Source: Marinobacterium lutimaris (GTDB taxonomy: Bacteria > Pseudomonadota > Gammaproteobacteria > Pseudomonadales > Balneatricaceae). From it: 64,000 nt of DNA. The notes under the pieces were generated by a model. It had not been told where the DNA came from. It did no database searches and was given only the letters and a program-made list of their open reading frames with translations. A program made the translations under genes and the position numbers. The stretch is from assembly GCF_900108065.1 (NCBI RefSeq), contig NZ_FNVQ01000001.1, positions 124,001 through 188,000 of the forward strand. Reading direction: 5' to 3'. Position 1 is the stretch's first letter. Every line of letters starts with the position of its first letter. Shown here piece by piece: positions 1-64,000 of this stretch.

Positions 1-1
1 C

Positions 2-622
2 GTCCTCGCAGAGACAGGCCTGTTGGAGGGGCGTAAGGTAACTACCCACTGGCTTTACGAGGAAAAATTCCAGCAACGCTTTCCGACCGTAAATCTCGAT
101 ATCGACCGTCTTATCATTGACGATGGAGATATTCTCACAGCGGGTGGTGTGATGGCATGGACCGATCTTGGCCTTAAACTGGTGGACCGCTTTATGGGGC
201 CGTCGGCCATGATCCAGACTGCACGTATCCTGTTGGTCGATCCGCCGGGCCGGGAACAGCGATATTACAGCGTGTTTTCACCCAAACTCATGCATGGTGA
301 TAGCGCAGTGTTAAAACTGCAGCACTGGCTGCAAGAAACTGAAGGCAAAGAGGTAAGGCTCGATAGATTAGCTGCAGTCGCGGGACTGCAGGAACGAACG
401 CTGCAGCGCAGATTTCAGAAGGCTACTGGGATGACGACCTCGGAGTACTGTCAGAGGTTAAGGGTAGGTCGATCACAGGAGCTGCTGAGGTTTAGTCGGC
501 AATCAGTAGAAAGTATCTCCTGGGAAGTTGGATACCAGGACCCAGGCTTTTTTCGCAAGATATTCGTACGGATAGTTGGCTTGTCACCGAGTGAATATCG
601 CCAGCGTTTTGGAGTTGGTTAA
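2..622 (+). CDS. GlxA-family AraC-type transcriptional regulator (C-terminal part)
   Basis: The reading frame is open from the window edge, so the start lies outside. The first visible residues ([17 protein letters not shown]) match the segment after the nucleophile elbow of the DJ-1/PfpI-like domain in GlxA-type regulators. The last 100 residues form an AraC DNA-binding domain: one helix-turn-helix around [20 protein letters not shown] and a second around [20 protein letters not shown], ending in the usual [10 protein letters not shown]. Such proteins sense small ligands through the N-terminal domain, often in amine or amino acid catabolism. It converges with the LysR gene, leaving 24 bases between the stops. 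The target is unknown because its upstream neighbours are not visible. Confidence 0.85.
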
Positions 623-646
623 GGGTCTTGGTTGCATCACTTCCAT

Positions 647-1531
647 TCAAAGCTGTTCTAGCGCTGCAACTGCTTCTCTTAGCTGCTCAGCCACCCATGC
701 AGCGTGCGCTGACAGTGGCCATTCGGCACGATGTATTAGCCAGAGGATCTCTTTAATCTCAGGCGCCCCCTCAATGACTTCGATATCGCTTTGCCGTGAA
801 AACGCCTGGCGGGCATAACGAGGCAATACGGTAAAGCCCAGTCCGCGGGCAACGGGTTCCAGAATCAGGCTGATTTGATTGATGAAGCCTCGCCGGGGGA
901 TGGCGTGAATACCCGGCTTTTCAGGGTATCGGCGGCTAAGCAGTCGATCAGCCATTACCTGGCCATCGGGATGGTCGATAAAGCCTAATTGTTCAAGGTC
1001 TTCCCAACCAGAGACGCTGTGGTTCGCCGGCACGATCAGCTCCAGGGGCTCTTCGGAGAAGCGACTGGCAGTCAGGCGGGAATCGTCTGGTTTGAGCGTC
1101 ACGATACCCAGTTCATAGTGGTTTTGTTTTACTGCCTCCAGTACCTCACTATCGGGCGCGAAGCGGTGACGGATTGTCAGCCCTCGGTTGCGCTGTTGTA
1201 AATCCAGGAGAATAGGGTAAAGGGTCAGTCCCACGCTGCCGGGAGAGATCAGGCTGACCTCACCTGTACGGTTGTTCTCGCCTTTCAGACGATGCTGTAA
1301 TCGCTTATCGGCCTGGGCGATCTCGTTAATGTATTCAAGTAGCGCCAAGCCCGCCGGCGTCAACTCGATCTGCCTTGGATGGCGGATAACTAGTTGGCCG
1401 AGATCTTGTTCAAGACGCCGAATATGCTGACTTACTGCTGCCTGAGTTATATCCAGCTGTTCTGCGGTGCGGGTGAAAGTTCCCGCTTCAGCCAGGACCG
1501 CGAAAGAGGCAAGCCATTGTGGGTTATGCAT
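647..1531 (-). CDS. LysR-family transcriptional regulator
   Basis: This 294-residue protein is the normal length for the family. The winged helix-turn-helix occupies residues 1-60, with the recognition segment TAEQLDITQAAVSQHIRRLE, and a periplasmic-binding-like effector domain fills about 90-290. The ATG at 1529-1531 starts the protein at MHNPQWLASF, where LysR proteins normally begin. It is divergent from the VOC/oxidoreductase/OYE operon. An inverted repeat in the 95-base gap (1541-1575) is a plausible operator, so control of that operon and of itself is likely. The effector cannot be read from the sequence. Confidence 0.9.
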   Translation of the reverse strand: MHNPQWLASFAVLAEAGTFTRTAEQLDITQAAVSQHIRRLEQDLGQLVIRHPRQIELTPAGLALLEYINEIAQADKRLQHRLKGENNRTGEVSLISPGSVGLTLYPILLDLQQRNRGLTIRHRFAPDSEVLEAVKQNHYELGIVTLKPDDSRLTASRFSEEPLELIVPANHSVSGWEDLEQLGFIDHPDGQVMADRLLSRRYPEKPGIHAIPRRGFINQISLILEPVARGLGFTVLPRYARQAFSRQSDIEVIEGAPEIKEILWLIHRAEWPLSAHAAWVAEQLREAVAALEQL

Positions 1532-1540
1532 AATGAATTC

Positions 1541-1575
1541 TAATAGGAACCATAATTGTATGTCGGTTCTTATTA
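1541..1575. promoter_or_regulatory. Inverted repeat, candidate LysR operator
   Basis: TAATAGGAACC (1541-1551) faces GGTTCTTATTA (1565-1575). The arms match at 10 of 11 positions and are separated by 13 bases. The repeat lies in the short divergent gap between the LysR gene and the VOC-protein operon, where LysR proteins usually bind. The match to this regulator is inferred from position only. Confidence 0.5.
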
Positions 1576-1626
1576 TAGCTTTTTGTTTTTAGAATGGGTG
1601 CACATTCAACAGGAGATCTGTTCTAT

Positions 1627-2124
1627 ATGAAAACTTACCCACGCAGTTTTTCCCACATTGGTTTGTCCGTTACCGATCTGGATGCAGCCGTAAAATTCTA
1701 CACCGAGGTGATGGGCTGGTATCTCATTATGCCGCCAACCACAATTAGCGAAGATGACAGCGCCATCGGTGTCATGTGTACCGATGTATTCGGTGCAGGC
1801 TGGGACTCTTTCCGTATTGCCCATTTATCGACTGGCGATCGGGTTGGTGTAGAAATTTTCGAGTTCAAAAACGCTGAGAAACCCGAAAATAATTTTGAGT
1901 ACTGGAAAACCAGCGTCTTTCACTTCTGTGTACAGGACCCGGATGTTGAAGGCTTGGCGGCCAAGATCGTCGCGGCCGGTGGCAAGCAGCGTATGCCTGT
2001 GCGTGAGTACTTCCCGGGCGAAAAACCCTATCGCATGGTCTACATGGAAGACCCGTTCGGTAACATCCTGGAGATCTACAGCCACAGCTATGAACTGACT
2101 TATTCGGCTGGTGCTTACCAGTAA
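1627..2124 (+). CDS. VOC-family (glyoxalase/dioxygenase-like) metalloprotein
   Basis: This is a protein of 165 residues with two beta-alpha-beta-beta-beta modules typical of vicinal oxygen chelate proteins. Likely metal ligands are the His of SHIGLSV near residue 10, the His of VFHFCVQDPD, and the Glu of GNILEIYSH near the C-terminus. The start at 1627 is preferred over an upstream in-frame start at 1594 because AGGAGA lies at 1611-1616. It is the first gene of a three-gene operon with a quinone-reductase-like protein and an OYE-like flavoprotein, so it may act in degradation of a carbonyl or aromatic compound. The substrate is unknown. Confidence 0.8.
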   Translation: MKTYPRSFSHIGLSVTDLDAAVKFYTEVMGWYLIMPPTTISEDDSAIGVMCTDVFGAGWDSFRIAHLSTGDRVGVEIFEFKNAEKPENNFEYWKTSVFHFCVQDPDVEGLAAKIVAAGGKQRMPVREYFPGEKPYRMVYMEDPFGNILEIYSHSYELTYSAGAYQ

Positions 2125-2135
2125 GGAGAACGGCA

Positions 2136-3119
2136 TTGGTGCAGTTACCGCAAAACTACCGGGCCTGGAGTTGGCAGCAGAGTGACGACCCCAGCCGGTT
2201 AGTACTTGAAACCTTGACGCCAAGGGCATTAACCGAGGGTGAAGTCTGGGTCCGAAACCAGGTAATAGGGTTGAACCCTGTGGACTGGAAGGTGCTCGGT
2301 AGCAGCGGGTGGCAGCCGGGTAAAATACCTGGCTGCGATGCCAGTGGTATTGTGGTGGCCCTGGGCCCCGGGGTGTCAGCCGACTGGCTGGGTAAACCGG
2401 TGGCTTATCACCAGAATCTTAAAGAGCACGGCAGTTTTTCTGAATTGACACCCGTTCGTGCCAGAGCTCTGATGGCCCTGCCAGATGATCTGGATCTGGC
2501 CGTTGCCGCCAGTTTTCCGTGCCCGGGGCTTACTGCCTGGCAGGCGAACAATAAGGTGCCGGCGAAAGCGGGTGAGCCGCTTTTGATAGCGGGTGCCGGA
2601 GGTGCAGTAGGTCAGTACTTAGTGCAATTGGCTGCGCGCCGCGGGTTTGCAGTGACAGCCCTTTGCAATTCGCGCCATTGGCAGCGCCTTGCTGACCTGG
2701 ATGCGGCCAACTGTATAGAGACTCCGTATGAAGCACTCAAAGATGGACGCCATTTCTATGCGGTCATCGATGCTGTCAACGAAGACAGTGCAGACAGTCT
2801 GGTGCCCGCATTAAAAGCCAATGGTCACTTGGTCTGTATTCAGGGGCGCTTGTCCCAGTGGCCCAATGCACCCTTCGGCCAGGCTTTGTCCATGCATGAG
2901 GTAGCACTGGGTGCCCTGCATATTTTTGGTGACGACAACGCCTGGCACGGGCTTACCGAAGCAGGCCAGCGGCTCCTTGGTGAGATTCAGGCCGGAAATA
3001 TTCAGCCTGAATCGCTGCATTATAGTGACTTTACGGACCTTCCCTCGGCCCTTGAGGCTCTTAAAAACAGGACATTTTCCGGCAAAGCCCTGGTTCGGGT
3101 GAGCGGAGATCAGGAGTAA
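2136..3119 (+). CDS. Zinc-free medium-chain dehydrogenase/quinone-reductase-like protein
   Basis: The 327-residue protein has a GroES-like N-terminal domain (about 20-130) and a Rossmann domain with the NADPH loop AGAGGAVGQYLVQLA (about 152-166). It lacks the Cys ligands of catalytic and structural zinc, which places it with zeta-crystallin-type quinone or enone reductases. AAGGAG at 2122-2127 fits a TTG start at 2136; GTG at 2139 is the alternative. It starts 11 bases after the VOC gene and ends 2 bases before the OYE-like gene, so the three are probably co-transcribed. Reduction of an activated double bond is a family-level inference. Confidence 0.8.
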   Translation: MVQLPQNYRAWSWQQSDDPSRLVLETLTPRALTEGEVWVRNQVIGLNPVDWKVLGSSGWQPGKIPGCDASGIVVALGPGVSADWLGKPVAYHQNLKEHGSFSELTPVRARALMALPDDLDLAVAASFPCPGLTAWQANNKVPAKAGEPLLIAGAGGAVGQYLVQLAARRGFAVTALCNSRHWQRLADLDAANCIETPYEALKDGRHFYAVIDAVNEDSADSLVPALKANGHLVCIQGRLSQWPNAPFGQALSMHEVALGALHIFGDDNAWHGLTEAGQRLLGEIQAGNIQPESLHYSDFTDLPSALEALKNRTFSGKALVRVSGDQE

Positions 3120-3121
3120 AC

Positions 3122-4237
3122 ATGACTGCATTGTTTAGTGAATTCAAACTGAAAGAGATAACCCTTCGCAACCGTGTCGCCATCCCGCCAATGTGCCAAT
3201 ACAGCGCCATTGATGGCTTTACCAGCGACTGGCACCTTGCCCATTATGCCGGCATGGCTCGTGGCGGTGCTGGCTTGGTGATTGTAGAGGCTACCGCGGT
3301 GTCTCCTGAAGGGCGTATCACCCCGGGGTGCACGGGGTTGTGGAGAGATGAACAGATTGAAGGTATGGCTGAGATCGCTGCTGCCATCAGATCAGCGGGC
3401 TCTGTGCCGGGCATCCAGATCGGACACGCCGGTCCAAAAGCCAGCGCGAACAAACCCTGGGAAGGTGATGATCACATTGCCAACGACGCCCCAGGCGGCT
3501 GGCAGACGATAGCGCCTTCGGCTGTAGCCTTTGGCGGCGGCCTTCCGAAAGTACCGCAAGCGATGACCAGCGACGATATCCTGCGAGTCAAAACCGATTT
3601 TGTCGCCACGGCCAAGCGCGCTCTCGAGGCAGGCTTTGAGTGGCTTGAACTGCACTTTGCGCATGGTTACCTGGCCCAGAGTTTCTTTTCTCGCCATGCT
3701 AACCAGCGCACCGATGAATACGGTGGCAGTGCAGAAAATCGTGGCCGCTTCCTGCTGGAAACCTTGCAGGCTGTACGCGAGGTCTGGCCGGAGAACCTGC
3801 CGTTGACAGCCCGCTTCGGTGTTATCGAGTTTGACGGTCAGGATGAAGAAACACTGGCCGAGTCCATTGAACTGGTTAACAAGTTCAAGGATGCAGGTTT
3901 GGATATGCTGAATGTGTCCATGGGATTTTCCACTATCAATGCGAAGGTACCCTGGGGACCTGCGTTTATGGTGCCGATTGCTGAGCGAGTTGGTAAGGAA
4001 ACAGGCCTGCCGGTAGCCACTGCCTGGGGACTCGATGATCCGCAAACTATCGCCAAGGTTGTCGATGACGGACAGATGGACCTTGTCATGGTGGGGCGCG
4101 CTCATTTGGCTAACCCGCATTATCTGGTGCAAGCCGCTATCGAACTGGGCCTTGAAAAGCCGGCTTCATTGCTTCCGGAGCAATACAGTTACTGGCTTTC
4201 GCGTTATGCCGGTCCCGGTAAAGGCTCCGCACAGTAA
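3122..4237 (+). CDS. Old Yellow Enzyme-family NADH:flavin oxidoreductase (YqjM-like)
   Basis: This is a 371-residue FMN TIM barrel. The N-terminal motif IPPMCQYSA has the Cys typical of the YqjM/thermophilic-like OYE class. The family signature is complete: HFAHGYLAQSFFS, then NQRTDEYGGS and NRGRF. Near the C-terminus, VMVGRAHLANPH is the phosphate-binding region. Members reduce electron-poor alkenes such as enones. It follows the quinone-reductase-like gene by two bases, and two ene-reductase-type enzymes side by side suggest one pathway for an unsaturated carbonyl. The LysR gene upstream is the likely regulator. Confidence 0.88.
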   Translation: MTALFSEFKLKEITLRNRVAIPPMCQYSAIDGFTSDWHLAHYAGMARGGAGLVIVEATAVSPEGRITPGCTGLWRDEQIEGMAEIAAAIRSAGSVPGIQIGHAGPKASANKPWEGDDHIANDAPGGWQTIAPSAVAFGGGLPKVPQAMTSDDILRVKTDFVATAKRALEAGFEWLELHFAHGYLAQSFFSRHANQRTDEYGGSAENRGRFLLETLQAVREVWPENLPLTARFGVIEFDGQDEETLAESIELVNKFKDAGLDMLNVSMGFSTINAKVPWGPAFMVPIAERVGKETGLPVATAWGLDDPQTIAKVVDDGQMDLVMVGRAHLANPHYLVQAAIELGLEKPASLLPEQYSYWLSRYAGPGKGSAQ

Positions 4238-4300
4238 AACGTTTCCGTGCATCGAAAGATTGCCCTAAAACCAATAAAAATTGTGCGGCATTGCAAGTAA

Positions 4301-4555
4301 CTCAGCATAGGAGAGGGACTCAAGCGAATTCCAAAAGGGCTTAACTACTATATTACGATCGATACCGATGGTTTTGTCCCCTCTATCGTACCGGGTGCCA
4401 GCACGCCCGGTGATTGAGGCTTTCAGTACTACAAGGTACTGGAAATTTTGCAGGGCGTGGCACTTGCTGATGAAGTGGTAGGTGTCGACCTGTGCTCCTG
4501 TTTCATGACTTCACTTCCAAATTCTTATGGACGTAAAAACTGTACATATAGTTAG
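4301..4555 (+). pseudogene. Decayed agmatinase/arginase-family gene fragment
   Basis: Read in the frame of 4301, the segment encodes IPKGLNYYITIDTDGFVP, then PSIVPGASTPGD, a TGA at 4415-4417, then GFQYYKVLEILQGVALADEV and VGVDL, ending at TAG 4553-4555. This follows the agmatinase C-terminal half: the DxD metal motif, the xPxxxPGxxTP turn, the Y-Y-x-V-L-E-I-L helix and the GxDL strand. There is no start, no N-terminal half, an in-frame stop, and the DP after DGF has become VP. I read it as a remnant of a ureohydrolase gene. Comparison with an intact relative would settle it. Confidence 0.7.
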
Positions 4556-4936
4556 GGTCAATGACGGCTTTGTGCCGATAGCGGCTGCTGAGCGAGGTTG
4601 TGACGAAAGTCTGCTTTAGGGATTTCGTTTCAATCGTGTTCTGTCTGCAAAGCGCGCTCAACGGTCCCTATCCGGTATGTGGTTTTGTGACTTCTATCTG
4701 CCGACAAGCGGTGGTGGTTGCAAAACTATACTGCACCTTCATCAAGGTCATCATAGAAACGAATCGACCGCTTTTTGATATCCATTTCATCCGAAGTAAG
4801 ACGACGTTTCACGCTAGGTGAGATTCGATAAAGCTGGCAGGTTGGGAAGTCTCGCCCTGTCGTCCGCCTGATTTTTGCGCATAATTTTGTAATAGCGAAT
4901 GGCCTACTCAATACACCCCTTGTCCAAGGAGTCGAA
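4556..4936. other. Non-coding stretch downstream of the agmatinase remnant
   Basis: There is no convincing gene here. The short open frames on both strands lack a ribosome binding site and any recognisable motif, and base composition is lower in GC than the flanks. It may be more of the same decayed locus or a degraded insertion. An AAGGAG at 4925-4930 belongs to the next gene. Confidence 0.4.
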
Positions 4937-5254
4937 ATGTCCCTCATTGCCAATACACCGAAACCGCCATACTACGCGGTGATCTTCACCTCGCTGCGTA
5001 CAGGTCATGACCAGGGTTACGGCGAAATGGCGCAGCGCATGGTTGAACTGGCGGCACAGCAGCCCGGTTTTCTGGGTGTGGAGTCAGCGCGGGAGGAGGT
5101 GGGCATTACTGTTTCCTACTGGTCGGATCTTGAGTCGATCAAGCGCTGGAAGGCCAATGCGGAGCACCAGGAAGCGCAAAGGCAGGGTCATGAGAAATGG
5201 TATTCCTCATTCAAAACGCGAATCTCGAAGGTAGAGCGCGACTACGGTATTTAA
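4937..5254 (+). CDS. Antibiotic biosynthesis monooxygenase (ABM)-domain protein
   Basis: The 105-residue protein is a single ABM ferredoxin-like fold: an N-terminal strand YYAVIFTSLRTG, a helix EMAQRMVELAAQQPGFLGVE, a strand ITVSYWSDLESIKRWKANAEH, and a basic C-terminal end. Small proteins of this type are heme- or quinol-processing monooxygenases or simple dimeric binding proteins. AAGGAG seven bases before the ATG supports the start. It stands alone between the agmatinase remnant and a REP-like repeat, so the neighbourhood gives no clue to its substrate. Confidence 0.8.
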   Translation: MSLIANTPKPPYYAVIFTSLRTGHDQGYGEMAQRMVELAAQQPGFLGVESAREEVGITVSYWSDLESIKRWKANAEHQEAQRQGHEKWYSSFKTRISKVERDYGI

Positions 5255-5353
5255 CAGGATCGGCTGCCCGCAGGAATGTTGTGTTACCCGGGCTTTCTGG
5301 GCTCTGTTTTTTCCGCTGGTGGTTCCGCTGGTTGTGCCGATAGTTGCTATCAG

Positions 5354-5380
5354 GTAGGAGCCGCGACCTCGCCGCGATCA
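5354..5380. repeat. REP-like element copy 1
   Basis: GTAGGAGCCGCGACC followed by TCGCCGCGATCA matches, with few changes, the reverse complement of the copy at 49868-49894. The GTAGGAGC(G)GC...CGCGATCA pattern is the style of dispersed extragenic palindromes in pseudomonads and relatives. It lies between the ABM gene and the dienelactone hydrolase gene, outside any convincing gene. Confidence 0.5.
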
Positions 5381-5498
5381 ACCGAGGTGATTCAGAGCGA
5401 CCTGGGTGCCGGCTTCAATAGGCGCAAGGCGTTGCAGCGATTTTACGCTCGCGAGAGCTAGCCCCGGGAAGCAGTGCTTTCCCGAGGCTTAAAGCGGC

Positions 5499-6194
5499 TT
5501 ACAGCTGCTCTGCCAAAAACTCCAGGGTACGGCCGTGGGCCAGTACTGCGGATTTCTGGTCGTACATCGGGCGGCCCCAGCAGTTGAAGCCGTGATCCAC
5601 ACCCGGGTAGTCGAAGAAGCGGGCGTTATCAGCGCCGTTAAAGGCTGCCTTGATATCAGCCACCGCTTCGGCAGTGATATGTTTGTCCAGTTCTGCGTGG
5701 TGGAACAGGATCGGCTGCTTGATCTTCTCTGCTAGATCCAGAGCGCCGTGGATACCGCCGCCGTAGTAGGCGATGGCTGCGTCTACGCTGCCTGCGGCTG
5801 CAGCGCGATAGGCCAGTTGGCCGCCCAGGCAGTAGCCGATCGCGGCAACGCCGCCTTTGACTTCCGGCAGGGATTTAAGGAATTCAGCGGCGGCGGCTAC
5901 ATCGGTCCCGGCGCGAACATCGTCGATGCTCTGACGCAGCGCGAAGGCTTTGGTGGTGCCGGCTTCGTCGTAATCAAGGTCGACGCGGGGTTCCTGGCGC
6001 CAAAAAACATCGGGTGCGAGCACTACAAAGCCATCTTTAGCGTACTGGTCAGCCACGGCGCGGATATGTTTGTTGACGCCCCAGATCTCCTGAACCAGAA
6101 CGATGCCGGGGCCAGTGCCGGTTGGCGGAAGTGCCAGATAGCCGGAAAAACCCTGTTTGTCGACGTTAGAGATATCGATCCATTTTGCGGTCAT
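5499..6194 (-). CDS. Dienelactone hydrolase-family protein
   Basis: This is a 231-residue alpha/beta hydrolase. The nucleophile elbow is GYCLGG with Cys122; Asp170 (HAELDKH) and His201 (GVDHGFN) complete a Cys-Asp-His triad as in dienelactone hydrolase. The early strand GIVLVQEIWGVNKH carries the conserved Glu that activates the Cys in that family. Members hydrolyse dienelactones or related enol-lactones in aromatic degradation, though many have other esters as substrates. It lies downstream of an amidohydrolase on the same strand with about 90 bases between. The substrate is not determined. Confidence 0.88.
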   Translation of the reverse strand: MTAKWIDISNVDKQGFSGYLALPPTGTGPGIVLVQEIWGVNKHIRAVADQYAKDGFVVLAPDVFWRQEPRVDLDYDEAGTTKAFALRQSIDDVRAGTDVAAAAEFLKSLPEVKGGVAAIGYCLGGQLAYRAAAAGSVDAAIAYYGGGIHGALDLAEKIKQPILFHHAELDKHITAEAVADIKAAFNGADNARFFDYPGVDHGFNCWGRPMYDQKSAVLAHGRTLEFLAEQL

Positions 6195-6285
6195 AGTGAT
6201 TGCCTTACTGGTTACTGCCTTGGTTTGCTTGCGGTCTCGGTCAATCTGGCCAGCGGATATTTGTTGCAGCCCGCCAGCTCTGGCG

Positions 6286-7116
6286 TCAGTCGAAACCGAT
6301 CAATTCTGCCGCGTTGCGCCAGAAAAATTTCTCTCGTTTTCCTGCCTCGGGAAACTGGCTTTCAGCCAGTGTCAGCAGGCTGCCTAGGTCCATGCGCTGA
6401 CGTGCGCGCAGGAAGGGCCAGTCCGAACCCCAGATCAATCGGTCTTCGCCGTAGCTCTGCTCAATCGCCGTTACATGGGCGCGGGTATCGTCCCAGGGTA
6501 GGGAGGTGCTGGAGAACTTATCGAATCCGGAAACCTTTATCCAGGCGCGTCCGGTGTCGGCCAGTGAAAGCACTGACTGGAATCCTGAGCTATCGATCCC
6601 GGCAGACAGATTGGGACGACCGCAGTGGTCCACCAGCAGGCGGGCACCGCTATCGATAAACATGGAGGCCAGTGGCAGCAGCTGATCATCTTCAACCTGC
6701 AACTGGGCGATCATGCCAAGCTGTGCGATACGGTCGAGCAGCGGCGCCGAGCGGGCGAAATGCTCCACACCGTAAAACGCGATATTGAAGGTGATGCCGG
6801 CTATGCCCTGTTCGTTAAGCGCCTGCAGCTGTTCCAGCGAAGTGTCCTGACTCACCACGGCCATCCCCTTACAGCGTCCGTTGGAGCGGTTTGTCGCATC
6901 CAGCAGGGCGCGGTTGTCATCTTCGCCATAGCCGGAGTTGGGGCCGACGATCAGTGCGTTGGAGATGCCGTAAGCGTCCATCATCTGGCTGAACAGGTCG
7001 AAGCTGGCCTTTTCTTGGCCGTCGGGCCGGTAGCTGGCGTCGGACTGATAGGGGAAAGCCTCGGGATCGAAGATATGGTTGTGGCAGTCGATTTTGCGTT
7101 CGCTGAATACAGACAT
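6286..7116 (-). CDS. Amidohydrolase-2 family TIM-barrel hydrolase
   Basis: The 276-residue protein carries the HxH metal motif at residues 12-14 (DCHNHIFDP), a His in LLVDHCGRP, and the Asp of LIWGSDWPF, the usual metal set of the amidohydrolase-2 family (2-pyrone-4,6-dicarboxylate lactonase, ACMSD and relatives). It belongs to the same broad family as the protein at 45111-45944, which shares GSDWP and DHFGRPG-type motifs. Its neighbours (dienelactone hydrolase, acetyltransferase, 2-hydroxyacid dehydrogenase) suggest small-acid or lactone metabolism. The exact reaction is unknown. Confidence 0.85.
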   Translation of the reverse strand: MSVFSERKIDCHNHIFDPEAFPYQSDASYRPDGQEKASFDLFSQMMDAYGISNALIVGPNSGYGEDDNRALLDATNRSNGRCKGMAVVSQDTSLEQLQALNEQGIAGITFNIAFYGVEHFARSAPLLDRIAQLGMIAQLQVEDDQLLPLASMFIDSGARLLVDHCGRPNLSAGIDSSGFQSVLSLADTGRAWIKVSGFDKFSSTSLPWDDTRAHVTAIEQSYGEDRLIWGSDWPFLRARQRMDLGSLLTLAESQFPEAGKREKFFWRNAAELIGFD

Positions 7117-7206
7117 TTTTATTTCCTGCAGGCCTATTTACTGCTGAAGGGAAGAGCGCAGTCTAACGCCGTGCGCAGCTTGCAACCCATTCAAACTCCT
7201 GCGTGG

Positions 7207-7728
7207 CTATTCGGTTTGGTTGACGGATTGGTTGACGGTCTGGTGGGAGGCTAACTCCAGCGTCATCTCATGCCAGCTCAAACCGCCGTGGTCCGATGCG
7301 GAAGCACCGCGATAGCAGAAGCCGTGATTTGCATAGAAGTCGATCAGCTCGGTCTGGCAGATCAGGTGGATCGCCTGCTTGTTCATGCGGGTCATTTTGT
7401 CGATAAAGGCGTCGAGTAACCGGCTGGCGTAGCCGCGGCGATGGTGTGCGGGATGCACAACCACAGACATGATGACGATTTGGCTGCCGGCGGGATCGTG
7501 ACCGACCAGCTCCTTGAACGCTTCATCGGACATCTGCACCCGGTCGGTGGCGCCGCCGTTGACGAAGCCGACCACTGCTCCATCTATCTCGAGCACGATG
7601 AAGCCTTCCGGGTAGGTCAGAATGCGTTTCTCGATCTTTTCGCGGCTGGCGGCTTCATCCCCTGCGTAGGCGGAGGTTTCAATCTCGTAACAGCGGTCCA
7701 GGTCGCTGAGGGTGACTTCTCGGATCAT
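7207..7728 (-). CDS. GNAT-family N-acetyltransferase
   Basis: This 173-residue protein is a single GNAT domain with the acetyl-CoA pyrophosphate loop in SVVVHPAHHRRGYASRLL and a C-terminal IDFYANHGF strand-helix. It resembles the arylalkylamine acetyltransferase branch. It starts two bases after the stop of the 2-hydroxyacid dehydrogenase gene, so they are co-transcribed. The last residues, TVNQSVNQ, are encoded by a 12-base direct repeat (about 7216-7239) that probably arose by slippage and extends the tail without touching the fold. The acceptor amine is unknown. Confidence 0.87.
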   Translation of the reverse strand: MIREVTLSDLDRCYEIETSAYAGDEAASREKIEKRILTYPEGFIVLEIDGAVVGFVNGGATDRVQMSDEAFKELVGHDPAGSQIVIMSVVVHPAHHRRGYASRLLDAFIDKMTRMNKQAIHLICQTELIDFYANHGFCYRGASASDHGGLSWHEMTLELASHQTVNQSVNQTE

Positions 7729-7730
7729 TA

Positions 7731-8693
7731 TCAGGCGTTTCCGTCGCTGTGGCGCTGCTCTATCCAGCCAAGCAGGTTTTCAAAGGCGATGCGGAAGTAA
7801 AGCTCGTAGCTGTTTTTCTCCACGTAGCCTATATGCGGCGTGCAGAGAGCGTTTGGCAGGGCGAGCAGAGGGTCGGTTGACGGCGTCGCGGGCTCGCTGT
7901 CGAACACATCCAGTGCGGCCCGTTTGGACGGATGTTGCTGCAGTTCTGCCAGCAGGGCACCGGGTTCTACAAGCTCGGCCCGACTGATGTTCACAAACAG
8001 GGAATCCGCTTTCATCTGCGCTAGGTCTGTCCGGGTGACGATGCCGCGGGTGGCGTCGTTCAGGCGAAGGTGCAGGCTGAGCACATCGCTGCTGCGGAAA
8101 AATTCCGCTTTGCTGTCGGCCGCCGTATAGCCATCCTCTTCAGCTTTCTGGCGGGAGGTTTCGCTACCCCAGACGCAGATGTTCATGCCGAAGGCATCGG
8201 CGTAGCGGGCGATGCGCTGGCCGATCTTGCCGTAGCCCCAGATGCCGAGCTGAAGGCCTTCGAGGGTGCGTCCCAGCCCCAGTGGGCCACTCTGCTGCCA
8301 GTTGTCTGCATCGAGGTTGGCGACGTAAGCGGGCAAATGGCGCGATGCGGCAAGGATCAGAGACCAGCAGAGTTCGGAAGGCGCTACCGGTGAACCGCGG
8401 CCCTCGAGTATCTCGATACCGTATTTTTCGCAGAGGGCCGGGTCGATATGGTTACTGATCTTGCCGGTCTGGCTGATCACTTTTAGGTCCGGCAGAAGTT
8501 TGAGCAGCGCTTCGCTGATCTGGGTGCGTTCGCGGATCAGTACCAGCGCCTCGACGCCCTGGAGATGAGTCGCCAGATCGGCTGGGTCGCTGTAGGTCTG
8601 ATTCAGTACCAGAACCTCCTGCTCTGCTAGCAGCGGGTAGCAGTCCAGGCTGCGCACTGCATCCTGATAATCATCCAGTACGGCGATCTTCAT
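7731..8693 (-). CDS. D-2-hydroxyacid dehydrogenase (NAD-dependent)
   Basis: The 320-residue protein has the full set for the family: the NAD loop GIWGYGKIGQRIARYA, the catalytic Arg in VNISRAELV, Glu in LDVFDSEPATP, and His in CTPHIGYVEKN. The first 100 residues form the flavodoxin-like substrate domain. It resembles phosphoglycerate-dehydrogenase-like proteins but has no ACT domain, so it is not a full SerA. Its start overlaps the stop of the upstream small Cys-motif gene by four bases, and the acetyltransferase follows after two bases, making a tight three-gene unit. Confidence 0.88.
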   Translation of the reverse strand: MKIAVLDDYQDAVRSLDCYPLLAEQEVLVLNQTYSDPADLATHLQGVEALVLIRERTQISEALLKLLPDLKVISQTGKISNHIDPALCEKYGIEILEGRGSPVAPSELCWSLILAASRHLPAYVANLDADNWQQSGPLGLGRTLEGLQLGIWGYGKIGQRIARYADAFGMNICVWGSETSRQKAEEDGYTAADSKAEFFRSSDVLSLHLRLNDATRGIVTRTDLAQMKADSLFVNISRAELVEPGALLAELQQHPSKRAALDVFDSEPATPSTDPLLALPNALCTPHIGYVEKNSYELYFRIAFENLLGWIEQRHSDGNA

Positions 8694-9022
8694 CCTGATT
8701 CTCCTTTGTTGCTGTTGCCTGCGGCTGTTGAACCCTGGGGCAGTAATACGTTGCGTTCTATAACCCTATAGATTTTGCGCAGTGTACGGCCGAGCTTTTC
8801 CAGATCACCCAGCCTAGGCACTTCGCCTGTGTCGATACGGGCCTGCCAGTCATCCAGTTCAGCGTCGGCGTAATCCAGCAGCTTTTTCGAGCAGCCGTTG
8901 CAGATGCCGTCGCAAAGCTGAGCCTCAGGCAGGGTAAACGGCAGCTTCTCCCTGGCCTGGCTGATCAGTGCCTGCATGGCGGCGCGGGTATCGGGTTTAC
9001 GCGCGTGGGCCGGTTGGGTCAT
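8690..9022 (-). CDS. Small conserved-looking protein with a CxGxCxxC motif
   Basis: I do not recognise a characterised family. The 110-residue protein is soluble and mostly helical. Its one striking feature is LCDGICNGCSKKLLDY around residues 41-56: three Cys in the order C-x3-C-x2-C, which could bind a metal or form a disulphide. The rest is charged, with a second conserved-looking helix LEKLGRTLRKIYRVIERNV. It overlaps the 2-hydroxyacid dehydrogenase start by four bases, so translational coupling is likely. It is probably a real gene, with unknown function. Confidence 0.65.
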   Translation of the reverse strand: MTQPAHARKPDTRAAMQALISQAREKLPFTLPEAQLCDGICNGCSKKLLDYADAELDDWQARIDTGEVPRLGDLEKLGRTLRKIYRVIERNVLLPQGSTAAGNSNKGESG

Positions 9023-9107
9023 GGGCAGATACTCTAACCTATATCGGCTTCAGAGTCGGGGTTCGGGAGGGCAACAGTCAATCCCGGCGATCCCGTCAAA
9101 ACATCGA

Positions 9108-9587
9108 TCAAAAATAGCCGATCAAGCGTCCCGCCAACAGGGTGCCGAGCCAGAAAACGATCGATAGGGTGGCGCAGATGCGGGCGCCGGTGGGAGGTGT
9201 TTCATGGGATAGCCAGAAGCTGGAGCCGGGGCGCGGCAGGATCGCGCGGACAATGACAATATTGAACAGGGCGCTGAGCAGTAGAATCATCTTGCCCCAG
9301 AACAGCGGCGAGGCGGCATAGTCGCTGGCACGGGCGATAAATAGCGGAAAGCCGCATAGAACTGCAAGGCCAAGACCGGACGCCGCGACAGGAATAAGAA
9401 CCCGCCATAGCTGCAGCAGAGGGATGGAACGCCAGCAGCCCATCAGGCGAAGATCCATGGGCAGGATGGAGCCGATCAGCAGGCACACGCCGAGAAGGTG
9501 GCCTGCATTGAACAGCGGGTAACTCCAGGTAGACAGGCGCATGTGGGTGGCCAGTCCGGACGATTCAAGCAGGTTCAGTAGCTCCAT
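9108..9587 (-). CDS. Four-helix integral membrane protein, uncharacterised
   Basis: This 159-residue protein has four hydrophobic spans: about 24-46 (YPLFNAGHLLGVCLLIGSIL), 62-84, 94-115 and 138-157. His28 and other polar residues in the spans could matter for cofactor binding, but no known heme motif is evident. It resembles small DUF-type membrane proteins (DUF6644/DUF2214 style) that often sit beside DUF6152 genes, as here, with nine bases between the two. An inner-membrane role with the exported DUF6152-like partner is an inference from that pairing. Confidence 0.7.
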   Translation of the reverse strand: MELLNLLESSGLATHMRLSTWSYPLFNAGHLLGVCLLIGSILPMDLRLMGCWRSIPLLQLWRVLIPVAASGLGLAVLCGFPLFIARASDYAASPLFWGKMILLLSALFNIVIVRAILPRPGSSFWLSHETPPTGARICATLSIVFWLGTLLAGRLIGYF

Positions 9588-9596
9588 GGATAGCGA

Positions 9597-9983
9597 TCAG
9601 CTCGGTCGGTTGGGGTAGAGGTTGTAGTCCTTACCGGAAATCACGATCCGTTCCGCTTTGACCAGTCGTTGGCTTTGCTGGCTGGAGCGGTGGCCATGAA
9701 CGGTAATTTCGGTGCCGGGTGCCAGCATGTCGGCATCCAGTCCGGCGCGTTCGTTACGCCAGGGCTGTCCCACTTCGATGATCCAGCTTTCACCGTCGAC
9801 CTCCAGGGTCAGTTCGCCGTGCGGGTTGCCCAGGCTCAGTTCGGTGACTGTGCCGGTGATCTCAAACTCCTCGCTGCTGGACCAGCCCCAGCCGTGGTGA
9901 CTGAAGCCCAGTTGCGCGTAGAGCAGGCCGGTGGCCAGGGTGAGTAGTGCAATCCAGTGTCTGAAGCTGTGCAGTGCCGTCAT
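9597..9983 (-). CDS. Exported DUF6152-like protein
   Basis: The start is placed at ATG 9981-9983 because GGGAGA lies just upstream; a longer frame extends to 10199 but its extra 72 residues are Arg-rich and look non-coding. The resulting 128-residue protein opens with a signal-like segment (FRHWIALLTLATGLLYAQLG) followed by FSHHGWGWSSSEEF, then an OB-fold-like beta domain with GNPHGELTLEVDGE and PGTEITVHGHRS. This layout is that of DUF6152 proteins, which are exported and often follow His-rich starts. The partner is the membrane protein just downstream. Confidence 0.75.
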   Translation of the reverse strand: MTALHSFRHWIALLTLATGLLYAQLGFSHHGWGWSSSEEFEITGTVTELSLGNPHGELTLEVDGESWIIEVGQPWRNERAGLDADMLAPGTEITVHGHRSSQQSQRLVKAERIVISGKDYNLYPNRPS

Positions 9984-10098
9984 GTTGAGTCTCCCGGTAT
10001 CGGGTTCTTCGATGGCGCCCAGGTGGATCACCCTTGGGCGTCGGGTCTGATATAGACTGCGACGAGCGGTATTCGTTTCTTTAAAGCGGGTGCGCGTC

Positions 10099-10875
10099 TC
10101 AGGGCATGACCTGGACAAAGCGTTCGCGGAACAGAAAACCCTGCACATAATCCACGTCGAGAATCTGGGCAAAGGCCAGATCCTCCTGGGTCTCGACACC
10201 TTCGAGAATCACCTTCTTATCGGTCTGGTGGGCAAACTCGATCAGCTTGCGCACAAACAGCATCATGCGCTCGTCGTGGCGCACCTTGAGCACGTGCTTG
10301 TCCAGCTTGATCCACTCGACCAGTTGCATGACCGGGATCGACATCAGTGACTGCGGGTTGCAGAGGTCGTCCAGCGCCGTGGGTACATCCATGGCGGCGA
10401 AAGCGGCGATCATCGACAGGCTTTTTAGCGCGTCATTGATCTCGGAATTCTCGATCAACTCCACGACGACACGGTGGTGGCCGTACTGGCGGATCGCATT
10501 GATGAAGGGGTTGTTCAGTGTATCGCGCTGGCAGGCGTAGAAGGCGTCCTGGTCCAGGTTGACGAACAGCAGGGCGTCACGGTCGGCATGTTCAAGCTGC
10601 AGCTGCTTTTGCGCGAACTCGACCTGGAACAGCGTCATTGGGCTTTCGTGAAGGGCGGCGTAAACATAATCCGGGCGAACGCTGGCGCCTTTTGCATCGT
10701 AGAAGCGCGACAGCGCTTCGAAACCGAAAGTCTCGCCGCTATCCAGCGATATGATCGGTTGGTACTCCACGCCGAAGCGTCCCGCTTCAACGACCTCGAA
10801 CAGCGTCTTTGTAGACAGTCCCTGCTGTACTTGTGCGTTCACTCCATGCTCCGTAGGTGCGTTAAAGCGCAACAT
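10099..10875 (-). CDS. EAL-domain protein, predicted c-di-GMP phosphodiesterase
   Basis: A stand-alone EAL domain fills most of the 258 residues. The catalytic Glu of FGFEALSRF is at 53-55. Other expected active-site positions are present: Asn in LFVNLDQD, Glu in VVELIENS, the Asp pair in ALDDLC, Lys in IKLDKH, Glu in ILEGVETQ and Gln in YVQGFLF. Loop 6 is slightly divergent (DDLC in place of DDFG), so activity is likely but not certain. There is no sensor domain and no membrane span. The gene is monocistronic, with ridA upstream and a hairpin between. Confidence 0.88.
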   Translation of the reverse strand: MLRFNAPTEHGVNAQVQQGLSTKTLFEVVEAGRFGVEYQPIISLDSGETFGFEALSRFYDAKGASVRPDYVYAALHESPMTLFQVEFAQKQLQLEHADRDALLFVNLDQDAFYACQRDTLNNPFINAIRQYGHHRVVVELIENSEINDALKSLSMIAAFAAMDVPTALDDLCNPQSLMSIPVMQLVEWIKLDKHVLKVRHDERMMLFVRKLIEFAHQTDKKVILEGVETQEDLAFAQILDVDYVQGFLFRERFVQVMP

Positions 10876-10952
10876 TCTAGAGGGAATGGCGTTTATACAA
10901 AAGCTCCCGACTCAACTGGGCCGCTATATGCAGTGCTTCCTGCTGTTTGAAC

Positions 10953-10985
10953 AGGGCGGTGGGTCAGGGTGAAACCCGCCGCCCT
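10953..10985. terminator. Hairpin between ridA copy 1 and the EAL gene
   Basis: AGGGCGGTGGGT and ACCCGCCGCCCT pair at 11 of 12 positions over a nine-base loop, followed on the plus strand by TTGTTTT. It lies downstream of the minus-strand ridA and upstream of the EAL gene, so it probably ends ridA transcription, though its T-rich side faces the plus direction. Confidence 0.5.
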
Positions 10986-11024
10986 TTGTTTTCTGACTGC
11001 CGGGCTTCGCCGGGATAAACCGGT

Positions 11025-11378
11025 TCAGTCTGCGATGGCGGCGGTCACGGTCATTTCAACCAGGATTTCAGGGCGCGCCATGCGCGCTTCAACACAGGCG
11101 CGGGCGGGTTTGGGCAGATCCGCAACCCAGGCATCCCAGACTTCATTCATCGCCGCGAAGTCTTTCATATCGCGGATATAGATGGTGACCGACAGGATAG
11201 AGGCGGTATTGCTGCCCGCTTCTTCCAGCAGTGCTTCGACTTTGCCCAGGCACTGGCGGGTCTGCTCGGCGATATCCCACTCCGCCTGGCCAGCCGTCTG
11301 GCCGCAGAGATAGACGGTGCCGTTGTGTTTGACGATGCGGCTCATACGGTCGGTGGAGTGGATACGTTCTATAGCCAT
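11025..11378 (-). CDS. RidA-family protein, copy 1
   Basis: This 117-residue protein is of the YjgF/YER057c/UK114 (RidA) superfamily. The [12 protein letters not shown] segment near residues 92-103 holds the Arg expected to contact the substrate carboxylate, and GQTAGQ and [19 protein letters not shown] are family hallmarks. RidA proteins hydrolyse reactive enamine/imine intermediates. It is divergent from dadA, whose flavoenzyme makes an imino acid, which fits that role. It is about 85% identical by eye to the protein at 13937-14290 (18 differences in 117). Confidence 0.9.
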
Positions 11379-11657
11379 AGGTTTGTCCTTTTCAGATCTA
11401 TCGGGCCTGTTGGGTGCTGATGAGCGCTTGCCATCAGCGCGCGTTTATACGCGATAGCGCAGCAATCTTTTGCATTTTTTATCGCGAAGAAAACAGATAC
11501 TACGTCAATTTTTGAATTTTTTATCACTGTTAAAATATATTTATGTAACGAATAATCTTGTTATTATTTTAAAATACAGAATAAAAAACCTGTAAAAATA
11601 AATTAATGCAGGTGATTATGTTTTTACAAAATAACTAATCTGTTTTTGAGGTGGGTC

Positions 11658-12914
11658 ATGGCGGTTCTGGTAATGGGAGCGGGCGTTGTTGGCGTAACCA
11701 GCGCATGGTATCTGGCTAAGGCGGGTCACGAGGTTACCGTGATTGACCGTCAGGTTGATGTGGCGTTGGAGACCAGCTACGCCAATGCCGGACAGATATC
11801 GCCGGGGTATTCCACTCCCTGGGCGGCGCCGGGTGTGCCGTTGAAAGCCGTTAAATGGATGATGCAGGATCTGGCTCCGCTGATGATCAGCGGCAAGGAG
11901 TTGGACCTGCAAACTCTCGGCTGGATGGGCAAAATGCTCTCCAACTGTAACGAGGCTGCCTACCGCGTCAACAAGGCGCGGATGCTGCGCGTCGCCGAGT
12001 ACAGCCGCGACTGCCTCAAAGCCCTGCGTAGCGAGATCGGTATCGAGTATGACAACCGCGCCCGTGGACTCACTCAGCTGTTCCGCAGCGAAAAGCAGAT
12101 TGAAGCGGTACAGCAGGATATGGCGGTGCTGGAAGAGTGTGGCGTGCCGTTTGAAGCGCTGAATGTCGACCAGATCGTCGAGTACGAACCGGCACTGGGC
12201 TATGTGAAAGACAAGCTGGTGGGCGGCCTGCGTCTGCCCGGCGATGAAACCGGCGACTGCTTCCTGTTCACCAACCGTCTGGCCAATGAATGCAAAAAGC
12301 TTGGCGTTAAGTTTGTGATGAAGACCGATATCCTCGGGCTCAATACCGAGGCGGGGCGTATCACCAGTGTATCCACCTCGCGTGGCAAGATGACAGCGGA
12401 TCACTACCTGCTGGCGCTGGGCAGCTATTCACGGCAGATGCTGGCCGGTATCGGCATCCAGGCGCCGGTCTACCCGATCAAGGGCTATTCGCTGACACTG
12501 CCGATCACTGATGCCGAGCACGCGCCGGTGTCCACGGTGATGGATGAAACCTACAAGGTGGCGGTGACCCGTCTTGGCGATCGTATCCGCGTCGGCGGCA
12601 CTGCCGAGATCGCCTCTTACAACAAGGAGCTGACCGAGAAACGTCGCCGCAATATCGAGTTTGTGGTCAGTGATCTGTTTCCGGGGGCGGGGGATCTGGA
12701 GCATGCCGAGTTCTGGGCCGGTCTGCGCCCCATGACGCCCGATGGCACGCCGATCCTGGGTGAAACGGCGCTCTCCAACCTGTTTCTGAATACGGGGCAC
12801 GGTACGCTGGGGTGGACCATGTCGCTGGGCTCGGCCAAGTTTGTGGCCGATGTGATCAGCCAGCGGCAGACCGATATCGACCCCGAAGGGTTATCGATCC
12901 GCCGTTACGCGTAA
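11658..12914 (+). CDS. dadA: D-amino acid dehydrogenase
   Basis: The 418-residue flavoprotein starts at ATG 11658 with GAGG six bases upstream; a TTG at 11646 is the less likely alternative. The FAD loop VMGAGVVGVTSAWYLAKAG opens the protein, followed by the DadA signatures ETSYANAGQISPGYSTPWAA and the C-terminal GTLGWTMSLGSAKFVADVI. DadA oxidises D-amino acids to 2-oxo acids at the membrane with a quinone acceptor. The gap to the divergent ridA is very AT-rich and probably holds both promoters. Alanine racemase (dadX) is not adjacent, so D-alanine catabolism is not assured. Confidence 0.92.
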   Translation: MAVLVMGAGVVGVTSAWYLAKAGHEVTVIDRQVDVALETSYANAGQISPGYSTPWAAPGVPLKAVKWMMQDLAPLMISGKELDLQTLGWMGKMLSNCNEAAYRVNKARMLRVAEYSRDCLKALRSEIGIEYDNRARGLTQLFRSEKQIEAVQQDMAVLEECGVPFEALNVDQIVEYEPALGYVKDKLVGGLRLPGDETGDCFLFTNRLANECKKLGVKFVMKTDILGLNTEAGRITSVSTSRGKMTADHYLLALGSYSRQMLAGIGIQAPVYPIKGYSLTLPITDAEHAPVSTVMDETYKVAVTRLGDRIRVGGTAEIASYNKELTEKRRRNIEFVVSDLFPGAGDLEHAEFWAGLRPMTPDGTPILGETALSNLFLNTGHGTLGWTMSLGSAKFVADVISQRQTDIDPEGLSIRRYA

Positions 12915-12968
12915 AGGAGTTTGCAGCGAGTTAGCAGTAGAGGGGCAGCTTTGTAATAGAAGCGCGGC

Positions 12969-13649
12969 TCAGAAGTAGAGCCGCAGCACGGCGTCCGCAA
13001 CACAGACGATTCGTTTGGAACCCTCTACCTCTACCTGAATGCGGTTGGCCATATCCAGGCTGCGCTTGCCCGGTTTCATCGACTTGAGCGTCGTGCGGGC
13101 GCGGATACGGCTGCCGCATTTCACCGGGTGCGGAAAGCGAACCTGGTCCAGTCCCAGGTTAACCACCATGCGTGCTTCCGGATAAGGCGGCTTGTCCGGA
13201 TTTACCGTGTCGGTCAGGTAGGGCAGCAGCGATAGCACCAGAAAGCCGTGAGCGATGGTATCGCCAAACGGCGATTCATCGCGGGCGCGCTGAGGATCGG
13301 TATGGATCCACTGCTGGTCGCCGGTAACGCTGGCGAAGCTGTCGATGCGTGCCTGGTCTACGGTCATCCAGTCACCGACAAATACTTCCTGTTCCAGCTT
13401 GTCCTGCCAGGTGCGATAAAAACTGATTACCTTGGGGTTCATCAGCCCCTGGAACGCCTGCTCATCCTCAGGTTCTGAAAACAGCTTAACCCGCGATACC
13501 CAGGAGTTGTTCAGCGTATTGTTGAGCGAGTGGCTGATAAAGTAAGTCAGCTGGCGCAGGTGTCCAGTGGAAGAGCTTTTCAGGTCCAACGCGGTGATGC
13601 GTGTCTTCAGTGACCTTTCTTTTTCTTTGAGAAACTCAATGACATCCAT
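12969..13649 (-). CDS. MaoC-like dehydratase-domain protein
   Basis: The C-terminal two thirds of this 226-residue protein is a hot-dog MaoC domain with the hydratase signature spread over WIHTDPQRARDES and FGDTIAHGF, which includes the catalytic Asp and His. About 85 N-terminal residues precede it and contain a Lys/Glu-rich start. This resembles R-specific enoyl-CoA hydratases and NodN-like proteins. It converges with dadA. No acyl-CoA genes are adjacent, so the pathway is unclear. Confidence 0.82.
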   Translation of the reverse strand: MDVIEFLKEKERSLKTRITALDLKSSSTGHLRQLTYFISHSLNNTLNNSWVSRVKLFSEPEDEQAFQGLMNPKVISFYRTWQDKLEQEVFVGDWMTVDQARIDSFASVTGDQQWIHTDPQRARDESPFGDTIAHGFLVLSLLPYLTDTVNPDKPPYPEARMVVNLGLDQVRFPHPVKCGSRIRARTTLKSMKPGKRSLDMANRIQVEVEGSKRIVCVADAVLRLYF

Positions 13650-13840
13650 CGTCAGGGCCTGCTTCTGGTAGTGCCGAGTGGGCGATCATAACACTGGGTC
13701 ATCCGGTTTTGAGCCTGAAGGTGGGCGACATCGGCCATGCAACCGGAAAATCGGCCTGCAACCGAGAGTTGCAGCCGGTAAAACCTTGTGATTCAAGCGG
13801 AAGGAGGAAAAGCAGGGTAACGCTATTTGCGCGAAAAGCG

Positions 13841-13868
13841 AACAGCACCGCCTTATGACGGTGCTGTT
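13841..13868 (-). terminator. Terminator of the ridA-ended amine oxidation operon
   Basis: AACAGCACCG and CGGTGCTGTT form a perfect ten-base stem with an eight-base loop, about 70 bases past the stop of ridA copy 2 on the minus strand. It is followed on that strand by CGCTTTTCGC. Position and strength suggest it ends the operon 22108-13937. Confidence 0.65.
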
Positions 13869-13936
13869 TGGGTGTTGTATCACTGCTATTTGGTGTTAAG
13901 CCGCGACACTACTGGCATTTGGAGGGGGAGCGTGCG

Positions 13937-14290
13937 TTAGTCAGCCAGGGCTGCAGTAACCGACATTTCCACCAGAACGATAGGGCGTGCCATGCGCGCT
14001 TCTACACAGGCGCGTGCGGGCTTGGCCCGATCAGCGAACCAGGCGTCCCAGACTTCATTCATAGCGGCAAAATCTTTCATATCACGGATATAGATGGTGA
14101 CAGAAAGAATGGAGTCGCTATTACTACCAGCTTCGTTCAGCAGCGTGTCAATTTTAGTCAGGCACTGGCGCGTCTGTTCTGCAATATCCCACTCCTCCTG
14201 GCCGGCGGTCTGGCCGCAGAGATAAACGGTACCATTGTGTTTAACGATACGGCTCAGACGGTCGGTGGTGTGAATGCGTTCTATAGTCAT
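13937..14290 (-). CDS. RidA-family protein, copy 2
   Basis: This 117-residue RidA protein is a close paralogue of the one at 11025-11378; the core [19 protein letters not shown] and [12 protein letters not shown] are identical. It is the last gene of a nine-gene operon containing two kinds of FAD amine oxidase. RidA would clear the imine/enamine products of those oxidases. The two copies lie less than 3 kb apart on the same strand, each next to a flavin amine oxidase locus, so they look like a recent duplication retained for local use. Confidence 0.9.
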
Positions 14291-14347
14291 TTTCTCTGAT
14301 TTCTCGGAGGTTTAGGTTTGCCGCCGGAATCGGTCCGGCAGCGCGAT

Positions 14348-15496
14348 TTAAAGCAGGGGGTGGGAGCTGAATTCGCTGCTTACGCCTGTATCGAAACGGT
14401 CGTAACGAAACGGCTCGATCGAATAGCTCAGTGGCTTGCCCTGAATAAGACGAGCCAGGGTTTCCCCGGTAACCGGTCCCATCTGGAAGCCGTGGGCGGA
14501 AAAGCCGAAAGCGTGAAAGGTATTGGGCTTGGACCCGGCTCCCAGTACCGGGATCTGATCCGGTGTGACGCCTTCAATACCGGCCCAGCTGCGGTTTATC
14601 CGCGCTTGGTTCATCAGTGGGAAGATGGTGCGCGCATTGTTGGCGCACTTGGCCAGTTCTGTTGTATTGACGCTGGCATAGTTGCGGTCAGGGTAGGCTT
14701 GACCTCGATAGCCGCCACCTACGAGCACAGTTCCGTTTTCGAACTGCTTGAACGAGAGTGGCCGGCTGGTTGCCCCAACAACGCCTTCCATAAAGATAGG
14801 CATGCGCTGTGTGATCAATAGCATGGGAGCCTGGGGCTGCAGGGGAATGTTGTCTCCCAGCAGTTCGGCGATTTTATGTCCCCAGGCGCCGGCGCAGTTG
14901 ACGATCACGCGTCCCGCAAAGCTCTGCTGCGCGGTGCTCACCTTCCAGCTGTCACCGTCTCTGGTTATGCCGGTCACGGTGCAATCCTCGACGATTCTGG
15001 CTCCCTGGGCAGTGGCTGCCCGAGCGAAGGCCGAGGTTGCCTTGTAGGGGATGGCGCTGCCATCTCCCTCGACGACAATACCACCGAGACAGTGCGGTGA
15101 GATGGCGGGCAGGAGGGAGCGTAACTGCTGTTGGTCGATCAGCTCTTCATGCTCAAAGCCAAGTGCCTGCACGCTGGCGACCCGCTTTTTAAGAGTGGCG
15201 ATATCCGCTTCGCTTTCGGCGACTTTGATCTGTCGTGATGCATGAAAGCCGGTATCGGCCTCAAGCCATTCGTCGAGCTGCGGCCAGATTTCGCTGGCGC
15301 GGCGGGATAGCGGGACCTCGGCAAGGTGTCGGCCCAGCCTGCGTACTCCCCCGGCGTTGACGCCGGAGGCGTGACGGGCAACGTGATCTTTCTCCAGTAC
15401 GATGCAGGAAACTCCATCCTTGGCGAGGTTCCAGGCCGTGGCACAGCCTTGAATACCGCCCCCAATGATAATGACGTCAGCGGTTTCAGTTTTCAT
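14348..15496 (-). CDS. FAD oxidoreductase, beta-type subunit of a three-part amine/opine dehydrogenase
   Basis: The 382-residue DAO-type flavoprotein begins with IIIGGGIQGCATAWNLAKDG and ends with the FAD-contacting HAFGFSAHGFQMGPVTGE. It matches HcnC, OoxB and the beta subunit of D-hydroxyproline dehydrogenase in size and style. Its start overlaps the stop of the upstream alpha-type subunit gene. In the known relatives this subunit carries out C-N oxidation and passes electrons to the FAD/Fe-S partner. The substrate (an opine, D-hydroxyproline, or another secondary or D-amine) cannot be chosen from sequence alone. Confidence 0.85.
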   Translation of the reverse strand: MKTETADVIIIGGGIQGCATAWNLAKDGVSCIVLEKDHVARHASGVNAGGVRRLGRHLAEVPLSRRASEIWPQLDEWLEADTGFHASRQIKVAESEADIATLKKRVASVQALGFEHEELIDQQQLRSLLPAISPHCLGGIVVEGDGSAIPYKATSAFARAATAQGARIVEDCTVTGITRDGDSWKVSTAQQSFAGRVIVNCAGAWGHKIAELLGDNIPLQPQAPMLLITQRMPIFMEGVVGATSRPLSFKQFENGTVLVGGGYRGQAYPDRNYASVNTTELAKCANNARTIFPLMNQARINRSWAGIEGVTPDQIPVLGAGSKPNTFHAFGFSAHGFQMGPVTGETLARLIQGKPLSYSIEPFRYDRFDTGVSSEFSSHPLL

Positions 15497-16871
15497 CTTT
15501 CAGGCTTGCCAGTTCGCTTAGATTAAGGGGTTTCACAGGTGCACGCAGGCGGTAGTAGCCGGTCTCTTCCACTGGGCGCTTGGTCAGTCGCGATAAGGTT
15601 TCCGATACGGTTATGCCGCATTGGCGACCCTGGCAGGGGCCCATCCCACAGCGGGTGAAGCTTTTGAGCTGGTTAGGGCCAAGGCATCCCTTCTCAGTCG
15701 CCGCTTTGAGTTCAGACAAGCGCACTTCTTCACAGCGGCAGATAACGGTTTCGCTCTCAGGTGGAGAGCGGAACTGCTCGGCAGGACGGTAGAGAACATC
15801 CAGAAATGGCCTGAATGCCAGTTCTTTATCGAGTGCCTTGCGGATGGGTTGGGCCCGGCTATCGCGCGCACTTGCGTCGAGGTTGCCGGAGAGGGATGCG
15901 ATCTGCAGCGCTGCCAGTCGGCCCCTGAGCGCGGCAGCAACCGCGCCGCCGATGCCGAGTCCGTCGCCGGCGATGAAGAGCCGCTCTTCGTTGCTCTGGC
16001 CCCAGGCGTCTGTTTCCGGTGTCCAGCAGAGTTGCTGATCGTTCCAGTGATGCTTGCAGCCGCTGGCCATGGCCAGGTTGACCTGAGGAATGACACCCTG
16101 ATGCAGGAACAGGTGGTCGGTATCAAGCTTATGCCGACCGCTTTTACCGCTGAAGCTGACTGCCGTTAGCTTTTGTTGGTCGTCGGCGATTGCTGCGATC
16201 TGATCCACATGTTTGTGGATGGTGACGCCGGCTGCCTTGATATCGCTGATCAGCTTCAAGCCTTTTTTCAGGTAGCTGCGTCCCGACCAGGCCGCACCGA
16301 TCTCTTTGGCTGCCGCAACATAGTTCCCGGATTCGGTGGTATCGAGGACCGCCTTGACGTTGACTCCGGCTTTAACGTACTGCCATACGATGAGGTATAG
16401 CAGGGGGCCGCAACCGGCAAAGACTGCGTCTTCAGCTGCCAGCCCCGAGTTCTTAAGTAGCGTTTGGGCGCCGCCCGCAGTCATTACACCGGGCAGTGTC
16501 CAGCCGGGTATCGGCATGGGGCGCTCCTGAGCGCCTGAGGCGATCAATACCCGGTCGGCGGAAACCGCCTGGGATTTTCCGGCGACCGAGTAGAATACCT
16601 CACCTTTGGGTTCGATCTGCCACGCGGTAGCACCGGTGATATGTTCGCACTGACTTGCTTTAAATGCTTCTAGCAGGGGGACGCCGGCCTGGTATTCGGG
16701 CCCGAGAATCTGCTTGTCGCTGAGTCGCTGGTGTCCAGCGTTGCGGTAAATCTGTCCGCCGCCGCGGGGTTGCTCGTCCAGAAGAAGGCAACTCAGGCCG
16801 AGGCCGCTTGCCTCTATCGCAGCCGACATGCCCGCGGGGCCAGCGCCGATGATCACCAGGTCATACTTCAT
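15486..16871 (-). CDS. FAD/NAD-type subunit with BFD-like Fe-S domain, alpha-type subunit of a three-part dehydrogenase
   Basis: The 461-residue protein has an N-terminal FAD loop (VIIGAGPAGMSAAIEASGLG), a second dinucleotide site (AVFAGCGPLLYLIVWQYV) and a C-terminal BFD-like [2Fe-2S] domain with CRCEEV and CGMGPCQGRQC. That layout is HcnB/OoxA. It overlaps the ferredoxin-like subunit gene upstream by about 11 bases and the beta-type subunit gene downstream, so the three are translationally coupled. In hydrogen cyanide synthase, opine oxidase and D-hydroxyproline dehydrogenase these subunits form one complex. Confidence 0.87.
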   Translation of the reverse strand: MKYDLVIIGAGPAGMSAAIEASGLGLSCLLLDEQPRGGGQIYRNAGHQRLSDKQILGPEYQAGVPLLEAFKASQCEHITGATAWQIEPKGEVFYSVAGKSQAVSADRVLIASGAQERPMPIPGWTLPGVMTAGGAQTLLKNSGLAAEDAVFAGCGPLLYLIVWQYVKAGVNVKAVLDTTESGNYVAAAKEIGAAWSGRSYLKKGLKLISDIKAAGVTIHKHVDQIAAIADDQQKLTAVSFSGKSGRHKLDTDHLFLHQGVIPQVNLAMASGCKHHWNDQQLCWTPETDAWGQSNEERLFIAGDGLGIGGAVAAALRGRLAALQIASLSGNLDASARDSRAQPIRKALDKELAFRPFLDVLYRPAEQFRSPPESETVICRCEEVRLSELKAATEKGCLGPNQLKSFTRCGMGPCQGRQCGITVSETLSRLTKRPVEETGYYRLRAPVKPLNLSELASLKDEN

Positions 16872-17187
16872 GGAAAAGCTCCTCCTGAGCTGTGGTTAAT
16901 TCACCGGGGCCTAATTGAGTTCTCACGTGCATCCCCTGGCGTACCTCCAGCATGCAGGCTTGCTGGTTGTTGATACCGTCGATTTCGACCAGGCATTCGA
17001 AACAGGCACCCATCAGGCAGAAAGGACCGCGAGGCACGCCTGATACCGGACTGGTGCGGCTTTGACGACGTTGTTGCAGCAACATAGCGGCTGCGACCGT
17101 GAAGCCCTCCGGAACCTCAATGGATTCACCGTCCAGCAGCAGGGTCACGAGCTTTGACTGGGGAGCATTACTGATATCTCGAAACAT
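16861..17187 (-). CDS. [2Fe-2S] ferredoxin-like small subunit of a three-part dehydrogenase
   Basis: This 108-residue protein has a beta-grasp fold with the cluster motif CLMGACFEC (C-x4-C-x2-C) near residues 52-60 and a fourth Cys in NNQQACMLEV. It matches HcnA and the gamma subunit of D-hydroxyproline dehydrogenase, and the N-terminal domain of sarcosine oxidase alpha. It lies four bases after the single-chain FAD oxidase gene and overlaps the next subunit. Its role is to relay electrons within the complex. Confidence 0.85.
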   Translation of the reverse strand: MFRDISNAPQSKLVTLLLDGESIEVPEGFTVAAAMLLQQRRQSRTSPVSGVPRGPFCLMGACFECLVEIDGINNQQACMLEVRQGMHVRTQLGPGELTTAQEELFHEV

Positions 17188-17190
17188 AAT

Positions 17191-18282
17191 TCACTCTTGA
17201 AACCGGTTAGCTGTGAATGCCTTCAGGTCAGGCTCCAGCTGTTGATTTTTTAACTGGACGCTGAGGCTCAGGGCGTGAGCAGCGGCAAGGGTAACGCCGC
17301 TGTGGCAGCTGAAAGCCCAGGCGTTATCCTTGTGCTCGTAAAGTGGGTAGCCATCTTTCGTCAGAACCCTTAAGGCGCCCCAGCCACGTACGATGCGGCT
17401 TTGACTCAGGCGGGGAATGATCCGGCAGGCACGCTCGGCCACAGCTGCCATTGCGCGTACATCCTGGCCGTCATCCAGGCCGACTGCCTCCTTGGTGTCG
17501 CCAAGTTGCAGGGAGCCTTCTGCGGTCTGACGGAGATAGTTCGATGGATGATTCAGTAGCCTTGGCAGTCGCTCGGTCACAAGAATCTGTCCCCGTTGCG
17601 GGAAAACACTTTGCTGGAGGCCAACCATGGGACCCAAGCGAGCGTTGTCCAGCCCGCAGGCCAGGATCAGGTTGCGGCAATGGAAGCGATCCTTTGCTGT
17701 TGTCAGCAGATATCCGTCTGCGTCGCGCTCTATCTGCTCGACACGGTGATCGCCAAGGTAGGTCCCGCTCTGGTTGATAAAGCCGGCGTGCAGCGCTCGC
17801 AGCAGCTGCAGAGGATTGGTATGGCCGTCATGGGGTGACCAGCTGCCACCAGGGATTGTCGGTCCCACCTCAGGTTCCAGCTCTCGCAGCTCGTTGTGGT
17901 CCAGCATCCGGTAAGAAAAGTCGCCGTCACTGCCGGCCTGCAGCTGTTGAAGCAGGGTCTGGCGCTGTTGCAAAGCATGATCATCCAGGCAGTAGTGCAC
18001 GCCGCCACGTTTCTCATACTGCACATCGATGCCGGTAACCTCTTTCAGTTCTTTGGCCAGCTGTGGCCATAGTTTGGCTGAGAGTCGTGTCCAGCGCGCG
18101 TATTCCGGAAAATCGATGCCTTTACTCTGTACCCATACCAGGCCGAAATTGCCGCGTGCTGCGCGAAAATCGCGGTCATGAGCATCCAGCAGCGTACATT
18201 TAAGCCCCTGCCGCGCCAGCCCGTAGCCGATGGCGGCGCCGACCACGCCTCCGCCGACGATCAGATATTCACTAGAGTTCAT
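17191..18282 (-). CDS. Single-chain DAO-family FAD oxidase
   Basis: The 363-residue protein has the FAD loop VGGGVVGAAIGYGLARQG and the C-terminal WAFSCHSGVTLAAAHA. It is distinct from the three-part enzyme downstream, so the operon carries two amine-oxidising flavoenzymes. It starts two bases after the second permease stop, with AAGGACA before the ATG. One reading is stepwise attack on a substrate with two C-N bonds; the other is that this enzyme handles the product of the first. No covalent-flavin Cys typical of monomeric sarcosine oxidase was identified with confidence. Confidence 0.83.
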   Translation of the reverse strand: MNSSEYLIVGGGVVGAAIGYGLARQGLKCTLLDAHDRDFRAARGNFGLVWVQSKGIDFPEYARWTRLSAKLWPQLAKELKEVTGIDVQYEKRGGVHYCLDDHALQQRQTLLQQLQAGSDGDFSYRMLDHNELRELEPEVGPTIPGGSWSPHDGHTNPLQLLRALHAGFINQSGTYLGDHRVEQIERDADGYLLTTAKDRFHCRNLILACGLDNARLGPMVGLQQSVFPQRGQILVTERLPRLLNHPSNYLRQTAEGSLQLGDTKEAVGLDDGQDVRAMAAVAERACRIIPRLSQSRIVRGWGALRVLTKDGYPLYEHKDNAWAFSCHSGVTLAAAHALSLSVQLKNQQLEPDLKAFTANRFQE

Positions 18283-18284
18283 GT

Positions 18285-19082
18285 TCAGTGTCCTTTGCCG
18301 ACCATGAGTCGCTCGAGGCCGAAGAACTTATCCAGTAGGGCCATCAAGATCAGCGTCATTAGAATCAACATGGCCGATACCGACGCGACGAGTGGATCGA
18401 TAGTCTCTTCAATGTGCAGATACATGCGTACCGGCAGGGTGGTGGTGCTTGGCGAGGCAAGGAAAACACTCATGGTCAGCTCATCGAAGCTGGTGATGAA
18501 TGCCAGTACCCAGCCGCTGGCGATACCGGGCAATAGCAAGGGGAGTGTGATTCGCTTAAATGTGGTCCAGTTACTGGCGCCGAGCGACTGAGCCGCATGT
18601 TCCAGAGTGGGATCTATACCGCTGGTGCTGGCCAGAACCAGGCGCAGGGCGTAGGGCATGATCATCAGCCCATGCGCCAGTACCAGGCCCAGATAGGTGC
18701 CGTTGATGTTGAGTTCCGAGAAAAAACGCAGGAAAGCTACACCAAGTACCAGGTGAGGGATCATCAACGGTGACAGCAGAAAGGCGTTGATAGCGCCACG
18801 GCCGGGAAAGCTCCAGCGCCCGATTGCGAGGGCCGCCGGTATGGCCAGCGCCAGTGCCAGAGTGGCAGACACAACGCCCAGCTCGAGGCTGAACCAGAAG
18901 GCTTCGATAAATTCCGGGCGTTCCAGTATCTCCTTAAACCAGCGGAACGAGGCGCCATCGAAAGGCATGGACAGGTAGCCTTTATCGGTAAAGGCTACCA
19001 GGCACACGACGACAAGCGGGGCGACCATGAAGATGCTGAACAGCGCGTGGAAAATGAGTGCTAGTGGGCTGTTACGCATCAT
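18285..19082 (-). CDS. ABC transporter inner-membrane permease (PotC-like)
   Basis: A 265-residue permease with six predicted spans and the EAA loop AAQSLGASNWTTFKRITLPL. The N-terminal PLALIFHALFSIFMVAPLVV and the terminal position of the gene match the PotC side of the spermidine/putrescine/opine class. It overlaps the first permease gene by four bases. Its role is import of the operon's amine-like substrate across the inner membrane. Confidence 0.88.
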   Translation of the reverse strand: MMRNSPLALIFHALFSIFMVAPLVVVCLVAFTDKGYLSMPFDGASFRWFKEILERPEFIEAFWFSLELGVVSATLALALAIPAALAIGRWSFPGRGAINAFLLSPLMIPHLVLGVAFLRFFSELNINGTYLGLVLAHGLMIMPYALRLVLASTSGIDPTLEHAAQSLGASNWTTFKRITLPLLLPGIASGWVLAFITSFDELTMSVFLASPSTTTLPVRMYLHIEETIDPLVASVSAMLILMTLILMALLDKFFGLERLMVGKGH

Positions 19083-19945
19083 GATTCAAATACCTGTGAA
19101 TATTTGCGTTCGAAAAAGCGGTTGTAGCCGGTGATGATCACGATATTGAGGATCAGCAACACCACGGCGAGAGAGGCACCCAGAGGCCAGTTTAGGCTGT
19201 GCAGGAACTCGTCATAGGCGGTGGTGGCGACGACCTTCAGACGACGACCGCCGATCATGGCAGGTGTGGCAAAGGCGGTAGCGGCGAGCGCGAATACGAT
19301 GACGCTGCCTGACAGAATGCCGGGGGTGATCTGAGGCAATACGATCCGGCGCATAACGGTGAACTGGCTGGCGCCGAGGGAGATGGCGGCGCGCTCGGTT
19401 TCGGGATCAAGCCGCTGCAAAGACGCCCAGACTGACAGCACCATGAATGGCACCAGCACGTGGACCAGGGCGATCAGCACGCCGGTCTGCGTATACATCA
19501 ATGACACTGGGCCATCGCTCAAGCCCAGGAACTGAATGGTTTCGCTGATAACCCCTTCGCGTCCGAAAATTACAGCCCAACCGAGGGTCCGTACCACGAC
19601 GGAGATCAGTAGAGGTCCCAGCGTCATCAGTAGAAAGATCCCTTTCCAGGGAGCGCGCATGCGGTTGAGGATGTAAGCCTCCGGTACGCCGATCAGCACG
19701 CAGAAAAAGGCGGTCAGCGCCGACATGACGAAGGTGCGCAGAAAAATCTCGTGAAAGTAGGGGTCGGTAAAAACCTCGATGTAGTTACTGACAACGAATT
19801 CATCCTGTACACCCAGCATCGGCTCAAAGCTGCGAAAGCTGAGTACCAGCGTCATTAGCATCGGCACGACGAGTAGAAGCGCGTAGGAGAGCAGAGCAGG
19901 GCCTGACAGGAGCCAGGGCGTGCGTTTGCTTTGCAGATCAGACAT
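19079..19945 (-). CDS. ABC transporter inner-membrane permease (PotB-like)
   Basis: The start is set at ATG 19943-19945 (MSDLQSKRT) because GAGGAG lies 10 bases upstream; a longer frame begins at a TTG at 19966. The 288-residue protein has about six spans and the EAA loop AAISLGASQFTVMRRIVLPQ. It overlaps the end of the ATPase gene by eight bases. It pairs with the PotC-like permease as the heterodimeric channel. Confidence 0.87.
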   Translation of the reverse strand: MSDLQSKRTPWLLSGPALLSYALLLVVPMLMTLVLSFRSFEPMLGVQDEFVVSNYIEVFTDPYFHEIFLRTFVMSALTAFFCVLIGVPEAYILNRMRAPWKGIFLLMTLGPLLISVVVRTLGWAVIFGREGVISETIQFLGLSDGPVSLMYTQTGVLIALVHVLVPFMVLSVWASLQRLDPETERAAISLGASQFTVMRRIVLPQITPGILSGSVIVFALAATAFATPAMIGGRRLKVVATTAYDEFLHSLNWPLGASLAVVLLILNIVIITGYNRFFERKYSQVFES

Positions 19946-20993
19946 GAGACGCGGGCTCCTCGGCAATGAGGCGCATATCCTGGCTGTCCCAGCTGAGGCC
20001 TACTGTTTCTCCTTCCTGAATTTCGTCATGCTTCTGGTTGTTGGATTCGTAGATCAGGAAGTCACCCAAAGGTGTCTGAACCTCGTAAATCCACTGGCTG
20101 CCGAGAAATACCCGGTTGGAGACCTTGCCGCTGATTTTCGGCGCGTCCGAGCAGAAGCGGATTTTTTCCGGGCGCAGTGCAAAGCGGGTATTGCTGCTGT
20201 CCGCCAGTTTGAGGTCGTCCACCGCAATGTGCTGGCCGCCAACCTGCAGGCGGCCATGCGAGACTCTGCCTTCGAAGGTGTTGGTCTTGCCAAGGAATGA
20301 GGATACAAAGTCGCTCTTGGGGTGTTCATACACATTGAACGGTTTGTCGATCTGTTCAATGCGGCCGCTTTGCATAACCGCAATCCGGTCACTGACGGCC
20401 AATGCTTCGGACTGGTCGTGAGTGACCATGATGGTGGTGGTGCCGACACGGCGCTGGATGTCGTGTAGCTCAAGCTGCATATCTTCGCGCAGTTTCGCAT
20501 CCAGGTTGGAGAGTGGCTCGTCCAGAAGAAGCAGATGCGGGTTGATAACCAGGGCGCGTGCCAGGGCAACGCGCTGTTGCTGCCCGCCCGACAGCTGGCG
20601 AGGGTAGCGCTCGATAAACAGCCCCAGATGAACCAGTTCCAGCGCCTCTCTGGCTCTCTGTAGCCGTTCATTTTTCCCCACTTTGCGCATTTCCAGCCCG
20701 AAGGCCACGTTTTCAAGCACCGTCATGTGAGGAAACAGGGCATATTTTTGGAATACGATCCCGAGTCCACGCTCGCTCGGCTTCATCGCAGTGATGTTCT
20801 TGCCATCGAGAACGATGCTGCCCGCAGTGGGATTGAGAAAGCCGGCGACCATCTGCAAAGTGGTCGTTTTACCGCATCCGGATGGGCCAAGCAGACTGAT
20901 GAACTCACCCTTTTCGACAGAGAGGCTGATGTTGTCGACGGCTACATACTCATCGAAATGCTTCGAGATATTGCTGAGCTGCAAATAAGACAT
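19938..20993 (-). CDS. ABC transporter ATPase (PotA-like)
   Basis: The 351-residue ATPase has Walker [19 protein letters not shown] (about 34-51), the signature [17 protein letters not shown], Walker [14 protein letters not shown] and the switch His in MVTHDQSEA. The C-terminal 110 residues are a TOBE-type beta domain ([10 protein letters not shown]), as in PotA/MalK importers. It is the first cytoplasmic component after the binding protein gene, separated by a strong hairpin (21022-21053) that would let the binding protein be made in excess. Confidence 0.92.
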
Positions 20994-21021
20994 AAGGCGA
21001 TCGTTACCTGATAAACAGTGG

Positions 21022-21053
21022 CCAGTTCCTGCCGAATCAGGCGCAGGAACTGG
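21022..21053 (-). other. Intercistronic hairpin between binding protein and ATPase genes
   Basis: CCAGTTCCTGC and GCAGGAACTGG form a perfect 11-base stem with a ten-base loop and no T-run. Hairpins in this place commonly protect the 3' end of the binding-protein message and lower downstream expression. Confidence 0.6.
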
Positions 21054-21076
21054 GGTCAGTGGCGTGAGTTGGCGGG

Positions 21077-22108
21077 TTATTCCACTTCGCGGGTCCAGCG
21101 TTTAGTCCAGTCTGCGCGATTTTCGTTGACGGTATCCCAGTCGATCGGTGTCAGTGATTTGAGCGACTCACCATAGGGAAGGGTGGAGGCGAGCTGTGGA
21201 TCAAGCTCGATATTTTTGTTGGTCGGTCCCCAGGCTTTTTCTGCTGCCAGAATTGCCTGTACTTCATCGGAAACCAGGTAAGCGATCAGCTTCTGGCTCA
21301 TCTCTGGCATATCACTACCGGTCACCGGACAGACGGTGGTCATTAGCGAAGCTGCCCCCTCTTTTGGATAAGCGAACTTGACCGGGAACCCTGTATCGGC
21401 GAGAGATTTGACGCGACCACTGCCCCAGGTAGACATGACGATTTCGCCACTCTGGAACAGCTCGGACATCTTGCCGGAGGAGGGCTCGTAAGTGAGTACG
21501 TTGGGACCGATACGCTCTTTGAAGGCGTCAAAGCCAGGATCGATATCTTTCTCGCTACCGCCGTTAATCCGCGCTTCCATCACCAGCGTGATGATGCCGT
21601 ATCCGTTGGAAATGGGCGGAACTGACAGGCGCTGGTTGTAGCGCGGATCGGCCAGGTCATCCCAGGAGTTTGGTTCATCCCAGCCCTGTTCCGCGAAGTA
21701 CTCGGTGTTGTAGGCGATACCGGTGGCGATGATCCCAAGGCCGATCGCCTTGTCCTGGTTCAGGCGTGCCAGAGGTACTACCTGGTCAAAGGTTTCCTCG
21801 GCGACGGGCTGGCACAGTCCCATCGAAATAGCCTGGAATACAGGACCTTCATCGATCATCGCTACATCGATTTCCGGCTTGTTACGCTGCGCCTGTAGTT
21901 TGGCAACGGTGGCGGCCGAGTTACCGGCTACGTACTGCACCTTGATGCCGTTGGCTTCTTCAAAGGCGGGGAGAATCCGATCCCTGAAAAGGTCTTCACT
22001 GGAGCCGCCGTAGCCGGCGAAATAAAGCGTGTCTTCAGCCTGCGCCACGCCGGTGGCGAGCAGCGTTCCCATGGCGATAGCTGTGATAAGCGACTTCTTG
22101 TCCTGCAT
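21077..22108 (-). CDS. ABC transporter periplasmic binding protein (PotD-like)
   Basis: The start is placed at ATG 22106-22108, with AGGAT upstream, which gives a clean signal peptide (KKSLITAIAMGTLLATGVAQA, cut before EDTLYF). An upstream in-frame start at 22276 would put 56 unlikely residues before it. The mature 320-residue protein is a PotD/opine-binding type, with the N-terminal YFAGYGGSSEDLFRDRILPA. It is the promoter-proximal gene of the nine-gene operon, and it binds the unknown amine-like substrate in the periplasm. Confidence 0.88.
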   Translation of the reverse strand: MQDKKSLITAIAMGTLLATGVAQAEDTLYFAGYGGSSEDLFRDRILPAFEEANGIKVQYVAGNSAATVAKLQAQRNKPEIDVAMIDEGPVFQAISMGLCQPVAEETFDQVVPLARLNQDKAIGLGIIATGIAYNTEYFAEQGWDEPNSWDDLADPRYNQRLSVPPISNGYGIITLVMEARINGGSEKDIDPGFDAFKERIGPNVLTYEPSSGKMSELFQSGEIVMSTWGSGRVKSLADTGFPVKFAYPKEGAASLMTTVCPVTGSDMPEMSQKLIAYLVSDEVQAILAAEKAWGPTNKNIELDPQLASTLPYGESLKSLTPIDWDTVNENRADWTKRWTREVE

Positions 22109-22203
22109 CTTTTCAATCCTGTGCTTAGTGCGTAAAGAGACGTTGGATAGCGGTGAGTCGCCTTTGATACTATCAAACACTTTGTGATTGACAATAAGTT
22201 CTT

Positions 22204-22220
22204 CATAACCCAATGTTATG
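22204..22220. promoter_or_regulatory. LysR-type T-N11-A box
   Basis: CATAAC and GTTATG are perfect inverted arms around CCAAT, with T at 22206 and A at 22218 giving the T-N11-A pattern of LysR boxes. The site lies between the divergent binding-protein and LysR genes, about 95 bases from each start. Confidence 0.6.
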
Positions 22221-22313
22221 TTTGATTCTGGTGCTTTTATTTGTCTTATTGGCTCATATTGGTGCGTATTGCGCACAAAAGCCGTGATCTTGACCTCTTT
22301 TGGAGAGCTTTAA

Positions 22314-23231
22314 ATGACCCCACGTCAAATAGAGGCATTTCGGGAAGTGGTGTTGCAGGGAAGTTTGACTGCAGCGGCGCTTACGCTGAATATCTCGCAA
22401 CCAGCGGTCAGTCGAATGATCAGGGATATGACCGAAGAGGTCGGCTTTGCACTGTTTGAAAGACATAAGGGGCGGATGCGGCCTACAGGGCCCGCATTGA
22501 TGCTGTTCCAGGAGGTTGAGCGCTCATTTGTGGGTCTGGATCAGATTCGCCAGGCGGCAGTCCAGATTCAGCAGTTGGAGTCGGGGCGGCTGAGAGTGGC
22601 GGCGATGCCGGTGCTTGGTAGCTTTCTGTTACCTGAGGCATCTGACCGGTTTCTCGGCGCTAATCCAACGGTTGCGTTCCATATTGAGGTGCATTCATCG
22701 CCGATGATCGTACAGCTGCTTCGGGAGCAGCAGGTCGATATCGGCTTTGTGCAATCCGACATGGTTCCGCTTTATGTGGCTCCAGAACGCCGTATTCATT
22801 TTGATGGACCCTGTGTGTGTGCTTTTCATCGCGATCATCCCTTTGCAGAGAAAGAGGTGATCAGTCTTGGCGACCTGGACGGAGAATCGGTGATTGAGCT
22901 CAACAAGCAAAGCGTTATCAACCGTAAATTGAATACGCTGTGCAACAACCACGGCGTAAACATCGGTCGCCGCCTGCAGGTTTCCTGGTTTCAGCTGGCT
23001 TGCAACTTTGTGGCTCGCGGGCACGGGGTCGCGATCGTTGACCTGTTGAGCGCCACGTACTATCGGGATCCGAACTTTGTTTACCGGCCTATCCAGTTTC
23101 CGATCAACTATGAATTTGATCTGATGTACCCGCCGATCTCCTCAGTTAACCCCCTGGCCAAGTCGTTCGTGGAGGAGGTGATTTCGCTGATGCCGAGAGA
23201 AGTTTCTGTGCAGCGAGTGGAGGGATATTGA
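22314..23231 (+). CDS. LysR-family regulator, divergent from the amine oxidation operon
   Basis: The 305-residue protein begins with the helix-turn-helix (AFREVVLQGSLTAAALTLNI, then SQPAVSRMIRDM) and continues into a type 2 periplasmic-binding effector domain. It resembles NocR/OccR-type opine regulators and ArgP-like proteins in length. Divergent placement and the T-N11-A box between argue that it controls the operon running from 22108 to 13937. The inducer is presumably the imported substrate. Confidence 0.88.
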   Translation: MTPRQIEAFREVVLQGSLTAAALTLNISQPAVSRMIRDMTEEVGFALFERHKGRMRPTGPALMLFQEVERSFVGLDQIRQAAVQIQQLESGRLRVAAMPVLGSFLLPEASDRFLGANPTVAFHIEVHSSPMIVQLLREQQVDIGFVQSDMVPLYVAPERRIHFDGPCVCAFHRDHPFAEKEVISLGDLDGESVIELNKQSVINRKLNTLCNNHGVNIGRRLQVSWFQLACNFVARGHGVAIVDLLSATYYRDPNFVYRPIQFPINYEFDLMYPPISSVNPLAKSFVEEVISLMPREVSVQRVEGY

Positions 23232-23256
23232 TCCAGTGTTATGGGCGGGGAGTGAA

Positions 23257-23281
23257 TTCTGGCCGGCGGGGCCGGCCAGAA
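23257..23281. terminator. Bidirectional terminator between LysR and fdhA
   Basis: TTCTGGCCGGC and GCCGGCCAGAA form a perfect 11-base stem with a GGG loop between the convergent LysR and fdhA genes. A second hairpin, AACAGCAC with GTGCTGTT, follows at 23285-23312. Confidence 0.6.
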
Positions 23282-23321
23282 CGGAACAGCACCACTGAAG
23301 AGCAGTGCTGTTGAGTCGCTA

Positions 23322-24518
23322 TCAGGCCGCGACAGTTCCGTGCGGATCGATAACGAATTTCTTCGCTGCGCCACCGTCGAAGTCGGCGTAGCCGTTCGGT
23401 GCCTGATCCAGGTTGATCATCTTCACGTTCACCGCGTCAGCGATCTTGATCTTATCGAACAGGATCGCCTGCATCAGCGGGCGGTGGTACTTCATGACCG
23501 GGCACTGGCCGGTGTGGAAGGAGTGGGACTTGGCCCAGCCCAGGCCGAAGCGCATGCTCAGTGCGCCGTGCTTGGCGGCTTCGTCAACGGCGCCCGGATC
23601 TTCGGTAACGTACAGGCCGGGGATACCGATCTGGCCACCGGCGCGGGTGTACTGCATGGCGGAGTTCAGTACGGTAGCCGGAGCTTCCTTACCGTGGTTG
23701 CAGCCACAGGCGTGTGCTTCGAAGCCTACGCAGTCAACGAAGGCGTCAACTTCACGCTCGCCCAGGATCGCTTCCAGCTTGTCAGCCATGTCGCCGTCTT
23801 CGGTCAGGTCGATGGTTTCACAACCGAAGCTGCGAGCCTGCTTCAGGCGCTCTTCGTTCATGTCACCTACAATGACACAGGCAGCGCCCAGCAGGTGAGC
23901 AGAAGCCGCTGCGGCCAGGCCTACAGGGCCGGCGCCGGCGATGTAAACGGTGGAACCCGGGCCTACGCCCGCGGTGACACAGCCGTGGAAGCCGGTCGGC
24001 AGGATGTCGGACAGCAGGGTCAGATCCTTGATCTTCTCCAGTGCCTGGTCCTTGTCCGGGAATTTCAGCAGGTTGAAGTCAGCGTAAGGCACCATGACGT
24101 ATTCCGCCTGGCCACCGACCCAGCCGCCCATGTCGACGTAGCCGTATGCGGCACCCGGGCGCGCCGGGTTTACGTTCAGGCAGATACCGGTGTTGCCTTC
24201 TTTACAGTTGCGGCAGCGGCCGCAGGCGATGTTGAACGGTACAGACACGATATCGCCGACGCTGAGGAATTCTACGTCGCGACCGCATTCGATGATCTGA
24301 CCGGTGATTTCGTGGCCCAGAACCAGGCCTGAGGGGGCTGTAGTACGGCCGCGAACCATGTGCTGGTCGGAACCGCAGATGTTAGTGGTGATGACTTTCA
24401 GGATGACACCGTGGTCACACTTGCGCTGGCCGATGGCCAGTTCCGGGAAAGCGATGGACTCAACGGCGACCTTGCCTGGTTCCTTGTATACGACGCCCCG
24501 GTTGCTTGCATTACTCAT
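23322..24518 (-). CDS. fdhA: Glutathione-independent formaldehyde dehydrogenase
   Basis: The 398-residue zinc dehydrogenase has the catalytic zinc ligands Cys48 (TNICGSDQHM), His of LVLGHEITG and Asp of SDILPTGFHG, the structural-zinc set CGRCRNCKEGNTGIC, and the NAD loop IAGAGPVGLAAAASAHLLGA. This pattern and length match Pseudomonas putida formaldehyde dehydrogenase, which needs no glutathione and holds NAD tightly. In the betaine pathway it oxidises formaldehyde released by demethylation. It is divergent from sdaA across a 281-base control region. Confidence 0.93.
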   Translation of the reverse strand: MSNASNRGVVYKEPGKVAVESIAFPELAIGQRKCDHGVILKVITTNICGSDQHMVRGRTTAPSGLVLGHEITGQIIECGRDVEFLSVGDIVSVPFNIACGRCRNCKEGNTGICLNVNPARPGAAYGYVDMGGWVGGQAEYVMVPYADFNLLKFPDKDQALEKIKDLTLLSDILPTGFHGCVTAGVGPGSTVYIAGAGPVGLAAAASAHLLGAACVIVGDMNEERLKQARSFGCETIDLTEDGDMADKLEAILGEREVDAFVDCVGFEAHACGCNHGKEAPATVLNSAMQYTRAGGQIGIPGLYVTEDPGAVDEAAKHGALSMRFGLGWAKSHSFHTGQCPVMKYHRPLMQAILFDKIKIADAVNVKMINLDQAPNGYADFDGGAAKKFVIDPHGTVAA

Positions 24519-24557
24519 GTAGAGGTCTCCACTTGCGTTATTGTTTTTGTGTAGTTG

Positions 24558-24570
24558 TAGGGTAATTCCG
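24558..24570. promoter_or_regulatory. 13-base sequence shared with the gbdR upstream region
   Basis: TAGGGTAATTCCG occurs here, about 45 bases before the fdhA start, and again at 26373-26385 upstream of gbdR. Beside it lies an inverted repeat, TTCCA (24571-24575) and TGGAA (24582-24586). A shared regulator such as GbdR is one reading. Confidence 0.35.
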
Positions 24571-24630
24571 TTCCATAGGATTGGAATAGATGCACCCTAC
24601 GCCCCGGGGTATAGCACAACATGTTTAATT

Positions 24631-24662
24631 GAGACACCCATATGTCTCTGCGAGACATGGCG
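24631..24662. promoter_or_regulatory. GAGACA repeats and CGCCATGTC motif in the fdhA-sdaA gap
   Basis: GAGACA occurs at 24631 and 24652, exactly 21 bases apart, with an inverted TGTCTC at 24643. Overlapping it on the minus strand is CGCCATGTC (24654-24662), which also appears upstream of the DUF5943-dgc operon and the BCCT gene. A 21-base spacing of direct half-sites is typical of AraC-family operators. Confidence 0.45.
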
Positions 24663-24799
24663 GTCGATACGACACCTGAAGGCGTCGTTATGTGACATGC
24701 CGAGGTTTCAGGTCGCCCAGATAATGGCGCTTCGAATAACGATTCAGCCATAACAATTCAGTAATACCCAGCAGCAGGCCAGGCGCCTCGGAGTGAGTC

Positions 24800-26197
24800 A
24801 TGAGTATCAGTGTGTTTGATCTGTTCAAGATCGGGGTCGGCCCCTCCAGTTCCCACACCGTAGGTCCGATGCGGGCGGCGCTTACTTTTGTCGAGCAGCT
24901 TGAAGCCGCCGGCGTGCGTGACCAGGTGAAGCGCGTGCAGGTGGAGCTGTTCGGCTCGCTGAGTGCTACCGGTGTTGGCCACGGCACCGACAAGGCGACG
25001 CTGGTGGGGCTGATGGGTAACTCACCGGATACGATCGATCCGCGTGTGATCGAACCGGCGGTCAAGGCGGTCTGGGAGACAGGCTTTATGACCCTGGCCG
25101 GCGGGGCTGGCATTGAGTTCGACTGGAACCGCGACATGCTGTTCATCGATGAGGTACTGCCGTACCACCCCAACGCCATGCGCCTGACTGCTTACGGCAG
25201 TGAGGGTGTGCTGTTCGAGAACACCTACTACTCCATCGGCGGCGGCTTCGTGCTGGATGAAAACGAAGCCACCGCTTCGGCGCACCTGGTACCTCAGGTT
25301 GCCGTACCTTACGACTTTAATAGCGCGGAAGAGCTGCTCAAGCTGTGTCGTGAAAACAACCTGCGTATCAGCGAACTGATGCTGGAAAACGAAAAGGTCT
25401 GGCGTGACGAACCGGCGATTCGTGCCGGTATCGACAGCATCTGGAAGGTGATGCAGGAGTGTATCTCCAACGGTCTGGAAAACGAGGGCATCCTGCCGGG
25501 CGGTCTGAAAGTACGCCGTCGTGCGCCGGCGCTGTATCGTTCACTGAAAGAAGCTACCGCCGGCAACGTGATCAGCTCCACGCTGAGCGCCATGGACTGG
25601 GTGAACCTCTACGCGCTGGCCGTGAACGAAGAGAACGCGGCCGGCGGTCGCATGGTTACCGCGCCCACTAATGGTGCAGCGGGTATCGTGCCGGCAGTGC
25701 TGATGTACTACATGCACTTCAAGGATCAGGCCACCGATGAAGACGTGGTGAACTTCTGCCTGGCGGCTGCTGCGATCGGTGCACTGTGCAAGAAGAATGC
25801 TTCCATCTCTGGTGCCGAAGTGGGTTGCCAGGGTGAAGTAGGTTCCGCCTGCGCCATGGCGGCGGCTGGTTTGACCGAAGTGCTCGGCGGTAGCCCGGCC
25901 CAGGTCGAAAACGCCGCAGAGATCGCGCTGGAGCATAATCTCGGTCTGACCTGCGACCCGGTTGCTGGTCTGGTTCAGGTACCCTGCATCGAGCGCAACG
26001 CGATTGCGGCGATGAAAGCGATCAACGCCGCCCAGATGGCGCTGCGCGGAGACGGCGAACACTTTGTCTCCCTGGATAAGGTCATCAAGACCATGCGCGA
26101 TACGGGGCGCGATATGCAGGACAAATACAAGGAAACCTCCCGTGGCGGTCTCGCTATCAACGCTATCGAGGTAGGGGTCAACGCAGTCGAGTGTTGA
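24800..26197 (+). CDS. sdaA: L-serine ammonia-lyase (single-chain, Fe-S type)
   Basis: The 465-residue protein starts [20 protein letters not shown], the N-terminal signature of the family. Cys residues expected to hold the [4Fe-4S] cluster are in [20 protein letters not shown] and [18 protein letters not shown]. It converts L-serine to pyruvate and ammonia. In glycine betaine users it closes the route: glycine made by demethylation is turned to serine by GlyA and then to pyruvate. The location beside fdhA and gbdR matches the Pseudomonas arrangement. Confidence 0.94.
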
Positions 26198-26208
26198 TTT
26201 GAAAAATG

Positions 26209-26255
26209 TTTTCGGGATTAGCTGATTTAACGGTCAAAATCGGCTGTCCCGAAAC
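26209..26255 (+). terminator. Long hairpin after sdaA
   Basis: TTTCGGGA (26210-26217) pairs with TCCCGAAA (26247-26254), and inside it AGCTGATTT pairs with AAATCGGCT with one wobble. No T-run follows, so this may act in message stability or as a processed 3' end instead of a classic terminator. Confidence 0.45.
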
Positions 26256-26372
26256 AGCGCATCCCTGTAACAAAAAGGTGCAAAAAACGTCATATTTCCG
26301 GTCGCGTTTTGTATAAATTCAGCTATAGTGCGCAAGTCTCTAGGGCTGATGCCGTATGGGTTTGCGGGGAAT

Positions 26373-26385
26373 TAGGGTAATTCCG
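26373..26385. promoter_or_regulatory. Palindrome upstream of gbdR
   Basis: GGAATTA and TAATTCC face each other around GGG at 26368-26384. The right part is the TAGGGTAATTCCG also found before fdhA. It lies about 110 bases before the chosen gbdR start. Confidence 0.35.
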
Positions 26386-26494
26386 CCGCATCTATTAATA
26401 CATGCGACATCTGTTCTCAGAGCGACCCAACGATAAGTATAAAAAGGCACATCTCTTGCTGTATGTGCCGCATAGTAAAAATGGGGTAGCGCAA

Positions 26495-27643
26495 ATGACC
26501 GAGATCTCTTCCTCCTGTCAGGCTTCGGCAGTCAAAAACAAGTCCCGCAACATCGGCTTCCTGTTGCTGGATAACTTCACCATGATTGCGCTGGCGTCTG
26601 CGGTAGAGCCGCTGCGTATGGCCAATCAGCTTAGTGGACGCGAGCTTTACAACTGGCACACCCTGACCGAGGACGGCAGTCAGGTGATGGCGAGCGACGG
26701 CATTCGTATTACGCCGGACAGTTCCATGACCGATGCGCCCGCGCTGGATACGCTTATCGTCGTTGGTGGCGTTAACATCACTCGCAGCTTTACGCGCCGT
26801 CAGGTCAGCTGGCTGCAGTCCATGGCGCGCAAACATATCCTGATTGGCGGTGTATGCACCGGTCCTTACCTGCTGGCCGAAGCCGGTCTGCTGGACGGTT
26901 ACGATTGCAGCGCACACTGGGAATGTATCGCCTCTCTGCAGGAGGCCTTCCCGAAGGTGCGTGCTACCAACCACCTGTTTGTGATCGATCGTGACCGCAT
27001 GACCTGCTCCGGTGGCACCGTGCCGCTGGATATGATGCTGAACATGATCAAGCGCGACTTCGGTTACCAGCTGACTGCCGGTATCTCCGAGATGTTTATC
27101 TGCGACCGTGTGCGCAACGAGTCCGATTACCAGCGTATTCCGCTGCGTCACGTACTTGGCACCACTCAGCCGAAGCTGGTTGAGGCGGTATCGCTGATGG
27201 AATCCAATATCGAAGAAGCGATCGAGCTGGATGAGCTGGCTGGCTACGTGGGTCTGTCCCGCCGTCAGTTGGAGCGCCTGTTCCAGAAGTATCTGCAGTG
27301 CTCGCCGTCGAAGTACTACCTGAAGCTGCGCCTGTTCCGTGCGCGTCAGCTGCTGAAGCAGACCTCCATGTCGATCATCGAGATCGCAGCGGCCTGCGGC
27401 TTCGTCTCCACACCTCACTTCAGCAAGTGCTACCGCGAGCATATCGGCATTCCGCCGCGTGAAGAGCGTAGCGGTATGCGCAGCCAGGAACGTTCGCAGA
27501 CCGTCACTCCGCTGGTGACCACGGCGCTGCCGGGTCTTAACCAGAAGGGTGAGCAGATGCAGCGCACCAACAGTGAGCTGGCGATGCGTGCGCTGAGTGA
27601 AGCGCAGTTTGAACCGACCTACGGCTCCGTAGCACTCCAGTAA
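26495..27643 (+). CDS. gbdR: Glycine betaine/dimethylglycine-responsive AraC-family activator
   Basis: The start is set at ATG 26495 (MTEISSS); an in-frame ATG at 26402 would add 31 residues that do not fit the family. The 382-residue protein has a DJ-1/PfpI-like N-terminal domain (GFLLLDNFTMIALASAVEPL, GGVCTGPYLLAEAGLLDGYD) and an AraC double helix-turn-helix (DELAGYVGLSRRQLERLFQK, then SIIEIAAACGFVSTPHFSKC). It resembles P. aeruginosa GbdR along its whole length. GbdR activates gbcA, gbcB, dgcA, dgcB, fdhA and related genes when betaine or dimethylglycine is present, and those genes surround it here. Confidence 0.92.
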   Translation: MTEISSSCQASAVKNKSRNIGFLLLDNFTMIALASAVEPLRMANQLSGRELYNWHTLTEDGSQVMASDGIRITPDSSMTDAPALDTLIVVGGVNITRSFTRRQVSWLQSMARKHILIGGVCTGPYLLAEAGLLDGYDCSAHWECIASLQEAFPKVRATNHLFVIDRDRMTCSGGTVPLDMMLNMIKRDFGYQLTAGISEMFICDRVRNESDYQRIPLRHVLGTTQPKLVEAVSLMESNIEEAIELDELAGYVGLSRRQLERLFQKYLQCSPSKYYLKLRLFRARQLLKQTSMSIIEIAAACGFVSTPHFSKCYREHIGIPPREERSGMRSQERSQTVTPLVTTALPGLNQKGEQMQRTNSELAMRALSEAQFEPTYGSVALQ

Positions 27644-27666
27644 TCGGGTGCTGCGGTTCCGGCAGA

Positions 27667-27696
27667 AAGCCGTGTCCTTCGGGGCGCGGCTTTTTT
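27667..27696 (+). terminator. Rho-independent terminator of gbdR
   Basis: AAGCCGTGTCC and GGGCGCGGCTT form an 11-base stem with a TTCG tetraloop and run into TTTTTT. It lies 24 bases past the gbdR stop. Confidence 0.85.
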
Positions 27697-27903
27697 GTTA
27701 GGCTTAGAGATCTATTGGTGGCGCCAAATCCGCTGCAGGAAAGATTTTCAGCAGCGGTGGCCAACGCGTGAAAAAGAGTAGGGCAGTGGTGATATGTGCT
27801 GCGCTATACGTCAGTCGAATGCCGCTTTTAGAACAATCGTCAGCGTGCTTTAGTCCTATTCTGAGTGCTATTAACGGCACCAGTAGCCCGCTCTTGTAGC
27901 CCG

Positions 27904-27936
27904 CACTAGTAACACACTAGTAGCACACTAGTAACA
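27904..27936 (+). repeat. 11-base tandem repeat in the leader of the dipeptidase gene
   Basis: CACTAGTAACA, CACTAGTAGCA and CACTAGTAACA follow each other without gaps, ending 12 bases before the ATG. Degraded copies (CACCAGTAGCC, TTGTAGCC) precede them from about 27879. Each unit contains the palindrome ACTAGT. Confidence 0.8.
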
Positions 27937-27948
27937 ACAGGTGGAAAG

Positions 27949-28926
27949 ATGAACGCAGCAGAGTTGCACAAAGACGCCATCGTTATCGATGGTCTGGTTT
28001 GCGGAAAAATGAACCTTGAGCTGTTCCAGGATATGCACAAGGGTGGTGTTACCACCGCAAGCTGCACCATGGCGTTTTGGGAAAACTTTCAGGGCACGGT
28101 GAACAACATCGCCGGCGTGAACAAAATTATCGATGAGAACCCTGAGATGTTGCTCAAGGTTCGCACGACTGCTGATATTCGTCGGGCCAAGGCCGAAGGC
28201 AAAACCGGCGTTCTGATGAGCTTCCAGAACACCTACGCCTACGAAGACCAGATCAGCTACGTGCAGATCTTCAAAGAGCTGGGCGTGGGCATTGCGCAGA
28301 TGTGCTACAACACCCAGAACCTGGTCGGCACTGGCTGCTACGAGCGTGATGGTGGTCTGTCTGATTTCGGTCGCGAAATCATGTGGGAGATGAACCGCGT
28401 TGGCGTAATGTGCGACCTTTCTCACGTGGGTTCAAAAACTTCTGAAGAGGTGATCCTCGAGTCCAAGAAGCCGGTGTGCTACTCGCACTGCCTGCCGAGC
28501 GGCCTGAAAGAACACCCGCGTAACAAGTCTGATGAAGAGCTGAAGTTCATCGCTGACCGCGGCGGTTTCGTCGGTGTGACCATGTTTGCGCCGTTCCTCA
28601 AGAACGGTATCAACTCCACCATCGAAGACTACGTTGAAGCGATCCGTTACGTATTCAACATCGTCGGTGAAGACCAGATCGGCATCGGTACCGACTTCAC
28701 TCAGGGCCAGGGCCAGGACTTCTTTGAATACCTGACTCACGATAAGGGCTACGCCCGTCGTCTGACCAACTTCGGCAAGATCATCAACCCGAAAGGTATC
28801 CGTACCCTGGGTGAGTTCCCGAACCTGACCGAAGCACTGCTGAAAGATGGTTTCAGCGAAACCCAGGTTCGCAAGATCATGGGTGAGAACTGGGTGCGCA
28901 TCCTGGGCGAAGTCTGGGGCGAGTAA
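27949..28926 (+). CDS. Membrane-dipeptidase-family protein of the betaine cluster
   Basis: The 325-residue protein belongs to the renal dipeptidase family by its later motifs, MCDLSHVGSKTSEEVI, PVCYSHCLPSG and GIGTDFTQG. The usual first metal motif (DGHxDL) is replaced by IDGLVCGKMN, so the HxD pair is missing and classic binuclear dipeptidase activity is doubtful. The same kind of gene stands beside dgcA in Pseudomonas (PA5396), so the divergence is probably specific to this branch. A role in betaine or dimethylglycine metabolism is inferred from that linkage only. Confidence 0.88.
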   Translation: MNAAELHKDAIVIDGLVCGKMNLELFQDMHKGGVTTASCTMAFWENFQGTVNNIAGVNKIIDENPEMLLKVRTTADIRRAKAEGKTGVLMSFQNTYAYEDQISYVQIFKELGVGIAQMCYNTQNLVGTGCYERDGGLSDFGREIMWEMNRVGVMCDLSHVGSKTSEEVILESKKPVCYSHCLPSGLKEHPRNKSDEELKFIADRGGFVGVTMFAPFLKNGINSTIEDYVEAIRYVFNIVGEDQIGIGTDFTQGQGQDFFEYLTHDKGYARRLTNFGKIINPKGIRTLGEFPNLTEALLKDGFSETQVRKIMGENWVRILGEVWGE

Positions 28927-28990
28927 TCCCGATGAGGCCCGCTTGCGGGCTTCACTGATTCATCCGAAGGCGTTTTTCGCCTGATACCAA

Positions 28991-29019
28991 GATCGAGAGA
29001 GCAGTCTCTCGGTCTTTTT
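28991..29019 (+). terminator. Terminator of the dipeptidase gene
   Basis: GATCGAGAGA pairs with TCTCTCGGTC (one wobble) around GCAG and leads into TTTTT. A smaller hairpin, GCCCGC/GCGGGC at 28937-28950, lies just upstream. Confidence 0.75.
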
Positions 29020-29251
29020 GTCGTTTCTGCGTCTACTCCTGCCTGTTTCAGCGTGCGATGCGTCGCTCGCGGCTGCCCGTCTGCCTAGTTCGTTAGCTCT
29101 TTTCTCGACACCGCTTATCGGTTGGCATCTTGCTGATTTACTGCCGATGCGGGCCTGTTTTGTGTTTGGTCGGCTTGCTTCCAGCTCCTGTTAAATTGGC
29201 TTTCAGTCCCCCGGATGCCGGTTTTTCGACTATTAATTGATAAGAAATTTT

Positions 29252-29260
29252 CGCCATGTC
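29252..29260 (+). promoter_or_regulatory. CGCCATGTC motif, candidate regulator half-site
   Basis: The same nine bases occur upstream of the BCCT gene (36994-37002) and, inverted, between fdhA and sdaA (24654-24662). Here TGTCG recurs ten bases later (TGTCGTTTTCTGTCG). Confidence 0.35.
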
Positions 29261-29518
29261 GTTTTCTGTCGCGCTATTTCGTTTGCATGACGCAAATAGA
29301 AAAGGCCGGTCTGTCGCTTGTTCGTAATGTGGGTGGCATGTGAACGCCTGTTGCCAAATCCGGAACGGGAGTGTCGGGTGATTCAGGCCTTGTGGCTGAA
29401 GCTCAGACATCACGGGAGGTTTGCGGAGCTGGTGTTGCTGTCTGGACGGATCTTTAGAGCTGAACCGGGCAGAAAGGAAAGGCATATCCTGTAACGATTC
29501 CAGGGTTATTTAACCCCT

Positions 29519-29580
29519 TCGTTTCCAGTGTTATGTGTGTCGTTTCCAGCAACATTGGCCCCTGAGCGCCTACCTATAAT
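29519..29580 (+). promoter_or_regulatory. Predicted activator-dependent promoter of the DUF5943-dgc-etf operon
   Basis: TATAAT at 29575-29580 is a perfect -10. The best -35 is weak (ACATTG, 29552-29557, 17-base spacing). Directly upstream, TCGTTTCCAG occurs twice, at 29519 and 29540, 21 bases apart. A strong -10, a poor -35 and direct repeats two helical turns apart form the classic layout of an AraC-family activated promoter; GbdR is the obvious candidate. Confidence 0.5.
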
Positions 29581-29612
29581 GCGGACAAATGCCCTTGTTG
29601 GAGGTTGAGAAT

Positions 29613-30146
29613 ATGAGTAGCCACGCACCTGAAATGCCGATCAATGTAGACGACGAAACCGGCGTCTGGACCACCGATGCACTGCCGATGCTGTATGTGC
29701 CGCGCCATTTCTTCGTCAACAACCACATGGGTATCGAAGAAGAGATCGGTGCTGAGCGTTATGCCGAGATCCTCTACAAGGCTGGTTACAAGTCCGCCTA
29801 CTACTGGTGTGAAAAGGAAGCTGAAGCGCACGGTATCTCTGGTGCTGACGTATGGCATCACTACCTGAAGCGTCTGTCTCAGCGCGGTTGGGGCTTCTTC
29901 ATCACTGAAGAGCTGGATATCGAAAAGGGCACTGCTCGCGTGCGTCTGGAAAACTCCGCGTTCGTTTACCAGTACGGCAAGGTTAACCGCAAGGTGGATT
30001 ACATGTTCACTGGCTGGTTCGCCGGTGCTCTGGATCAGATCGCTGAAAGCCTGGGTTACTCCGTACGCACTAAAGCCGTACAGACCCAGAGCGCCGCAGA
30101 AGAAGGCTGTGATTACGGCATCTTCGAAGTGACGCCCGTCGCTTAA
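29613..30146 (+). CDS. DUF5943/4-vinyl-reductase-like protein
   Basis: The 177-residue protein starts at ATG 29613 with GGAGG at 29600-29604; an upstream TTG-type start at 29589 lacks this. The C-terminal part (GWGFFITEELDIEKGTARVR, CDYGIFEVTPV) has the V4R-like strand pattern of small-molecule binding domains. It matches the Pseudomonas gene PA5397 by content and position. It is the first gene of the operon leading to dgcA. Its biochemical role is unknown; a sensory or scaffold part in the demethylase system is a guess from linkage. Confidence 0.82.
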   Translation: MSSHAPEMPINVDDETGVWTTDALPMLYVPRHFFVNNHMGIEEEIGAERYAEILYKAGYKSAYYWCEKEAEAHGISGADVWHHYLKRLSQRGWGFFITEELDIEKGTARVRLENSAFVYQYGKVNRKVDYMFTGWFAGALDQIAESLGYSVRTKAVQTQSAAEEGCDYGIFEVTPVA

Positions 30147-30189
30147 ATAAAAGTGCTGAGCTAATTCAGCGAAAACAAAAGAACCAACC

Positions 30190-30219
30190 CGGAGCCGCCA
30201 TAGGCGGTTTCGGCCCTTA
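30190..30219 (+). other. Structured leader element before dgcA
   Basis: The stretch CGGAGCCG, a GCCGCC/GGCGGT hairpin, then TTCGGCCCTTA precedes dgcA. The same end pieces, CGGAGCCG and TTCGGCCCTTA, are repeated before dgcB at 32408-32426. Confidence 0.4.
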
Positions 30220-30237
30220 GTAAAGTTGGGGTGAACC

Positions 30238-32301
30238 ATGTCGCAGTTCGATGCACTGTTCCAGCCGTTGAACATCAACAAGCTGACCATCCGTAACCGT
30301 ATTGTCAGTACCGCTCACGCCGAGGTCTATGCGACCGATGGCGGTATGACTACCGATCGTTACGTTAAATATTACGAAGAGAAGGCCAAGGGCGGTTGTG
30401 GTCTCTGCATCTGCGGCGGTTCCAGTGTTGTCTCCATCGACAGCCCGCAGAGCTGGTGGAGCTCGGTCAACCTGTCTACTGACCGTATCATCCCGCACTT
30501 CCAGAATCTGGCCGACGCAGTGCATAAGCACGGCGGCAAGATCATGATTCAGATCTCCCACATGGGCCGTCGTTCCCGCTGGGACGGTGAAAACTGGCCG
30601 AACCTGATGTCTCCGTCAGGCATCCGTGAGCCGGTACACCGCGCGACCTGCAAAACCATCGAAGAGGAAGAGATCTGGCGCGTCATCGGCGACTTCGCGA
30701 AAGCCGCCGTACGTGCGAAAGAGGGTGGCCTGGACGGCGTTGAACTGTCCGCAGTGCACCAGCACATGATCGACCAGTTCTGGTCTCCGCGTGTGAACAA
30801 GCGTACCGACGAATGGGGCGGCACCTTCGAGAACCGTATGCGCTTCGGTCTGGAAGTGGCTAAAGCCGTGCGTGAAGCCGTGGGTCCTGACTTTGTTGTC
30901 GGCATGCGTATCACCGGTGACGAGTTCCACCCGGACGGTCTGAACCACGATGACATGAAGCAGATCGCGGCGTACTACGACGCGACTGGCCTGATCGACT
31001 ACTTCGGTGTGGTTGGTTCCGGTTGTGACACTCACAACACCCTGGCTAACGTTATCCCGAACATGAGCTACCCGCCGGAGCCGTTCCTGCACCTGGCGGC
31101 TGGCATCAAGGAAGTAGTTTCCGTTCCGGTTATCCATGCCCAGAACATCAAGGACCCGAACCAGGCCAAGCGTATCCTGGAAGCCGGTTACGTTGATTTC
31201 GTTGGTATGACCCGTGCGCACATCGCTGACCCGCACTTCATCGCCAAGATCAAGATGGATCAGGTTGACCAGATCCGTCAGTGCGTAGGCGCCAACTACT
31301 GCATCGACCGTCAGTACATGGGTCTGGACGTACTCTGCATCCAGAACGCCGCGACCTCCCGTGAATACATGGGTCTGCCGCACATCATCGAAAAAACCAC
31401 TGGCCCGATCCGTAACGTCGTCGTTATCGGTGGTGGCCCCGGTGGTATGGAAGCAGCCCGTGTTGCTGCCGAGCGCGGTCACAAGGTGACCCTGGTCGAG
31501 AAAGCAGACGAGCTGGGCGGTCAGGTAACGATCGCTGCTAAAGCGCCGCAGCGTGACCAGATGGCGGGTATCACTCGCTGGCTGGCGATGGAGCTGGACC
31601 GTCTGGGCGTTGATGTTCGCCTGGGTACTTCTGCTAATGCCGACATGATCCGTGACCTGAAGCCGGATGTCTGCATCCTGGCAACCGGCGGTACTCCGTT
31701 CCTGGAGCAGAACCCGGAGTGGGGCGCTGCCGAAGGTCTGGTCGTATCCAGCTGGGATGTGATCAACGGCGTGGTAGAACCTGGCAAAAATGTCCTGATC
31801 TACGACACTATCTGTGAGTTCTCCGGTATGTCCGCAGCGGACTACCTGGCAGCGAAAGGCTCCATGGTTGAGCTGGTCACCGACGATATCAAGCCGGGTG
31901 TCGGCATTGGCGGTACCACCTTCCCGACCTACTACCGCAGCCTGTACGAGCGTGAGGTGATCATGACCTCCGATCTGATGCTGGAGAAGGTATACCGCGA
32001 AGGCGACAAGCTGGTAGCTGTACTGGAGAACGAGTACACCGGTCAGAAGGAAGAGCGCGTTGTTGACCAGGTTGTGGTCGAGAACGGTATTCGTCCGAAC
32101 GAAGCGCTTTACTACGAGCTGAAGGCTGAGTCTCGCAACAAGGGACAGATCGACGTCGAAGCGCTGTTCGACATCAAGCCGCAGCCGGTTCTGAGCGAGA
32201 AAGGCGACGGCATGATCCTGTGGCGTCTGGGCGATTGCGTATCCCAGCGCAACACCCATGCTGCGATCTACGACGCGCTGCGTCTCTGCAAGGATCTGTA
32301 A
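30238..32301 (+). CDS. dgcA: Dimethylglycine demethylase subunit A
   Basis: The 687-residue flavoprotein has an OYE-like FMN barrel (1-350), an Fe-S-like segment near 345-370, and a C-terminal FAD/NAD domain with VVIGGGPGGMEAARVAAERG. It is built like trimethylamine dehydrogenase. The cluster motif reads CVGANYC then DVLC, so the second of the four expected Cys (C-x2-C-x2-C-x11-C) is Ala. In Pseudomonas, DgcA and DgcB oxidise dimethylglycine to sarcosine and formaldehyde. It is followed by dgcB and the etf pair in the same order as there. Confidence 0.93.
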   Translation: MSQFDALFQPLNINKLTIRNRIVSTAHAEVYATDGGMTTDRYVKYYEEKAKGGCGLCICGGSSVVSIDSPQSWWSSVNLSTDRIIPHFQNLADAVHKHGGKIMIQISHMGRRSRWDGENWPNLMSPSGIREPVHRATCKTIEEEEIWRVIGDFAKAAVRAKEGGLDGVELSAVHQHMIDQFWSPRVNKRTDEWGGTFENRMRFGLEVAKAVREAVGPDFVVGMRITGDEFHPDGLNHDDMKQIAAYYDATGLIDYFGVVGSGCDTHNTLANVIPNMSYPPEPFLHLAAGIKEVVSVPVIHAQNIKDPNQAKRILEAGYVDFVGMTRAHIADPHFIAKIKMDQVDQIRQCVGANYCIDRQYMGLDVLCIQNAATSREYMGLPHIIEKTTGPIRNVVVIGGGPGGMEAARVAAERGHKVTLVEKADELGGQVTIAAKAPQRDQMAGITRWLAMELDRLGVDVRLGTSANADMIRDLKPDVCILATGGTPFLEQNPEWGAAEGLVVSSWDVINGVVEPGKNVLIYDTICEFSGMSAADYLAAKGSMVELVTDDIKPGVGIGGTTFPTYYRSLYEREVIMTSDLMLEKVYREGDKLVAVLENEYTGQKEERVVDQVVVENGIRPNEALYYELKAESRNKGQIDVEALFDIKPQPVLSEKGDGMILWRLGDCVSQRNTHAAIYDALRLCKDL

Positions 32302-32356
32302 GCGCCGGTTGGCAGGGCGCCCGGAACAGTGAGTCCGCTGAATACTATCCGACACG

Positions 32357-32376
32357 CACCGGCAGGGATGCCGGTG
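32357..32376 (+). other. Intercistronic hairpin dgcA-dgcB
   Basis: CACCGGC and GCCGGTG form a perfect seven-base stem in the 180-base gap between dgcA and dgcB. There is no T-run, so a stability or expression-ratio role is more likely than termination. Confidence 0.45.
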
Positions 32377-32481
32377 TGAGCCCTTCAGGGAATGAGTGAG
32401 GGCAAGTCGGAGCCGTTCGGCCCTTACCGTCCGCAAGCGTTCTGCCTTCTCTATGCCTAGGTTATTTCAAGAGGGCTCATC

Positions 32482-34464
32482 ATGATCCTCGATTGGTTAC
32501 TTCCCGTTCTGATCTCAGTGGCGCTGCTGCTGGCCGTGGCCGGCATGCTCAAGCGGATCAGTCTCTGGCGCGCCGGTCAGCCGGAAAAAGTCAGCTTTTT
32601 CTCTGGCCTGATGGCGATGCCGCGCCGCTACCTGGTGGATCTGCACCACGTAGTTGAGCGTGATAAATACATGTCCAAAACCCACGTGGCGACCGCGGGC
32701 GGCTTTGTGCTGTCGATGGTGCTGATCCTGGCGGTACACCTGTTCGGTGTTGAAAACCGCTGGGTCAACTATGCGCTGCTGGGTGCCCTGGTGCTGATGT
32801 TCGTGGGTGCGCTGTTTGTCTTCAAACGTCGTCTGAACCCGCCGTCGCGCCTGTCTAAAGGCCCCTGGATGCGACTGCCGAAGAGCCTGCTGATGTTTGC
32901 TGTCAGCTTCTTCATCGCAACCCTGCCTGCCGCCGGCATCCTGCCGGAAAACTTCGGCGGCTGGGTGCTGGCTGCTGTGCTGGCTGCCGGTATCGTCTGG
33001 GGTATGGGGGAGCTGCTGTTTGGTATGGGCTGGGGCGGTCCGATGAAGCACGCCTTCGCCGGTTCCCTGCACCTGGCGTTTCACCGTCGGCCGGAGCGTT
33101 TTGGCGGTGGTCGTTCCACCGGCCTTAAGCCGGTTGACCTGACTGCGGCAAAACTGGGTGTTGAAAAGCCCACCGACTTCAAATGGAACCAGCTGCTTGG
33201 TTTCGACGCCTGCGTTCAGTGCGGTAAGTGTGAAGCGATGTGCCCGGCGTTTGCCGCTGGCCAGCCGCTGAACCCGAAAAAACTGATCCAGGATATGGTG
33301 GTAGGCCTCGCCGGTGGTTCCGATGCCAAGTTCGCAGGTAGCCCTTACCCGGGTATCGAGGTAGGCAAGGCTGAGGGCGGTCCGAACAAGACCATCACCG
33401 AAGGTCTGGTGAGCCCGGATACGCTCTGGTCCTGCACCACCTGTCGTGCCTGCGTGGAAGAGTGCCCGATGATGATCGAGCACGTGGACGCTATCGTCGA
33501 TATGCGCCGCTTCCTGACCCTGGAAAAGGGCAGCACCCCGAACAAGGGCGCCGAGGTGCTGGATAACCTGATCGCCACCGACAACCCGAACGGTTTCAAT
33601 CCGGGTAGCCGCATGAACTGGGCCGCGGATCAGAACCTGCGCGTCATGAAAGACGTGAAGGAAGCGGAAGTGCTGTTCTGGGTATCCGATGGTGCCTTCG
33701 ATATGCGCAGCCAGCGTATCCTGCGTGCCTTCGTTAAAGTACTGAAGGCTGCGAATGTGGACTTCGCGGTACTGGGTGACGAAGAGCGTGACTCCGGTGA
33801 CGTGGCCCGTCGTCTGGGTGATGACGCCACCTTCCAGAGCCTGGCGAAACGCAATATCGCCGCCATGAGCCAGTACAAGTTCCAGCGCATCGTCACCACC
33901 GATCCGCACGCTTTCCACTGCCTCAAGAACGAGTACGCTGATTTCTACCCTGAAGGTCAGAAGCCGGACTACGAAGTGCTGCACCACACCACGTTCATCA
34001 ACGAACTGGTGAAGGCTGGCGCGCTGAGTCTGGAAGAGTTCAAGGGCGGTACCGTGACCTATCACGATCCCTGCTACCTGGGCCGCTACAATGGTGAGTA
34101 CGACTCCCCGCGTGAGCTGCTTAACGAGCTGGGTATCGAAGTTGCCGAAATGGAACGTTCCGGCTTCCGCTCCCGCTGCTGTGGCGGTGGTGGTGGCGCT
34201 CCGATCACCGATATTCCGGGTGAACGCCGTATCGCCGATATGCGTATGGCCGAGATCAAGGAAACCGGCGCCGAGCTGGTAGCGGTGGGCTGTCAGCAGT
34301 GTACAGCGATGCTTGAAGGTGTGGTCGAACCCCGCGCCGAAGTGAAAGATATCGCCGAGCTAGTGGCTGATGCGCTGATCGAAGGGGATGCTCCGGTCTC
34401 TAAGAAGAACGGCAAGCAGGCTAAACCCAACGCTGACAAGCGGGTAGCTGAGGAGATCCTGTAA
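32482..34464 (+). CDS. dgcB: Dimethylglycine demethylase subunit B (membrane Fe-S oxidoreductase)
   Basis: The 660-residue protein has about four to five N-terminal membrane spans (residues 1-190), two [4Fe-4S] motifs, CVQCGKCEAMCP (near 249) and CTTCRACVEECP (near 319), and a C-terminal CCG region with YHDPCYLGR and CCGGGGG as in heterodisulphide-reductase-like subunits. It probably takes electrons from DgcA or the ETF pair to the quinone pool. Its stop overlaps the etfA start. Confidence 0.92.
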   Translation: MILDWLLPVLISVALLLAVAGMLKRISLWRAGQPEKVSFFSGLMAMPRRYLVDLHHVVERDKYMSKTHVATAGGFVLSMVLILAVHLFGVENRWVNYALLGALVLMFVGALFVFKRRLNPPSRLSKGPWMRLPKSLLMFAVSFFIATLPAAGILPENFGGWVLAAVLAAGIVWGMGELLFGMGWGGPMKHAFAGSLHLAFHRRPERFGGGRSTGLKPVDLTAAKLGVEKPTDFKWNQLLGFDACVQCGKCEAMCPAFAAGQPLNPKKLIQDMVVGLAGGSDAKFAGSPYPGIEVGKAEGGPNKTITEGLVSPDTLWSCTTCRACVEECPMMIEHVDAIVDMRRFLTLEKGSTPNKGAEVLDNLIATDNPNGFNPGSRMNWAADQNLRVMKDVKEAEVLFWVSDGAFDMRSQRILRAFVKVLKAANVDFAVLGDEERDSGDVARRLGDDATFQSLAKRNIAAMSQYKFQRIVTTDPHAFHCLKNEYADFYPEGQKPDYEVLHHTTFINELVKAGALSLEEFKGGTVTYHDPCYLGRYNGEYDSPRELLNELGIEVAEMERSGFRSRCCGGGGGAPITDIPGERRIADMRMAEIKETGAELVAVGCQQCTAMLEGVVEPRAEVKDIAELVADALIEGDAPVSKKNGKQAKPNADKRVAEEIL

Positions 34465-35705
34465 TGAGCGATGAGATCATCCGTCGCGATCCGCGAGCCG
34501 AGTGGATCGCACGCAACCGACTGCACCCGCTGCATGATGCCATGCAGCAGGCCGGCGCGGCGGAAACGCGCGGCCCTTCAGGTCTGATTCGCCGTAACCC
34601 GCATGCGGTAGGCTTTATCGGCCCGAACGGTATCAAGCGTATCGACCGCATGAACGGTAACGGCCCGGCCGTGGGGGGACGCCGCAGTGCCGGCGCCGCC
34701 AAAGAGGTCGAGCTGCCGCTGCACAAGGTTGAAAACCCGGATTACTACGTGGTTGTGGTGCCGGATATGGTCGGCGGCCGCCTCAGCGGCCACGACCGTG
34801 ACGTGATCGGCCAGGCGCACAAGCTGATTCGTGAAGGCGAGGGTGCGGGCGCAGTGCTGGCCGTGGTCTTCGGCGAGCATCGCGAAGAAGCGTTCGACAA
34901 GGCCGGTGTAGACCGTCTGCTCAACATTACCGGCGAAGCCTATGAAGGCTACACCCCGGAGCTGCGTGTCGCGGCCCTGGAGCAGGTCGAGAAAGAGTAC
35001 GCGCCGAAATACTGGCTGCTGCCTGACAGCGTTGCCGCCGGCTTCGAGATAGGCTGCCGACTGGCTGCCCGTATCGGCGAGCGCCCGGCGACCCAAGCCT
35101 GGCAGGTCAGTAGCGACGAGGCGATCTGCCGTGGCGCTGGTGGTACCACCGACATCACCCGCAAGACACCGCGTCTGATGCTGCTCGCAGAAGAGTGTGC
35201 CGAGCCGATCGACGAAACCCGTCATGAAGTGCTGCCGCTTGAGCTGGAAACCAGTGTCAGCGTTCAGGCCGTTATTCAGGATTGCGGTCAGGTTGCGGTT
35301 GACCCGAATGCGATCCCGCTGGGTGAAGCTGAGTTCATTCTGTCCGCCGGTAACGGTGTCACCGACTGGAACCAGTTCCACCAGGCCGCCGAAGCCCTGG
35401 GCGCCACCGAAGGCGCGAGCCGTGTGGCGGTGGACGATGGCAACATGCCGCGCTTCCGTCAGGTCGGCGCCACCGGTACCTGGGTTACCGCCCGGGTTTA
35501 CGTGGCGGTGGGTATCTCCGGTGCGGTTCAGCACCTGCAGGGTATCGGCCAGTGCGACAAGGTTATCGCGATCAATACCGATGTGGGCTGTGACATGGTT
35601 AAACGTGCCGCGCTCAGCTGTATTGCAGACAGTGGTGAAGTGATGGCCGAGCTGATCCGCCTGGCCAACGCTTACCGTCAGGAGGTGGTTGAAAATGCAG
35701 CCTGA
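34464..35705 (+). CDS. etfA: Electron transfer flavoprotein alpha subunit of the dimethylglycine operon
   Basis: The 413-residue protein has an ETF alpha/beta N-terminal fold and a C-terminal FAD region, but its sequence is far from housekeeping EtfA. The usual GxGRG is seen only as AGNGVTDWNQFHQAAEALGA; the ending SGAVQHLQGIGQCDKVIAIN, followed by CDMVKRAAL, matches the FAD-binding C-terminus. It carries about 100 extra N-terminal residues, including FIGPNGIKRIDRM. PA5400 has the same form. It is co-translated with dgcB and etfB. Confidence 0.88.
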   Translation: MSDEIIRRDPRAEWIARNRLHPLHDAMQQAGAAETRGPSGLIRRNPHAVGFIGPNGIKRIDRMNGNGPAVGGRRSAGAAKEVELPLHKVENPDYYVVVVPDMVGGRLSGHDRDVIGQAHKLIREGEGAGAVLAVVFGEHREEAFDKAGVDRLLNITGEAYEGYTPELRVAALEQVEKEYAPKYWLLPDSVAAGFEIGCRLAARIGERPATQAWQVSSDEAICRGAGGTTDITRKTPRLMLLAEECAEPIDETRHEVLPLELETSVSVQAVIQDCGQVAVDPNAIPLGEAEFILSAGNGVTDWNQFHQAAEALGATEGASRVAVDDGNMPRFRQVGATGTWVTARVYVAVGISGAVQHLQGIGQCDKVIAINTDVGCDMVKRAALSCIADSGEVMAELIRLANAYRQEVVENAA

Positions 35706-36489
35706 TAAACAGAACGCTAACCTGCGCATCGCAGCGCTGGTCTCCGTCGGTAAGCACCCCGGTTCCGGTCGTGCCCGCCGCGCCGAGCAAGATGCCCGTG
35801 CCGTCGAAATGGGCCTCGCTATGGCGCCTCAGGGGCTGGAAGTACTGCACGCCGGTGATCCGCACGCTGAAGCCCTGCGCGCCTATGCGGGTATGGGGCT
35901 GAAGAAGCTGCGCATTCTGCAGCAGGGTGAAAATGCCGATGCGGTGCCTGCGCTGAGTCAGTACCTGAGTGAAACCAAGCCCGATATCGTGCTGACCGGT
36001 GTACGCGCCGAAAGCGGCGAATCATCCGGCATGATGGCTTACCTGTTGGGCGAAAAGCTCGGCATGCCGGTGGTGACACGTATCGCCGAGATCGTCAGCA
36101 TCGATAACGGCCAGGCGAACCTGTTGCAGGCGCTGCCGCGTGGTCAGCGTCGCGCCCTGCGCGTACCGTTGCCGTTCGTAGCCAGCGTCGATATGGCCGC
36201 TGCTACGCCGCGTCAGAGTGCCTTTGGCCCTGCCAGCCGTGCTGAGATGGAGGCTAAGGCTGCCGACGTTGAGGTGCTGGACGAGGTTCAGGCCAGCTGG
36301 AGCGAAGCGCCGGCGCGTAAGCGACCCAAGCGCCTGAAGGTGGTCAAGGCGAAAACCGCCGCCGACCGCTTTAAGGCGGCTACGGCCAAATCCTCTGGTG
36401 ATGGCGGTAAGGTGCTGCGTGACAAGCCGGCCAGTGAAATGGCTCAGGCGGTCTTCGATCTGTTGCTGGAAGAGGGCGTTATCCGCTGA
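35695..36489 (+). CDS. etfB: Electron transfer flavoprotein beta subunit of the dimethylglycine operon
   Basis: The start is ATG 35695 with GGAGG at 35681-35685; a TTG at 35689 is the alternative. The 264-residue protein begins IAALVSVGKHPGSGRARRAE and has the ETF beta core PDIVLTGVRAESGESSGMMA and LGMPVVTRIAEI. The C-terminus is basic (RKRPKRLKVVKAKTA), which may help contact the partner. It overlaps the etfA stop by 11 bases and is the last gene before a terminator. It probably links DgcA to the electron transport chain. Confidence 0.87.
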   Translation: MQPDKQNANLRIAALVSVGKHPGSGRARRAEQDARAVEMGLAMAPQGLEVLHAGDPHAEALRAYAGMGLKKLRILQQGENADAVPALSQYLSETKPDIVLTGVRAESGESSGMMAYLLGEKLGMPVVTRIAEIVSIDNGQANLLQALPRGQRRALRVPLPFVASVDMAAATPRQSAFGPASRAEMEAKAADVEVLDEVQASWSEAPARKRPKRLKVVKAKTAADRFKAATAKSSGDGGKVLRDKPASEMAQAVFDLLLEEGVIR

Positions 36490-36518
36490 TTCCAGCTGTA
36501 TGGATGCTGTTAACTATA

Positions 36519-36546
36519 AAAACCGGCGCTTGCGTCGGTTTTTTTG
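36519..36546 (+). terminator. Rho-independent terminator of the dgc-etf operon
   Basis: AACCGGC and GTCGGTT pair with one wobble, around a GCTTGC loop, and run straight into a T-rich tract. It lies about 30 bases past the etfB stop. Confidence 0.8.
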
Positions 36547-36689
36547 TGTCTATGGTTACTAACGGTTTTATTTGCCTAAATCCGCTGAACGTGCGGCGAT
36601 TGAACCGCGTAGTTCAGTGAAAATGCTATTTTCCTGCAGTGTCGCTCAGGGGAATGTGTAAGGCGATCATAAACACTTGTTCATTCCGT

Positions 36690-36885
36690 AACCGGGGCAG
36701 AATCTACCCATATTCCGAGCCAAGACAGACAGCCTCACCTCTGTATGCCTCTGCGGAGTATATCCCCTGTTGAAGGCTGGTATAGGTTACCCACTGATTA
36801 CCAGTTGCACGGCAAGTTTCCGGTGCACCCCGGAGCAATTCACGGTTCTAATCTTTAGCCCCTCCACCCGGAGGGGCTTTTTTTC
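36690..36885 (+). ncRNA. Candidate structured small RNA upstream of the BCCT gene
   Basis: A strong terminator at 36857-36884 (AGCCCCTCC/GGAGGGGCT, then T7) has no gene in front of it. Upstream are helices CAGCCT/AGGCTG (36731 and 36774 regions) and CTGGTA/TACCAG, giving a folded transcript of roughly 170-200 bases. The start is not fixed. I do not recognise an RNA family: it is not 6S, tmRNA, SRP or a known riboswitch by sequence. It could also be a leader attenuated before the BCCT gene. Confidence 0.35.
36857..36884 (+). terminator. Orphan rho-independent terminator
   Basis: AGCCCCTCC and GGAGGGGCT make a perfect nine-base stem with an ACCC loop and a run of seven T. It is 311 bases after the previous terminator and 360 before the next gene, so it ends a transcript that has no annotated gene. 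Confidence 0.85.
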
Positions 36886-36993
36886 GTCTTTACATCGTTA
36901 TTACGGGATAAAACTCGATTGATCGGACAGTTTCCAGGTTCGAATAGAAAAATTCACCAATATTAGAAGTGTCGCAAATGGATAAGTGCTTTG

Positions 36994-37002
36994 CGCCATG
37001 TC
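36994..37002 (+). promoter_or_regulatory. CGCCATGTC motif upstream of the BCCT gene
   Basis: CGCCATGTC is followed by GCAA, and TGTCGCAA also occurs 29 bases upstream at 36970-36977. GTTTCCAG, as in the dgc promoter, lies at 36930-36937. Confidence 0.35.
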
Positions 37003-37102
37003 GCAATTTTCAGGTTTTTCCCCCTGTTCCTGTCGCTAACGGAACAACAGCGGAAACCCTTATTCGTAGTATGGAGAACGACTTGTAGCCTTGGCCGGGA
37101 CG

Positions 37103-37118
37103 ATCCGAATTTTCGGAT
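37103..37118. promoter_or_regulatory. Perfect palindrome in the BCCT leader
   Basis: ATCCGAA and TTCGGAT flank TT. It lies about 130 bases before the ATG and may be an operator or an RNA hairpin. Confidence 0.4.
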
Positions 37119-37247
37119 TGGGAGTTCCTCTCGCTCTTATGCAGTTCATCCCCGTTCTGCACCGGTCTGGCAAGCAAACAATAAGAAAAACAGGGCCGCA
37201 AATAAGGCAATCAGCCGTGCGGTATAGAGCGTTCGAAGGAGAGCTTA

Positions 37248-38852
37248 ATGAAAGGTGTGAATAAAGGTCAGGCTGTCGCTGAGGCGGCGGTCATCACCGC
37301 AGAATATGATACGGACTACCAGGTAGGTCAGGACAACGTCAAACTTCTCGGGCTGGATGTACACAACCCCGTGTTCGGTATCAGTGCCGGACTCATTCTG
37401 CTGTTTATTATAGGAACACTGCTGTTCCCGGCCGGTGCCAAAGAGGCTCTCTCTGGTGCGAAAGGCTGGTCCATCGAAAACTTCGACTGGCTGTTCATGG
37501 TCGGAGGAAACCTGTTCGTCGTATTCTGTCTGGCGCTGATTGTGCTGCCGGTCGGTAAAATCCGCCTTGGCGGTGTAAACGCTAAAACTGAGTTCTCTAC
37601 CATCTCCTGGTTCTCCATGCTGTTCGCCGCCGGCATGGGTATCGGTCTGATGTTCTGGAGTGTTGCTGAGCCGGTGGCTTACTACACCGACTGGTACGGC
37701 ACTCCGCTCAATGCTCCTGCAGGCACTCCGGAAGGGGCTGCCATGGCACTGGGCGCGACCATGTTCCACTGGGGGCTGCATCCCTGGGCTATCTACGCGG
37801 TTGTAGGTCTGTCTCTGGCGTTCTTTGCCTATAACAAGGGCCTGCCGCTGACCGTACGCTCCGCTTTCTACCCGCTGCTGGGTCGCGGTACCTGGGGGCC
37901 GATCGGTCACCTGATCGATATCCTGGCGGTGCTGGCAACCATCTTCGGTCTGGCTACCTCCTTGGGCTTCGGTGCACAGCAGGCGGCCGGTGGTCTGAAC
38001 TACCTCTTCGGTATCGCCAACGATCTCTCCACCCAGGTGGCGGTGATCATCGTCGTAACCGGTATCGCGCTGTTCTCCGTAGCACGTGGCATGGACGGTG
38101 GCGTCAAGCTGCTCTCCAACATCAACATGATCATCGCGGCTGGTCTGATCGGCCTGATTATCGTGATCGGCCCGACCCTGAAAATCTTCGGCAACATGGG
38201 CACCATCTTAGTCAGCTATGCTGAAAACATCATCCCGCTCTCCAACTGGGTCGGTCGTGAAGATGGCACCTGGTACCACGGCTGGACCGTGTTCTACTGG
38301 GCATGGTGGGTCTCCTGGTCACCGTTCGTTGGCATGTTCATCGCGCGTGTTTCCCGTGGCCGTACCGTCCGTGAGTTCGTGATTGCCGTACTGCTGGTAC
38401 CGACCGCTGTGACTCTGATCTGGATGGCTGTGATGGGCGGAACCGCCATAGAGCAGGCCACCAATGGCGTCGGTCAGCTGGCCAACGGTATCAGCGATGT
38501 GTCCCTGGCGATGTTCCACATGTTTGAAAACCTGCCGCTGACTTCGCTGCTCTCTGCTGTCGGTATCGTGCTGGTGCTGGTGTTCTTCATCACCTCATCC
38601 GATTCCGGCTCTCTGGTCATCGACAGCATCACCGCCGGCGGAAAAACCGACGCGCCGATGCCGCAGCGTATGTTCTGGGCCTCTCTGGTAGGTATCATTG
38701 CCGGCACCCTGTTGGTGGGCGGTGGTTCCGAGGCGCTGGGTGCGCTTCAGTCCGGCGCTGTTGCTACAGGCTTGCCGTTTACCATGGTTCTTATTCTGAT
38801 GTGCCTGAGCTTGTACATGGGGCTCAAATCCGAGGTGCATCTGCACAAGTAA
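37248..38852 (+). CDS. BCCT-family betaine/carnitine/choline transporter
   Basis: The 534-residue carrier has 12 predicted spans. The glycine stretch GMGIGLMFWSVAEP is the BetP-type motif, whose Met is typical of betaine carriers, and the TM8 tryptophan region WAWWVSWSPFVGMFIARVSR has the Trp residues that line the betaine site. The C-terminal tail after the last span is very short (about ten residues), unlike the long osmosensing tail of BetP or BetT, so it probably works in nutrient uptake, not osmotic sensing. Placement next to the dgc operon supports betaine as substrate. Confidence 0.9.
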   Translation: MKGVNKGQAVAEAAVITAEYDTDYQVGQDNVKLLGLDVHNPVFGISAGLILLFIIGTLLFPAGAKEALSGAKGWSIENFDWLFMVGGNLFVVFCLALIVLPVGKIRLGGVNAKTEFSTISWFSMLFAAGMGIGLMFWSVAEPVAYYTDWYGTPLNAPAGTPEGAAMALGATMFHWGLHPWAIYAVVGLSLAFFAYNKGLPLTVRSAFYPLLGRGTWGPIGHLIDILAVLATIFGLATSLGFGAQQAAGGLNYLFGIANDLSTQVAVIIVVTGIALFSVARGMDGGVKLLSNINMIIAAGLIGLIIVIGPTLKIFGNMGTILVSYAENIIPLSNWVGREDGTWYHGWTVFYWAWWVSWSPFVGMFIARVSRGRTVREFVIAVLLVPTAVTLIWMAVMGGTAIEQATNGVGQLANGISDVSLAMFHMFENLPLTSLLSAVGIVLVLVFFITSSDSGSLVIDSITAGGKTDAPMPQRMFWASLVGIIAGTLLVGGGSEALGALQSGAVATGLPFTMVLILMCLSLYMGLKSEVHLHK

Positions 38853-38868
38853 TTTAGGAGTTTTCCCG

Positions 38869-39114
38869 ATGATGTTCGCCGACCTGATTGACCTTGAGGA
38901 TTTTGCAAGCCGACTGCGTGAGCTTGGAGTCCCTGTGCCGGCTGGAGCCAGCGAGGCCGAGGTGGAAGGCGAACTTGAAACGTGGATCAGGGATGGCTCA
39001 GACGAGCAGCGATCCGCCCTCGGAGGGATGCTATCCGCGCTGGAGAAAGAGTTCGACGGACTGATGTTGCCCAGCGTTGAAGGGATAGTGAAAAACGCGC
39101 AGTCGAAAATGTAG
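38869..39114 (+). CDS. Small acidic protein of unknown function
   Basis: The 81-residue protein is acidic and probably helical (LIDLEDFASRLRELGVPV, then GMLSALEKEFDGLM). I recognise no family. It starts 16 bases after the BCCT stop and is followed after 62 bases by the TRAP binding protein gene, so it is probably in the transporter operon. GGAG in front of the ATG supports translation. It may be a regulator of the carrier, but nothing in the sequence shows this. Confidence 0.55.
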   Translation: MMFADLIDLEDFASRLRELGVPVPAGASEAEVEGELETWIRDGSDEQRSALGGMLSALEKEFDGLMLPSVEGIVKNAQSKM

Positions 39115-39176
39115 TGAAGGCGCGGGCGGCGATGCCCGCGCCAACCACCAACGATTGAAGTGAGGGGACAAGATCT

Positions 39177-40184
39177 ATGAATTCCAAAGGCTTTAGCCTG
39201 AAAGCCCTGGTAGCTGCTGTTGCCACAGCGGCCGCTCTGGCCAGCACCGGTGCCAACGCACTGAGCCTGAAACTGGCTACCGACTCTGGTACCAAGGGCT
39301 CCCCGGCCGGTAACGCGCTGGAGAAATGGGGCAAGCTGATCGAAGAGAAGTCCGGTGGTGAAATCGAAACCAAGGTCTTCTTCCAGAACGAACTGGGTGG
39401 CCAGCAGGAAGTGTTCGACCTGCATGTCGCCGGTGATGTGGATGTGATGCTGAACTGGCCGATGACGTCTTACGACAAGCGTATCGGCGTTATCTACACC
39501 CCTTACATGACCCTGTCCTGGGACGAAGCGCTGAAGGCCTACAGCCCGGGCGGTTGGGTTAACAACATGCTGGGCGGTATCTGGAGCGATATCGGCCTGA
39601 AATTCTTCGGCCCCTGGCCGGAAGGCTTTAACGGTGTCGGTTCGCGCGGCAAGTACGCCCTCAACATCGCCGATGCTGAAGGCCTGAAAGTCCGCACCAT
39701 GACCGTGTTCCCGGCTCCGCAGACCATGCAGGCACTGGGGTACCAGACCGCTGCCATCGACTGGGGCGAAGTTTACACCGCGCTGCAGACCGGTGTTGTC
39801 GACGGCGAAGCCGGCAACGTCATCTACTGGGATTACGAATACTTCCGTGACTCCCTGGATTACTACGTACAGACCAAGCACTTTTTCATGACCGGCGTTC
39901 TGTCCATGAACCTGGATACCTGGGACAGCATGAGCGAAGAAGAGCAGAAAGTCGTGTCTGAAGCGGCTGAAGAGATCATGAACGATCAGTTCAAGGCTGC
40001 TAAAGAGCAGGACGAGTATTACATCGCCAAGGCTCAGGAAGAGGGCATGGAGTACTTCGAGCCGAACGACGAGCAGATCCGCGAGTTCGCCAAGGCCGCC
40101 CGTGAAAAGGTATGGCCGCAAATGGAAGAAGAGATCGGCTCCGAGATCATGGAAACGATCCGCGCGAACGCTTCTCCGCTGTAA
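39177..40184 (+). CDS. TRAP transporter substrate-binding protein (DctP family)
   Basis: The 335-residue protein has a signal peptide (LKALVAAVATAAALASTGAN, cut before ALSLKLAT). The DctP core includes GLKVRTMTVFPAPQTMQALG, where the Arg is the usual carboxylate clamp, and GVVDGEAGNVIYWDYEYF. Carboxylate substrates are expected; the position among betaine genes suggests a betaine- or choline-related acid, but that is inferred. It precedes the two membrane subunit genes, with a hairpin between. Confidence 0.9.
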   Translation: MNSKGFSLKALVAAVATAAALASTGANALSLKLATDSGTKGSPAGNALEKWGKLIEEKSGGEIETKVFFQNELGGQQEVFDLHVAGDVDVMLNWPMTSYDKRIGVIYTPYMTLSWDEALKAYSPGGWVNNMLGGIWSDIGLKFFGPWPEGFNGVGSRGKYALNIADAEGLKVRTMTVFPAPQTMQALGYQTAAIDWGEVYTALQTGVVDGEAGNVIYWDYEYFRDSLDYYVQTKHFFMTGVLSMNLDTWDSMSEEEQKVVSEAAEEIMNDQFKAAKEQDEYYIAKAQEEGMEYFEPNDEQIREFAKAAREKVWPQMEEEIGSEIMETIRANASPL

Positions 40185-40265
40185 GCGGGGATACCTGTTA
40201 TAGCGAGTAATATTAGTAGCGTCTAATTATAAGTTACTGTTTTTACTTGCTGTTTTAACTCACCG

Positions 40266-40280
40266 GCCCGCTTTGCGGGC
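40266..40280 (+). other. Intercistronic hairpin in the TRAP operon
   Basis: GCCCGC and GCGGGC pair around TTT, between the binding-protein gene and the membrane subunit genes, with no T-run. It probably helps keep the binding protein in excess. Confidence 0.5.
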
Positions 40281-40306
40281 TGGTTCGTTCATAGGCTGGA
40301 GAAAAA

Positions 40307-40816
40307 ATGATCGGCAGACTTTTTTCCGGACTTGATAACCGCGTGGGCTGGCTGCTGGAAGCGGCAGCGTTTCTGGCCAGTATGCTCGTGGTGGGTCTGA
40401 TGTTGTTTCTGGTGCTGGCGCGCTATGTATTTGGCTGGTCAGTCGTCGGGTTACTCGAGCTGATCATGCTGTTCGGGATGTGGTTGTACATGCTCGGAGG
40501 TTTGATTGCGAGCAGACGCAATGAGCATCTCGTCGTCGACTTTGTTGAGCTTCAGATCACCGATCAACGCTTCAAGCTGATGCACAAGGCGCTGATCTCC
40601 TTGATCACCTTCGTTATCTGTCTGTTCTTCGTGGTACTGGCGTACCGCATGCTGGCCTGGGGGATGCGGCGTCCGCAGTCCACACCGGGTATGGGCATTC
40701 CGCTCTGGTTGCCCCAGGCATCGATCATGCTCGCGGCGGTAGGCTGCAGCTGTTACGCCCTGCGCGATTTCATCTGTGCGCTGAGCGGTATCAAACGACT
40801 AAAAGGGGAACACTGA
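40307..40816 (+). CDS. TRAP transporter small membrane subunit (DctQ family)
   Basis: The 169-residue protein has four spans and the conserved FGMWLYMLGGLIASRRNEHL stretch of DctQ proteins. GGAG precedes the ATG. The stop is one base before the dctM-type start, so the two are coupled. Confidence 0.88.
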   Translation: MIGRLFSGLDNRVGWLLEAAAFLASMLVVGLMLFLVLARYVFGWSVVGLLELIMLFGMWLYMLGGLIASRRNEHLVVDFVELQITDQRFKLMHKALISLITFVICLFFVVLAYRMLAWGMRRPQSTPGMGIPLWLPQASIMLAAVGCSCYALRDFICALSGIKRLKGEH

Positions 40817-40817
40817 G

Positions 40818-42116
40818 ATGGAAGGGTTGATTGCGATTGGCATCCTTCTGGTGCTGATGGTCGCCGGCGTTCCGGTGGCCTGGTCGTTTGCCGGGGTACT
40901 GGCTTATCTGGTTTACGCTTTCGATGCCAACCTGAACACCCTGATGCTGCAGGGCTACCGTTCGGTTGACTCGGTTATTCTTATCGCGCTGCCGTTGTTC
41001 GTGCTGACCGGTTACCTGATGCAGAGCGGCGGTATCGCCAAGCGACTGGTCGATTTTATCGAGGTGATGATCGGCAAGCGTCGTGGCGGTATGGGCGCTT
41101 CCATGGTTATGGCTTCAGGTATCTTTGGCGCCATTGCCGGGACCGCGACAGCAGCGGTCGCCTCTATCGGCACCATCATGATCGGCCCGCTGGAACAGCG
41201 TGGTTACCCGCGTTCCTATTCGGCAGCGCTGCTGGGTATCTCCTCATTGCTGGGTATCCTCATTCCGCCGTCGATCACCATGATCCTGTTCGCGGTGGTG
41301 ACCCGTCAGTCGGTGGCGGCCTGCTTTGCGGCCTCCGTGGGCCCCGCGATTCTGCTGATCATCGGGCTGATTATCGCCAACCGTTTCAGTGTCGGCCGCT
41401 TCTTCCATGAGGTCAGCAGCGCTGCGAATGACGGTATGGAGCAGTTGCCCGGTAAAGGACGCGCGACTATCCGTGCCTTTCCGGCGCTGTCGCTGCCGAT
41501 CATTATCCTCGGCGGTATCTATGGCGGTGTCTTCACGCCGACCGAAGCTGCGGCCGTGGCTGCCTTTGCAGCGATGATGATCGGTTTCTTCATCTACAAG
41601 GATCTTAACCTTAAGATCTTCGCCCGCAGTGTAGTGTCGGCAGCGGAAACCACCGGTACGGTGATTCTGATCCTGCTGTTCAGCTTCATGATCGGTCGCA
41701 TCCTTGCGTTTGAACGCATCCCCCAGGATCTCACCGAGCTGGTGCGTACGATGATCGAGAATCCGCTGCTGATCCTTATCGCCGTGAACATCTTTCTGAT
41801 CGTTGCCGGCATGATTATGGATGACGTCTCGGTCACCGTGGTGGTGGCGCCGCTGTTCCTGCCGCTGATGGTCGAAAGCGGTGTGCACCCGGTGCATTTC
41901 GCCTCCATCGTGGCCTGCTCGGTGGTGATCGGAGCCAACAGCCCGCCGGTGGCGCCGATACTCTATATGGCCTGCCGTATCGGTAAGGTGTCGATCCACA
42001 AAACCGTGATGCCGGCGCTGGGTTTGATGGCCTTTGTCGGTCTGCCGGTGATGATGATCACAACCTTTGTGCCGGAACTGTCCCTGTTCCTGCCGCGACT
42101 GCTTGGGTTTGTCTGA
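40818..42116 (+). CDS. TRAP transporter large membrane subunit (DctM family)
   Basis: The 432-residue protein has about 12 spans and the DctM motifs SGIFGAIAGTATAAVASIGT, GILIPPSITMI and GVFTPTEAAAVAAFAA. It catalyses sodium-coupled uptake together with the small subunit and the binding protein. It is the last gene of the cluster before a terminator. Confidence 0.92.
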   Translation: MEGLIAIGILLVLMVAGVPVAWSFAGVLAYLVYAFDANLNTLMLQGYRSVDSVILIALPLFVLTGYLMQSGGIAKRLVDFIEVMIGKRRGGMGASMVMASGIFGAIAGTATAAVASIGTIMIGPLEQRGYPRSYSAALLGISSLLGILIPPSITMILFAVVTRQSVAACFAASVGPAILLIIGLIIANRFSVGRFFHEVSSAANDGMEQLPGKGRATIRAFPALSLPIIILGGIYGGVFTPTEAAAVAAFAAMMIGFFIYKDLNLKIFARSVVSAAETTGTVILILLFSFMIGRILAFERIPQDLTELVRTMIENPLLILIAVNIFLIVAGMIMDDVSVTVVVAPLFLPLMVESGVHPVHFASIVACSVVIGANSPPVAPILYMACRIGKVSIHKTVMPALGLMAFVGLPVMMITTFVPELSLFLPRLLGFV

Positions 42117-42140
42117 GCCGGGCTGTTAAACGATCAGTGC

Positions 42141-42167
42141 AAAAACGCCGCCTCTGCGGCGTTTTTT
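42141..42167 (+). terminator. Terminator of the TRAP operon
   Basis: AAACGCCGC and GCGGCGTTT pair around CTCT and run into T6, 25 bases past the stop. Confidence 0.85.
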
Positions 42168-42313
42168 GTTTTTGCTGTCGTGAATCGACTCAATTGATAC
42201 TTAAAACATCCATTTTTGGCCAGTTTGCCTGGTTTGCGGGCAGGTCTTGCTTGAAAACTACGGAATAGATATGGCTCTATAGTGAGACATACGGACGAGA
42301 AAAGACCGACATA

Positions 42314-43675
42314 ATGAAAAAAAACTTCGTTCTTGTCTTCGCGGTATTTGTTGTTGCGCTGATCGGTATCTTCAGTCGCCCCTCCGGTTACCTCGCTGAC
42401 CTCTGGCCAGCCAACTCCCTCATTCTTGGTTTTATTCTGCGTGACCTAAGATTGGTCAAAAACGGCTTCTGGCTCTGGTCCGGTGTGGCGATGGTGGCTG
42501 CGGATCTCGTGACCGGCAGCGGTTTGAGCAAGGCTGTCGTTCTGAATGCGGGAAATATCTTTGCGGTTATGGCCGGTGTCGCGGTCGCGTGCAGCGCGCG
42601 GCTGGCGGTGTACCCGGTCAGAGATACGGTAGATGTGCTGAACATTGCACTGGTGGCCTTTGCTGCTGCGGTGGCGGCGGGCCTTTTTGGTATGTTCGCC
42701 AATCCTCTGCTGTTCGCAGGCAGTGTCACCGAGGGATTAACCTACTGGTTTGTCACCGAGTTTGTGAACTACGTGGTTTTCCTGCCGCTGATTATGGTGG
42801 CACCCACCTTTAATACTTTAACCCCTGAGATCATCAAGCAGCGCCTGGCGCGGGTAAATCCGCTGGCCTTGATACCGGGCGTCTCCGTTATTGCCTTGTG
42901 CCTGCTGGCGATGACGATCAGCGGACCGGGGGTGATTGCTGTTCCACTGATCGGTTTGCTCTGGTGTGCCTTCACTTACAGCGTGTTCAATACGGCACTG
43001 GTCACGCTGGTCTACTGTGTCTGGACGCTGATCTCGCTGTCCAACGGCTATATCGATCCCGATCAGCAGATCTCTTACTGGCTCAACGTAATCTCGCTGC
43101 GGGTCAGTGTGGCGATGATTGCTCTCGTGCCGATCCTGCTCTCCTGCTATATCCACCGGAATCGCGCCCGTCTAAAGGACCTGGAATATGCCTCCAATCA
43201 TGATGAGCTCACGGGTACCTTGACCCGGCGTGCACTCTACAGCCTGGTTCAGGAGAAGGAGACTCCCGCTTCGATGACGCTGTTGATGATCGATTTAGAC
43301 CATTTCAAGTCGATCAACGACAACCACGGGCACCCGGTGGGCGACAGGGTGCTGCGCCATTTCGTTGAGATCGCACGCCGTTGTCTGCGTCCGGACGACG
43401 CCTTCTGTCGTATGGGAGGGGAGGAGTTCATGGTGGTGCTGAGCGACCTGCCCAGCGAAGACGCGAACCGGGTGGCGGCAAGAATCCGTGCCACCTTTGA
43501 GGAGAACCCGCTGGTTCTCGATTCTGGCGAGACGATCGATGCCACGGTCAGCATCGGTGTTGCCGTGAAATACAGCGACGACGATGACTTCGATGCCCTG
43601 GCATCGAAAGCGGACAGGGCACTTTACGAGGCCAAGCATGGCGGGCGAAACCGGATTATCCATTTCGCTGACTGA
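42314..43675 (+). CDS. MASE1-type membrane sensor with GGDEF diguanylate cyclase domain
   Basis: Residues 1-285 form about eight spans of the MASE1 type (SRPSGYLADLWPANSLILGF). The C-terminal GGDEF domain starts at HDELTGTLTRRAL. The active site GGEEF is at 368-372 and the product-inhibition site RPDD at 359-362, so both catalysis and feedback inhibition should be intact. It makes c-di-GMP in response to an unknown signal. It is monocistronic and convergent with the MatC-type carrier gene. Confidence 0.9.
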   Translation: MKKNFVLVFAVFVVALIGIFSRPSGYLADLWPANSLILGFILRDLRLVKNGFWLWSGVAMVAADLVTGSGLSKAVVLNAGNIFAVMAGVAVACSARLAVYPVRDTVDVLNIALVAFAAAVAAGLFGMFANPLLFAGSVTEGLTYWFVTEFVNYVVFLPLIMVAPTFNTLTPEIIKQRLARVNPLALIPGVSVIALCLLAMTISGPGVIAVPLIGLLWCAFTYSVFNTALVTLVYCVWTLISLSNGYIDPDQQISYWLNVISLRVSVAMIALVPILLSCYIHRNRARLKDLEYASNHDELTGTLTRRALYSLVQEKETPASMTLLMIDLDHFKSINDNHGHPVGDRVLRHFVEIARRCLRPDDAFCRMGGEEFMVVLSDLPSEDANRVAARIRATFEENPLVLDSGETIDATVSIGVAVKYSDDDDFDALASKADRALYEAKHGGRNRIIHFAD

Positions 43676-43722
43676 CAGTCACGCGTTGAAAGCGATCATC
43701 AGTCCCGGCCATTTTTAGGCAT

Positions 43723-43747
43723 AAAAAAGGCCGCTCATAGAGCGGCC
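43723..43747. terminator. Terminator between the GGDEF and carrier genes
   Basis: GGCCGCTC and GAGCGGCC pair around ATA. The A-run on its left is the T-run for the minus-strand carrier gene, so it mainly ends that transcript. Confidence 0.8.
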
Positions 43748-43779
43748 AAAGGATGTACAACGACGGTTTACCCAAAATC

Positions 43780-45081
43780 TTACAGCACGAAGGTGATCGC
43801 CAGGTTGTACAACAGTGCCACAGCAAAACCGAGAGGAGCGGCGCGGAACAGCAGTTGCGGGAACAGATCCCTGCGGTTCTCGTCGCTCGGGCAGGCGCCA
43901 AGAATAAGGCTGCCGCCGGAAGAGAAGGGCGAAATAGAGGTCGCCTGAGCGCCCACCACGATACAGATAAAGATGATCATCGGATCGATACCCAGGTTCG
44001 CGGCGATAGACGGCACGATCGGGAACAGGGCCGGCGTCACCACACCCAGGGTGCTTGCGAACAGTGACATCAGGGCACCGACCACGCCGAAGGCGACAGG
44101 AACCAGCGCAGACGGGATGTTGGTGCCGATCCAGCTGGACAGCTGATCGATGGCGCCCGCCTTGATGGCGATAGAGATCAGCATGCCGACACCACAGATC
44201 ATGATCAGCGTGCTCCAGGGCAGGGACGCGATCGCCTTGCGCTCATCACCCAGTTTCAGCATCAGCGCGATCACCGAGAAGATGCTCGCCACCAGGCCGA
44301 TGTTGATCTTGGAGTTGATGAAGGTGATGGTCTCGTTATCCGGCATCAGGATCGCGGAGATCGGCGCCGCCAGTACCAGCAGCATCATCACCAGGGTCAG
44401 TGTCAGCGTGGTTTTCTGCTTCGAATCAAACGCACGTGGCTTGTCGATGCTGAAGCCCGATTCTTTCATCGTCTTCGCATGACCGGTCAGGAAGACAAGG
44501 CCTGTGATGACCAGCAGAGGAATGACGGCTGTAGAGATAAAGATGCCCAGGGCGTTGATAAAGGCGTCTTCTTCGGAGAAGCCGGCACCCATCATCAGCG
44601 TACGGAAGATGATCCCGCTCTGGCTGGAGACGAAGTTCGCACCCGCCAGGGCACCGTAGTTCACCGACATGGCGCCAACGATCATGCTCATACCGGTGCG
44701 CTGGCAGACCAGTAGCGTCAGGGGCGCCATAAAGGCGAGTACGGTGTAGTAACCGGCGCCGAGTGCCGAGATCAGCGTAGAGCTGAAGAAGATCGCGAAC
44801 GGCAGGAAATGGGGGAATTTCCGGCAGCTATAGAGCAGGTGTTCGGAGAGTTTTTCCAGCGTACCGTTGATAATCGCGAAACTGTAGAACAGCGATACCG
44901 AGAAGATGATAAAGAAGATCTTCAGCGGCCAGAGTTTGATCACCTCGTTCGGCGACATGCCCATGGCGAAGCAGCCGATCAGGTAAGCGAAAGCGATTGC
45001 GAACAGACCAATATTGATCCGCGTTTTGTAGCCCAGTGCGATGGCGAGGACGATAGCCCCCACCACAATCAAGCTCATCAT
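43780..45081 (-). CDS. SLC13/ArsB-type carrier with MatC N-terminal-like domain
   Basis: The 433-residue protein has about 11-12 spans. The start (VVGAIVLAIALGYKTRINIG, then LFAIAFAYLIG) is the MatC (malonate carrier) N-terminal pattern, and the end (ATSISPFSSGGSLILGACPS) resembles SLC13 substrate loops. Dicarboxylate transport is likely. It lies 29 bases downstream of the amidohydrolase gene on the same strand, so substrate import and hydrolysis may be linked. Confidence 0.82.
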   Translation of the reverse strand: MMSLIVVGAIVLAIALGYKTRINIGLFAIAFAYLIGCFAMGMSPNEVIKLWPLKIFFIIFSVSLFYSFAIINGTLEKLSEHLLYSCRKFPHFLPFAIFFSSTLISALGAGYYTVLAFMAPLTLLVCQRTGMSMIVGAMSVNYGALAGANFVSSQSGIIFRTLMMGAGFSEEDAFINALGIFISTAVIPLLVITGLVFLTGHAKTMKESGFSIDKPRAFDSKQKTTLTLTLVMMLLVLAAPISAILMPDNETITFINSKINIGLVASIFSVIALMLKLGDERKAIASLPWSTLIMICGVGMLISIAIKAGAIDQLSSWIGTNIPSALVPVAFGVVGALMSLFASTLGVVTPALFPIVPSIAANLGIDPMIIFICIVVGAQATSISPFSSGGSLILGACPSDENRRDLFPQLLFRAAPLGFAVALLYNLAITFVL

Positions 45082-45110
45082 ACTTGTAACCCTAAGTTAT
45101 TGTTTTCGGA

Positions 45111-45944
45111 TCAAACAGTCTGATTGAATCGGAAAAGGTTGATTGCGTTATCGACCAGTATCCGGCGCCGTTCCTCGGCATCGGTTACCAGTGAAGTGAA
45201 AAAAGCGAACTGCTCTTTGTAGTTGGTGCTGTTCTCGAACTGGGTGTTGGGCCAGTCGCTGCCCCAGAGGCAGCGGTCGACGCCACCCATGGTTTGCTTC
45301 AGGGTTTCCAGCATCTGGCTGGCCTGCTCGAGATCCGCCTCCGCACGATAAGCGGCGGAGAGTTTAATCCACATCTGCTCGCTGGCAAAAAGCTCCAGCG
45401 ATTTGGTGTGGTCTTCGCGTGCCGGATCGATAGCACCGCCGGGGCGGCCGAAGTGATCGATCACCACATTCACGCCGCTGGCGAGAATGTCGGGCACGAA
45501 GGTGTAGAGGTCATCAAAGCCGCGCTGAATCTCCACCTGCCAGTTGAGCTGGGCAAGGCGTTTAAACAGGTGCTGCCAGAGTGGGGCGCTGAAATCGGCC
45601 AGTTCCTTACCGATCAGATTCAGGCGGATACCGACAAAGCCGAGGGTATCGAGACGATCCAGTTCAGCGTCAGATATCTCCGGGTCAACGACTGCCACTG
45701 CACGCAGGCGTTCCGGGTACTTACGCAGAGCTTCCTCGATATAGCTGTTATCCGTGCCCAGAAAGCTCGGCTGGATAAGGACGCCATGAGAAAGGCCGCA
45801 ACTGTCGATATTGCTGATCCAGGTGTCTACAAGCGCGTCGTACTCGGGGGCGTAACGACGGTTTGCGGCCAGCGGCAGATCACGGCAGAAAATGTGCGCG
45901 TGAGTGTCCACCCCTGCGATGCCGGGTGTAGTAACGTCATTCAT
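45111..45944 (-). CDS. Amidohydrolase-2 family TIM-barrel hydrolase
   Basis: The 277-residue protein has the HxH motif in VDTHAHIFCRD, the NVVIDHFGRPGGA segment with a metal His, and LWGSDWPNTQFE with the metal Asp. It matches lactonases of the 2-pyrone-4,6-dicarboxylate hydrolase group. AGAGGT supports the start. It is divergent from a GntR regulator and upstream of a dicarboxylate-type carrier gene, so a cyclic lactone or amide that yields a dicarboxylate is a reasonable guess for the substrate. Confidence 0.85.
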   Translation of the reverse strand: MNDVTTPGIAGVDTHAHIFCRDLPLAANRRYAPEYDALVDTWISNIDSCGLSHGVLIQPSFLGTDNSYIEEALRKYPERLRAVAVVDPEISDAELDRLDTLGFVGIRLNLIGKELADFSAPLWQHLFKRLAQLNWQVEIQRGFDDLYTFVPDILASGVNVVIDHFGRPGGAIDPAREDHTKSLELFASEQMWIKLSAAYRAEADLEQASQMLETLKQTMGGVDRCLWGSDWPNTQFENSTNYKEQFAFFTSLVTDAEERRRILVDNAINLFRFNQTV

Positions 45945-46009
45945 TGAGCGCGTTTACCTCTAGATTTTCTTATCCGGCCCGACCAAATAGGAACGTCAGA
46001 CCTTTTTTC

Positions 46010-46023
46010 GAATACATGTATTC
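46010..46023. promoter_or_regulatory. Perfect palindrome, candidate GntR operator
   Basis: GAATACATGTATTC is a perfect 14-base palindrome in the divergent gap between the amidohydrolase and GntR genes. A second palindrome, CATATATATG, follows at 46024-46033. HutC-type GntR proteins bind short AT-rich palindromes of this kind. Confidence 0.6.
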
Positions 46024-46133
46024 ATATATATGTCTGTAGAAACATATAATTCGACCAATAGACTGTCAATAGTTGTAGACCTCATCAATGGCCCGGATTA
46101 AAGTGTGGGTATGGTGAAATAGGGAACCCAAAA

Positions 46134-46877
46134 ATGAGTTCGATGCAGTTGGGCCAGGATGAGCGCCTGCCTTTATATCAACGTCTTAGAGATGAAATTG
46201 CGGCCCGTATCGCGGCCGGAGACTGGTTGCCCGGTGAGGTGATACCCACCGAGGCTGAGCTGACAAAAACTTACGGCATCGCCACCGGGACGGTGCGCAA
46301 AGCGGTCGATGAGCTGGTTGCTGATGGTTTGCTGCAGCGCCGTCAGGGGCGCGGTACTTTTGTGCGCAGGCCCAATTTTGACAGCTCGTTCATGCGCTTT
46401 TTCCGTCAGGAAACGAAAAACAGCGAAGGTGTGCGGGAAGTACCGGAAGGCCGGGTCCTTGAGCGCCGCTGTGTAGTGCCGCCCGCCGAGGTGCGTGACG
46501 CACTTGAGCTGTCAGCAGGGGAGAAGGTGATCTACCTGGAGCGTCAGCGTCTGGCTAACGGCCGGATCCTGTTCCATGAGGATATCTGGCTGCCTGAAAG
46601 CCGGTTCAAAACGCTGATGAGCATTGAGCTGTCGGAGTTCGACAATCTGCTCTATCCGTTTTACGAAGAGGTCTGCGACCAGCGCATCGCGAGCGCCCAT
46701 GAGGAGCTTACGATCGCTATCGCCGATGAAGCTATCTCGGCGGAGCTGTCGGTCAGCGCCGGGCAGCCGATCGTTGTGATTGAGCGGCTGGCGCGGGGCT
46801 ATGATAAAAAGCCGTTGGAATATCGCCTGTCGAAAGGTGCTGCGGATACTTTCCGTTATCAGATCGATATCGCCTGA
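46134..46877 (+). CDS. GntR-family regulator of the HutC type
   Basis: The 247-residue protein has an N-terminal winged helix (LPLYQRLRDEIAARIAAGDW, IPTEAELTKTYGIATGTVRK, RRQGRGTFV) and a C-terminal UTRA ligand domain. Proteins of this class usually repress a neighbouring catabolic operon and release it on binding a pathway metabolite. It is divergent from the amidohydrolase/MatC-type carrier pair with a palindrome between, so this pair is the likely target. It converges with gbcA. Confidence 0.88.
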   Translation: MSSMQLGQDERLPLYQRLRDEIAARIAAGDWLPGEVIPTEAELTKTYGIATGTVRKAVDELVADGLLQRRQGRGTFVRRPNFDSSFMRFFRQETKNSEGVREVPEGRVLERRCVVPPAEVRDALELSAGEKVIYLERQRLANGRILFHEDIWLPESRFKTLMSIELSEFDNLLYPFYEEVCDQRIASAHEELTIAIADEAISAELSVSAGQPIVVIERLARGYDKKPLEYRLSKGAADTFRYQIDIA

Positions 46878-46953
46878 TCGCCAGAGTCGGTGTTAAGGGG
46901 CCTGGCTAATCAGAAAAGCCAATCAGGCAACTCAGACAGAAAACGCCAGACAG

Positions 46954-46983
46954 AAAAAAGGCTGCCAATTGGCAGCCTTTTTT
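46954..46983. terminator. Bidirectional terminator between GntR and gbcA
   Basis: A 30-base perfect palindrome made of A6, GGCTGCC, AATT, GGCAGCC and T6. It serves both convergent genes. Confidence 0.9.
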
Positions 46984-46995
46984 ATTGGAACTTGC

Positions 46996-48261
46996 TTACT
47001 TCTCGAGGTTCTCCAGGGTGGTATCGGTGTACCAGTCCATGAAGTTGATGACGCCAAACTCGAAAGTCTTGGAGTACGGACCCGGCTGGTAAGCAACAGA
47101 GTTGATGCCGCGCTGGTTTTCCTCGCCCAGAACGCGGTCCTGGTCGTTGGTGGCGTCCCACACCTGACGCAGACGGGCAGGATCGTAATCCACGCCTTCA
47201 ACCGCATCCTTGTGTACGAACCACTTGGTGGTGACCAGAGATTCCTGAGCGGAGATCGGCAGCACGCGGAACACGATGAAGTGGTCGGACTGCATGTGGT
47301 TCCAGGAGTTCGGCAGGTGCAGGATACGCATGGAGCCGAGTTCACGGTTCTTGATGCGGCCCAGCAGCTTGGTGCAGCCTTCCTGACCGTCGATGGTCAT
47401 GACCTGAGTGCCTTCCTTCAGCGGCATACGGACGATACGGTTACGTAGGCCGAAGCTCTTGTGCTCGTGCGGAATGCCTTCTGCGTCCCAGGCAGCTGCC
47501 TGGCGAGCGTAGTGGTCGAGGAAGTCCTGCGGTGCACGCGGGTCGTTGGTGTCGTCCCATTCCAGCAGGGTGTTCAGCAGTTCCGGGTGGCTGCCCGCAC
47601 AGTGGTAGCACTCACGGTTGTTTTCCAGAACCAGCTTCCAGTTGGCCTTTTCGTACATGTTGGACTCAACGGCCAGCTTGGTGTTCTCAACGTCGTACGG
47701 TTCCATGTACTCGTCGAGAGTCGCCAGGAACTCGTCGAAGTCACCTTCCGGCTCTTCTTTGCCCAGGCAGATGTAGATGAAGCCGCCGCCGACCTTGCAG
47801 TGAGCCTTTTTCAGACCGTGCTGCTTCATGTCGAAACCTTCACCCATTTCGGTACCGGCGAACAGCAGGTTACCTTTCAGGTCGTAGGTCCACTGGTGGT
47901 AAGGGCATACCAGGTTGGCAACTTTGCCGCGGTGCTCGGTGCAAACGCGAGAGCCGCGGTGACGGCAGGTGTTGTGGAACGCATTCACGCTGCCATCGGC
48001 GTCACGTACGATCAGAACCGGGTTCTGGCCGATCTCAACGGTGAAGTAGTCGCCGCGGGAGGGGATTTCGCTGGTCATACCAACAAAAAGCCACTCTTTC
48101 TGGAAGATCTCTTCCATATCCAGGCGGAACATGTGCGGGTCGTTGTAAAGCGGAGCCGGCAGTGAGTAATCACGGCGGCGCTCTTTGAGCATGCCGGTCA
48201 TCGCTTCCCGAGCCTGGCCCAGGCTCGCGTAGGTGAGGTTAAGCAGATCGTTCTGGTTCAT
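46996..48261 (-). CDS. gbcA: Glycine betaine monooxygenase, Rieske oxygenase subunit
   Basis: The 421-residue protein has the Rieske motif CRHRGSRVC followed by LVCPYHQWTYD (C-x-H...C-x2-H, residues about 99-122) and a catalytic domain with NNRECYHCAGSHPEL, holding the mononuclear iron His pair and bridging acidic residue. GbcA with GbcB removes one methyl group from glycine betaine, giving dimethylglycine and formaldehyde. It is divergent from gbcB. Confidence 0.94.
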   Translation of the reverse strand: MNQNDLLNLTYASLGQAREAMTGMLKERRRDYSLPAPLYNDPHMFRLDMEEIFQKEWLFVGMTSEIPSRGDYFTVEIGQNPVLIVRDADGSVNAFHNTCRHRGSRVCTEHRGKVANLVCPYHQWTYDLKGNLLFAGTEMGEGFDMKQHGLKKAHCKVGGGFIYICLGKEEPEGDFDEFLATLDEYMEPYDVENTKLAVESNMYEKANWKLVLENNRECYHCAGSHPELLNTLLEWDDTNDPRAPQDFLDHYARQAAAWDAEGIPHEHKSFGLRNRIVRMPLKEGTQVMTIDGQEGCTKLLGRIKNRELGSMRILHLPNSWNHMQSDHFIVFRVLPISAQESLVTTKWFVHKDAVEGVDYDPARLRQVWDATNDQDRVLGEENQRGINSVAYQPGPYSKTFEFGVINFMDWYTDTTLENLEK

Positions 48262-48723
48262 CAGTACTGTATCTCGAACATAACAGTGGGTTGCATGCCG
48301 CCGCGGCGGCCCTCTTATAACGACCCAATACCCGGTTGTCCGTGGTGTTCAGGGTGTCTGACGGCAATCCTGCCTTCGAGTAGGGTTATTCATTATTCTG
48401 TTCGCGACATCGACCCGTTCTATTTGAGACTAGGGGGGGGCAAAAAGGCCTTAAATGGTGTTTTTAAGACAATTCCACGTCGCGAATAAGTAAGTTATAA
48501 AATGTGCTTGAAATGACAATTCGCACTACACGAGATCCAGAGGGAGATCGTGAGCAAACTTATGGCATTTCAGGCTTCCAGCCGGGTAGCGATGGCAGCG
48601 AAATAAAGTTGCAACTCTGCCGTCGTCATCCACACTAAAGTGTGGTTCAAGCCGGGCTGAGACGCCATAAATTTGTTCACCTTCTTTCTCTAAACCCAAC
48701 AGCCAATTTTGGAAGTGCCAGCC
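48262..48723. other. Divergent control region between gbcA and gbcB
   Basis: It contains no gene. GCTTCCAG, partly like the GTTTCCAG of the dgc and BCCT regions, occurs near 48572-48579, and ATGTCGCGA lies inverted near 48403-48411. No clear -10/-35 pair stands out, which fits activator-dependent promoters. Confidence 0.5.
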
Positions 48724-49851
48724 ATGAACAATCCGAGCATTTCAATCGTTAACAGCGATGCTTTTGTTCCAGTAACAACCCAGACCTGGAGCAACGGTCG
48801 TCACGCTGTACGCTGCGTTAAGGTGATTCAGGAAACCTGGGACGTAGCCACGTACTGTTTCATGGCCGAGCAGCCGGTTATGTTCTTCTTCAAGCCGGGT
48901 CAGTTCGTGACCCTGGAGCTTGAAATCAACGGCGAGCAGGTGTTCCGTTCCTACACCATCTCCAGCTCCCCGTCTGTGCCGTACAGCTTCTCTATTACCG
49001 TCAAGCGTCAGCCGGGCGGTGTGGTATCCAACTGGCTGCACGACAATATGATCGAAGGCTACGAGCTGGCCGTGCACGGTCCGGTCGGTGCCTTCAACAG
49101 CATCGACTTTCCGTCGAACAAGGTGCTTTTCCTTTCTGGCGGTGTCGGTATCACGCCGGTGATGTCAATGACCCGCTGGGCGTTCGATACCAACGCTGAT
49201 GTGGACATGGTGTTTGTGCATAGCGCGCGCACCCCGCGTGACATCATCTTCCAGCGCGAACTGGAAACCATCTCCTCCCGTATCACCAACTTCGATCTGC
49301 ACCTGATCTGTGAAAAGGTCGAGCCGGGTCAGTCCTGGGCCGGTTACCGCGGTTTCCTGGATCGCGTCAAGCTGGACATGATTGCGCCGGACTTCATGGA
49401 GCGTGAGGTGTTCTGCTGCGGTCCGACACCGTATATGAAAGCGGTCAAGCGGATGCTGGAAAGCGCTGGCTTCGATATGAACCGTTACCACGAGGAAGCC
49501 TTCGGTGCGACGCCGGAAGCGGTGGAAGAGCAGGCGGTCGAAGACGCCGAGCAGGCAGCGGAAGAGCTGGATGCACTCGAAGCCAGCGATATGTTCAATG
49601 TCGAGTTCACCAAAACCGGCAAGAGCGTACGGATCGCACCGGGGGAAACCGTTCACGCGGCAGCTGCCAAACTTGGCCTGCATATCCCGAAAGCCTGTGG
49701 TATGGGTATCTGCGGTACCTGCAAGGTGAAACGTGTTGAGGGTGATATCGAGATGTCCCACAACGGCGGTATCACCGATGACGACGTGGCAGAAGGTTAC
49801 TTCCTCTCCTGCTGCAGCGTGCCGACCGGCGATGTGGTTGTAGAGTATTAA
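48724..49851 (+). CDS. gbcB: Glycine betaine monooxygenase, reductase subunit
   Basis: The start is placed at ATG 48724 with GGAAG at 48711-48715. The 375-residue protein has an FAD domain (RSYTISSSPSVP), an NAD domain (KVLFLSGGVGITPVMSM and VFCCGPTPYMKAVKRML) and a C-terminal plant-type ferredoxin domain with CGMGICGTCKV and a later LSCC. An acidic linker (about 275-290) joins the parts. It passes electrons from NAD(P)H to GbcA. Confidence 0.94.
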   Translation: MNNPSISIVNSDAFVPVTTQTWSNGRHAVRCVKVIQETWDVATYCFMAEQPVMFFFKPGQFVTLELEINGEQVFRSYTISSSPSVPYSFSITVKRQPGGVVSNWLHDNMIEGYELAVHGPVGAFNSIDFPSNKVLFLSGGVGITPVMSMTRWAFDTNADVDMVFVHSARTPRDIIFQRELETISSRITNFDLHLICEKVEPGQSWAGYRGFLDRVKLDMIAPDFMEREVFCCGPTPYMKAVKRMLESAGFDMNRYHEEAFGATPEAVEEQAVEDAEQAAEELDALEASDMFNVEFTKTGKSVRIAPGETVHAAAAKLGLHIPKACGMGICGTCKVKRVEGDIEMSHNGGITDDDVAEGYFLSCCSVPTGDVVVEY

Positions 49852-49867
49852 GTAAATCACCGGGGGC

Positions 49868-49894
49868 TGATCGCGGCGGAGGCGCCGCTCCTAC
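49868..49894. repeat. REP-like element copy 2
   Basis: TGATCGCGGCGGAGG followed by CGCCGCTCCTAC is the reverse complement form of the element at 5354-5380. A degenerate partner (CTGTAGGCGGCACGCC) follows at 49909. It lies between gbcB and its terminator. Confidence 0.5.
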
Positions 49895-49952
49895 GGTCGG
49901 ATTTAGCTGTAGGCGGCACGCCTGGCGCCGATTGAACCTGGCACGGAACATA

Positions 49953-49986
49953 AAAAAGGCCGATCCATCGCTGGATCGGCCTTTTT
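49953..49986. terminator. Bidirectional terminator between gbcB and choV
   Basis: GGCCGATCCA and TGGATCGGCC form a perfect ten-base stem with a TCGC loop, flanked by A and T runs. It serves the convergent gbcB and choV. Confidence 0.9.
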
Positions 49987-50012
49987 GCGTCTGAGGCTCA
50001 GTTGGTCGCGGT

Positions 50013-51221
50013 TCAGGCAGCGTCCGCTTCGCTATCGGTGCTCTGGGTGAAGTGCTTGCCTAGCAGTGCATGGTAAAAGTCGCGATCGGACAGCATGCCG
50101 ACGAGTTTGTCATCCTCCGCCAGTAGCACCGGCTGGCCGCTGCGATAGCGCAGTTCGATGGCGTTGCGCATGGATACCTCCGGCGTGGTCACCATCAGCA
50201 TATCCTTGCCGACCTTATCCAGGCTTTCCGACTCGTCCCAGTGGGTCAGTGTCAGTGATTCGGCACCACGCTTGGCGCCGACCGGGCAACCCTGTTCAAG
50301 CAACACTTCGCTGTTCTCGTTGGCATTCAGTGTCAGCGAGCCGCCACTGCGTTCGCCCTCAGACACCGGCGTCATCAGTGAGCGGCCACGCAGCACGTTG
50401 AGCGGGTTGGTGTGCGCGACAAAGTCTTCCACGTAGGCGTTGCTCGGGTTGAGGACGATATCCTCCGGCTTGCCGTGCTGGATGATACGCGCCGATTCCA
50501 TGATGGCGATATGGCTGCCGATCTTCAGCGCTTCGTCCAGATCGTGGCTGACGAAGAGAATGGTCTTTTTCATCCTTTCCTGCAGTTCGATCAGTTCATC
50601 TTGCAGCTGGGCGCGGATCAGCGGATCAAGCGCCGAGAACGGCTCATCCATCAGCAGGATATCGCTGTCCATGGTGAAAGCGCGGGCCAGGCCCACACGC
50701 TGCTGCATACCGCCGGACAGCTCATGGGGAAATTTATCCTGCCATTCGGCCAGGCCCACCATCTCGAGCTTTTCCAGGGCTCGGCGGCGGCGCTCCTTCT
50801 TGCCGACGTTCTGCATCTCCAGGCCAAAGGCCACATTGTCCACCACGCTAAGCCAGGGCATCAGCGCGAACTTCTGGAACACCATGGAGATCCGCTTGCT
50901 GCGCAGGTGGCGCAGGGTGGGGGCGTTGCAGTGGGCCAGATCGACACTGTTATCGCCGTCCTGAACCTCCAGGCTACCGCGCGAGATGGCATTGAGTCCG
51001 TTAACCGCGCGCAGCAGGCTGGATTTGCCGGAACCGGACAGCCCCATCAATACGCAGATTTCGCCTTCGTTAACGCTCAGCGATGCGCCCTGAACACCGA
51101 CCACATCGCCGGTTTTTTCCAGGATCTCCTGGCGTGACAGTCCCTGGTCGATCAGGCTCAGCGTCTGCGCCTGGTTGTTACCGAACACCACGTCGAGGTC
51201 TTTGATTTCTACGGCGGCCAT
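50013..51221 (-). CDS. choV: Choline ABC transporter ATPase
   Basis: The start at ATG 51219-51221 has GGAGGAG upstream; a longer frame to 51305 has no such signal. The 402-residue ATPase has Walker A LMGLSGSGKSSLLRAVNG, the signature ELSGGMQQRVGLARAF, Walker B DILLMDEPFSALD, and a C-terminal CBS-like region. It is the ProV/OpuAA type and is the last gene of betI-betB-betA-choX-choW-choV. Confidence 0.9.
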   Translation of the reverse strand: MAAVEIKDLDVVFGNNQAQTLSLIDQGLSRQEILEKTGDVVGVQGASLSVNEGEICVLMGLSGSGKSSLLRAVNGLNAISRGSLEVQDGDNSVDLAHCNAPTLRHLRSKRISMVFQKFALMPWLSVVDNVAFGLEMQNVGKKERRRRALEKLEMVGLAEWQDKFPHELSGGMQQRVGLARAFTMDSDILLMDEPFSALDPLIRAQLQDELIELQERMKKTILFVSHDLDEALKIGSHIAIMESARIIQHGKPEDIVLNPSNAYVEDFVAHTNPLNVLRGRSLMTPVSEGERSGGSLTLNANENSEVLLEQGCPVGAKRGAESLTLTHWDESESLDKVGKDMLMVTTPEVSMRNAIELRYRSGQPVLLAEDDKLVGMLSDRDFYHALLGKHFTQSTDSEADAA

Positions 51222-51222
51222 A

Positions 51223-52068
51223 TTAAATCTCCTCCTTGCTGCCCGGTTTCTTGCAGATGCGGTCCAGAATGATCGCCACCAGTACGATGGCCAGGCCCGC
51301 CTCAAAGCCCTGGGAAATGTTCACGGTGTTCAGGGCGCGAATCACCGGTTTGCCCAGACCATCGGCGCCGACCAGTGCGGCAATAACCACCATCGACAGC
51401 GACAGCATGATGCACTGGGTAACCCCGGCCATGATGCTCGGCATCGCCGCCGGTAGCTCTACCTTGAACAGCAGCTTGGTGTTGCTGGCGCCAAATGCCT
51501 TGCCCGCTTCGAGCAGCTCTTCCGGCACTCGGCTGATACCGAGGTAGGTGAGGCGGATAGGAGCTGCGATGGCGAAGATGATGGTGGAGATCAGGCCCGG
51601 CACCACGCCAAGACCGAACAGCACCAGGGTCGGGATCAGGTAGACGAAGGTGGGAATCGTCTGCATCAGGTCCAGAATTGGACGCAGAATGGTGTACACC
51701 CAGCGCTTGTGCGCCGCCAGGATACCGACGGGAATACCGATCAATACCGATAGCGATGTCGCCGTAAGCACCAGTACCAGAGTTTGCACCATCTCGGTCC
51801 AGTAACCCATGTTGAGGATCAGCAGAAGTGCTGCGACGGAAAAGATTGTCAGCGTCAGTTTGCGATGCAGGCCCCAGGCCATGGCTGCCACCAGGGCGAT
51901 CAGCGCCCAGGGAGGGAACCAGAGGAAGACGTCCACCAGTGACAGGATTACCCACTCCAGCGAGATCGCGATGGCATCGAAAAAGCCCGCCGCGTTCCAG
52001 GTCAGCCAGTCGACAAAGGCTTCCATCCAGTCGCCAAGCGGCAGTTTATGGTCTGTTAACCAATCCAT
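51223..52068 (-). CDS. choW: Choline ABC transporter permease
   Basis: The 281-residue protein has six or seven spans and the conserved permease loop EELLEAGKAFGASNTKLLFK. It matches the ProW/ChoW class. It is one base upstream of choV. Confidence 0.9.
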   Translation of the reverse strand: MDWLTDHKLPLGDWMEAFVDWLTWNAAGFFDAIAISLEWVILSLVDVFLWFPPWALIALVAAMAWGLHRKLTLTIFSVAALLLILNMGYWTEMVQTLVLVLTATSLSVLIGIPVGILAAHKRWVYTILRPILDLMQTIPTFVYLIPTLVLFGLGVVPGLISTIIFAIAAPIRLTYLGISRVPEELLEAGKAFGASNTKLLFKVELPAAMPSIMAGVTQCIMLSLSMVVIAALVGADGLGKPVIRALNTVNISQGFEAGLAIVLVAIILDRICKKPGSKEEI

Positions 52069-52109
52069 TAAAAAGTACCTTTATCATTTCTTTTCATGAG
52101 CAGCAGCGA

Positions 52110-53066
52110 TCAGATTTCGAGGTGCGCTTTGACTGCAGTGAGGCCAGGTTTGCCGTCCAGGGTGGTCACCCCGTCAAGCCAGGTATCGAGTACTGCGGGG
52201 TTCTGCTGCAGCCAGGCTTTGGCGGCATCGCTGGGCTGTTCCTTGTCATCCAGGATCGCGCCCATCACTTCGTTTTCCATCTCCAGGCTGAAGCCCAGGT
52301 TGTTGAGCAGCGTGCCGACGTTAGGGCAGGCGTCGGTGTAGCCCTGGCGCACGTTGGTGTGTACGGTGGCGCCGCCGTAGTTGGGGCCGAACCAGTCATC
52401 GCCGCCATCCAGGTAGGCGAGCTTGAAGTTGGCGTTCATCGGGTGAGGCTCCCAGCCAAGGAAGACGATCCAGTTATCGCGGCGCACGGCGCGTTTAACC
52501 TGGGACATCATGCCCGCTTCGCTGGACTCGACGATCTCGAAATCGCCCAGCTCGAAAGCGTCCTTTTCGATCATCTCCTGGATCAGGCGGTTGCCGTCGT
52601 TACCCGGTTCGATACCGTAGATGCGGCCGTTGAACTCATCGGCGTGAGCGGCGATATCGGCGAAGGAGTGAACGCCGGCGTCGTAAACATACTGCGGCAC
52701 GGCGAGGGTGTACTTGGCGCCTTCGAGGTTGGCACGTAGGCTTTCTACCGTGCCATTGTCACGATACTTGGCGATGTCGCCCTCCATGGTCGGCATCCAG
52801 TTGCCGAGGAATACATCGATATCGCCGTTGGCCATGGAGCTGTAGGTCACCGGTACGGAGAGCAACTGGGTGTCGGTTTCATAGCCCAGGCCCTGGAGTA
52901 CTTCGCTGGCGATGGCGGTGGTGGCGGTGATGTCGGTCCAGCCGACATCGGAGAATCGCACGGTAGCGCACTGATCCGCGGCGTTGGCGGCTGTCGCACT
53001 CAGGCTCAGCAGCGCTGCGCCTCCGAGTGCGGTGATTAGTTGGGTGTTTTTTCTGGTAAGGGTCAT
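52110..53066 (-). CDS. choX: Choline ABC transporter periplasmic binding protein
   Basis: The start is ATG 53064-53066 with GAGGAG upstream. A signal peptide (LITALGGAALLSLSATAANA) precedes ADQCATVRFSDVGWTDITAT. Trp residues in VGWTDIT, LGNWMPT and GWEPHPM can form the aromatic box for the quaternary ammonium group. This is the ChoX pattern. It is encoded between betA and the permease gene. Confidence 0.9.
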   Translation of the reverse strand: MTLTRKNTQLITALGGAALLSLSATAANAADQCATVRFSDVGWTDITATTAIASEVLQGLGYETDTQLLSVPVTYSSMANGDIDVFLGNWMPTMEGDIAKYRDNGTVESLRANLEGAKYTLAVPQYVYDAGVHSFADIAAHADEFNGRIYGIEPGNDGNRLIQEMIEKDAFELGDFEIVESSEAGMMSQVKRAVRRDNWIVFLGWEPHPMNANFKLAYLDGGDDWFGPNYGGATVHTNVRQGYTDACPNVGTLLNNLGFSLEMENEVMGAILDDKEQPSDAAKAWLQQNPAVLDTWLDGVTTLDGKPGLTAVKAHLEI

Positions 53067-53259
53067 CGGGTCGTACTCCTCGGTTACTGGTGGTACTTCT
53101 TGGGCACTGCCAGTCACCGCCTGGTCAGCCTGGCAATCACGGCTCGGCTGAGCAGGCGGAAGATCCTGGTCTGGCTCCGGTGCACGGAGCCAGCACTGGC
53201 ATATCTCTACTTGTTTTGGTGTTGCGTGTTCTTGGTTCTGCTTTTAGTGGTTGCTGTTG

Positions 53260-55008
53260 TTAATGGTTTGCCAAGGGTCTTGTGGCCGGTTCTGGCCGTT
53301 GGCGGCTTTCCCATTCCGGGTCGACCCAGAACTCTGCGTCGCTGGCCACTTCCGGTGTCTTGCCCAGAATCAGGTCGGCGGCACGTTCCGCGACCATGAT
53401 CGTTGGGGCGTTCAGGTTGCCGTTGGTGATGGTCGGAAAGATCGATGAATCAACAACACGCAGATGTTCAATACCACGCACGCGGCACTCGGGATCGACC
53501 ACTGCCATTGGGTCATCCTTGTCGCCCATGCGGCAGCTGCACGAGGGGTGGTAGGCACTCTCCACGTTGGCGCGCACCCAGGCGTCGATCTCCTCATCGC
53601 TCTGCACGCTGGCGCCAGGCTGGATCTCTTCACCACGGAACTCATCGAGCGCCGGTTGGTTGAGGATCTCGCGGGTAAGACGGATGGTGTCGCGCCAGTC
53701 CTGTACGTCCTGTTCGGTGCTGATGTAGTTGAACAGAATGCGGGGCGGGATCTTTGGGTCTGGGCTTTCGATCCAGACGCGGCCGCGGCTCTCCGGCTTG
53801 TTAGGTCCCACATGCACCTGAAAACCGTGCCCGTTGAACGCGGCCCGGCCGTCGTAGCGCATGGCGGCGGGTAGAAAGTGGTACTGAATGTTGGGCCATT
53901 TGAGGCCGGCGCGAGAGCGGATAAACCCGCAGGACTCGAAATGGTTGGTAGCGCCCAGGCCCGACTTGAACAGAATCCATCGGGTGCCGATCAGTCCCTT
54001 GCTGATCAGGCCAAGCTTGGAGTTCAGCGTGATCGGTTTATCGCAGCGATACTGGAAGTAAACTTCCAGGTGATCCTGTAGGTTCTCGCCGACGCCGGGC
54101 AGTTCATGCTCCAGTTCTACCCCGGCGTTTAGCAGCACATCTGAAGGGCCGATGCCGGAGAGTTGCAGCAGGTGCGGAGAGCCGATGGAGCCTGCAGAGA
54201 GGATCACTTCGCGACGGGCGAACGCCTGGTAAAGGGCACCGCTGCTTTCGAACTCTATCCCTTCTGCCTTGCCGCTATTGAGCAGTATTCTGCGAGTCAG
54301 AACACCGGTGCGCAGGGCAAGGTTGGAGCGCTCGCGGGCGCGATCCAGGTAGGCGCGGCTGGTGGAGGCACGTACGCCGCCATCCACCGTCATATGCATG
54401 GGGCCAAAGCCCTCCTGCTGGTAACCGTTGTAGTCGGCGGTTTTCGGATAGCCCGCTTCCTGGCCAGCATCGATAAACGCCTGGTAGAGCGGGTTCAGCG
54501 ACATCCCGTTGCCGTTATTGGTGCCTACCGGTCCCTGGCTGCCACGATACTTAACATTCGGACTATTCGGACTATTCGGACTATTCGGACCATCCTGGCT
54601 CTGGCTGCTTGAGTCGCTCCAGTGCTCTGCACGCTTGAAGTAGGGCAGGCAGTTAGCGTAGCTCCAGCCTTTGGCACCCTGTTGTTCCCACTGTTCGAAG
54701 TCGCAGGCGTGACCGCGCACGTAGACCATTCCGTTGATGGATGAGCCGCCGCCCAACACCTTGCCGCGCGGGCAGTGCAGCTGGCGGCCGTCGAGGCCAG
54801 GTTCCGGGTCGGATTCAAACTGCCAGGCAAATTTGGGCATGTTCATCGGGTAGGAGAGCGCCGTGGGCATACGGATCAGAATATTGTTATCCGAGCCGCC
54901 GGCTTCCAGCAGCAGCACGCTGTGTTCGCCGCTTTCGCTCAACCGGTCTGCCAGCACGCAGCCTGCGGAGCCGGCGCCGACGATGATGTAATCGAATGTC
55001 TGTTTCAT
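53260..55008 (-). CDS. betA: Choline dehydrogenase
   Basis: The 582-residue GMC flavoprotein has the FAD loop [20 protein letters not shown], the GMC signature [20 protein letters not shown], and catalytic His in [12 protein letters not shown]. It oxidises choline to betaine aldehyde at the membrane. Near residue 140, a surface loop holds [10 protein letters not shown], encoded by a nine-base tandem repeat (54556-54591) not expected in BetA; this explains the slightly long protein. It lies 24 bases after betB. Confidence 0.94.
54556..54591 (-). repeat. Nine-base in-frame tandem repeat within betA
   Basis: ATTCGGACT occurs three times, followed by ATTCGGACC, on the plus strand. On the coding strand it gives repeated Asn-Ser-Pro. 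Because the unit is nine bases, copy change keeps the frame. Confidence 0.9.
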
Positions 55009-55032
55009 AAGCTTAAATCGTATCTGTCCCGA

Positions 55033-56493
55033 TCAGGCGTAAGGTGACGCAACGTCGCCGAGTTCCACGAACACCGATTTGGTCTGGGTGTAGGCTGCCA
55101 GGGTTTCCATACCGTTCTCTCGACCGATGCCAGACTGCTTGTAACCGCCGACGGGCATTTCCGCAGGGGAGGCACCCCAGGTATTGATCCAGCAGATACC
55201 GGCCTGGAGCTTGGCGATCACGCGGTGTGCGCGTGAAAGGTCCTTGGTGAACAGGCCCGCGGCAAGGCCGTATTCGGTATCGTTGGCGCGAGCGACCACC
55301 TCCTCTTCACTGGAGAACTTCAGCACCGACATCACCGGTCCGAAGATCTCTTCGCGAACCTGGGGCATCTCGTCACTGCAGTCGGCAAACACGGTGGGAG
55401 CGACGAAGTAACCCTTGTCGAGACCGTTTTCAGTGACCCGTTCGCCACCGCAGACCAGACGGGCGCCGGCTGCCTTGGCAGCATCGATAAAGCCCATCAC
55501 CTTGCCGAGGTGCTCTTCGGAGATCAGTGCACCGATTTGGGTGTTTGGATTCTGCGGGTCGCCGACAACGAGTTTGGCGGTGCGCTCGGCGAGCTGTTCA
55601 AGGAAGGCGTCGTAGATCGATTCATGCACGAACACGCGGGTGCCGTGGGTGCAGACTTCGCCCTGGGTATAAAAGTTGGCCAGCATAGCGCCGGATACGG
55701 CGTTTCTGAGGTCAGCATCTTCGAATACGAGCAGCGGCGATTTACCGCCCAGCTCCATGGTTACCTCTTTCAGGCTCTGGGCGCTGGCGCCCATCACCTT
55801 CTTGCCGGTACCGCATTCGCCGGTGAAGGAAACCTTGGCGATCTCCGGGTGACCGGTGAGCATCTGCCCGACACGAGCATCGCCCTGTACTACGTTGAAT
55901 ACACCATCGGGCACGCCCGCCTCGGAGTAGATTTCCGCCAGTTTCAGGGCGGTCAGCGGGGTTTCCTCCGACGGCTTGAATATCATCGCGTTGCCTGCGG
56001 CGAGGCAGGGGCCGGATTTCCACATGGCGATCTGGATCGGATAGTTCCAGGCGCCAATGCCGGCGCAGACGCCCAGCGGCTCGCGGCGGGTGTAGAAGAA
56101 GTTGGTACCGCCCAGGTCCTGATGCTCGCCACCCAGGCTTGCTGCCAGACCAGCGTAGTACTCGACCACATCGGCGCCGGTGACTACGTCCACTTCCCGC
56201 GCTTCCTGCATCGGCTTGCCGGTATCCAGTACTTCCAGGTCGGCCAGCTCATCGTTGCGTTCGCGCAGAATCTGCACCGCTCGCATCAGGATGCGGCCAC
56301 GCTCGGCGCCGGACATGGCGCCCCAGATCGCCTGACCCTCTTTGGCTGAGGCAACCGCGGCATCCACATCGGCCTCGGCTGCCTGCTGCACGTCGGCGAG
56401 CAGTTCGCCGGTGGCCGGGTTACGGGTCGGAAAGGTCTCTCCGGAGCTGGCTTCGCGGTACTGGCCGTGGATGTAAAGGGTCTGTTGCTGCAT
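55033..56493 (-). CDS. betB: Betaine aldehyde dehydrogenase
   Basis: The 486-residue aldehyde dehydrogenase has the catalytic Cys in [14 protein letters not shown], the general-base Glu in [16 protein letters not shown] and the NAD site [20 protein letters not shown]. It converts betaine aldehyde to glycine betaine. It lies between betI and betA in the usual order. Confidence 0.95.
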
Positions 56494-56531
56494 CGTTTTG
56501 TACTCTTTGTTAATCAGGTTCTCGCTGCTAA

Positions 56532-57170
56532 TCAGCGGTTCGCTGTGCGGCGATTAGCGCCGAGGCGCTGGTGGAGTTCAAACAGTTCAGGGGGGAGGTG
56601 GCGCTCCAGATAGTCGTAGATCGTCGCCACCGCAAGATCTGCATTTATCCCCTCTGGGTTGAGCGCGCCGCGCAGCCAGATCCCGTCGATCAGCGCTGCA
56701 ATCGCATGGGCAACAAAGTCGGCGCGTTCGGTGGGCAGGGCGCGTTTCAGTTCTCGCTTCAGGTGTGACAGCAGGCGTTTTTCATTCACGCGCTGCAGTC
56801 GGAACAGCTTCTCGTGGTGCATCGCATGGGCCCAGAAGGCGAGCCAGGTTTTCACCACGCTGGAATCCAGCTGGCGAGGATCGAAGTTGCCGCGCACGAT
56901 CGCCTGGATCCGGCCCACCACATCATCGGGGTGGGTTTGCGCCATCTGTTCGCGTACGCCGATCGACAGGTCCTGGAGTACCGAGCGCATGGTCGCCTCG
57001 ATCAGTCCATCCTTGCCGCCGAAGTAGTGATTGATAATGCCCGGCGACACCTGAGCGGTTCGGCCGATCAGTGCAACGCTAGTGGCATGAAAGCCCACCT
57101 CGTCGACGGCCTGCATGGTGGCCTTTATCAATTGCGGCTTGCGTACCTTGTCCATCCCCACTTTGGGCAT
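56532..57170 (-). CDS. betI: TetR-family repressor of the choline operon
   Basis: The 212-residue protein has an N-terminal TetR helix-turn-helix ([20 protein letters not shown], then [19 protein letters not shown]) and a C-terminal ligand domain. It is the first gene of the operon and is expected to release its operator in the presence of choline. A matching inverted repeat lies 22 bases upstream at 57192-57211. Confidence 0.93.
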
Positions 57171-57627
57171 AAGCGATCCGGCGTATTTATTTTGATTAAT
57201 CGTTTAATTAAAAAATACGCACTTCGATGGAGATGTCAAAGGTGGTTCAAGGGTGAAGAGAATGATTTTGGCTATCTTCTTCAAAATGGAGGTTAAAATC
57301 TTTTAACGTGCAGGAATAAATCGATGATAAATGTCGCTTAAATATGTTGTATTGCGAAGTAGTTGGTGTGCGCTTTTAGTGCTTATTGGTTGTTATTTGC
57401 ACTATTCTGGGTCTGATTCTTCGTGCTGCGAAGTAATGTATCACGTTTAAGACGTTGTTTCTGCTTCACCCGGCTTGGGTTAGCATCAGGGTAGACGCTT
57501 TTATGGTGAGCTTAGGCAGGGCCGGTTGAGCGATAGTGGCTGGGAATGCTCGCTGGCTGAGTCATAAAAGTGCCTGCAGTGACGAGTAAGCTGAATGGCC
57601 GGATGTTATCGATAACGGAATCAGGGA
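57171..57627. other. Divergent region between betI and the SLC13-type gene
   Basis: It is AT-rich near betI, where the operator lies, and otherwise has no repeat, RNA or gene that I can support. Confidence 0.6.
57192..57211. promoter_or_regulatory. Candidate BetI operator
   Basis: TTGATTAATCGTTTAATTAA is an imperfect palindrome centred near CG and resembles the known BetI site, as I remember it, at about 15 of 20 positions. Outer arms GCGTATTT (57181) and AAATACGC (57213) add a second perfect inverted repeat around it. Confidence 0.6.
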
Positions 57628-59445
57628 ATGACCACAGAGATAGGCTTTGTCTTCGCAGTACTCGGAATCACCATTGCACTGTTTATCAGTGACAAACTGC
57701 GTATGGATCTGGTTGCGCTGATGGTTGTGGCTGTGTTGGCTGTTTCTGGCATCGTCACGCCGGCCGAGGCGGTGTCTGGTTTCGGTAATCCCACGGTGGT
57801 GATGATCGCCGCGCTGTTTGTGGTCGGTGAGGGGCTGTTCCGCACCGGCGTTGCGGCGGCTGCCGGTAACTGGCTGCTCAAGGTCGGCGGCGGTAGCGAA
57901 GTCCGCTTGTTGTGTTTTCTGCTGCCGGTGGTGGCGCTGCTTTCCGCCTTTATGAGCTCCACCGGTGCGGTGGCGCTGTTGATTCCGGTGGTGCTGAGCA
58001 TGGCGCGTCGCTCCGGTATGCAGCCCTCAAAGCTGATGATGCCGCTGGCGTTTGCTGCGCTGATCGGCGGTATGCTGACGCTTATCGGCACGCCGCCGAA
58101 TATCGTTGTCAGCGGTGCCCTGAAAGAAGCGGGACTTGAGCCGTTTGGCTTCTTTGAATTCACCCCGATCGGCGCCGCTATTCTGCTGGTCGGCGCTGTT
58201 TACCTGATTACCCTGGGCCGTCGTCTATTGCCTGCGCGCACCAGCGAGCAGCAAACGGATCACTGTGATGTGCCCGGGCTGATGGCCAGTTATGGCGTCA
58301 GCGGCCAGCTGCACAAGCTGGTGGTGCAGCCGCTTAGCCCGCTCAAACATCAAACCGTGGTTGAGGCGGCGTTGCGCTCGGAGCATCGCGTCACGCTGGT
58401 GGGGATCCGCCGCTCCGGCACGCTGCTCTCCAGTATTCTGCCGGTGCTGGCAAATACGCGGCTGGAGGTCAGGGACGAGCTCTGGGTGTATGGCCAGGAA
58501 AACGATATCGAAAGGCTCTGCCTCAGCCATCGGCTGACTCACTACGGCTCGCCAGCCAAAGAGATCAGCAGAATGGGGCGCGAGTTCGGTGTCGCCGAGG
58601 TTATGCTGCCGCCGGGTACGCCGCTACAGGGGCAGAGTATTAAAGAGGGCGCATTTCGCCAACGCTACGGCCTTAGTGTGATCGGCCTGCGCCGTCGCTG
58701 TGAACCGCTGGACACCGATTATCGCGAAACCCGGATGGAGGGCGGCGATACGCTGCTGTTGGCCGGCAGCTGGGAGCGGATACGGGCGCTGGAAGGGCGA
58801 CGCGACCTGGTACTGTTACAGACCCCGGCAGAGCTGGGCGAGATTCCGGTGCATGGCAGCCGGGCACCGTTGGCGTTGCTGGTATTGGCGGCGATGCTGG
58901 TCTGTATGACAGCCGGCTGGCTGCCGGCGCTCACCACGGTTTTGCTGGCAGCCCTGGCGATGATACTGACCGGTTGCGTCAGCCTGCCGGAAGCGCTGCG
59001 CTCGCTGAATGCCACCAGCCTGATTTTGATAGCCGGCATGTTGCCGTTGGCGCTGGCGATGGAGAAGAGCGGGGCGCTGGCGTTTGTGGTTGAGCATCTG
59101 GTGAGTTGGCTGGGCGGAGCATCGCCGCTGCTGCTCAGCACCGGGCTGTTCCTGCTGACTTCATTGCTTAGCCAGTTTATCTCTAACACCGCTACCACGG
59201 TGCTGATTGCACCCATAGCACTGACCGCCGCGCAGCTGCTGGGGGTCAATCCAGAGCCGTTGATGATGACCGTTGCCATCGCGGCGTCCACCGCTTTCGC
59301 GACACCGATCGCCTCGCCGGTCAACACCCTGGTGCTGGCACCGGGTAACTATCGTTTTTCCGATTTTGCCCGGGTCGGTATTCCGCTGCAGCTATTGGCC
59401 TTGGCGATTACCCTCGTTATGACGCCAATCCTGTTCCCTTTCTGA
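57628..59445 (+). CDS. SLC13-family carrier with two TrkA-C domains
   Basis: The 605-residue protein has N-terminal spans (1-195), a cytoplasmic block (about 210-405) with two TrkA-C-like beta modules (PLSPLKHQTVVEAALRSEHR and MLPPGTPLQGQSIKEGAFRQ), and C-terminal spans (410-605) with the SLC13 hairpin STAFATPIASPVNTLVLAPG. Sulphate or organic anion transport is typical of the class. The start at 57628 has only a weak upstream ribosome site. It is convergent with hutD. Confidence 0.85.
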   Translation: MTTEIGFVFAVLGITIALFISDKLRMDLVALMVVAVLAVSGIVTPAEAVSGFGNPTVVMIAALFVVGEGLFRTGVAAAAGNWLLKVGGGSEVRLLCFLLPVVALLSAFMSSTGAVALLIPVVLSMARRSGMQPSKLMMPLAFAALIGGMLTLIGTPPNIVVSGALKEAGLEPFGFFEFTPIGAAILLVGAVYLITLGRRLLPARTSEQQTDHCDVPGLMASYGVSGQLHKLVVQPLSPLKHQTVVEAALRSEHRVTLVGIRRSGTLLSSILPVLANTRLEVRDELWVYGQENDIERLCLSHRLTHYGSPAKEISRMGREFGVAEVMLPPGTPLQGQSIKEGAFRQRYGLSVIGLRRRCEPLDTDYRETRMEGGDTLLLAGSWERIRALEGRRDLVLLQTPAELGEIPVHGSRAPLALLVLAAMLVCMTAGWLPALTTVLLAALAMILTGCVSLPEALRSLNATSLILIAGMLPLALAMEKSGALAFVVEHLVSWLGGASPLLLSTGLFLLTSLLSQFISNTATTVLIAPIALTAAQLLGVNPEPLMMTVAIAASTAFATPIASPVNTLVLAPGNYRFSDFARVGIPLQLLALAITLVMTPILFPF

Positions 59446-59449
59446 TTCC

Positions 59450-59474
59450 AGGGCGCTTCTCGGAGCGCCCTTTA
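59450..59474. terminator. Bidirectional terminator between the carrier gene and hutD
   Basis: AGGGCGCT and AGCGCCCT form a perfect eight-base stem with a six-base loop between the convergent genes, followed by TTT. Confidence 0.75.
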
Positions 59475-60065
59475 TCATCCCTTTCTGCTCAGCTCGATCA
59501 GGCAGCAGGCGCTGCCCTTGCCCGATAATACGAGTTCGGTCAGCGTGCCACCGGCTTCCAGCAGCAGGCAGTCATGCCGGCCCAGCGGGATCGCTTTTTG
59601 AGCGTTCCAGCTGAGGCTGATGCCCTCATCTGCCGCGAACACCATTACCAGGTCCGCGGATGAAAACAGTTTTATCTCCTCTATCGGTTTCAGCCACTGC
59701 AGGCGTGCGGCGTATTGTTGTGGCGCGTAGATGAGGTTGAAGTCCTGAATCGGCCCGTCGACCAGCTCGCATGCCACCTGGCTTGCGCCATCAAAGGCAA
59801 AGGCGTCGAGCCGGGTCAGTGGACGGGATTGCTCGCCATCCACCGTCAGTTTCATCCCCTGGCCTTCAAGTACGGTGATAACGCGCTGGTAGTCGTTAAA
59901 CGTCGAAAAGGGCCCCGATTCAGCCACATCAGCGATCGACAGACGCCAGCCGAAGCTTTCCAGACCGCTGTCCGAGTCGCAGGCTATTTCGAGGGTGCTG
60001 CCGGCGCCGTTTTTCCAGGGCATAGGGTTGTAGTGGGCGGCGGAGAGCAGGCGGTAGGAAGCCAT
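59475..60065 (-). CDS. hutD: HutD-family protein
   Basis: The start is placed at ATG 60063-60065 (MASYRLLSA), with AAGGAT nine bases upstream; a longer frame to 60101 has no such signal. The 196-residue bicupin-like protein has the family start YNPMPWKNGAGSTLEIA and FGWRLSIADVAESGPFSTF. HutD proteins accompany histidine utilisation operons and are thought to limit pathway flux. It is divergent from the IclR gene and the rest of the hut-like cluster. Confidence 0.9.
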   Translation of the reverse strand: MASYRLLSAAHYNPMPWKNGAGSTLEIACDSDSGLESFGWRLSIADVAESGPFSTFNDYQRVITVLEGQGMKLTVDGEQSRPLTRLDAFAFDGASQVACELVDGPIQDFNLIYAPQQYAARLQWLKPIEEIKLFSSADLVMVFAADEGISLSWNAQKAIPLGRHDCLLLEAGGTLTELVLSGKGSACCLIELSRKG

Positions 60066-60565
60066 GGCGTCAATATCCTTAATGCAGTTTGCGGTGAGCA
60101 TGATCTATGCGGTTCAGGCGGCGACCGGACGGAGAGCTGTGCTACGACATTAATGGGCTGGCGCCAGATAAGCGGCCTGTTGTGATGTCGAGTTGTGGCA
60201 AGTCGCGCAGATTTACGATCGGTGAGTGCCGCAATGACTGGCGTTCTGTCGGTGCCGAGGCGGGCAATCTTAGAGTTAAAGCTGCGAGGATATCAAACAG
60301 ATCCGCATCGTCGGTGCAGGCTGAGGCCTTTCCTGATCGCTGCCTGAATGGATTTTTGCACCAAAATCATTCTGGTTTTTCTCTGCTGTGTTTCTTTCTG
60401 GTGCGCGTCGTTGGTCGCCGGAGCTAGCTGATCGCCCCGTAGTTTTTCCTAATTTATAAAAAATGGAATGAATAACTCGTTGATCAAATTAAAGTTCCCA
60501 ATATATGGGAATTAAAGAATCATATTTTGGCACTGATCTGGCAAAGATCGATTTAACGTCGATTA
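60066..60565. other. Divergent region between hutD and the IclR gene
   Basis: It is AT-rich in its last 120 bases, which hold a TTCCCA/TGGGAA palindrome at 60495-60511. Short open frames earlier in it lack any support. Confidence 0.6.
60495..60511. promoter_or_regulatory. Candidate IclR operator
   Basis: TTCCCA and TGGGAA form a perfect inverted repeat around ATATA, 54 bases before the IclR start. IclR-family sites are often TGGAA/TTCC-type palindromes. Confidence 0.5.
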
Positions 60566-61318
60566 ATGCAGACAGAGAATAGTGCAGTGACTGAGACCGT
60601 TTCATCCCAGGAGAAGAACCTCTATCTGCTCAAGGTACTGGCAGAGAGTCAGGAGCCGTTAACGGTTCAGGATCTTTTAAAAACCTCGGGGTTTTCAAAA
60701 AGCACACTCTATCGCCAGCTCGGTTACCTGAAGCGGTGGGGGCTTATCTGTGAGTATTCCGGCCACTTTTTTGCCGGGGCGATCGCGCTGCAGCTGGGTA
60801 GTCAGAACAACTACATCAACCTGCTGAAATCCTGCGCTTATCCAGCGCTGAAACATCTGTCTGAAGTCACCGGTGAAACGGTGACGGTCAGCGTCGTCCA
60901 TGATGACTTGGTTTTCTGTGTGCAGATGATCGAAGGCAAACAGGCGCTTCGCTGCTCGATTGAGAAAAACAGATCAATTCCTCTGAACCGGGGTGCAACG
61001 GCTAAATGCCTGCTGGCCCAGTTTGATAAAAAGCAGCAGATCCGCGCTGTGCGCGCGCTTATTCCGGACCGCATCAAGCAGGTCGAGCTTTTAAACGAGC
61101 TCGACCAGATTCAGGAAGATGGATATGCCACCAGTGAAGGTGAACTGGATAAGGATGTCTGGGGCGTAAGCTCGCCGATCTCTTTATTCGAAAATGGCAC
61201 GTTTTACAGCTCAGTTTCACTGATGGCGCCCGTATTTCGGGTTGGTGAAAATCAGGGTTTCTTTATCGAGGAAACCCGAAAAGCTGCGCAAATGATTAAA
61301 GAAATAAATTTCGACTGA
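60566..61318 (+). CDS. IclR-family regulator of the histidine-uptake cluster
   Basis: The 250-residue protein has an N-terminal winged helix (QDLLKTSGFSKSTLYRQLGY) and a C-terminal IclR effector domain (RGATAKCLLAQ, then GVSSPISLF). It is the first gene upstream of an amino acid ABC importer and hutF on the same strand, 14 bases before the binding-protein gene. It probably controls them. This is unusual because hut genes are mostly controlled by HutC. Confidence 0.87.
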   Translation: MQTENSAVTETVSSQEKNLYLLKVLAESQEPLTVQDLLKTSGFSKSTLYRQLGYLKRWGLICEYSGHFFAGAIALQLGSQNNYINLLKSCAYPALKHLSEVTGETVTVSVVHDDLVFCVQMIEGKQALRCSIEKNRSIPLNRGATAKCLLAQFDKKQQIRAVRALIPDRIKQVELLNELDQIQEDGYATSEGELDKDVWGVSSPISLFENGTFYSSVSLMAPVFRVGENQGFFIEETRKAAQMIKEINFD

Positions 61319-61332
61319 CGAAGGAATTAAAA

Positions 61333-62073
61333 ATGAAGAAGCTGTCTCATAAATTGCTTTCATCCCTGTTAATCACCCTGTCTGCGGCCAGCTTTAACGC
61401 CTCCGCCGAAGGCACGCTGAAGGCGGTGACCGATGCCACCTTCCCGCCGCTGGAGTTCGTCAAGGATGGCGAGATGACGGGCTTTGATATCGACCTGATC
61501 AACGAGGTCGCCAAGCGACTGGATATGACGGTCGATCTGGTCCAGGTCGATTTCAAAGGCCTGATCCCGAGCCTGGTTTCCGGCCGTGCCGATATCGCCA
61601 TCTCCGGTATCTATATCACTGAAGAGCGCGCCAAGGTGGTCGACTTCACCAACACCTATCTGGCGGGCGGCCTGGTGGTGCTGACCCAGCAGGGCAATGA
61701 AGCGATCAACTCACCGGAAGATCTGGCCGGCAAGTCTGTCAGTGTGCAGATCGGCACCAAATCGGTGGCTTACCTGAAGGAACATTACCCCGAGACCAAG
61801 CTGGTTGAAGTTGAGAAGAACCAGCAGATGTTTAACCTGGTTTCTATCGGTCGCGTCGATGCGGCGGTCACCGGTAAGCCCGCGGCCTTCACTTACGCCA
61901 CTGAGCGCGGCGGCGTCAAAATCCTTCCGCAGCAGCTGACTACCGAAAACTACGGCATCGCGGTGCGTAAGGATGCTGGCGATCTGAAAGCGCAGATCGA
62001 TCAGGCAATTGAAGCAATGAAGCAAGATGGCACTTACGACGAGCTGTACCAGAAGTGGTTCCCGGCAACCTGA
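61333..62073 (+). CDS. Polar amino acid ABC transporter binding protein
   Basis: The 246-residue protein has a signal peptide (KLLSSLLITLSAASFNASA) and an SBP3 fold: TDATFPPLEFVKDGEMTGFD, VKFKGLIPSLVSGRADIAIS-like strand (read as VDFKGLIPSLVSGR), and VDAAVTGKPAAF. It resembles histidine, glutamine or arginine binding proteins. With hutF downstream, histidine or a close derivative is the best guess. Confidence 0.88.
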   Translation: MKKLSHKLLSSLLITLSAASFNASAEGTLKAVTDATFPPLEFVKDGEMTGFDIDLINEVAKRLDMTVDLVQVDFKGLIPSLVSGRADIAISGIYITEERAKVVDFTNTYLAGGLVVLTQQGNEAINSPEDLAGKSVSVQIGTKSVAYLKEHYPETKLVEVEKNQQMFNLVSIGRVDAAVTGKPAAFTYATERGGVKILPQQLTTENYGIAVRKDAGDLKAQIDQAIEAMKQDGTYDELYQKWFPAT

Positions 62074-62111
62074 TCACGTTCTTCTGTTACGCAAAAGTTA
62101 AGGTGTTTTAA

Positions 62112-62780
62112 ATGAGTCTCGAATTAGATTTTACTCCGGTCATCGAAGGGCTGCCCACGCTGCTGGACGGCACGATGATTACCATCGCGGTGACGGCCTG
62201 TTCACTGGCTATTTCACTGGTGGTCGGCAGTATCATTGGGGTAATCAGAAGCAATCGCGGCACGCTGCTGTGCTACATTTTTGACGGCTATGTCGCGGTT
62301 ATTCGCGGTACTCCGCTGCTGGTGCAGCTGTTTATCTGGTATTACGGCCTTCCCCGTGTCGGCATCATGCTGCCGGCCTTTCTCTGCGGGGTGGTGGGGT
62401 TAAGTCTATATTCGAGCTCATACGTTTCTGAAATTGTTCGCGGGGCTATCCAGTCGATCGATAAGGGTCAGATGGAAGCTTCGCGCTCTCTCGGCATGAG
62501 CAAGCAGCAGGCGATGCGTAAAATCATCATGCCGCAGGCTTTTGTCAGAATGCTGCCGCCGCTGGGGAATGAAACCATTGCCCTGATTAAGAACTCGGCG
62601 CTGATCTCACTGATTACCATCCATGACGTGATGCATGCCGGTGCCAATATCATCAGCACCTCCTATCGCGACCTGGAAACCTACATATTTATCGCTTGTA
62701 TCTACTTTGTCCTGACCAATACGGCGACCTTTATTCTCCGCAAAATTGAAAAACACAAGCTGAAGGCGGGAGCTATTTGA
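62112..62780 (+). CDS. Polar amino acid ABC transporter permease
   Basis: The 222-residue protein has five spans and the HisMQ-type loop [20 protein letters not shown] followed by [20 protein letters not shown]. It seems to be the only permease, so the channel is probably a homodimer. Its stop overlaps the ATPase start by four bases. Confidence 0.9.
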
Positions 62781-63550
62781 TGTCCAAGATTGAACCGCAT
62801 AACAGCGCCCTGAGCCTCAGCGGAATACAGAAGTATTACGACGACCATCATGTACTCAAAAGTGTCGATTTCTCGGTGAAGCCCGGTGAAGTGGTGGTTT
62901 TGATCGGTCCCAGTGGTTCTGGCAAGAGTACCTTGCTGCGCTGCTGTAACGGGCTTGAGATCGCACAGGAAGGCGATATCACTATCTTCGGTCAGCCCCT
63001 GGTGGCGGGCGGTAAACTGATTGAAGACCGCGAGCTCAATCGCCTGCGTGAAGACGTGGGTATGGTGTTCCAGTCGTTCAACCTGTTTCCCCATCTGAGC
63101 GTGTTGGAAAACGTCTGTGTTGCACCGCTGACCCTGAAGAAGGCGACCCGCCCCAAGGCCGAGAAGCTCGCCAAAGAGCTGCTGGCCAAGGTCGGTCTGT
63201 CGGACAAGATTGACGCGATGCCGGGCAACCTCTCCGGTGGTCAGAAGCAGCGCGTGGCCATCGCCCGTGCCCTGGCGATGACACCCTCGGTGCTGCTGTT
63301 TGATGAGCCCACCTCTGCGTTGGACCCAGAGCTGGTTGGCGAGGTGCTGCAGGTGATGAAAATGCTGGCGAAAGACGGCATGACCATGATCATCGTTACC
63401 CATGAGATGAACTTCGCCCGTGATGTGGCCGACCGTGTTGTCATGATGGACAACGGCACCATCCTCGAAGAGGGAACACCGGAGCAGATCTTCAAGTCGC
63501 CGACCCATGCCCGCACCCAGGAGTTTTTGCAGACGGTGTTTGCAGCATGA
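62777..63550 (+). CDS. Polar amino acid ABC transporter ATPase
   Basis: The 257-residue ATPase has Walker [19 protein letters not shown], the signature [16 protein letters not shown], Walker [13 protein letters not shown] and switch His in IVTHEMNFA, the GlnQ/HisP layout. It overlaps the permease gene by four bases and hutF by four. Confidence 0.92.
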
Positions 63551-64000
63551 TGAATAACGTTATGAATACGCTGGCGGTGAAGCAGCTTTTACTCGCCGAA
63601 GGCTGGGTTGAAAACCGGTTGATCGAATGGGACAGCGCCGGAAATATCAGTGCGCTTGGTCCTATTCCCGCAGGCTACGATGGTCCTGAAGCGGGCACCG
63701 TGGTGGCGGGTATGCCCAATATCCATTCGCACGCTTTTCAGCGGCTGTCGGCGGGGCTGACCGAGTACCGTTATGCCGAGGACGACAGTTTCTGGAGCTG
63801 GCGTCAGCTGATGTACGCCTTTGCCTCGAAAATAACCCCCGAACAGCTCGAAGAGATCGCCACGCACCTTTATCGCGAGATGCTCTGGGCCGGCTACACC
63901 TCGGTCTGCGAATTCAACTACCTGCACAACGATGAGTTCGGCCGGCCCTACATGGAGCCTGACAGCTTCTTTACCGCCCTGATCCGGGCGGCGAAACGGG
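63547..64000 (+). CDS. hutF: Formimidoylglutamate deiminase, N-terminal part
   Basis: The gene runs off the window edge after 151 codons. The visible part has the amidohydrolase metal motif [17 protein letters not shown] and the HutF-specific [20 protein letters not shown] and [17 protein letters not shown]. HutF converts N-formimidoyl-L-glutamate to N-formyl-L-glutamate in histidine breakdown. Its start overlaps the ATPase stop, which ties the importer to histidine catabolism. Confidence 0.9.

Follow-up and report, generated by a model that had tools for sequence, protein, structure and literature searches.

The nine minus-strand genes at positions 13937 to 22108 of the window (the whole 64,000-nucleotide stretch of DNA analyzed, from Marinobacterium lutimaris, whose family is largely marine), together with a divergent LysR gene, probably serve the catabolism of opines (compounds of an amino acid and a small acid) and form an operon of the OdhB1-C-A-B2 type, in which two alternative dehydrogenases would share one alpha and one gamma subunit. 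The ten-gene stretch behaves as one unit and is cleanly absent from the same site of the congener G003. A supposed undescribed system moves in this way into a named family whose biochemistry has been started, and the pairing of its subunits is corrected.

The cassette and its borders

The features are given below with their window positions, strand, and assignment.

13839..13870, no strand assigned: terminator-like hairpin at the 3' end of the cassette
13853..23306 (9,454 bp), no strand assigned: cassette of nine-gene operon plus LysR gene, missing at the same site in G003
13937..14290, minus: RidA-family protein (PF01042), presumed imine/enamine hydrolase
14348..15496, minus: putative beta-2 catalytic subunit (OdhB2-like DAO, 382 aa), 46% identical to BjOdhB2 and 25% to BjOdhB1
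15486..16871, minus: putative alpha subunit (OdhA-like FAD/NAD protein, 461 aa; C-terminal SO_alpha_A3 region), 47% identical to the Bradyrhizobium alpha
16861..17187, minus: putative gamma subunit (OdhC-like [2Fe-2S] protein, 108 aa; Fer2_4, PF13510)
17191..18282, minus: putative beta-1 catalytic subunit (OdhB1-like DAO, 363 aa), 42% identical to BjOdhB1 and 24% to BjOdhB2
18285..19082, minus: importer permease in the PotC position (Pfam), 59% identical to Bradyrhizobium
19079..19966, minus: importer permease in the PotB position (Pfam), 54% identical to Bradyrhizobium
19938..20993, minus: ABC importer ATPase with TOBE_2 domain (Pfam), 55% identical to Bradyrhizobium
21077..22108, minus: periplasmic solute-binding protein (SBP; SBP_bac_8/6), start taken at 22108, 50% identical to the Bradyrhizobium SBP
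22205..22219, no strand assigned: LysR-type box ATAAC-N5-GTTAT (T-N11-A), from a sequence scan
22314..23231, plus: divergent LysR-type regulator (Pfam); a divergent LysR with 35% identity adjoins the Bradyrhizobium operon

All ten genes are open frames at the positions given in a preliminary description of this DNA, and Pfam matches confirmed the family kinds named there. According to the coordinates, the operon genes overlap by 29 bp (with the listed TTG start), 4, 11, and 11 bp or are separated by 2 and 3 bp, with larger gaps of 83 bp after the SBP gene and 57 bp before the RidA gene. The single unit proposed earlier is supported, with its regulator, as the whole stretch is missing in G003. 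Window positions 11025-13852 and 23307-28952 align to positions 8950-6119 and 6108-488 of the cassette-free congener locus L200, where the two flanks lie 10 bp apart. A foreign base composition was not found, the G+C content being 0.567 in the cassette and 0.568 and 0.571 in the flanks. The ten-letter sequence GAACAGCACC of the hairpin (at 13840) is repeated at the opposite cassette end (at 23284), and two further copies are located elsewhere in the window, at 51616 and 45225, one per strand.

Predicted enzyme subunits

The order of the enzyme genes, beta1-gamma-alpha-beta2, is that of OdhB1-C-A-B2 (bll7193-bll7190) of Bradyrhizobium japonicum USDA110, a flavin-containing opine dehydrogenase published in 2015 (PMC4575208). 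The bll7193-bll7190 proteins form the complexes AB1C and AB2C, both of which oxidize octopine, but not nopaline, in vitro (PMC4575208). In the gamma subunit of the cassette, the [2Fe-2S] motif C-X4-C-X2-C-X12-C starts at residue 57 and fits the opine dehydrogenase pattern C-X4-C-X2-C-X11~12-C. Cysteines of a putative second [2Fe-2S] motif in alpha are spaced as in the Bradyrhizobium alpha (L182), with a middle gap of 32 in both proteins, versus 15-20 in the pattern C-X-C-X15~20-C-X4-C. Both betas contain the R-X-W (FMN) motif (R299-W301, R302-W304), which is kept in 53/53 B1 and 89/89 B2 proteins of the fetched clusters. The motif alone is not diagnostic, because the glycine oxidase chain 1ryi_A (B. 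subtilis-type) also carries R-F-W at the aligned place.

An HcnABC/OoxAB-type complex, as proposed in the preliminary description, is supported by these results. The 363-aa protein had been set apart from it as a single-chain oxidase, so that two oxidases of different types were counted; this part did not hold. In all nine family relatives with a close homolog, the operon is B1-C-A without a 382-aa gene, and including these nine fetched relatives, 11 clusters have this arrangement. Since each beta occurs without the other beside gamma-alpha, each matches its own Bradyrhizobium counterpart, and only one full-length alpha gene was found in the genome, the 363-aa and 382-aa DAO proteins are predicted to be alternative beta subunits of one heteromeric type and not separate oxidases. 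The single-chain reading was rejected on the gene order of the relatives, although the nearest solved relatives of beta-1, in sequence and in fold, are single-chain glycine oxidases. Among solved structures, beta-2 comes closest to 1y56_B (chain B in an entry for L-proline dehydrogenase), and its nearest solved relatives also include beta chains of sarcosine oxidase.

Importer, RidA, and putative regulatory box

The importer belongs, as judged by family models, to the general kind of PotABCD, but it is not classified as a polyamine importer by the NCBIfam equivalog test: the cut-offs for PotA, PotB, PotC, and PotD were not reached (352.9/482, 156.5/348, 156.9/326, and 36.6/582 bits, respectively), and the wider potA subfamily model was narrowly missed (351.4/355.6 bits). 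The SBP structure model had a pLDDT of 91, and the ligands of its fold neighbors are spermidine, hexose phosphates, iron, agropinic acid, and GABA. A ligand call from the SBP was dropped, as the solved relatives bind many ligands. The RidA protein scored 103 bits against PF01042 (cut-off 27.3) and stayed below the curated cut-offs of all three NCBIfam Rid models matched. It belongs to a different lineage in the tree than the RidA of the Bradyrhizobium operon.

The T-N11-A box noted earlier was found again at 22205-22219. ATAAC-N5-GTTAT occurs a single time in the 64 kb and in 0 of 100 shuffles. Of 27 homologous LysR-SBP spacers, each extended by 150 bp in either direction, 23 contain a copy of the box with at most two mismatches, versus 2.65 expected from mononucleotide shuffles; the loci are related and hence not independent. 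A promoter-like match lies just downstream of the box on the minus strand (22194-22167). The promoter scan returned this one site, fewer than the shuffles (mean 4.6).

Gene order in other genomes

Genome G824, which we take to be Bradyrhizobium USDA110, has all ten genes in identical order, a divergent LysR followed by SBP-ATPase-PermB-PermC-B1-C-A-B2-RidA. Identities to the nine operon genes of the cassette range from 33% to 59%, each beta being closer to its own counterpart; the match of the betas to BjOdhB1 and BjOdhB2 depends on G824 being USDA110. The preliminary description had considered the system undescribed and had suggested a genome search for the same gene order; with this layout in G824 and the enzyme gene order in print since 2015, the claim of novelty largely falls. 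The ten-gene layout was not found described beyond the four enzyme genes of PMC4575208 in the titles and abstract openings of the matches listed, which cover part of the literature.

Operons with two betas are found widely, and they can be gained or lost as a single cassette. Among 80 named loci, 32 carry B1-C-A-B2 and 39 carry C-A-B2 without a detected B1 (no match of at least 120 bits to the B1 of the window in the right place), one locus having both; the 10 loci that were not typed lie at contig edges or have no alpha in the locus. A TRAP DctP gene was found in 36 of 37 C-A-B2-RidA loci and in 7 of 11 B1-C-A loci. Motiliproteus has operons of both types, B1 and B2, back to back, and their TRAP binding proteins are 80% identical. 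Genes of the arginine succinyltransferase pathway flank one B1-type operon (L022) and lie near one B2-type operon (L079); they were detected near only 2 of the 105 loci scanned and not beside the cassette, weak aldehyde dehydrogenase matches (25-33%) to AstD being left out of the count. The only widely recurring operon neighbors across the loci were transporters and LysR, with a few other families in up to six genera. A mandelate-racemase-like gene beside L049 was discarded as a candidate, since other loci gave matches of 24-27% only.

Proposed pathway and alternative explanations

For complex formation, substrate, electron path, role of RidA, and regulation, we infer the following course. The ABC importer would take up a dicarboxylate with a secondary amine (an N-carboxyalkyl amino acid). 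Either beta-1 or beta-2 would dock on the same alpha-gamma pair and oxidize the C-N bond with FAD, and the electrons would pass via FMN and the iron-sulfur centers to the respiratory chain. Hydrolysis of the imine, which RidA may speed up, would release an amino acid plus a 2-oxo acid, and LysR would activate the operon from the T-N11-A box. The two betas most probably share a substrate or act on sister substrates (e.g., diastereomers or different amino-acid halves) and do not catalyze successive steps.

An opine-like secondary amine, which had been guessed before, is supported as a substrate, the natural substrate itself being putative. At 41-47% identity to the characterized subunits, sequence comparison suffices to predict the kind of enzyme, but not its substrate. 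If one class has to be named, it is the octopine family of pyruvate-derived opines, with a chance we put slightly below even because the pTiS4 cluster (see below) is not confidently assigned to vitopine. The octopine Km values of the Bradyrhizobium enzymes indicate weak activity (19.5 mM for AB2C, 4.8 mM for AB1C). The kcat/Km of AB1C is about 180-fold below that of AB2C, and according to the authors, a physiological role may be confined to AB2C (PMC4575208). As octopine is a poor substrate for these enzymes, neither their natural substrate nor that of the cassette is fixed by the octopine activity.

In a tentative and rather doubtful extension, the enzyme would be a dehydrogenase with two heads that acts on opines of marine animals, for example octopine, alanopine, and strombine from molluscs, corals, and other invertebrates. 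The betas would swap on one alpha-gamma body, one importer would serve two stereoisomers or amino-acid variants, and dedicated versions of the same pathway would exist in Oceanospirillaceae and Roseobacteraceae as the TRAP-fed operons with one beta. No bacterial sink for the opine end-products of marine invertebrate fermentation was found described in the literature titles and abstract openings listed. If the substrate is a marine opine, bacteria would be credited with a route for degrading anaerobic waste of animals, and the operon would serve as its genomic marker.

The preliminary description had instead suggested a stepwise oxidation, in which the 363-aa DAO as a single chain and a separate trimer (108 + 461 + 382 aa) act in turn on two C-N bonds of one substrate. 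The glycine oxidase relatives of the former, the relationship of the 382-aa protein to 1y56_B, and the 39 of 80 loci with gamma-alpha-382 and no 363-aa gene are in line with such a division, but the 11 clusters that pair the 363-aa gene with gamma-alpha in the absence of the 382-aa gene are not. In addition, BjOdhB1 assembles with alpha and gamma, and both published homologous trimers act on octopine (PMC4575208), which makes successive steps improbable. It is likewise unlikely that the same machine acts on N-methyl or N-alkyl amino acids in connection with the adjacent choline/betaine genes (fdhA, gbcAB, gbdR, and others). The cassette adjoins fdhA and the genes of the betaine pathway, beta-2 has beta chains of sarcosine oxidase among its nearest solved relatives, and a zinc-dehydrogenase gene with 30% identity to fdhA is located near the operon in L124. 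However, no betaine genes were seen beside five two-beta operons read with annotation (incomplete gene tables), and fdhA, sdaA, and gbdR occur together in congeners without the cassette (L200, L202), for which reason the betaine neighborhood appears to result by chance from where the cassette inserted and was rejected as part of the system. By the same kind of evidence, the RidA gene at 11025-11378, dadA, and maoC were excluded, because L200-L203, from four congeners that lack the cassette, show all three in the same order.

The conserved order of dadA and its RidA in cassette-free congeners also weakens a D-hydroxyproline (or D-amino acid) dehydrogenase operon, for which the nearby dadA gene could be cited. 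In D-hydroxyproline catabolic operons, an epimerase and a downstream deaminase and aldehyde dehydrogenase accompany the trimer, but no epimerase, deaminase, or semialdehyde dehydrogenase is among the ten genes of the cassette. Although D-hydroxyproline dehydrogenase is likewise built from alpha, beta, and gamma subunits (PMC4575208), we regard this assignment as very unlikely. A hydrogen cyanide synthase of the HcnABC type carrying a further beta is hardly credible: HcnABC belongs to the same enzyme superfamily (PMC4575208), but both betas pair with opine dehydrogenase betas at 42-46% identity (in a comparison with the Bradyrhizobium proteins), and the cassette also encodes a dedicated importer as well as RidA and LysR. 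The gene order gamma-alpha-beta is common to the cassette and to hcnABC.

Comparison with known systems

The closest described system is OdhB1-C-A-B2 of USDA110, whose four enzyme genes recur in the cassette with their order unchanged, as do, judging from G824, the importer, RidA, and the divergent LysR. The cassette differs in sequence and in the lineage of its RidA. The traR-side cluster of pTiS4 (Allorhizobium ampelinum S4) contains LysR, SBP, ATPase, two permeases, B1, C, and A in the same order, seven genes being 41-59% and LysR 32% identical to those of the cassette, but neither B2 nor RidA is part of it. pTiS4 is a vitopine/rideopine Ti plasmid with one opine region for vitopine and a 40-kb one for rideopine (PMC8554961); the traR-side cluster may be either of the two. 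OdhB-C-A of P. putida and NoxB-A and OoxB-A of Agrobacterium, likened here by description, also combine a beta with gamma and alpha and have ABC transporter genes nearby, but they possess a single beta and act on nopaline or octopine (PMC4575208). The TRAP-fed operons, either LysR with DctQMP-C-A-B2-RidA (marine Oceanospirillaceae, Roseobacteraceae, and others) or LysR with DctQMP-B1-C-A(-RidA), encode homologous subunits, RidA, and LysR; in contrast to the cassette, they have a TRAP instead of an ABC importer and one beta each. Compared with these systems, the cassette looks like a new copy of the described opine import-and-oxidation kind with a putative natural substrate.

Gene content and layout

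The unit consists of nine genes on the minus strand and a divergent LysR gene, as the preliminary description had claimed:

22108 down to 13937, minus strand, nine-gene operon
22314-23231, divergent from the nine-gene operon, LysR gene
22205-22219, perfect ATAAC-N5-GTTAT (T-N11-A) box

Pfam assigned the products, in operon order, as a solute-binding protein, an ATPase, two permeases, a DAO protein of 363 amino acids (beta-1, B1), a Fer2_4 protein (gamma, C), a FAD/NAD protein of 461 amino acids with an SO_alpha_A3 region at its C-terminal end (alpha, A), a DAO protein of 382 amino acids (beta-2, B2), and RidA. Counted from a binding-protein start at 22108, adjacent genes overlap or are separated by at most 3 bp at six of the eight junctions; wider gaps follow the binding-protein gene (83 bp) and precede the RidA gene (57 bp). 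None of 100 window shuffles gave a T-N11-A box like the one noted earlier, and a LysR box with at most two mismatches was detected in 23 of 27 spacers, that of genome G824 (last section) among them.

Insertion site and neighborhood

The operon is real and conserved, and it sits in the genome as one cassette. In the alignment of the window to locus L200 of congener G003, the cassette flanks meet 10 bp apart (window 11025-13852 to L200 8950-6119, window 23307-28952 to L200 6108-488; identity about 90-91%), which delimits the cassette to 13853-23306 (9,454 bp), the previously described unit plus its edges. The gene fdhA is also located about 210 bp from maoC in congeners G005 and G006. Another cassette, comprising IclR, TctC, GFO/IDH/MocA, permease, SDR, and NIPSNAP genes, occupies this site in congener G002:

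L203:6736-13842, congener G002, 7-kb catabolic gene set in the maoC-fdhA spacer

Because the G002 gene set is a different one, this spacer is possibly a hotspot for insertions. The dadA and/or fdhA marker was absent at the threshold used in G001, G004, and G007, which are uninformative on the site. A close beta-1 was found in none of the seven congeners (best match E 1.5e-17, 29% identity). The repeat GAACAGCACC is present at both cassette ends (13840, 23284), with two further copies elsewhere in the window. The base composition of the cassette equals that of its flanks, so that gain here versus loss in the congeners was judged from distribution alone.

Beside the cassette (window 11025-13649) lie dadA, a maoC-like gene, and a gene for another RidA, which shares 84% identity with the one in the operon; four congeners without the cassette have these three genes in the same order. 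A choline/glycine-betaine catabolic island covers window 23322-56493 (fdhA, sdaA, gbdR, dgcA/dgcB-like genes, etfA, an ETF-domain gene, a BCCT transporter gene, gbcA, gbcB, betA, and betB). The source genome encodes a second glutathione-independent formaldehyde dehydrogenase-like protein (G000:C11:12338-13522), whose gene is 90% identical to the window's fdhA.

Two beta subunits

The preliminary description paired the 382-aa DAO with gamma and the 461-aa protein and took the 363-aa DAO for an oxidase acting alone. The gene order in relatives speaks against the latter. Among 57 genomes searched, source genome included, a close 363-aa homologue occurred in nine besides the source genome (42-48% identity, E 7.8e-80 or better), every one from its own family. 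All nine have the order 363-gamma-alpha without a 382-aa gene in that operon, five with RidA next; in G032, gamma-alpha-382 genes form an adjoining operon of their own. Among the best 80 of 420 named loci with the 382-aa family, 32 carried B1-C-A-B2, 21 of these with the whole importer upstream and 15 of the 21 also with RidA directly downstream; 39 carried C-A-B2 without detected B1 (RidA next in 37), one locus held both operon kinds, and 10 were untyped. A trimer can thus have either DAO as its sole beta, and the four-gene operons encode both. Alpha has a single full-length match in the source genome; all others are weak and cover only part of the protein (E 4.6e-9 or worse). The 382-aa family is sparsely represented, with 5 of 369 drawn genomes of the class (E 1e-60) and 20 of 398 of the phylum (E 1e-70), own genome included in both.

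The stepwise oxidation by two oxidases proposed earlier is likewise not supported, since either DAO can be the sole beta and both published trimers act on octopine. Watanabe and colleagues (PMC4575208) describe OdhB1-C-A-B2 of Bradyrhizobium japonicum USDA110 (bll7193-7190): each beta assembles with common alpha and gamma subunits, no complex containing the two betas together was detected, and both trimers oxidize octopine, neither nopaline. The R-X-W motif is present in all B1 (53/53) and B2 (89/89) proteins of the fetched clusters and in one solved single-chain glycine oxidase. Glycine oxidases are nearest to the predicted beta-1 fold (pLDDT 87.5); the L-proline dehydrogenase B chain ranks tenth.

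In Motiliproteus coralliicola (L047, taken to be the same 349,528-bp contig as L026 of G032), B2-type and B1-type operons fed by TRAP importers lie back to back. The TRAP binding proteins of this pair share 80% identity (51-82% between the types across loci), and the two dehydrogenases therein most likely encounter almost the same ligand. In quick trees, window B1 was nearest to B1 proteins of two-beta operons, and alpha nearest to two-beta operons inside a wider set including the TRAP-fed group. B2 stood at the fork of both groups, by path nearest to the TRAP-fed one. RidA was sister to the genus's other RidA, nested in the TRAP-fed group, which suggests that it may have been swapped locally. 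All four placements are uncertain because of long branches and few columns.

Likely substrate

The substrate is probably an opine, as guessed before. The Bradyrhizobium trimers oxidize octopine in vitro, and on the Ti plasmid pTiS4 an importer-B1-C-A set with LysR adjoins traR. According to PMC8554961 and PMC10410297, tumors of the pTiS4 strain hold vitopine and rideopine; the former article also assigns to vitopine an opine region of the plasmid near T-DNA3, and to rideopine a region of 40 kb, either of which may be the traR-side cluster. Arginine succinyltransferase-pathway genes near two operons provide a hint only (2 of 105 loci scanned). In L079, they are within 10 kb of a B2-type operon; in L022, astA, an aldehyde dehydrogenase gene, astB, and a second astA flank the following unit:

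L022:2401-15285, B1-C-A-RidA plus TRAP importer, between arginine succinyltransferase-pathway genes

Against a precise substrate, octopine is a poor substrate of the published trimers (Km 19.5 mM for AB2C and 4.8 mM for AB1C, the latter showing very little activity; PMC4575208), and solved relatives of the binding protein are diverse. Beside the cassette, no arginine genes were seen. An identity of 41-47% to characterized subunits does not fix the substrate.

Comparison with OdhB1-C-A-B2

A 382-aa homologue (E ≤1e-60) occurs in 160 of 265 genomes of the genus of G620. G824, which we take to be the USDA110 genome, has its match on the minus strand, in agreement with the "bll" gene names. All ten genes are in the same order as in the window (LysR, SBP-ATPase-PermB-PermC-B1-C-A-B2-RidA), with identities of 50% (binding protein), 55% (ATPase), 54% and 59% (permeases), 42% (B1), 41% (gamma), 47% (alpha), 46% (B2), 33% (RidA), and 35% (LysR). 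The whole layout was also found in annotated plasmid copies of Thioclava, Paracoccus, and Burkholderia multivorans; the Palleronia copy has no RidA at its end, and that of Azospirillum lipoferum is rearranged. The cassette can consequently no longer be called an undescribed system, since its four enzyme genes are published as OdhB1-C-A-B2 (PMC4575208) and the ten-gene order recurs in G824. Judged by sequence, the cassette belongs to the OdhB1-C-A-B2 opine dehydrogenase kind.
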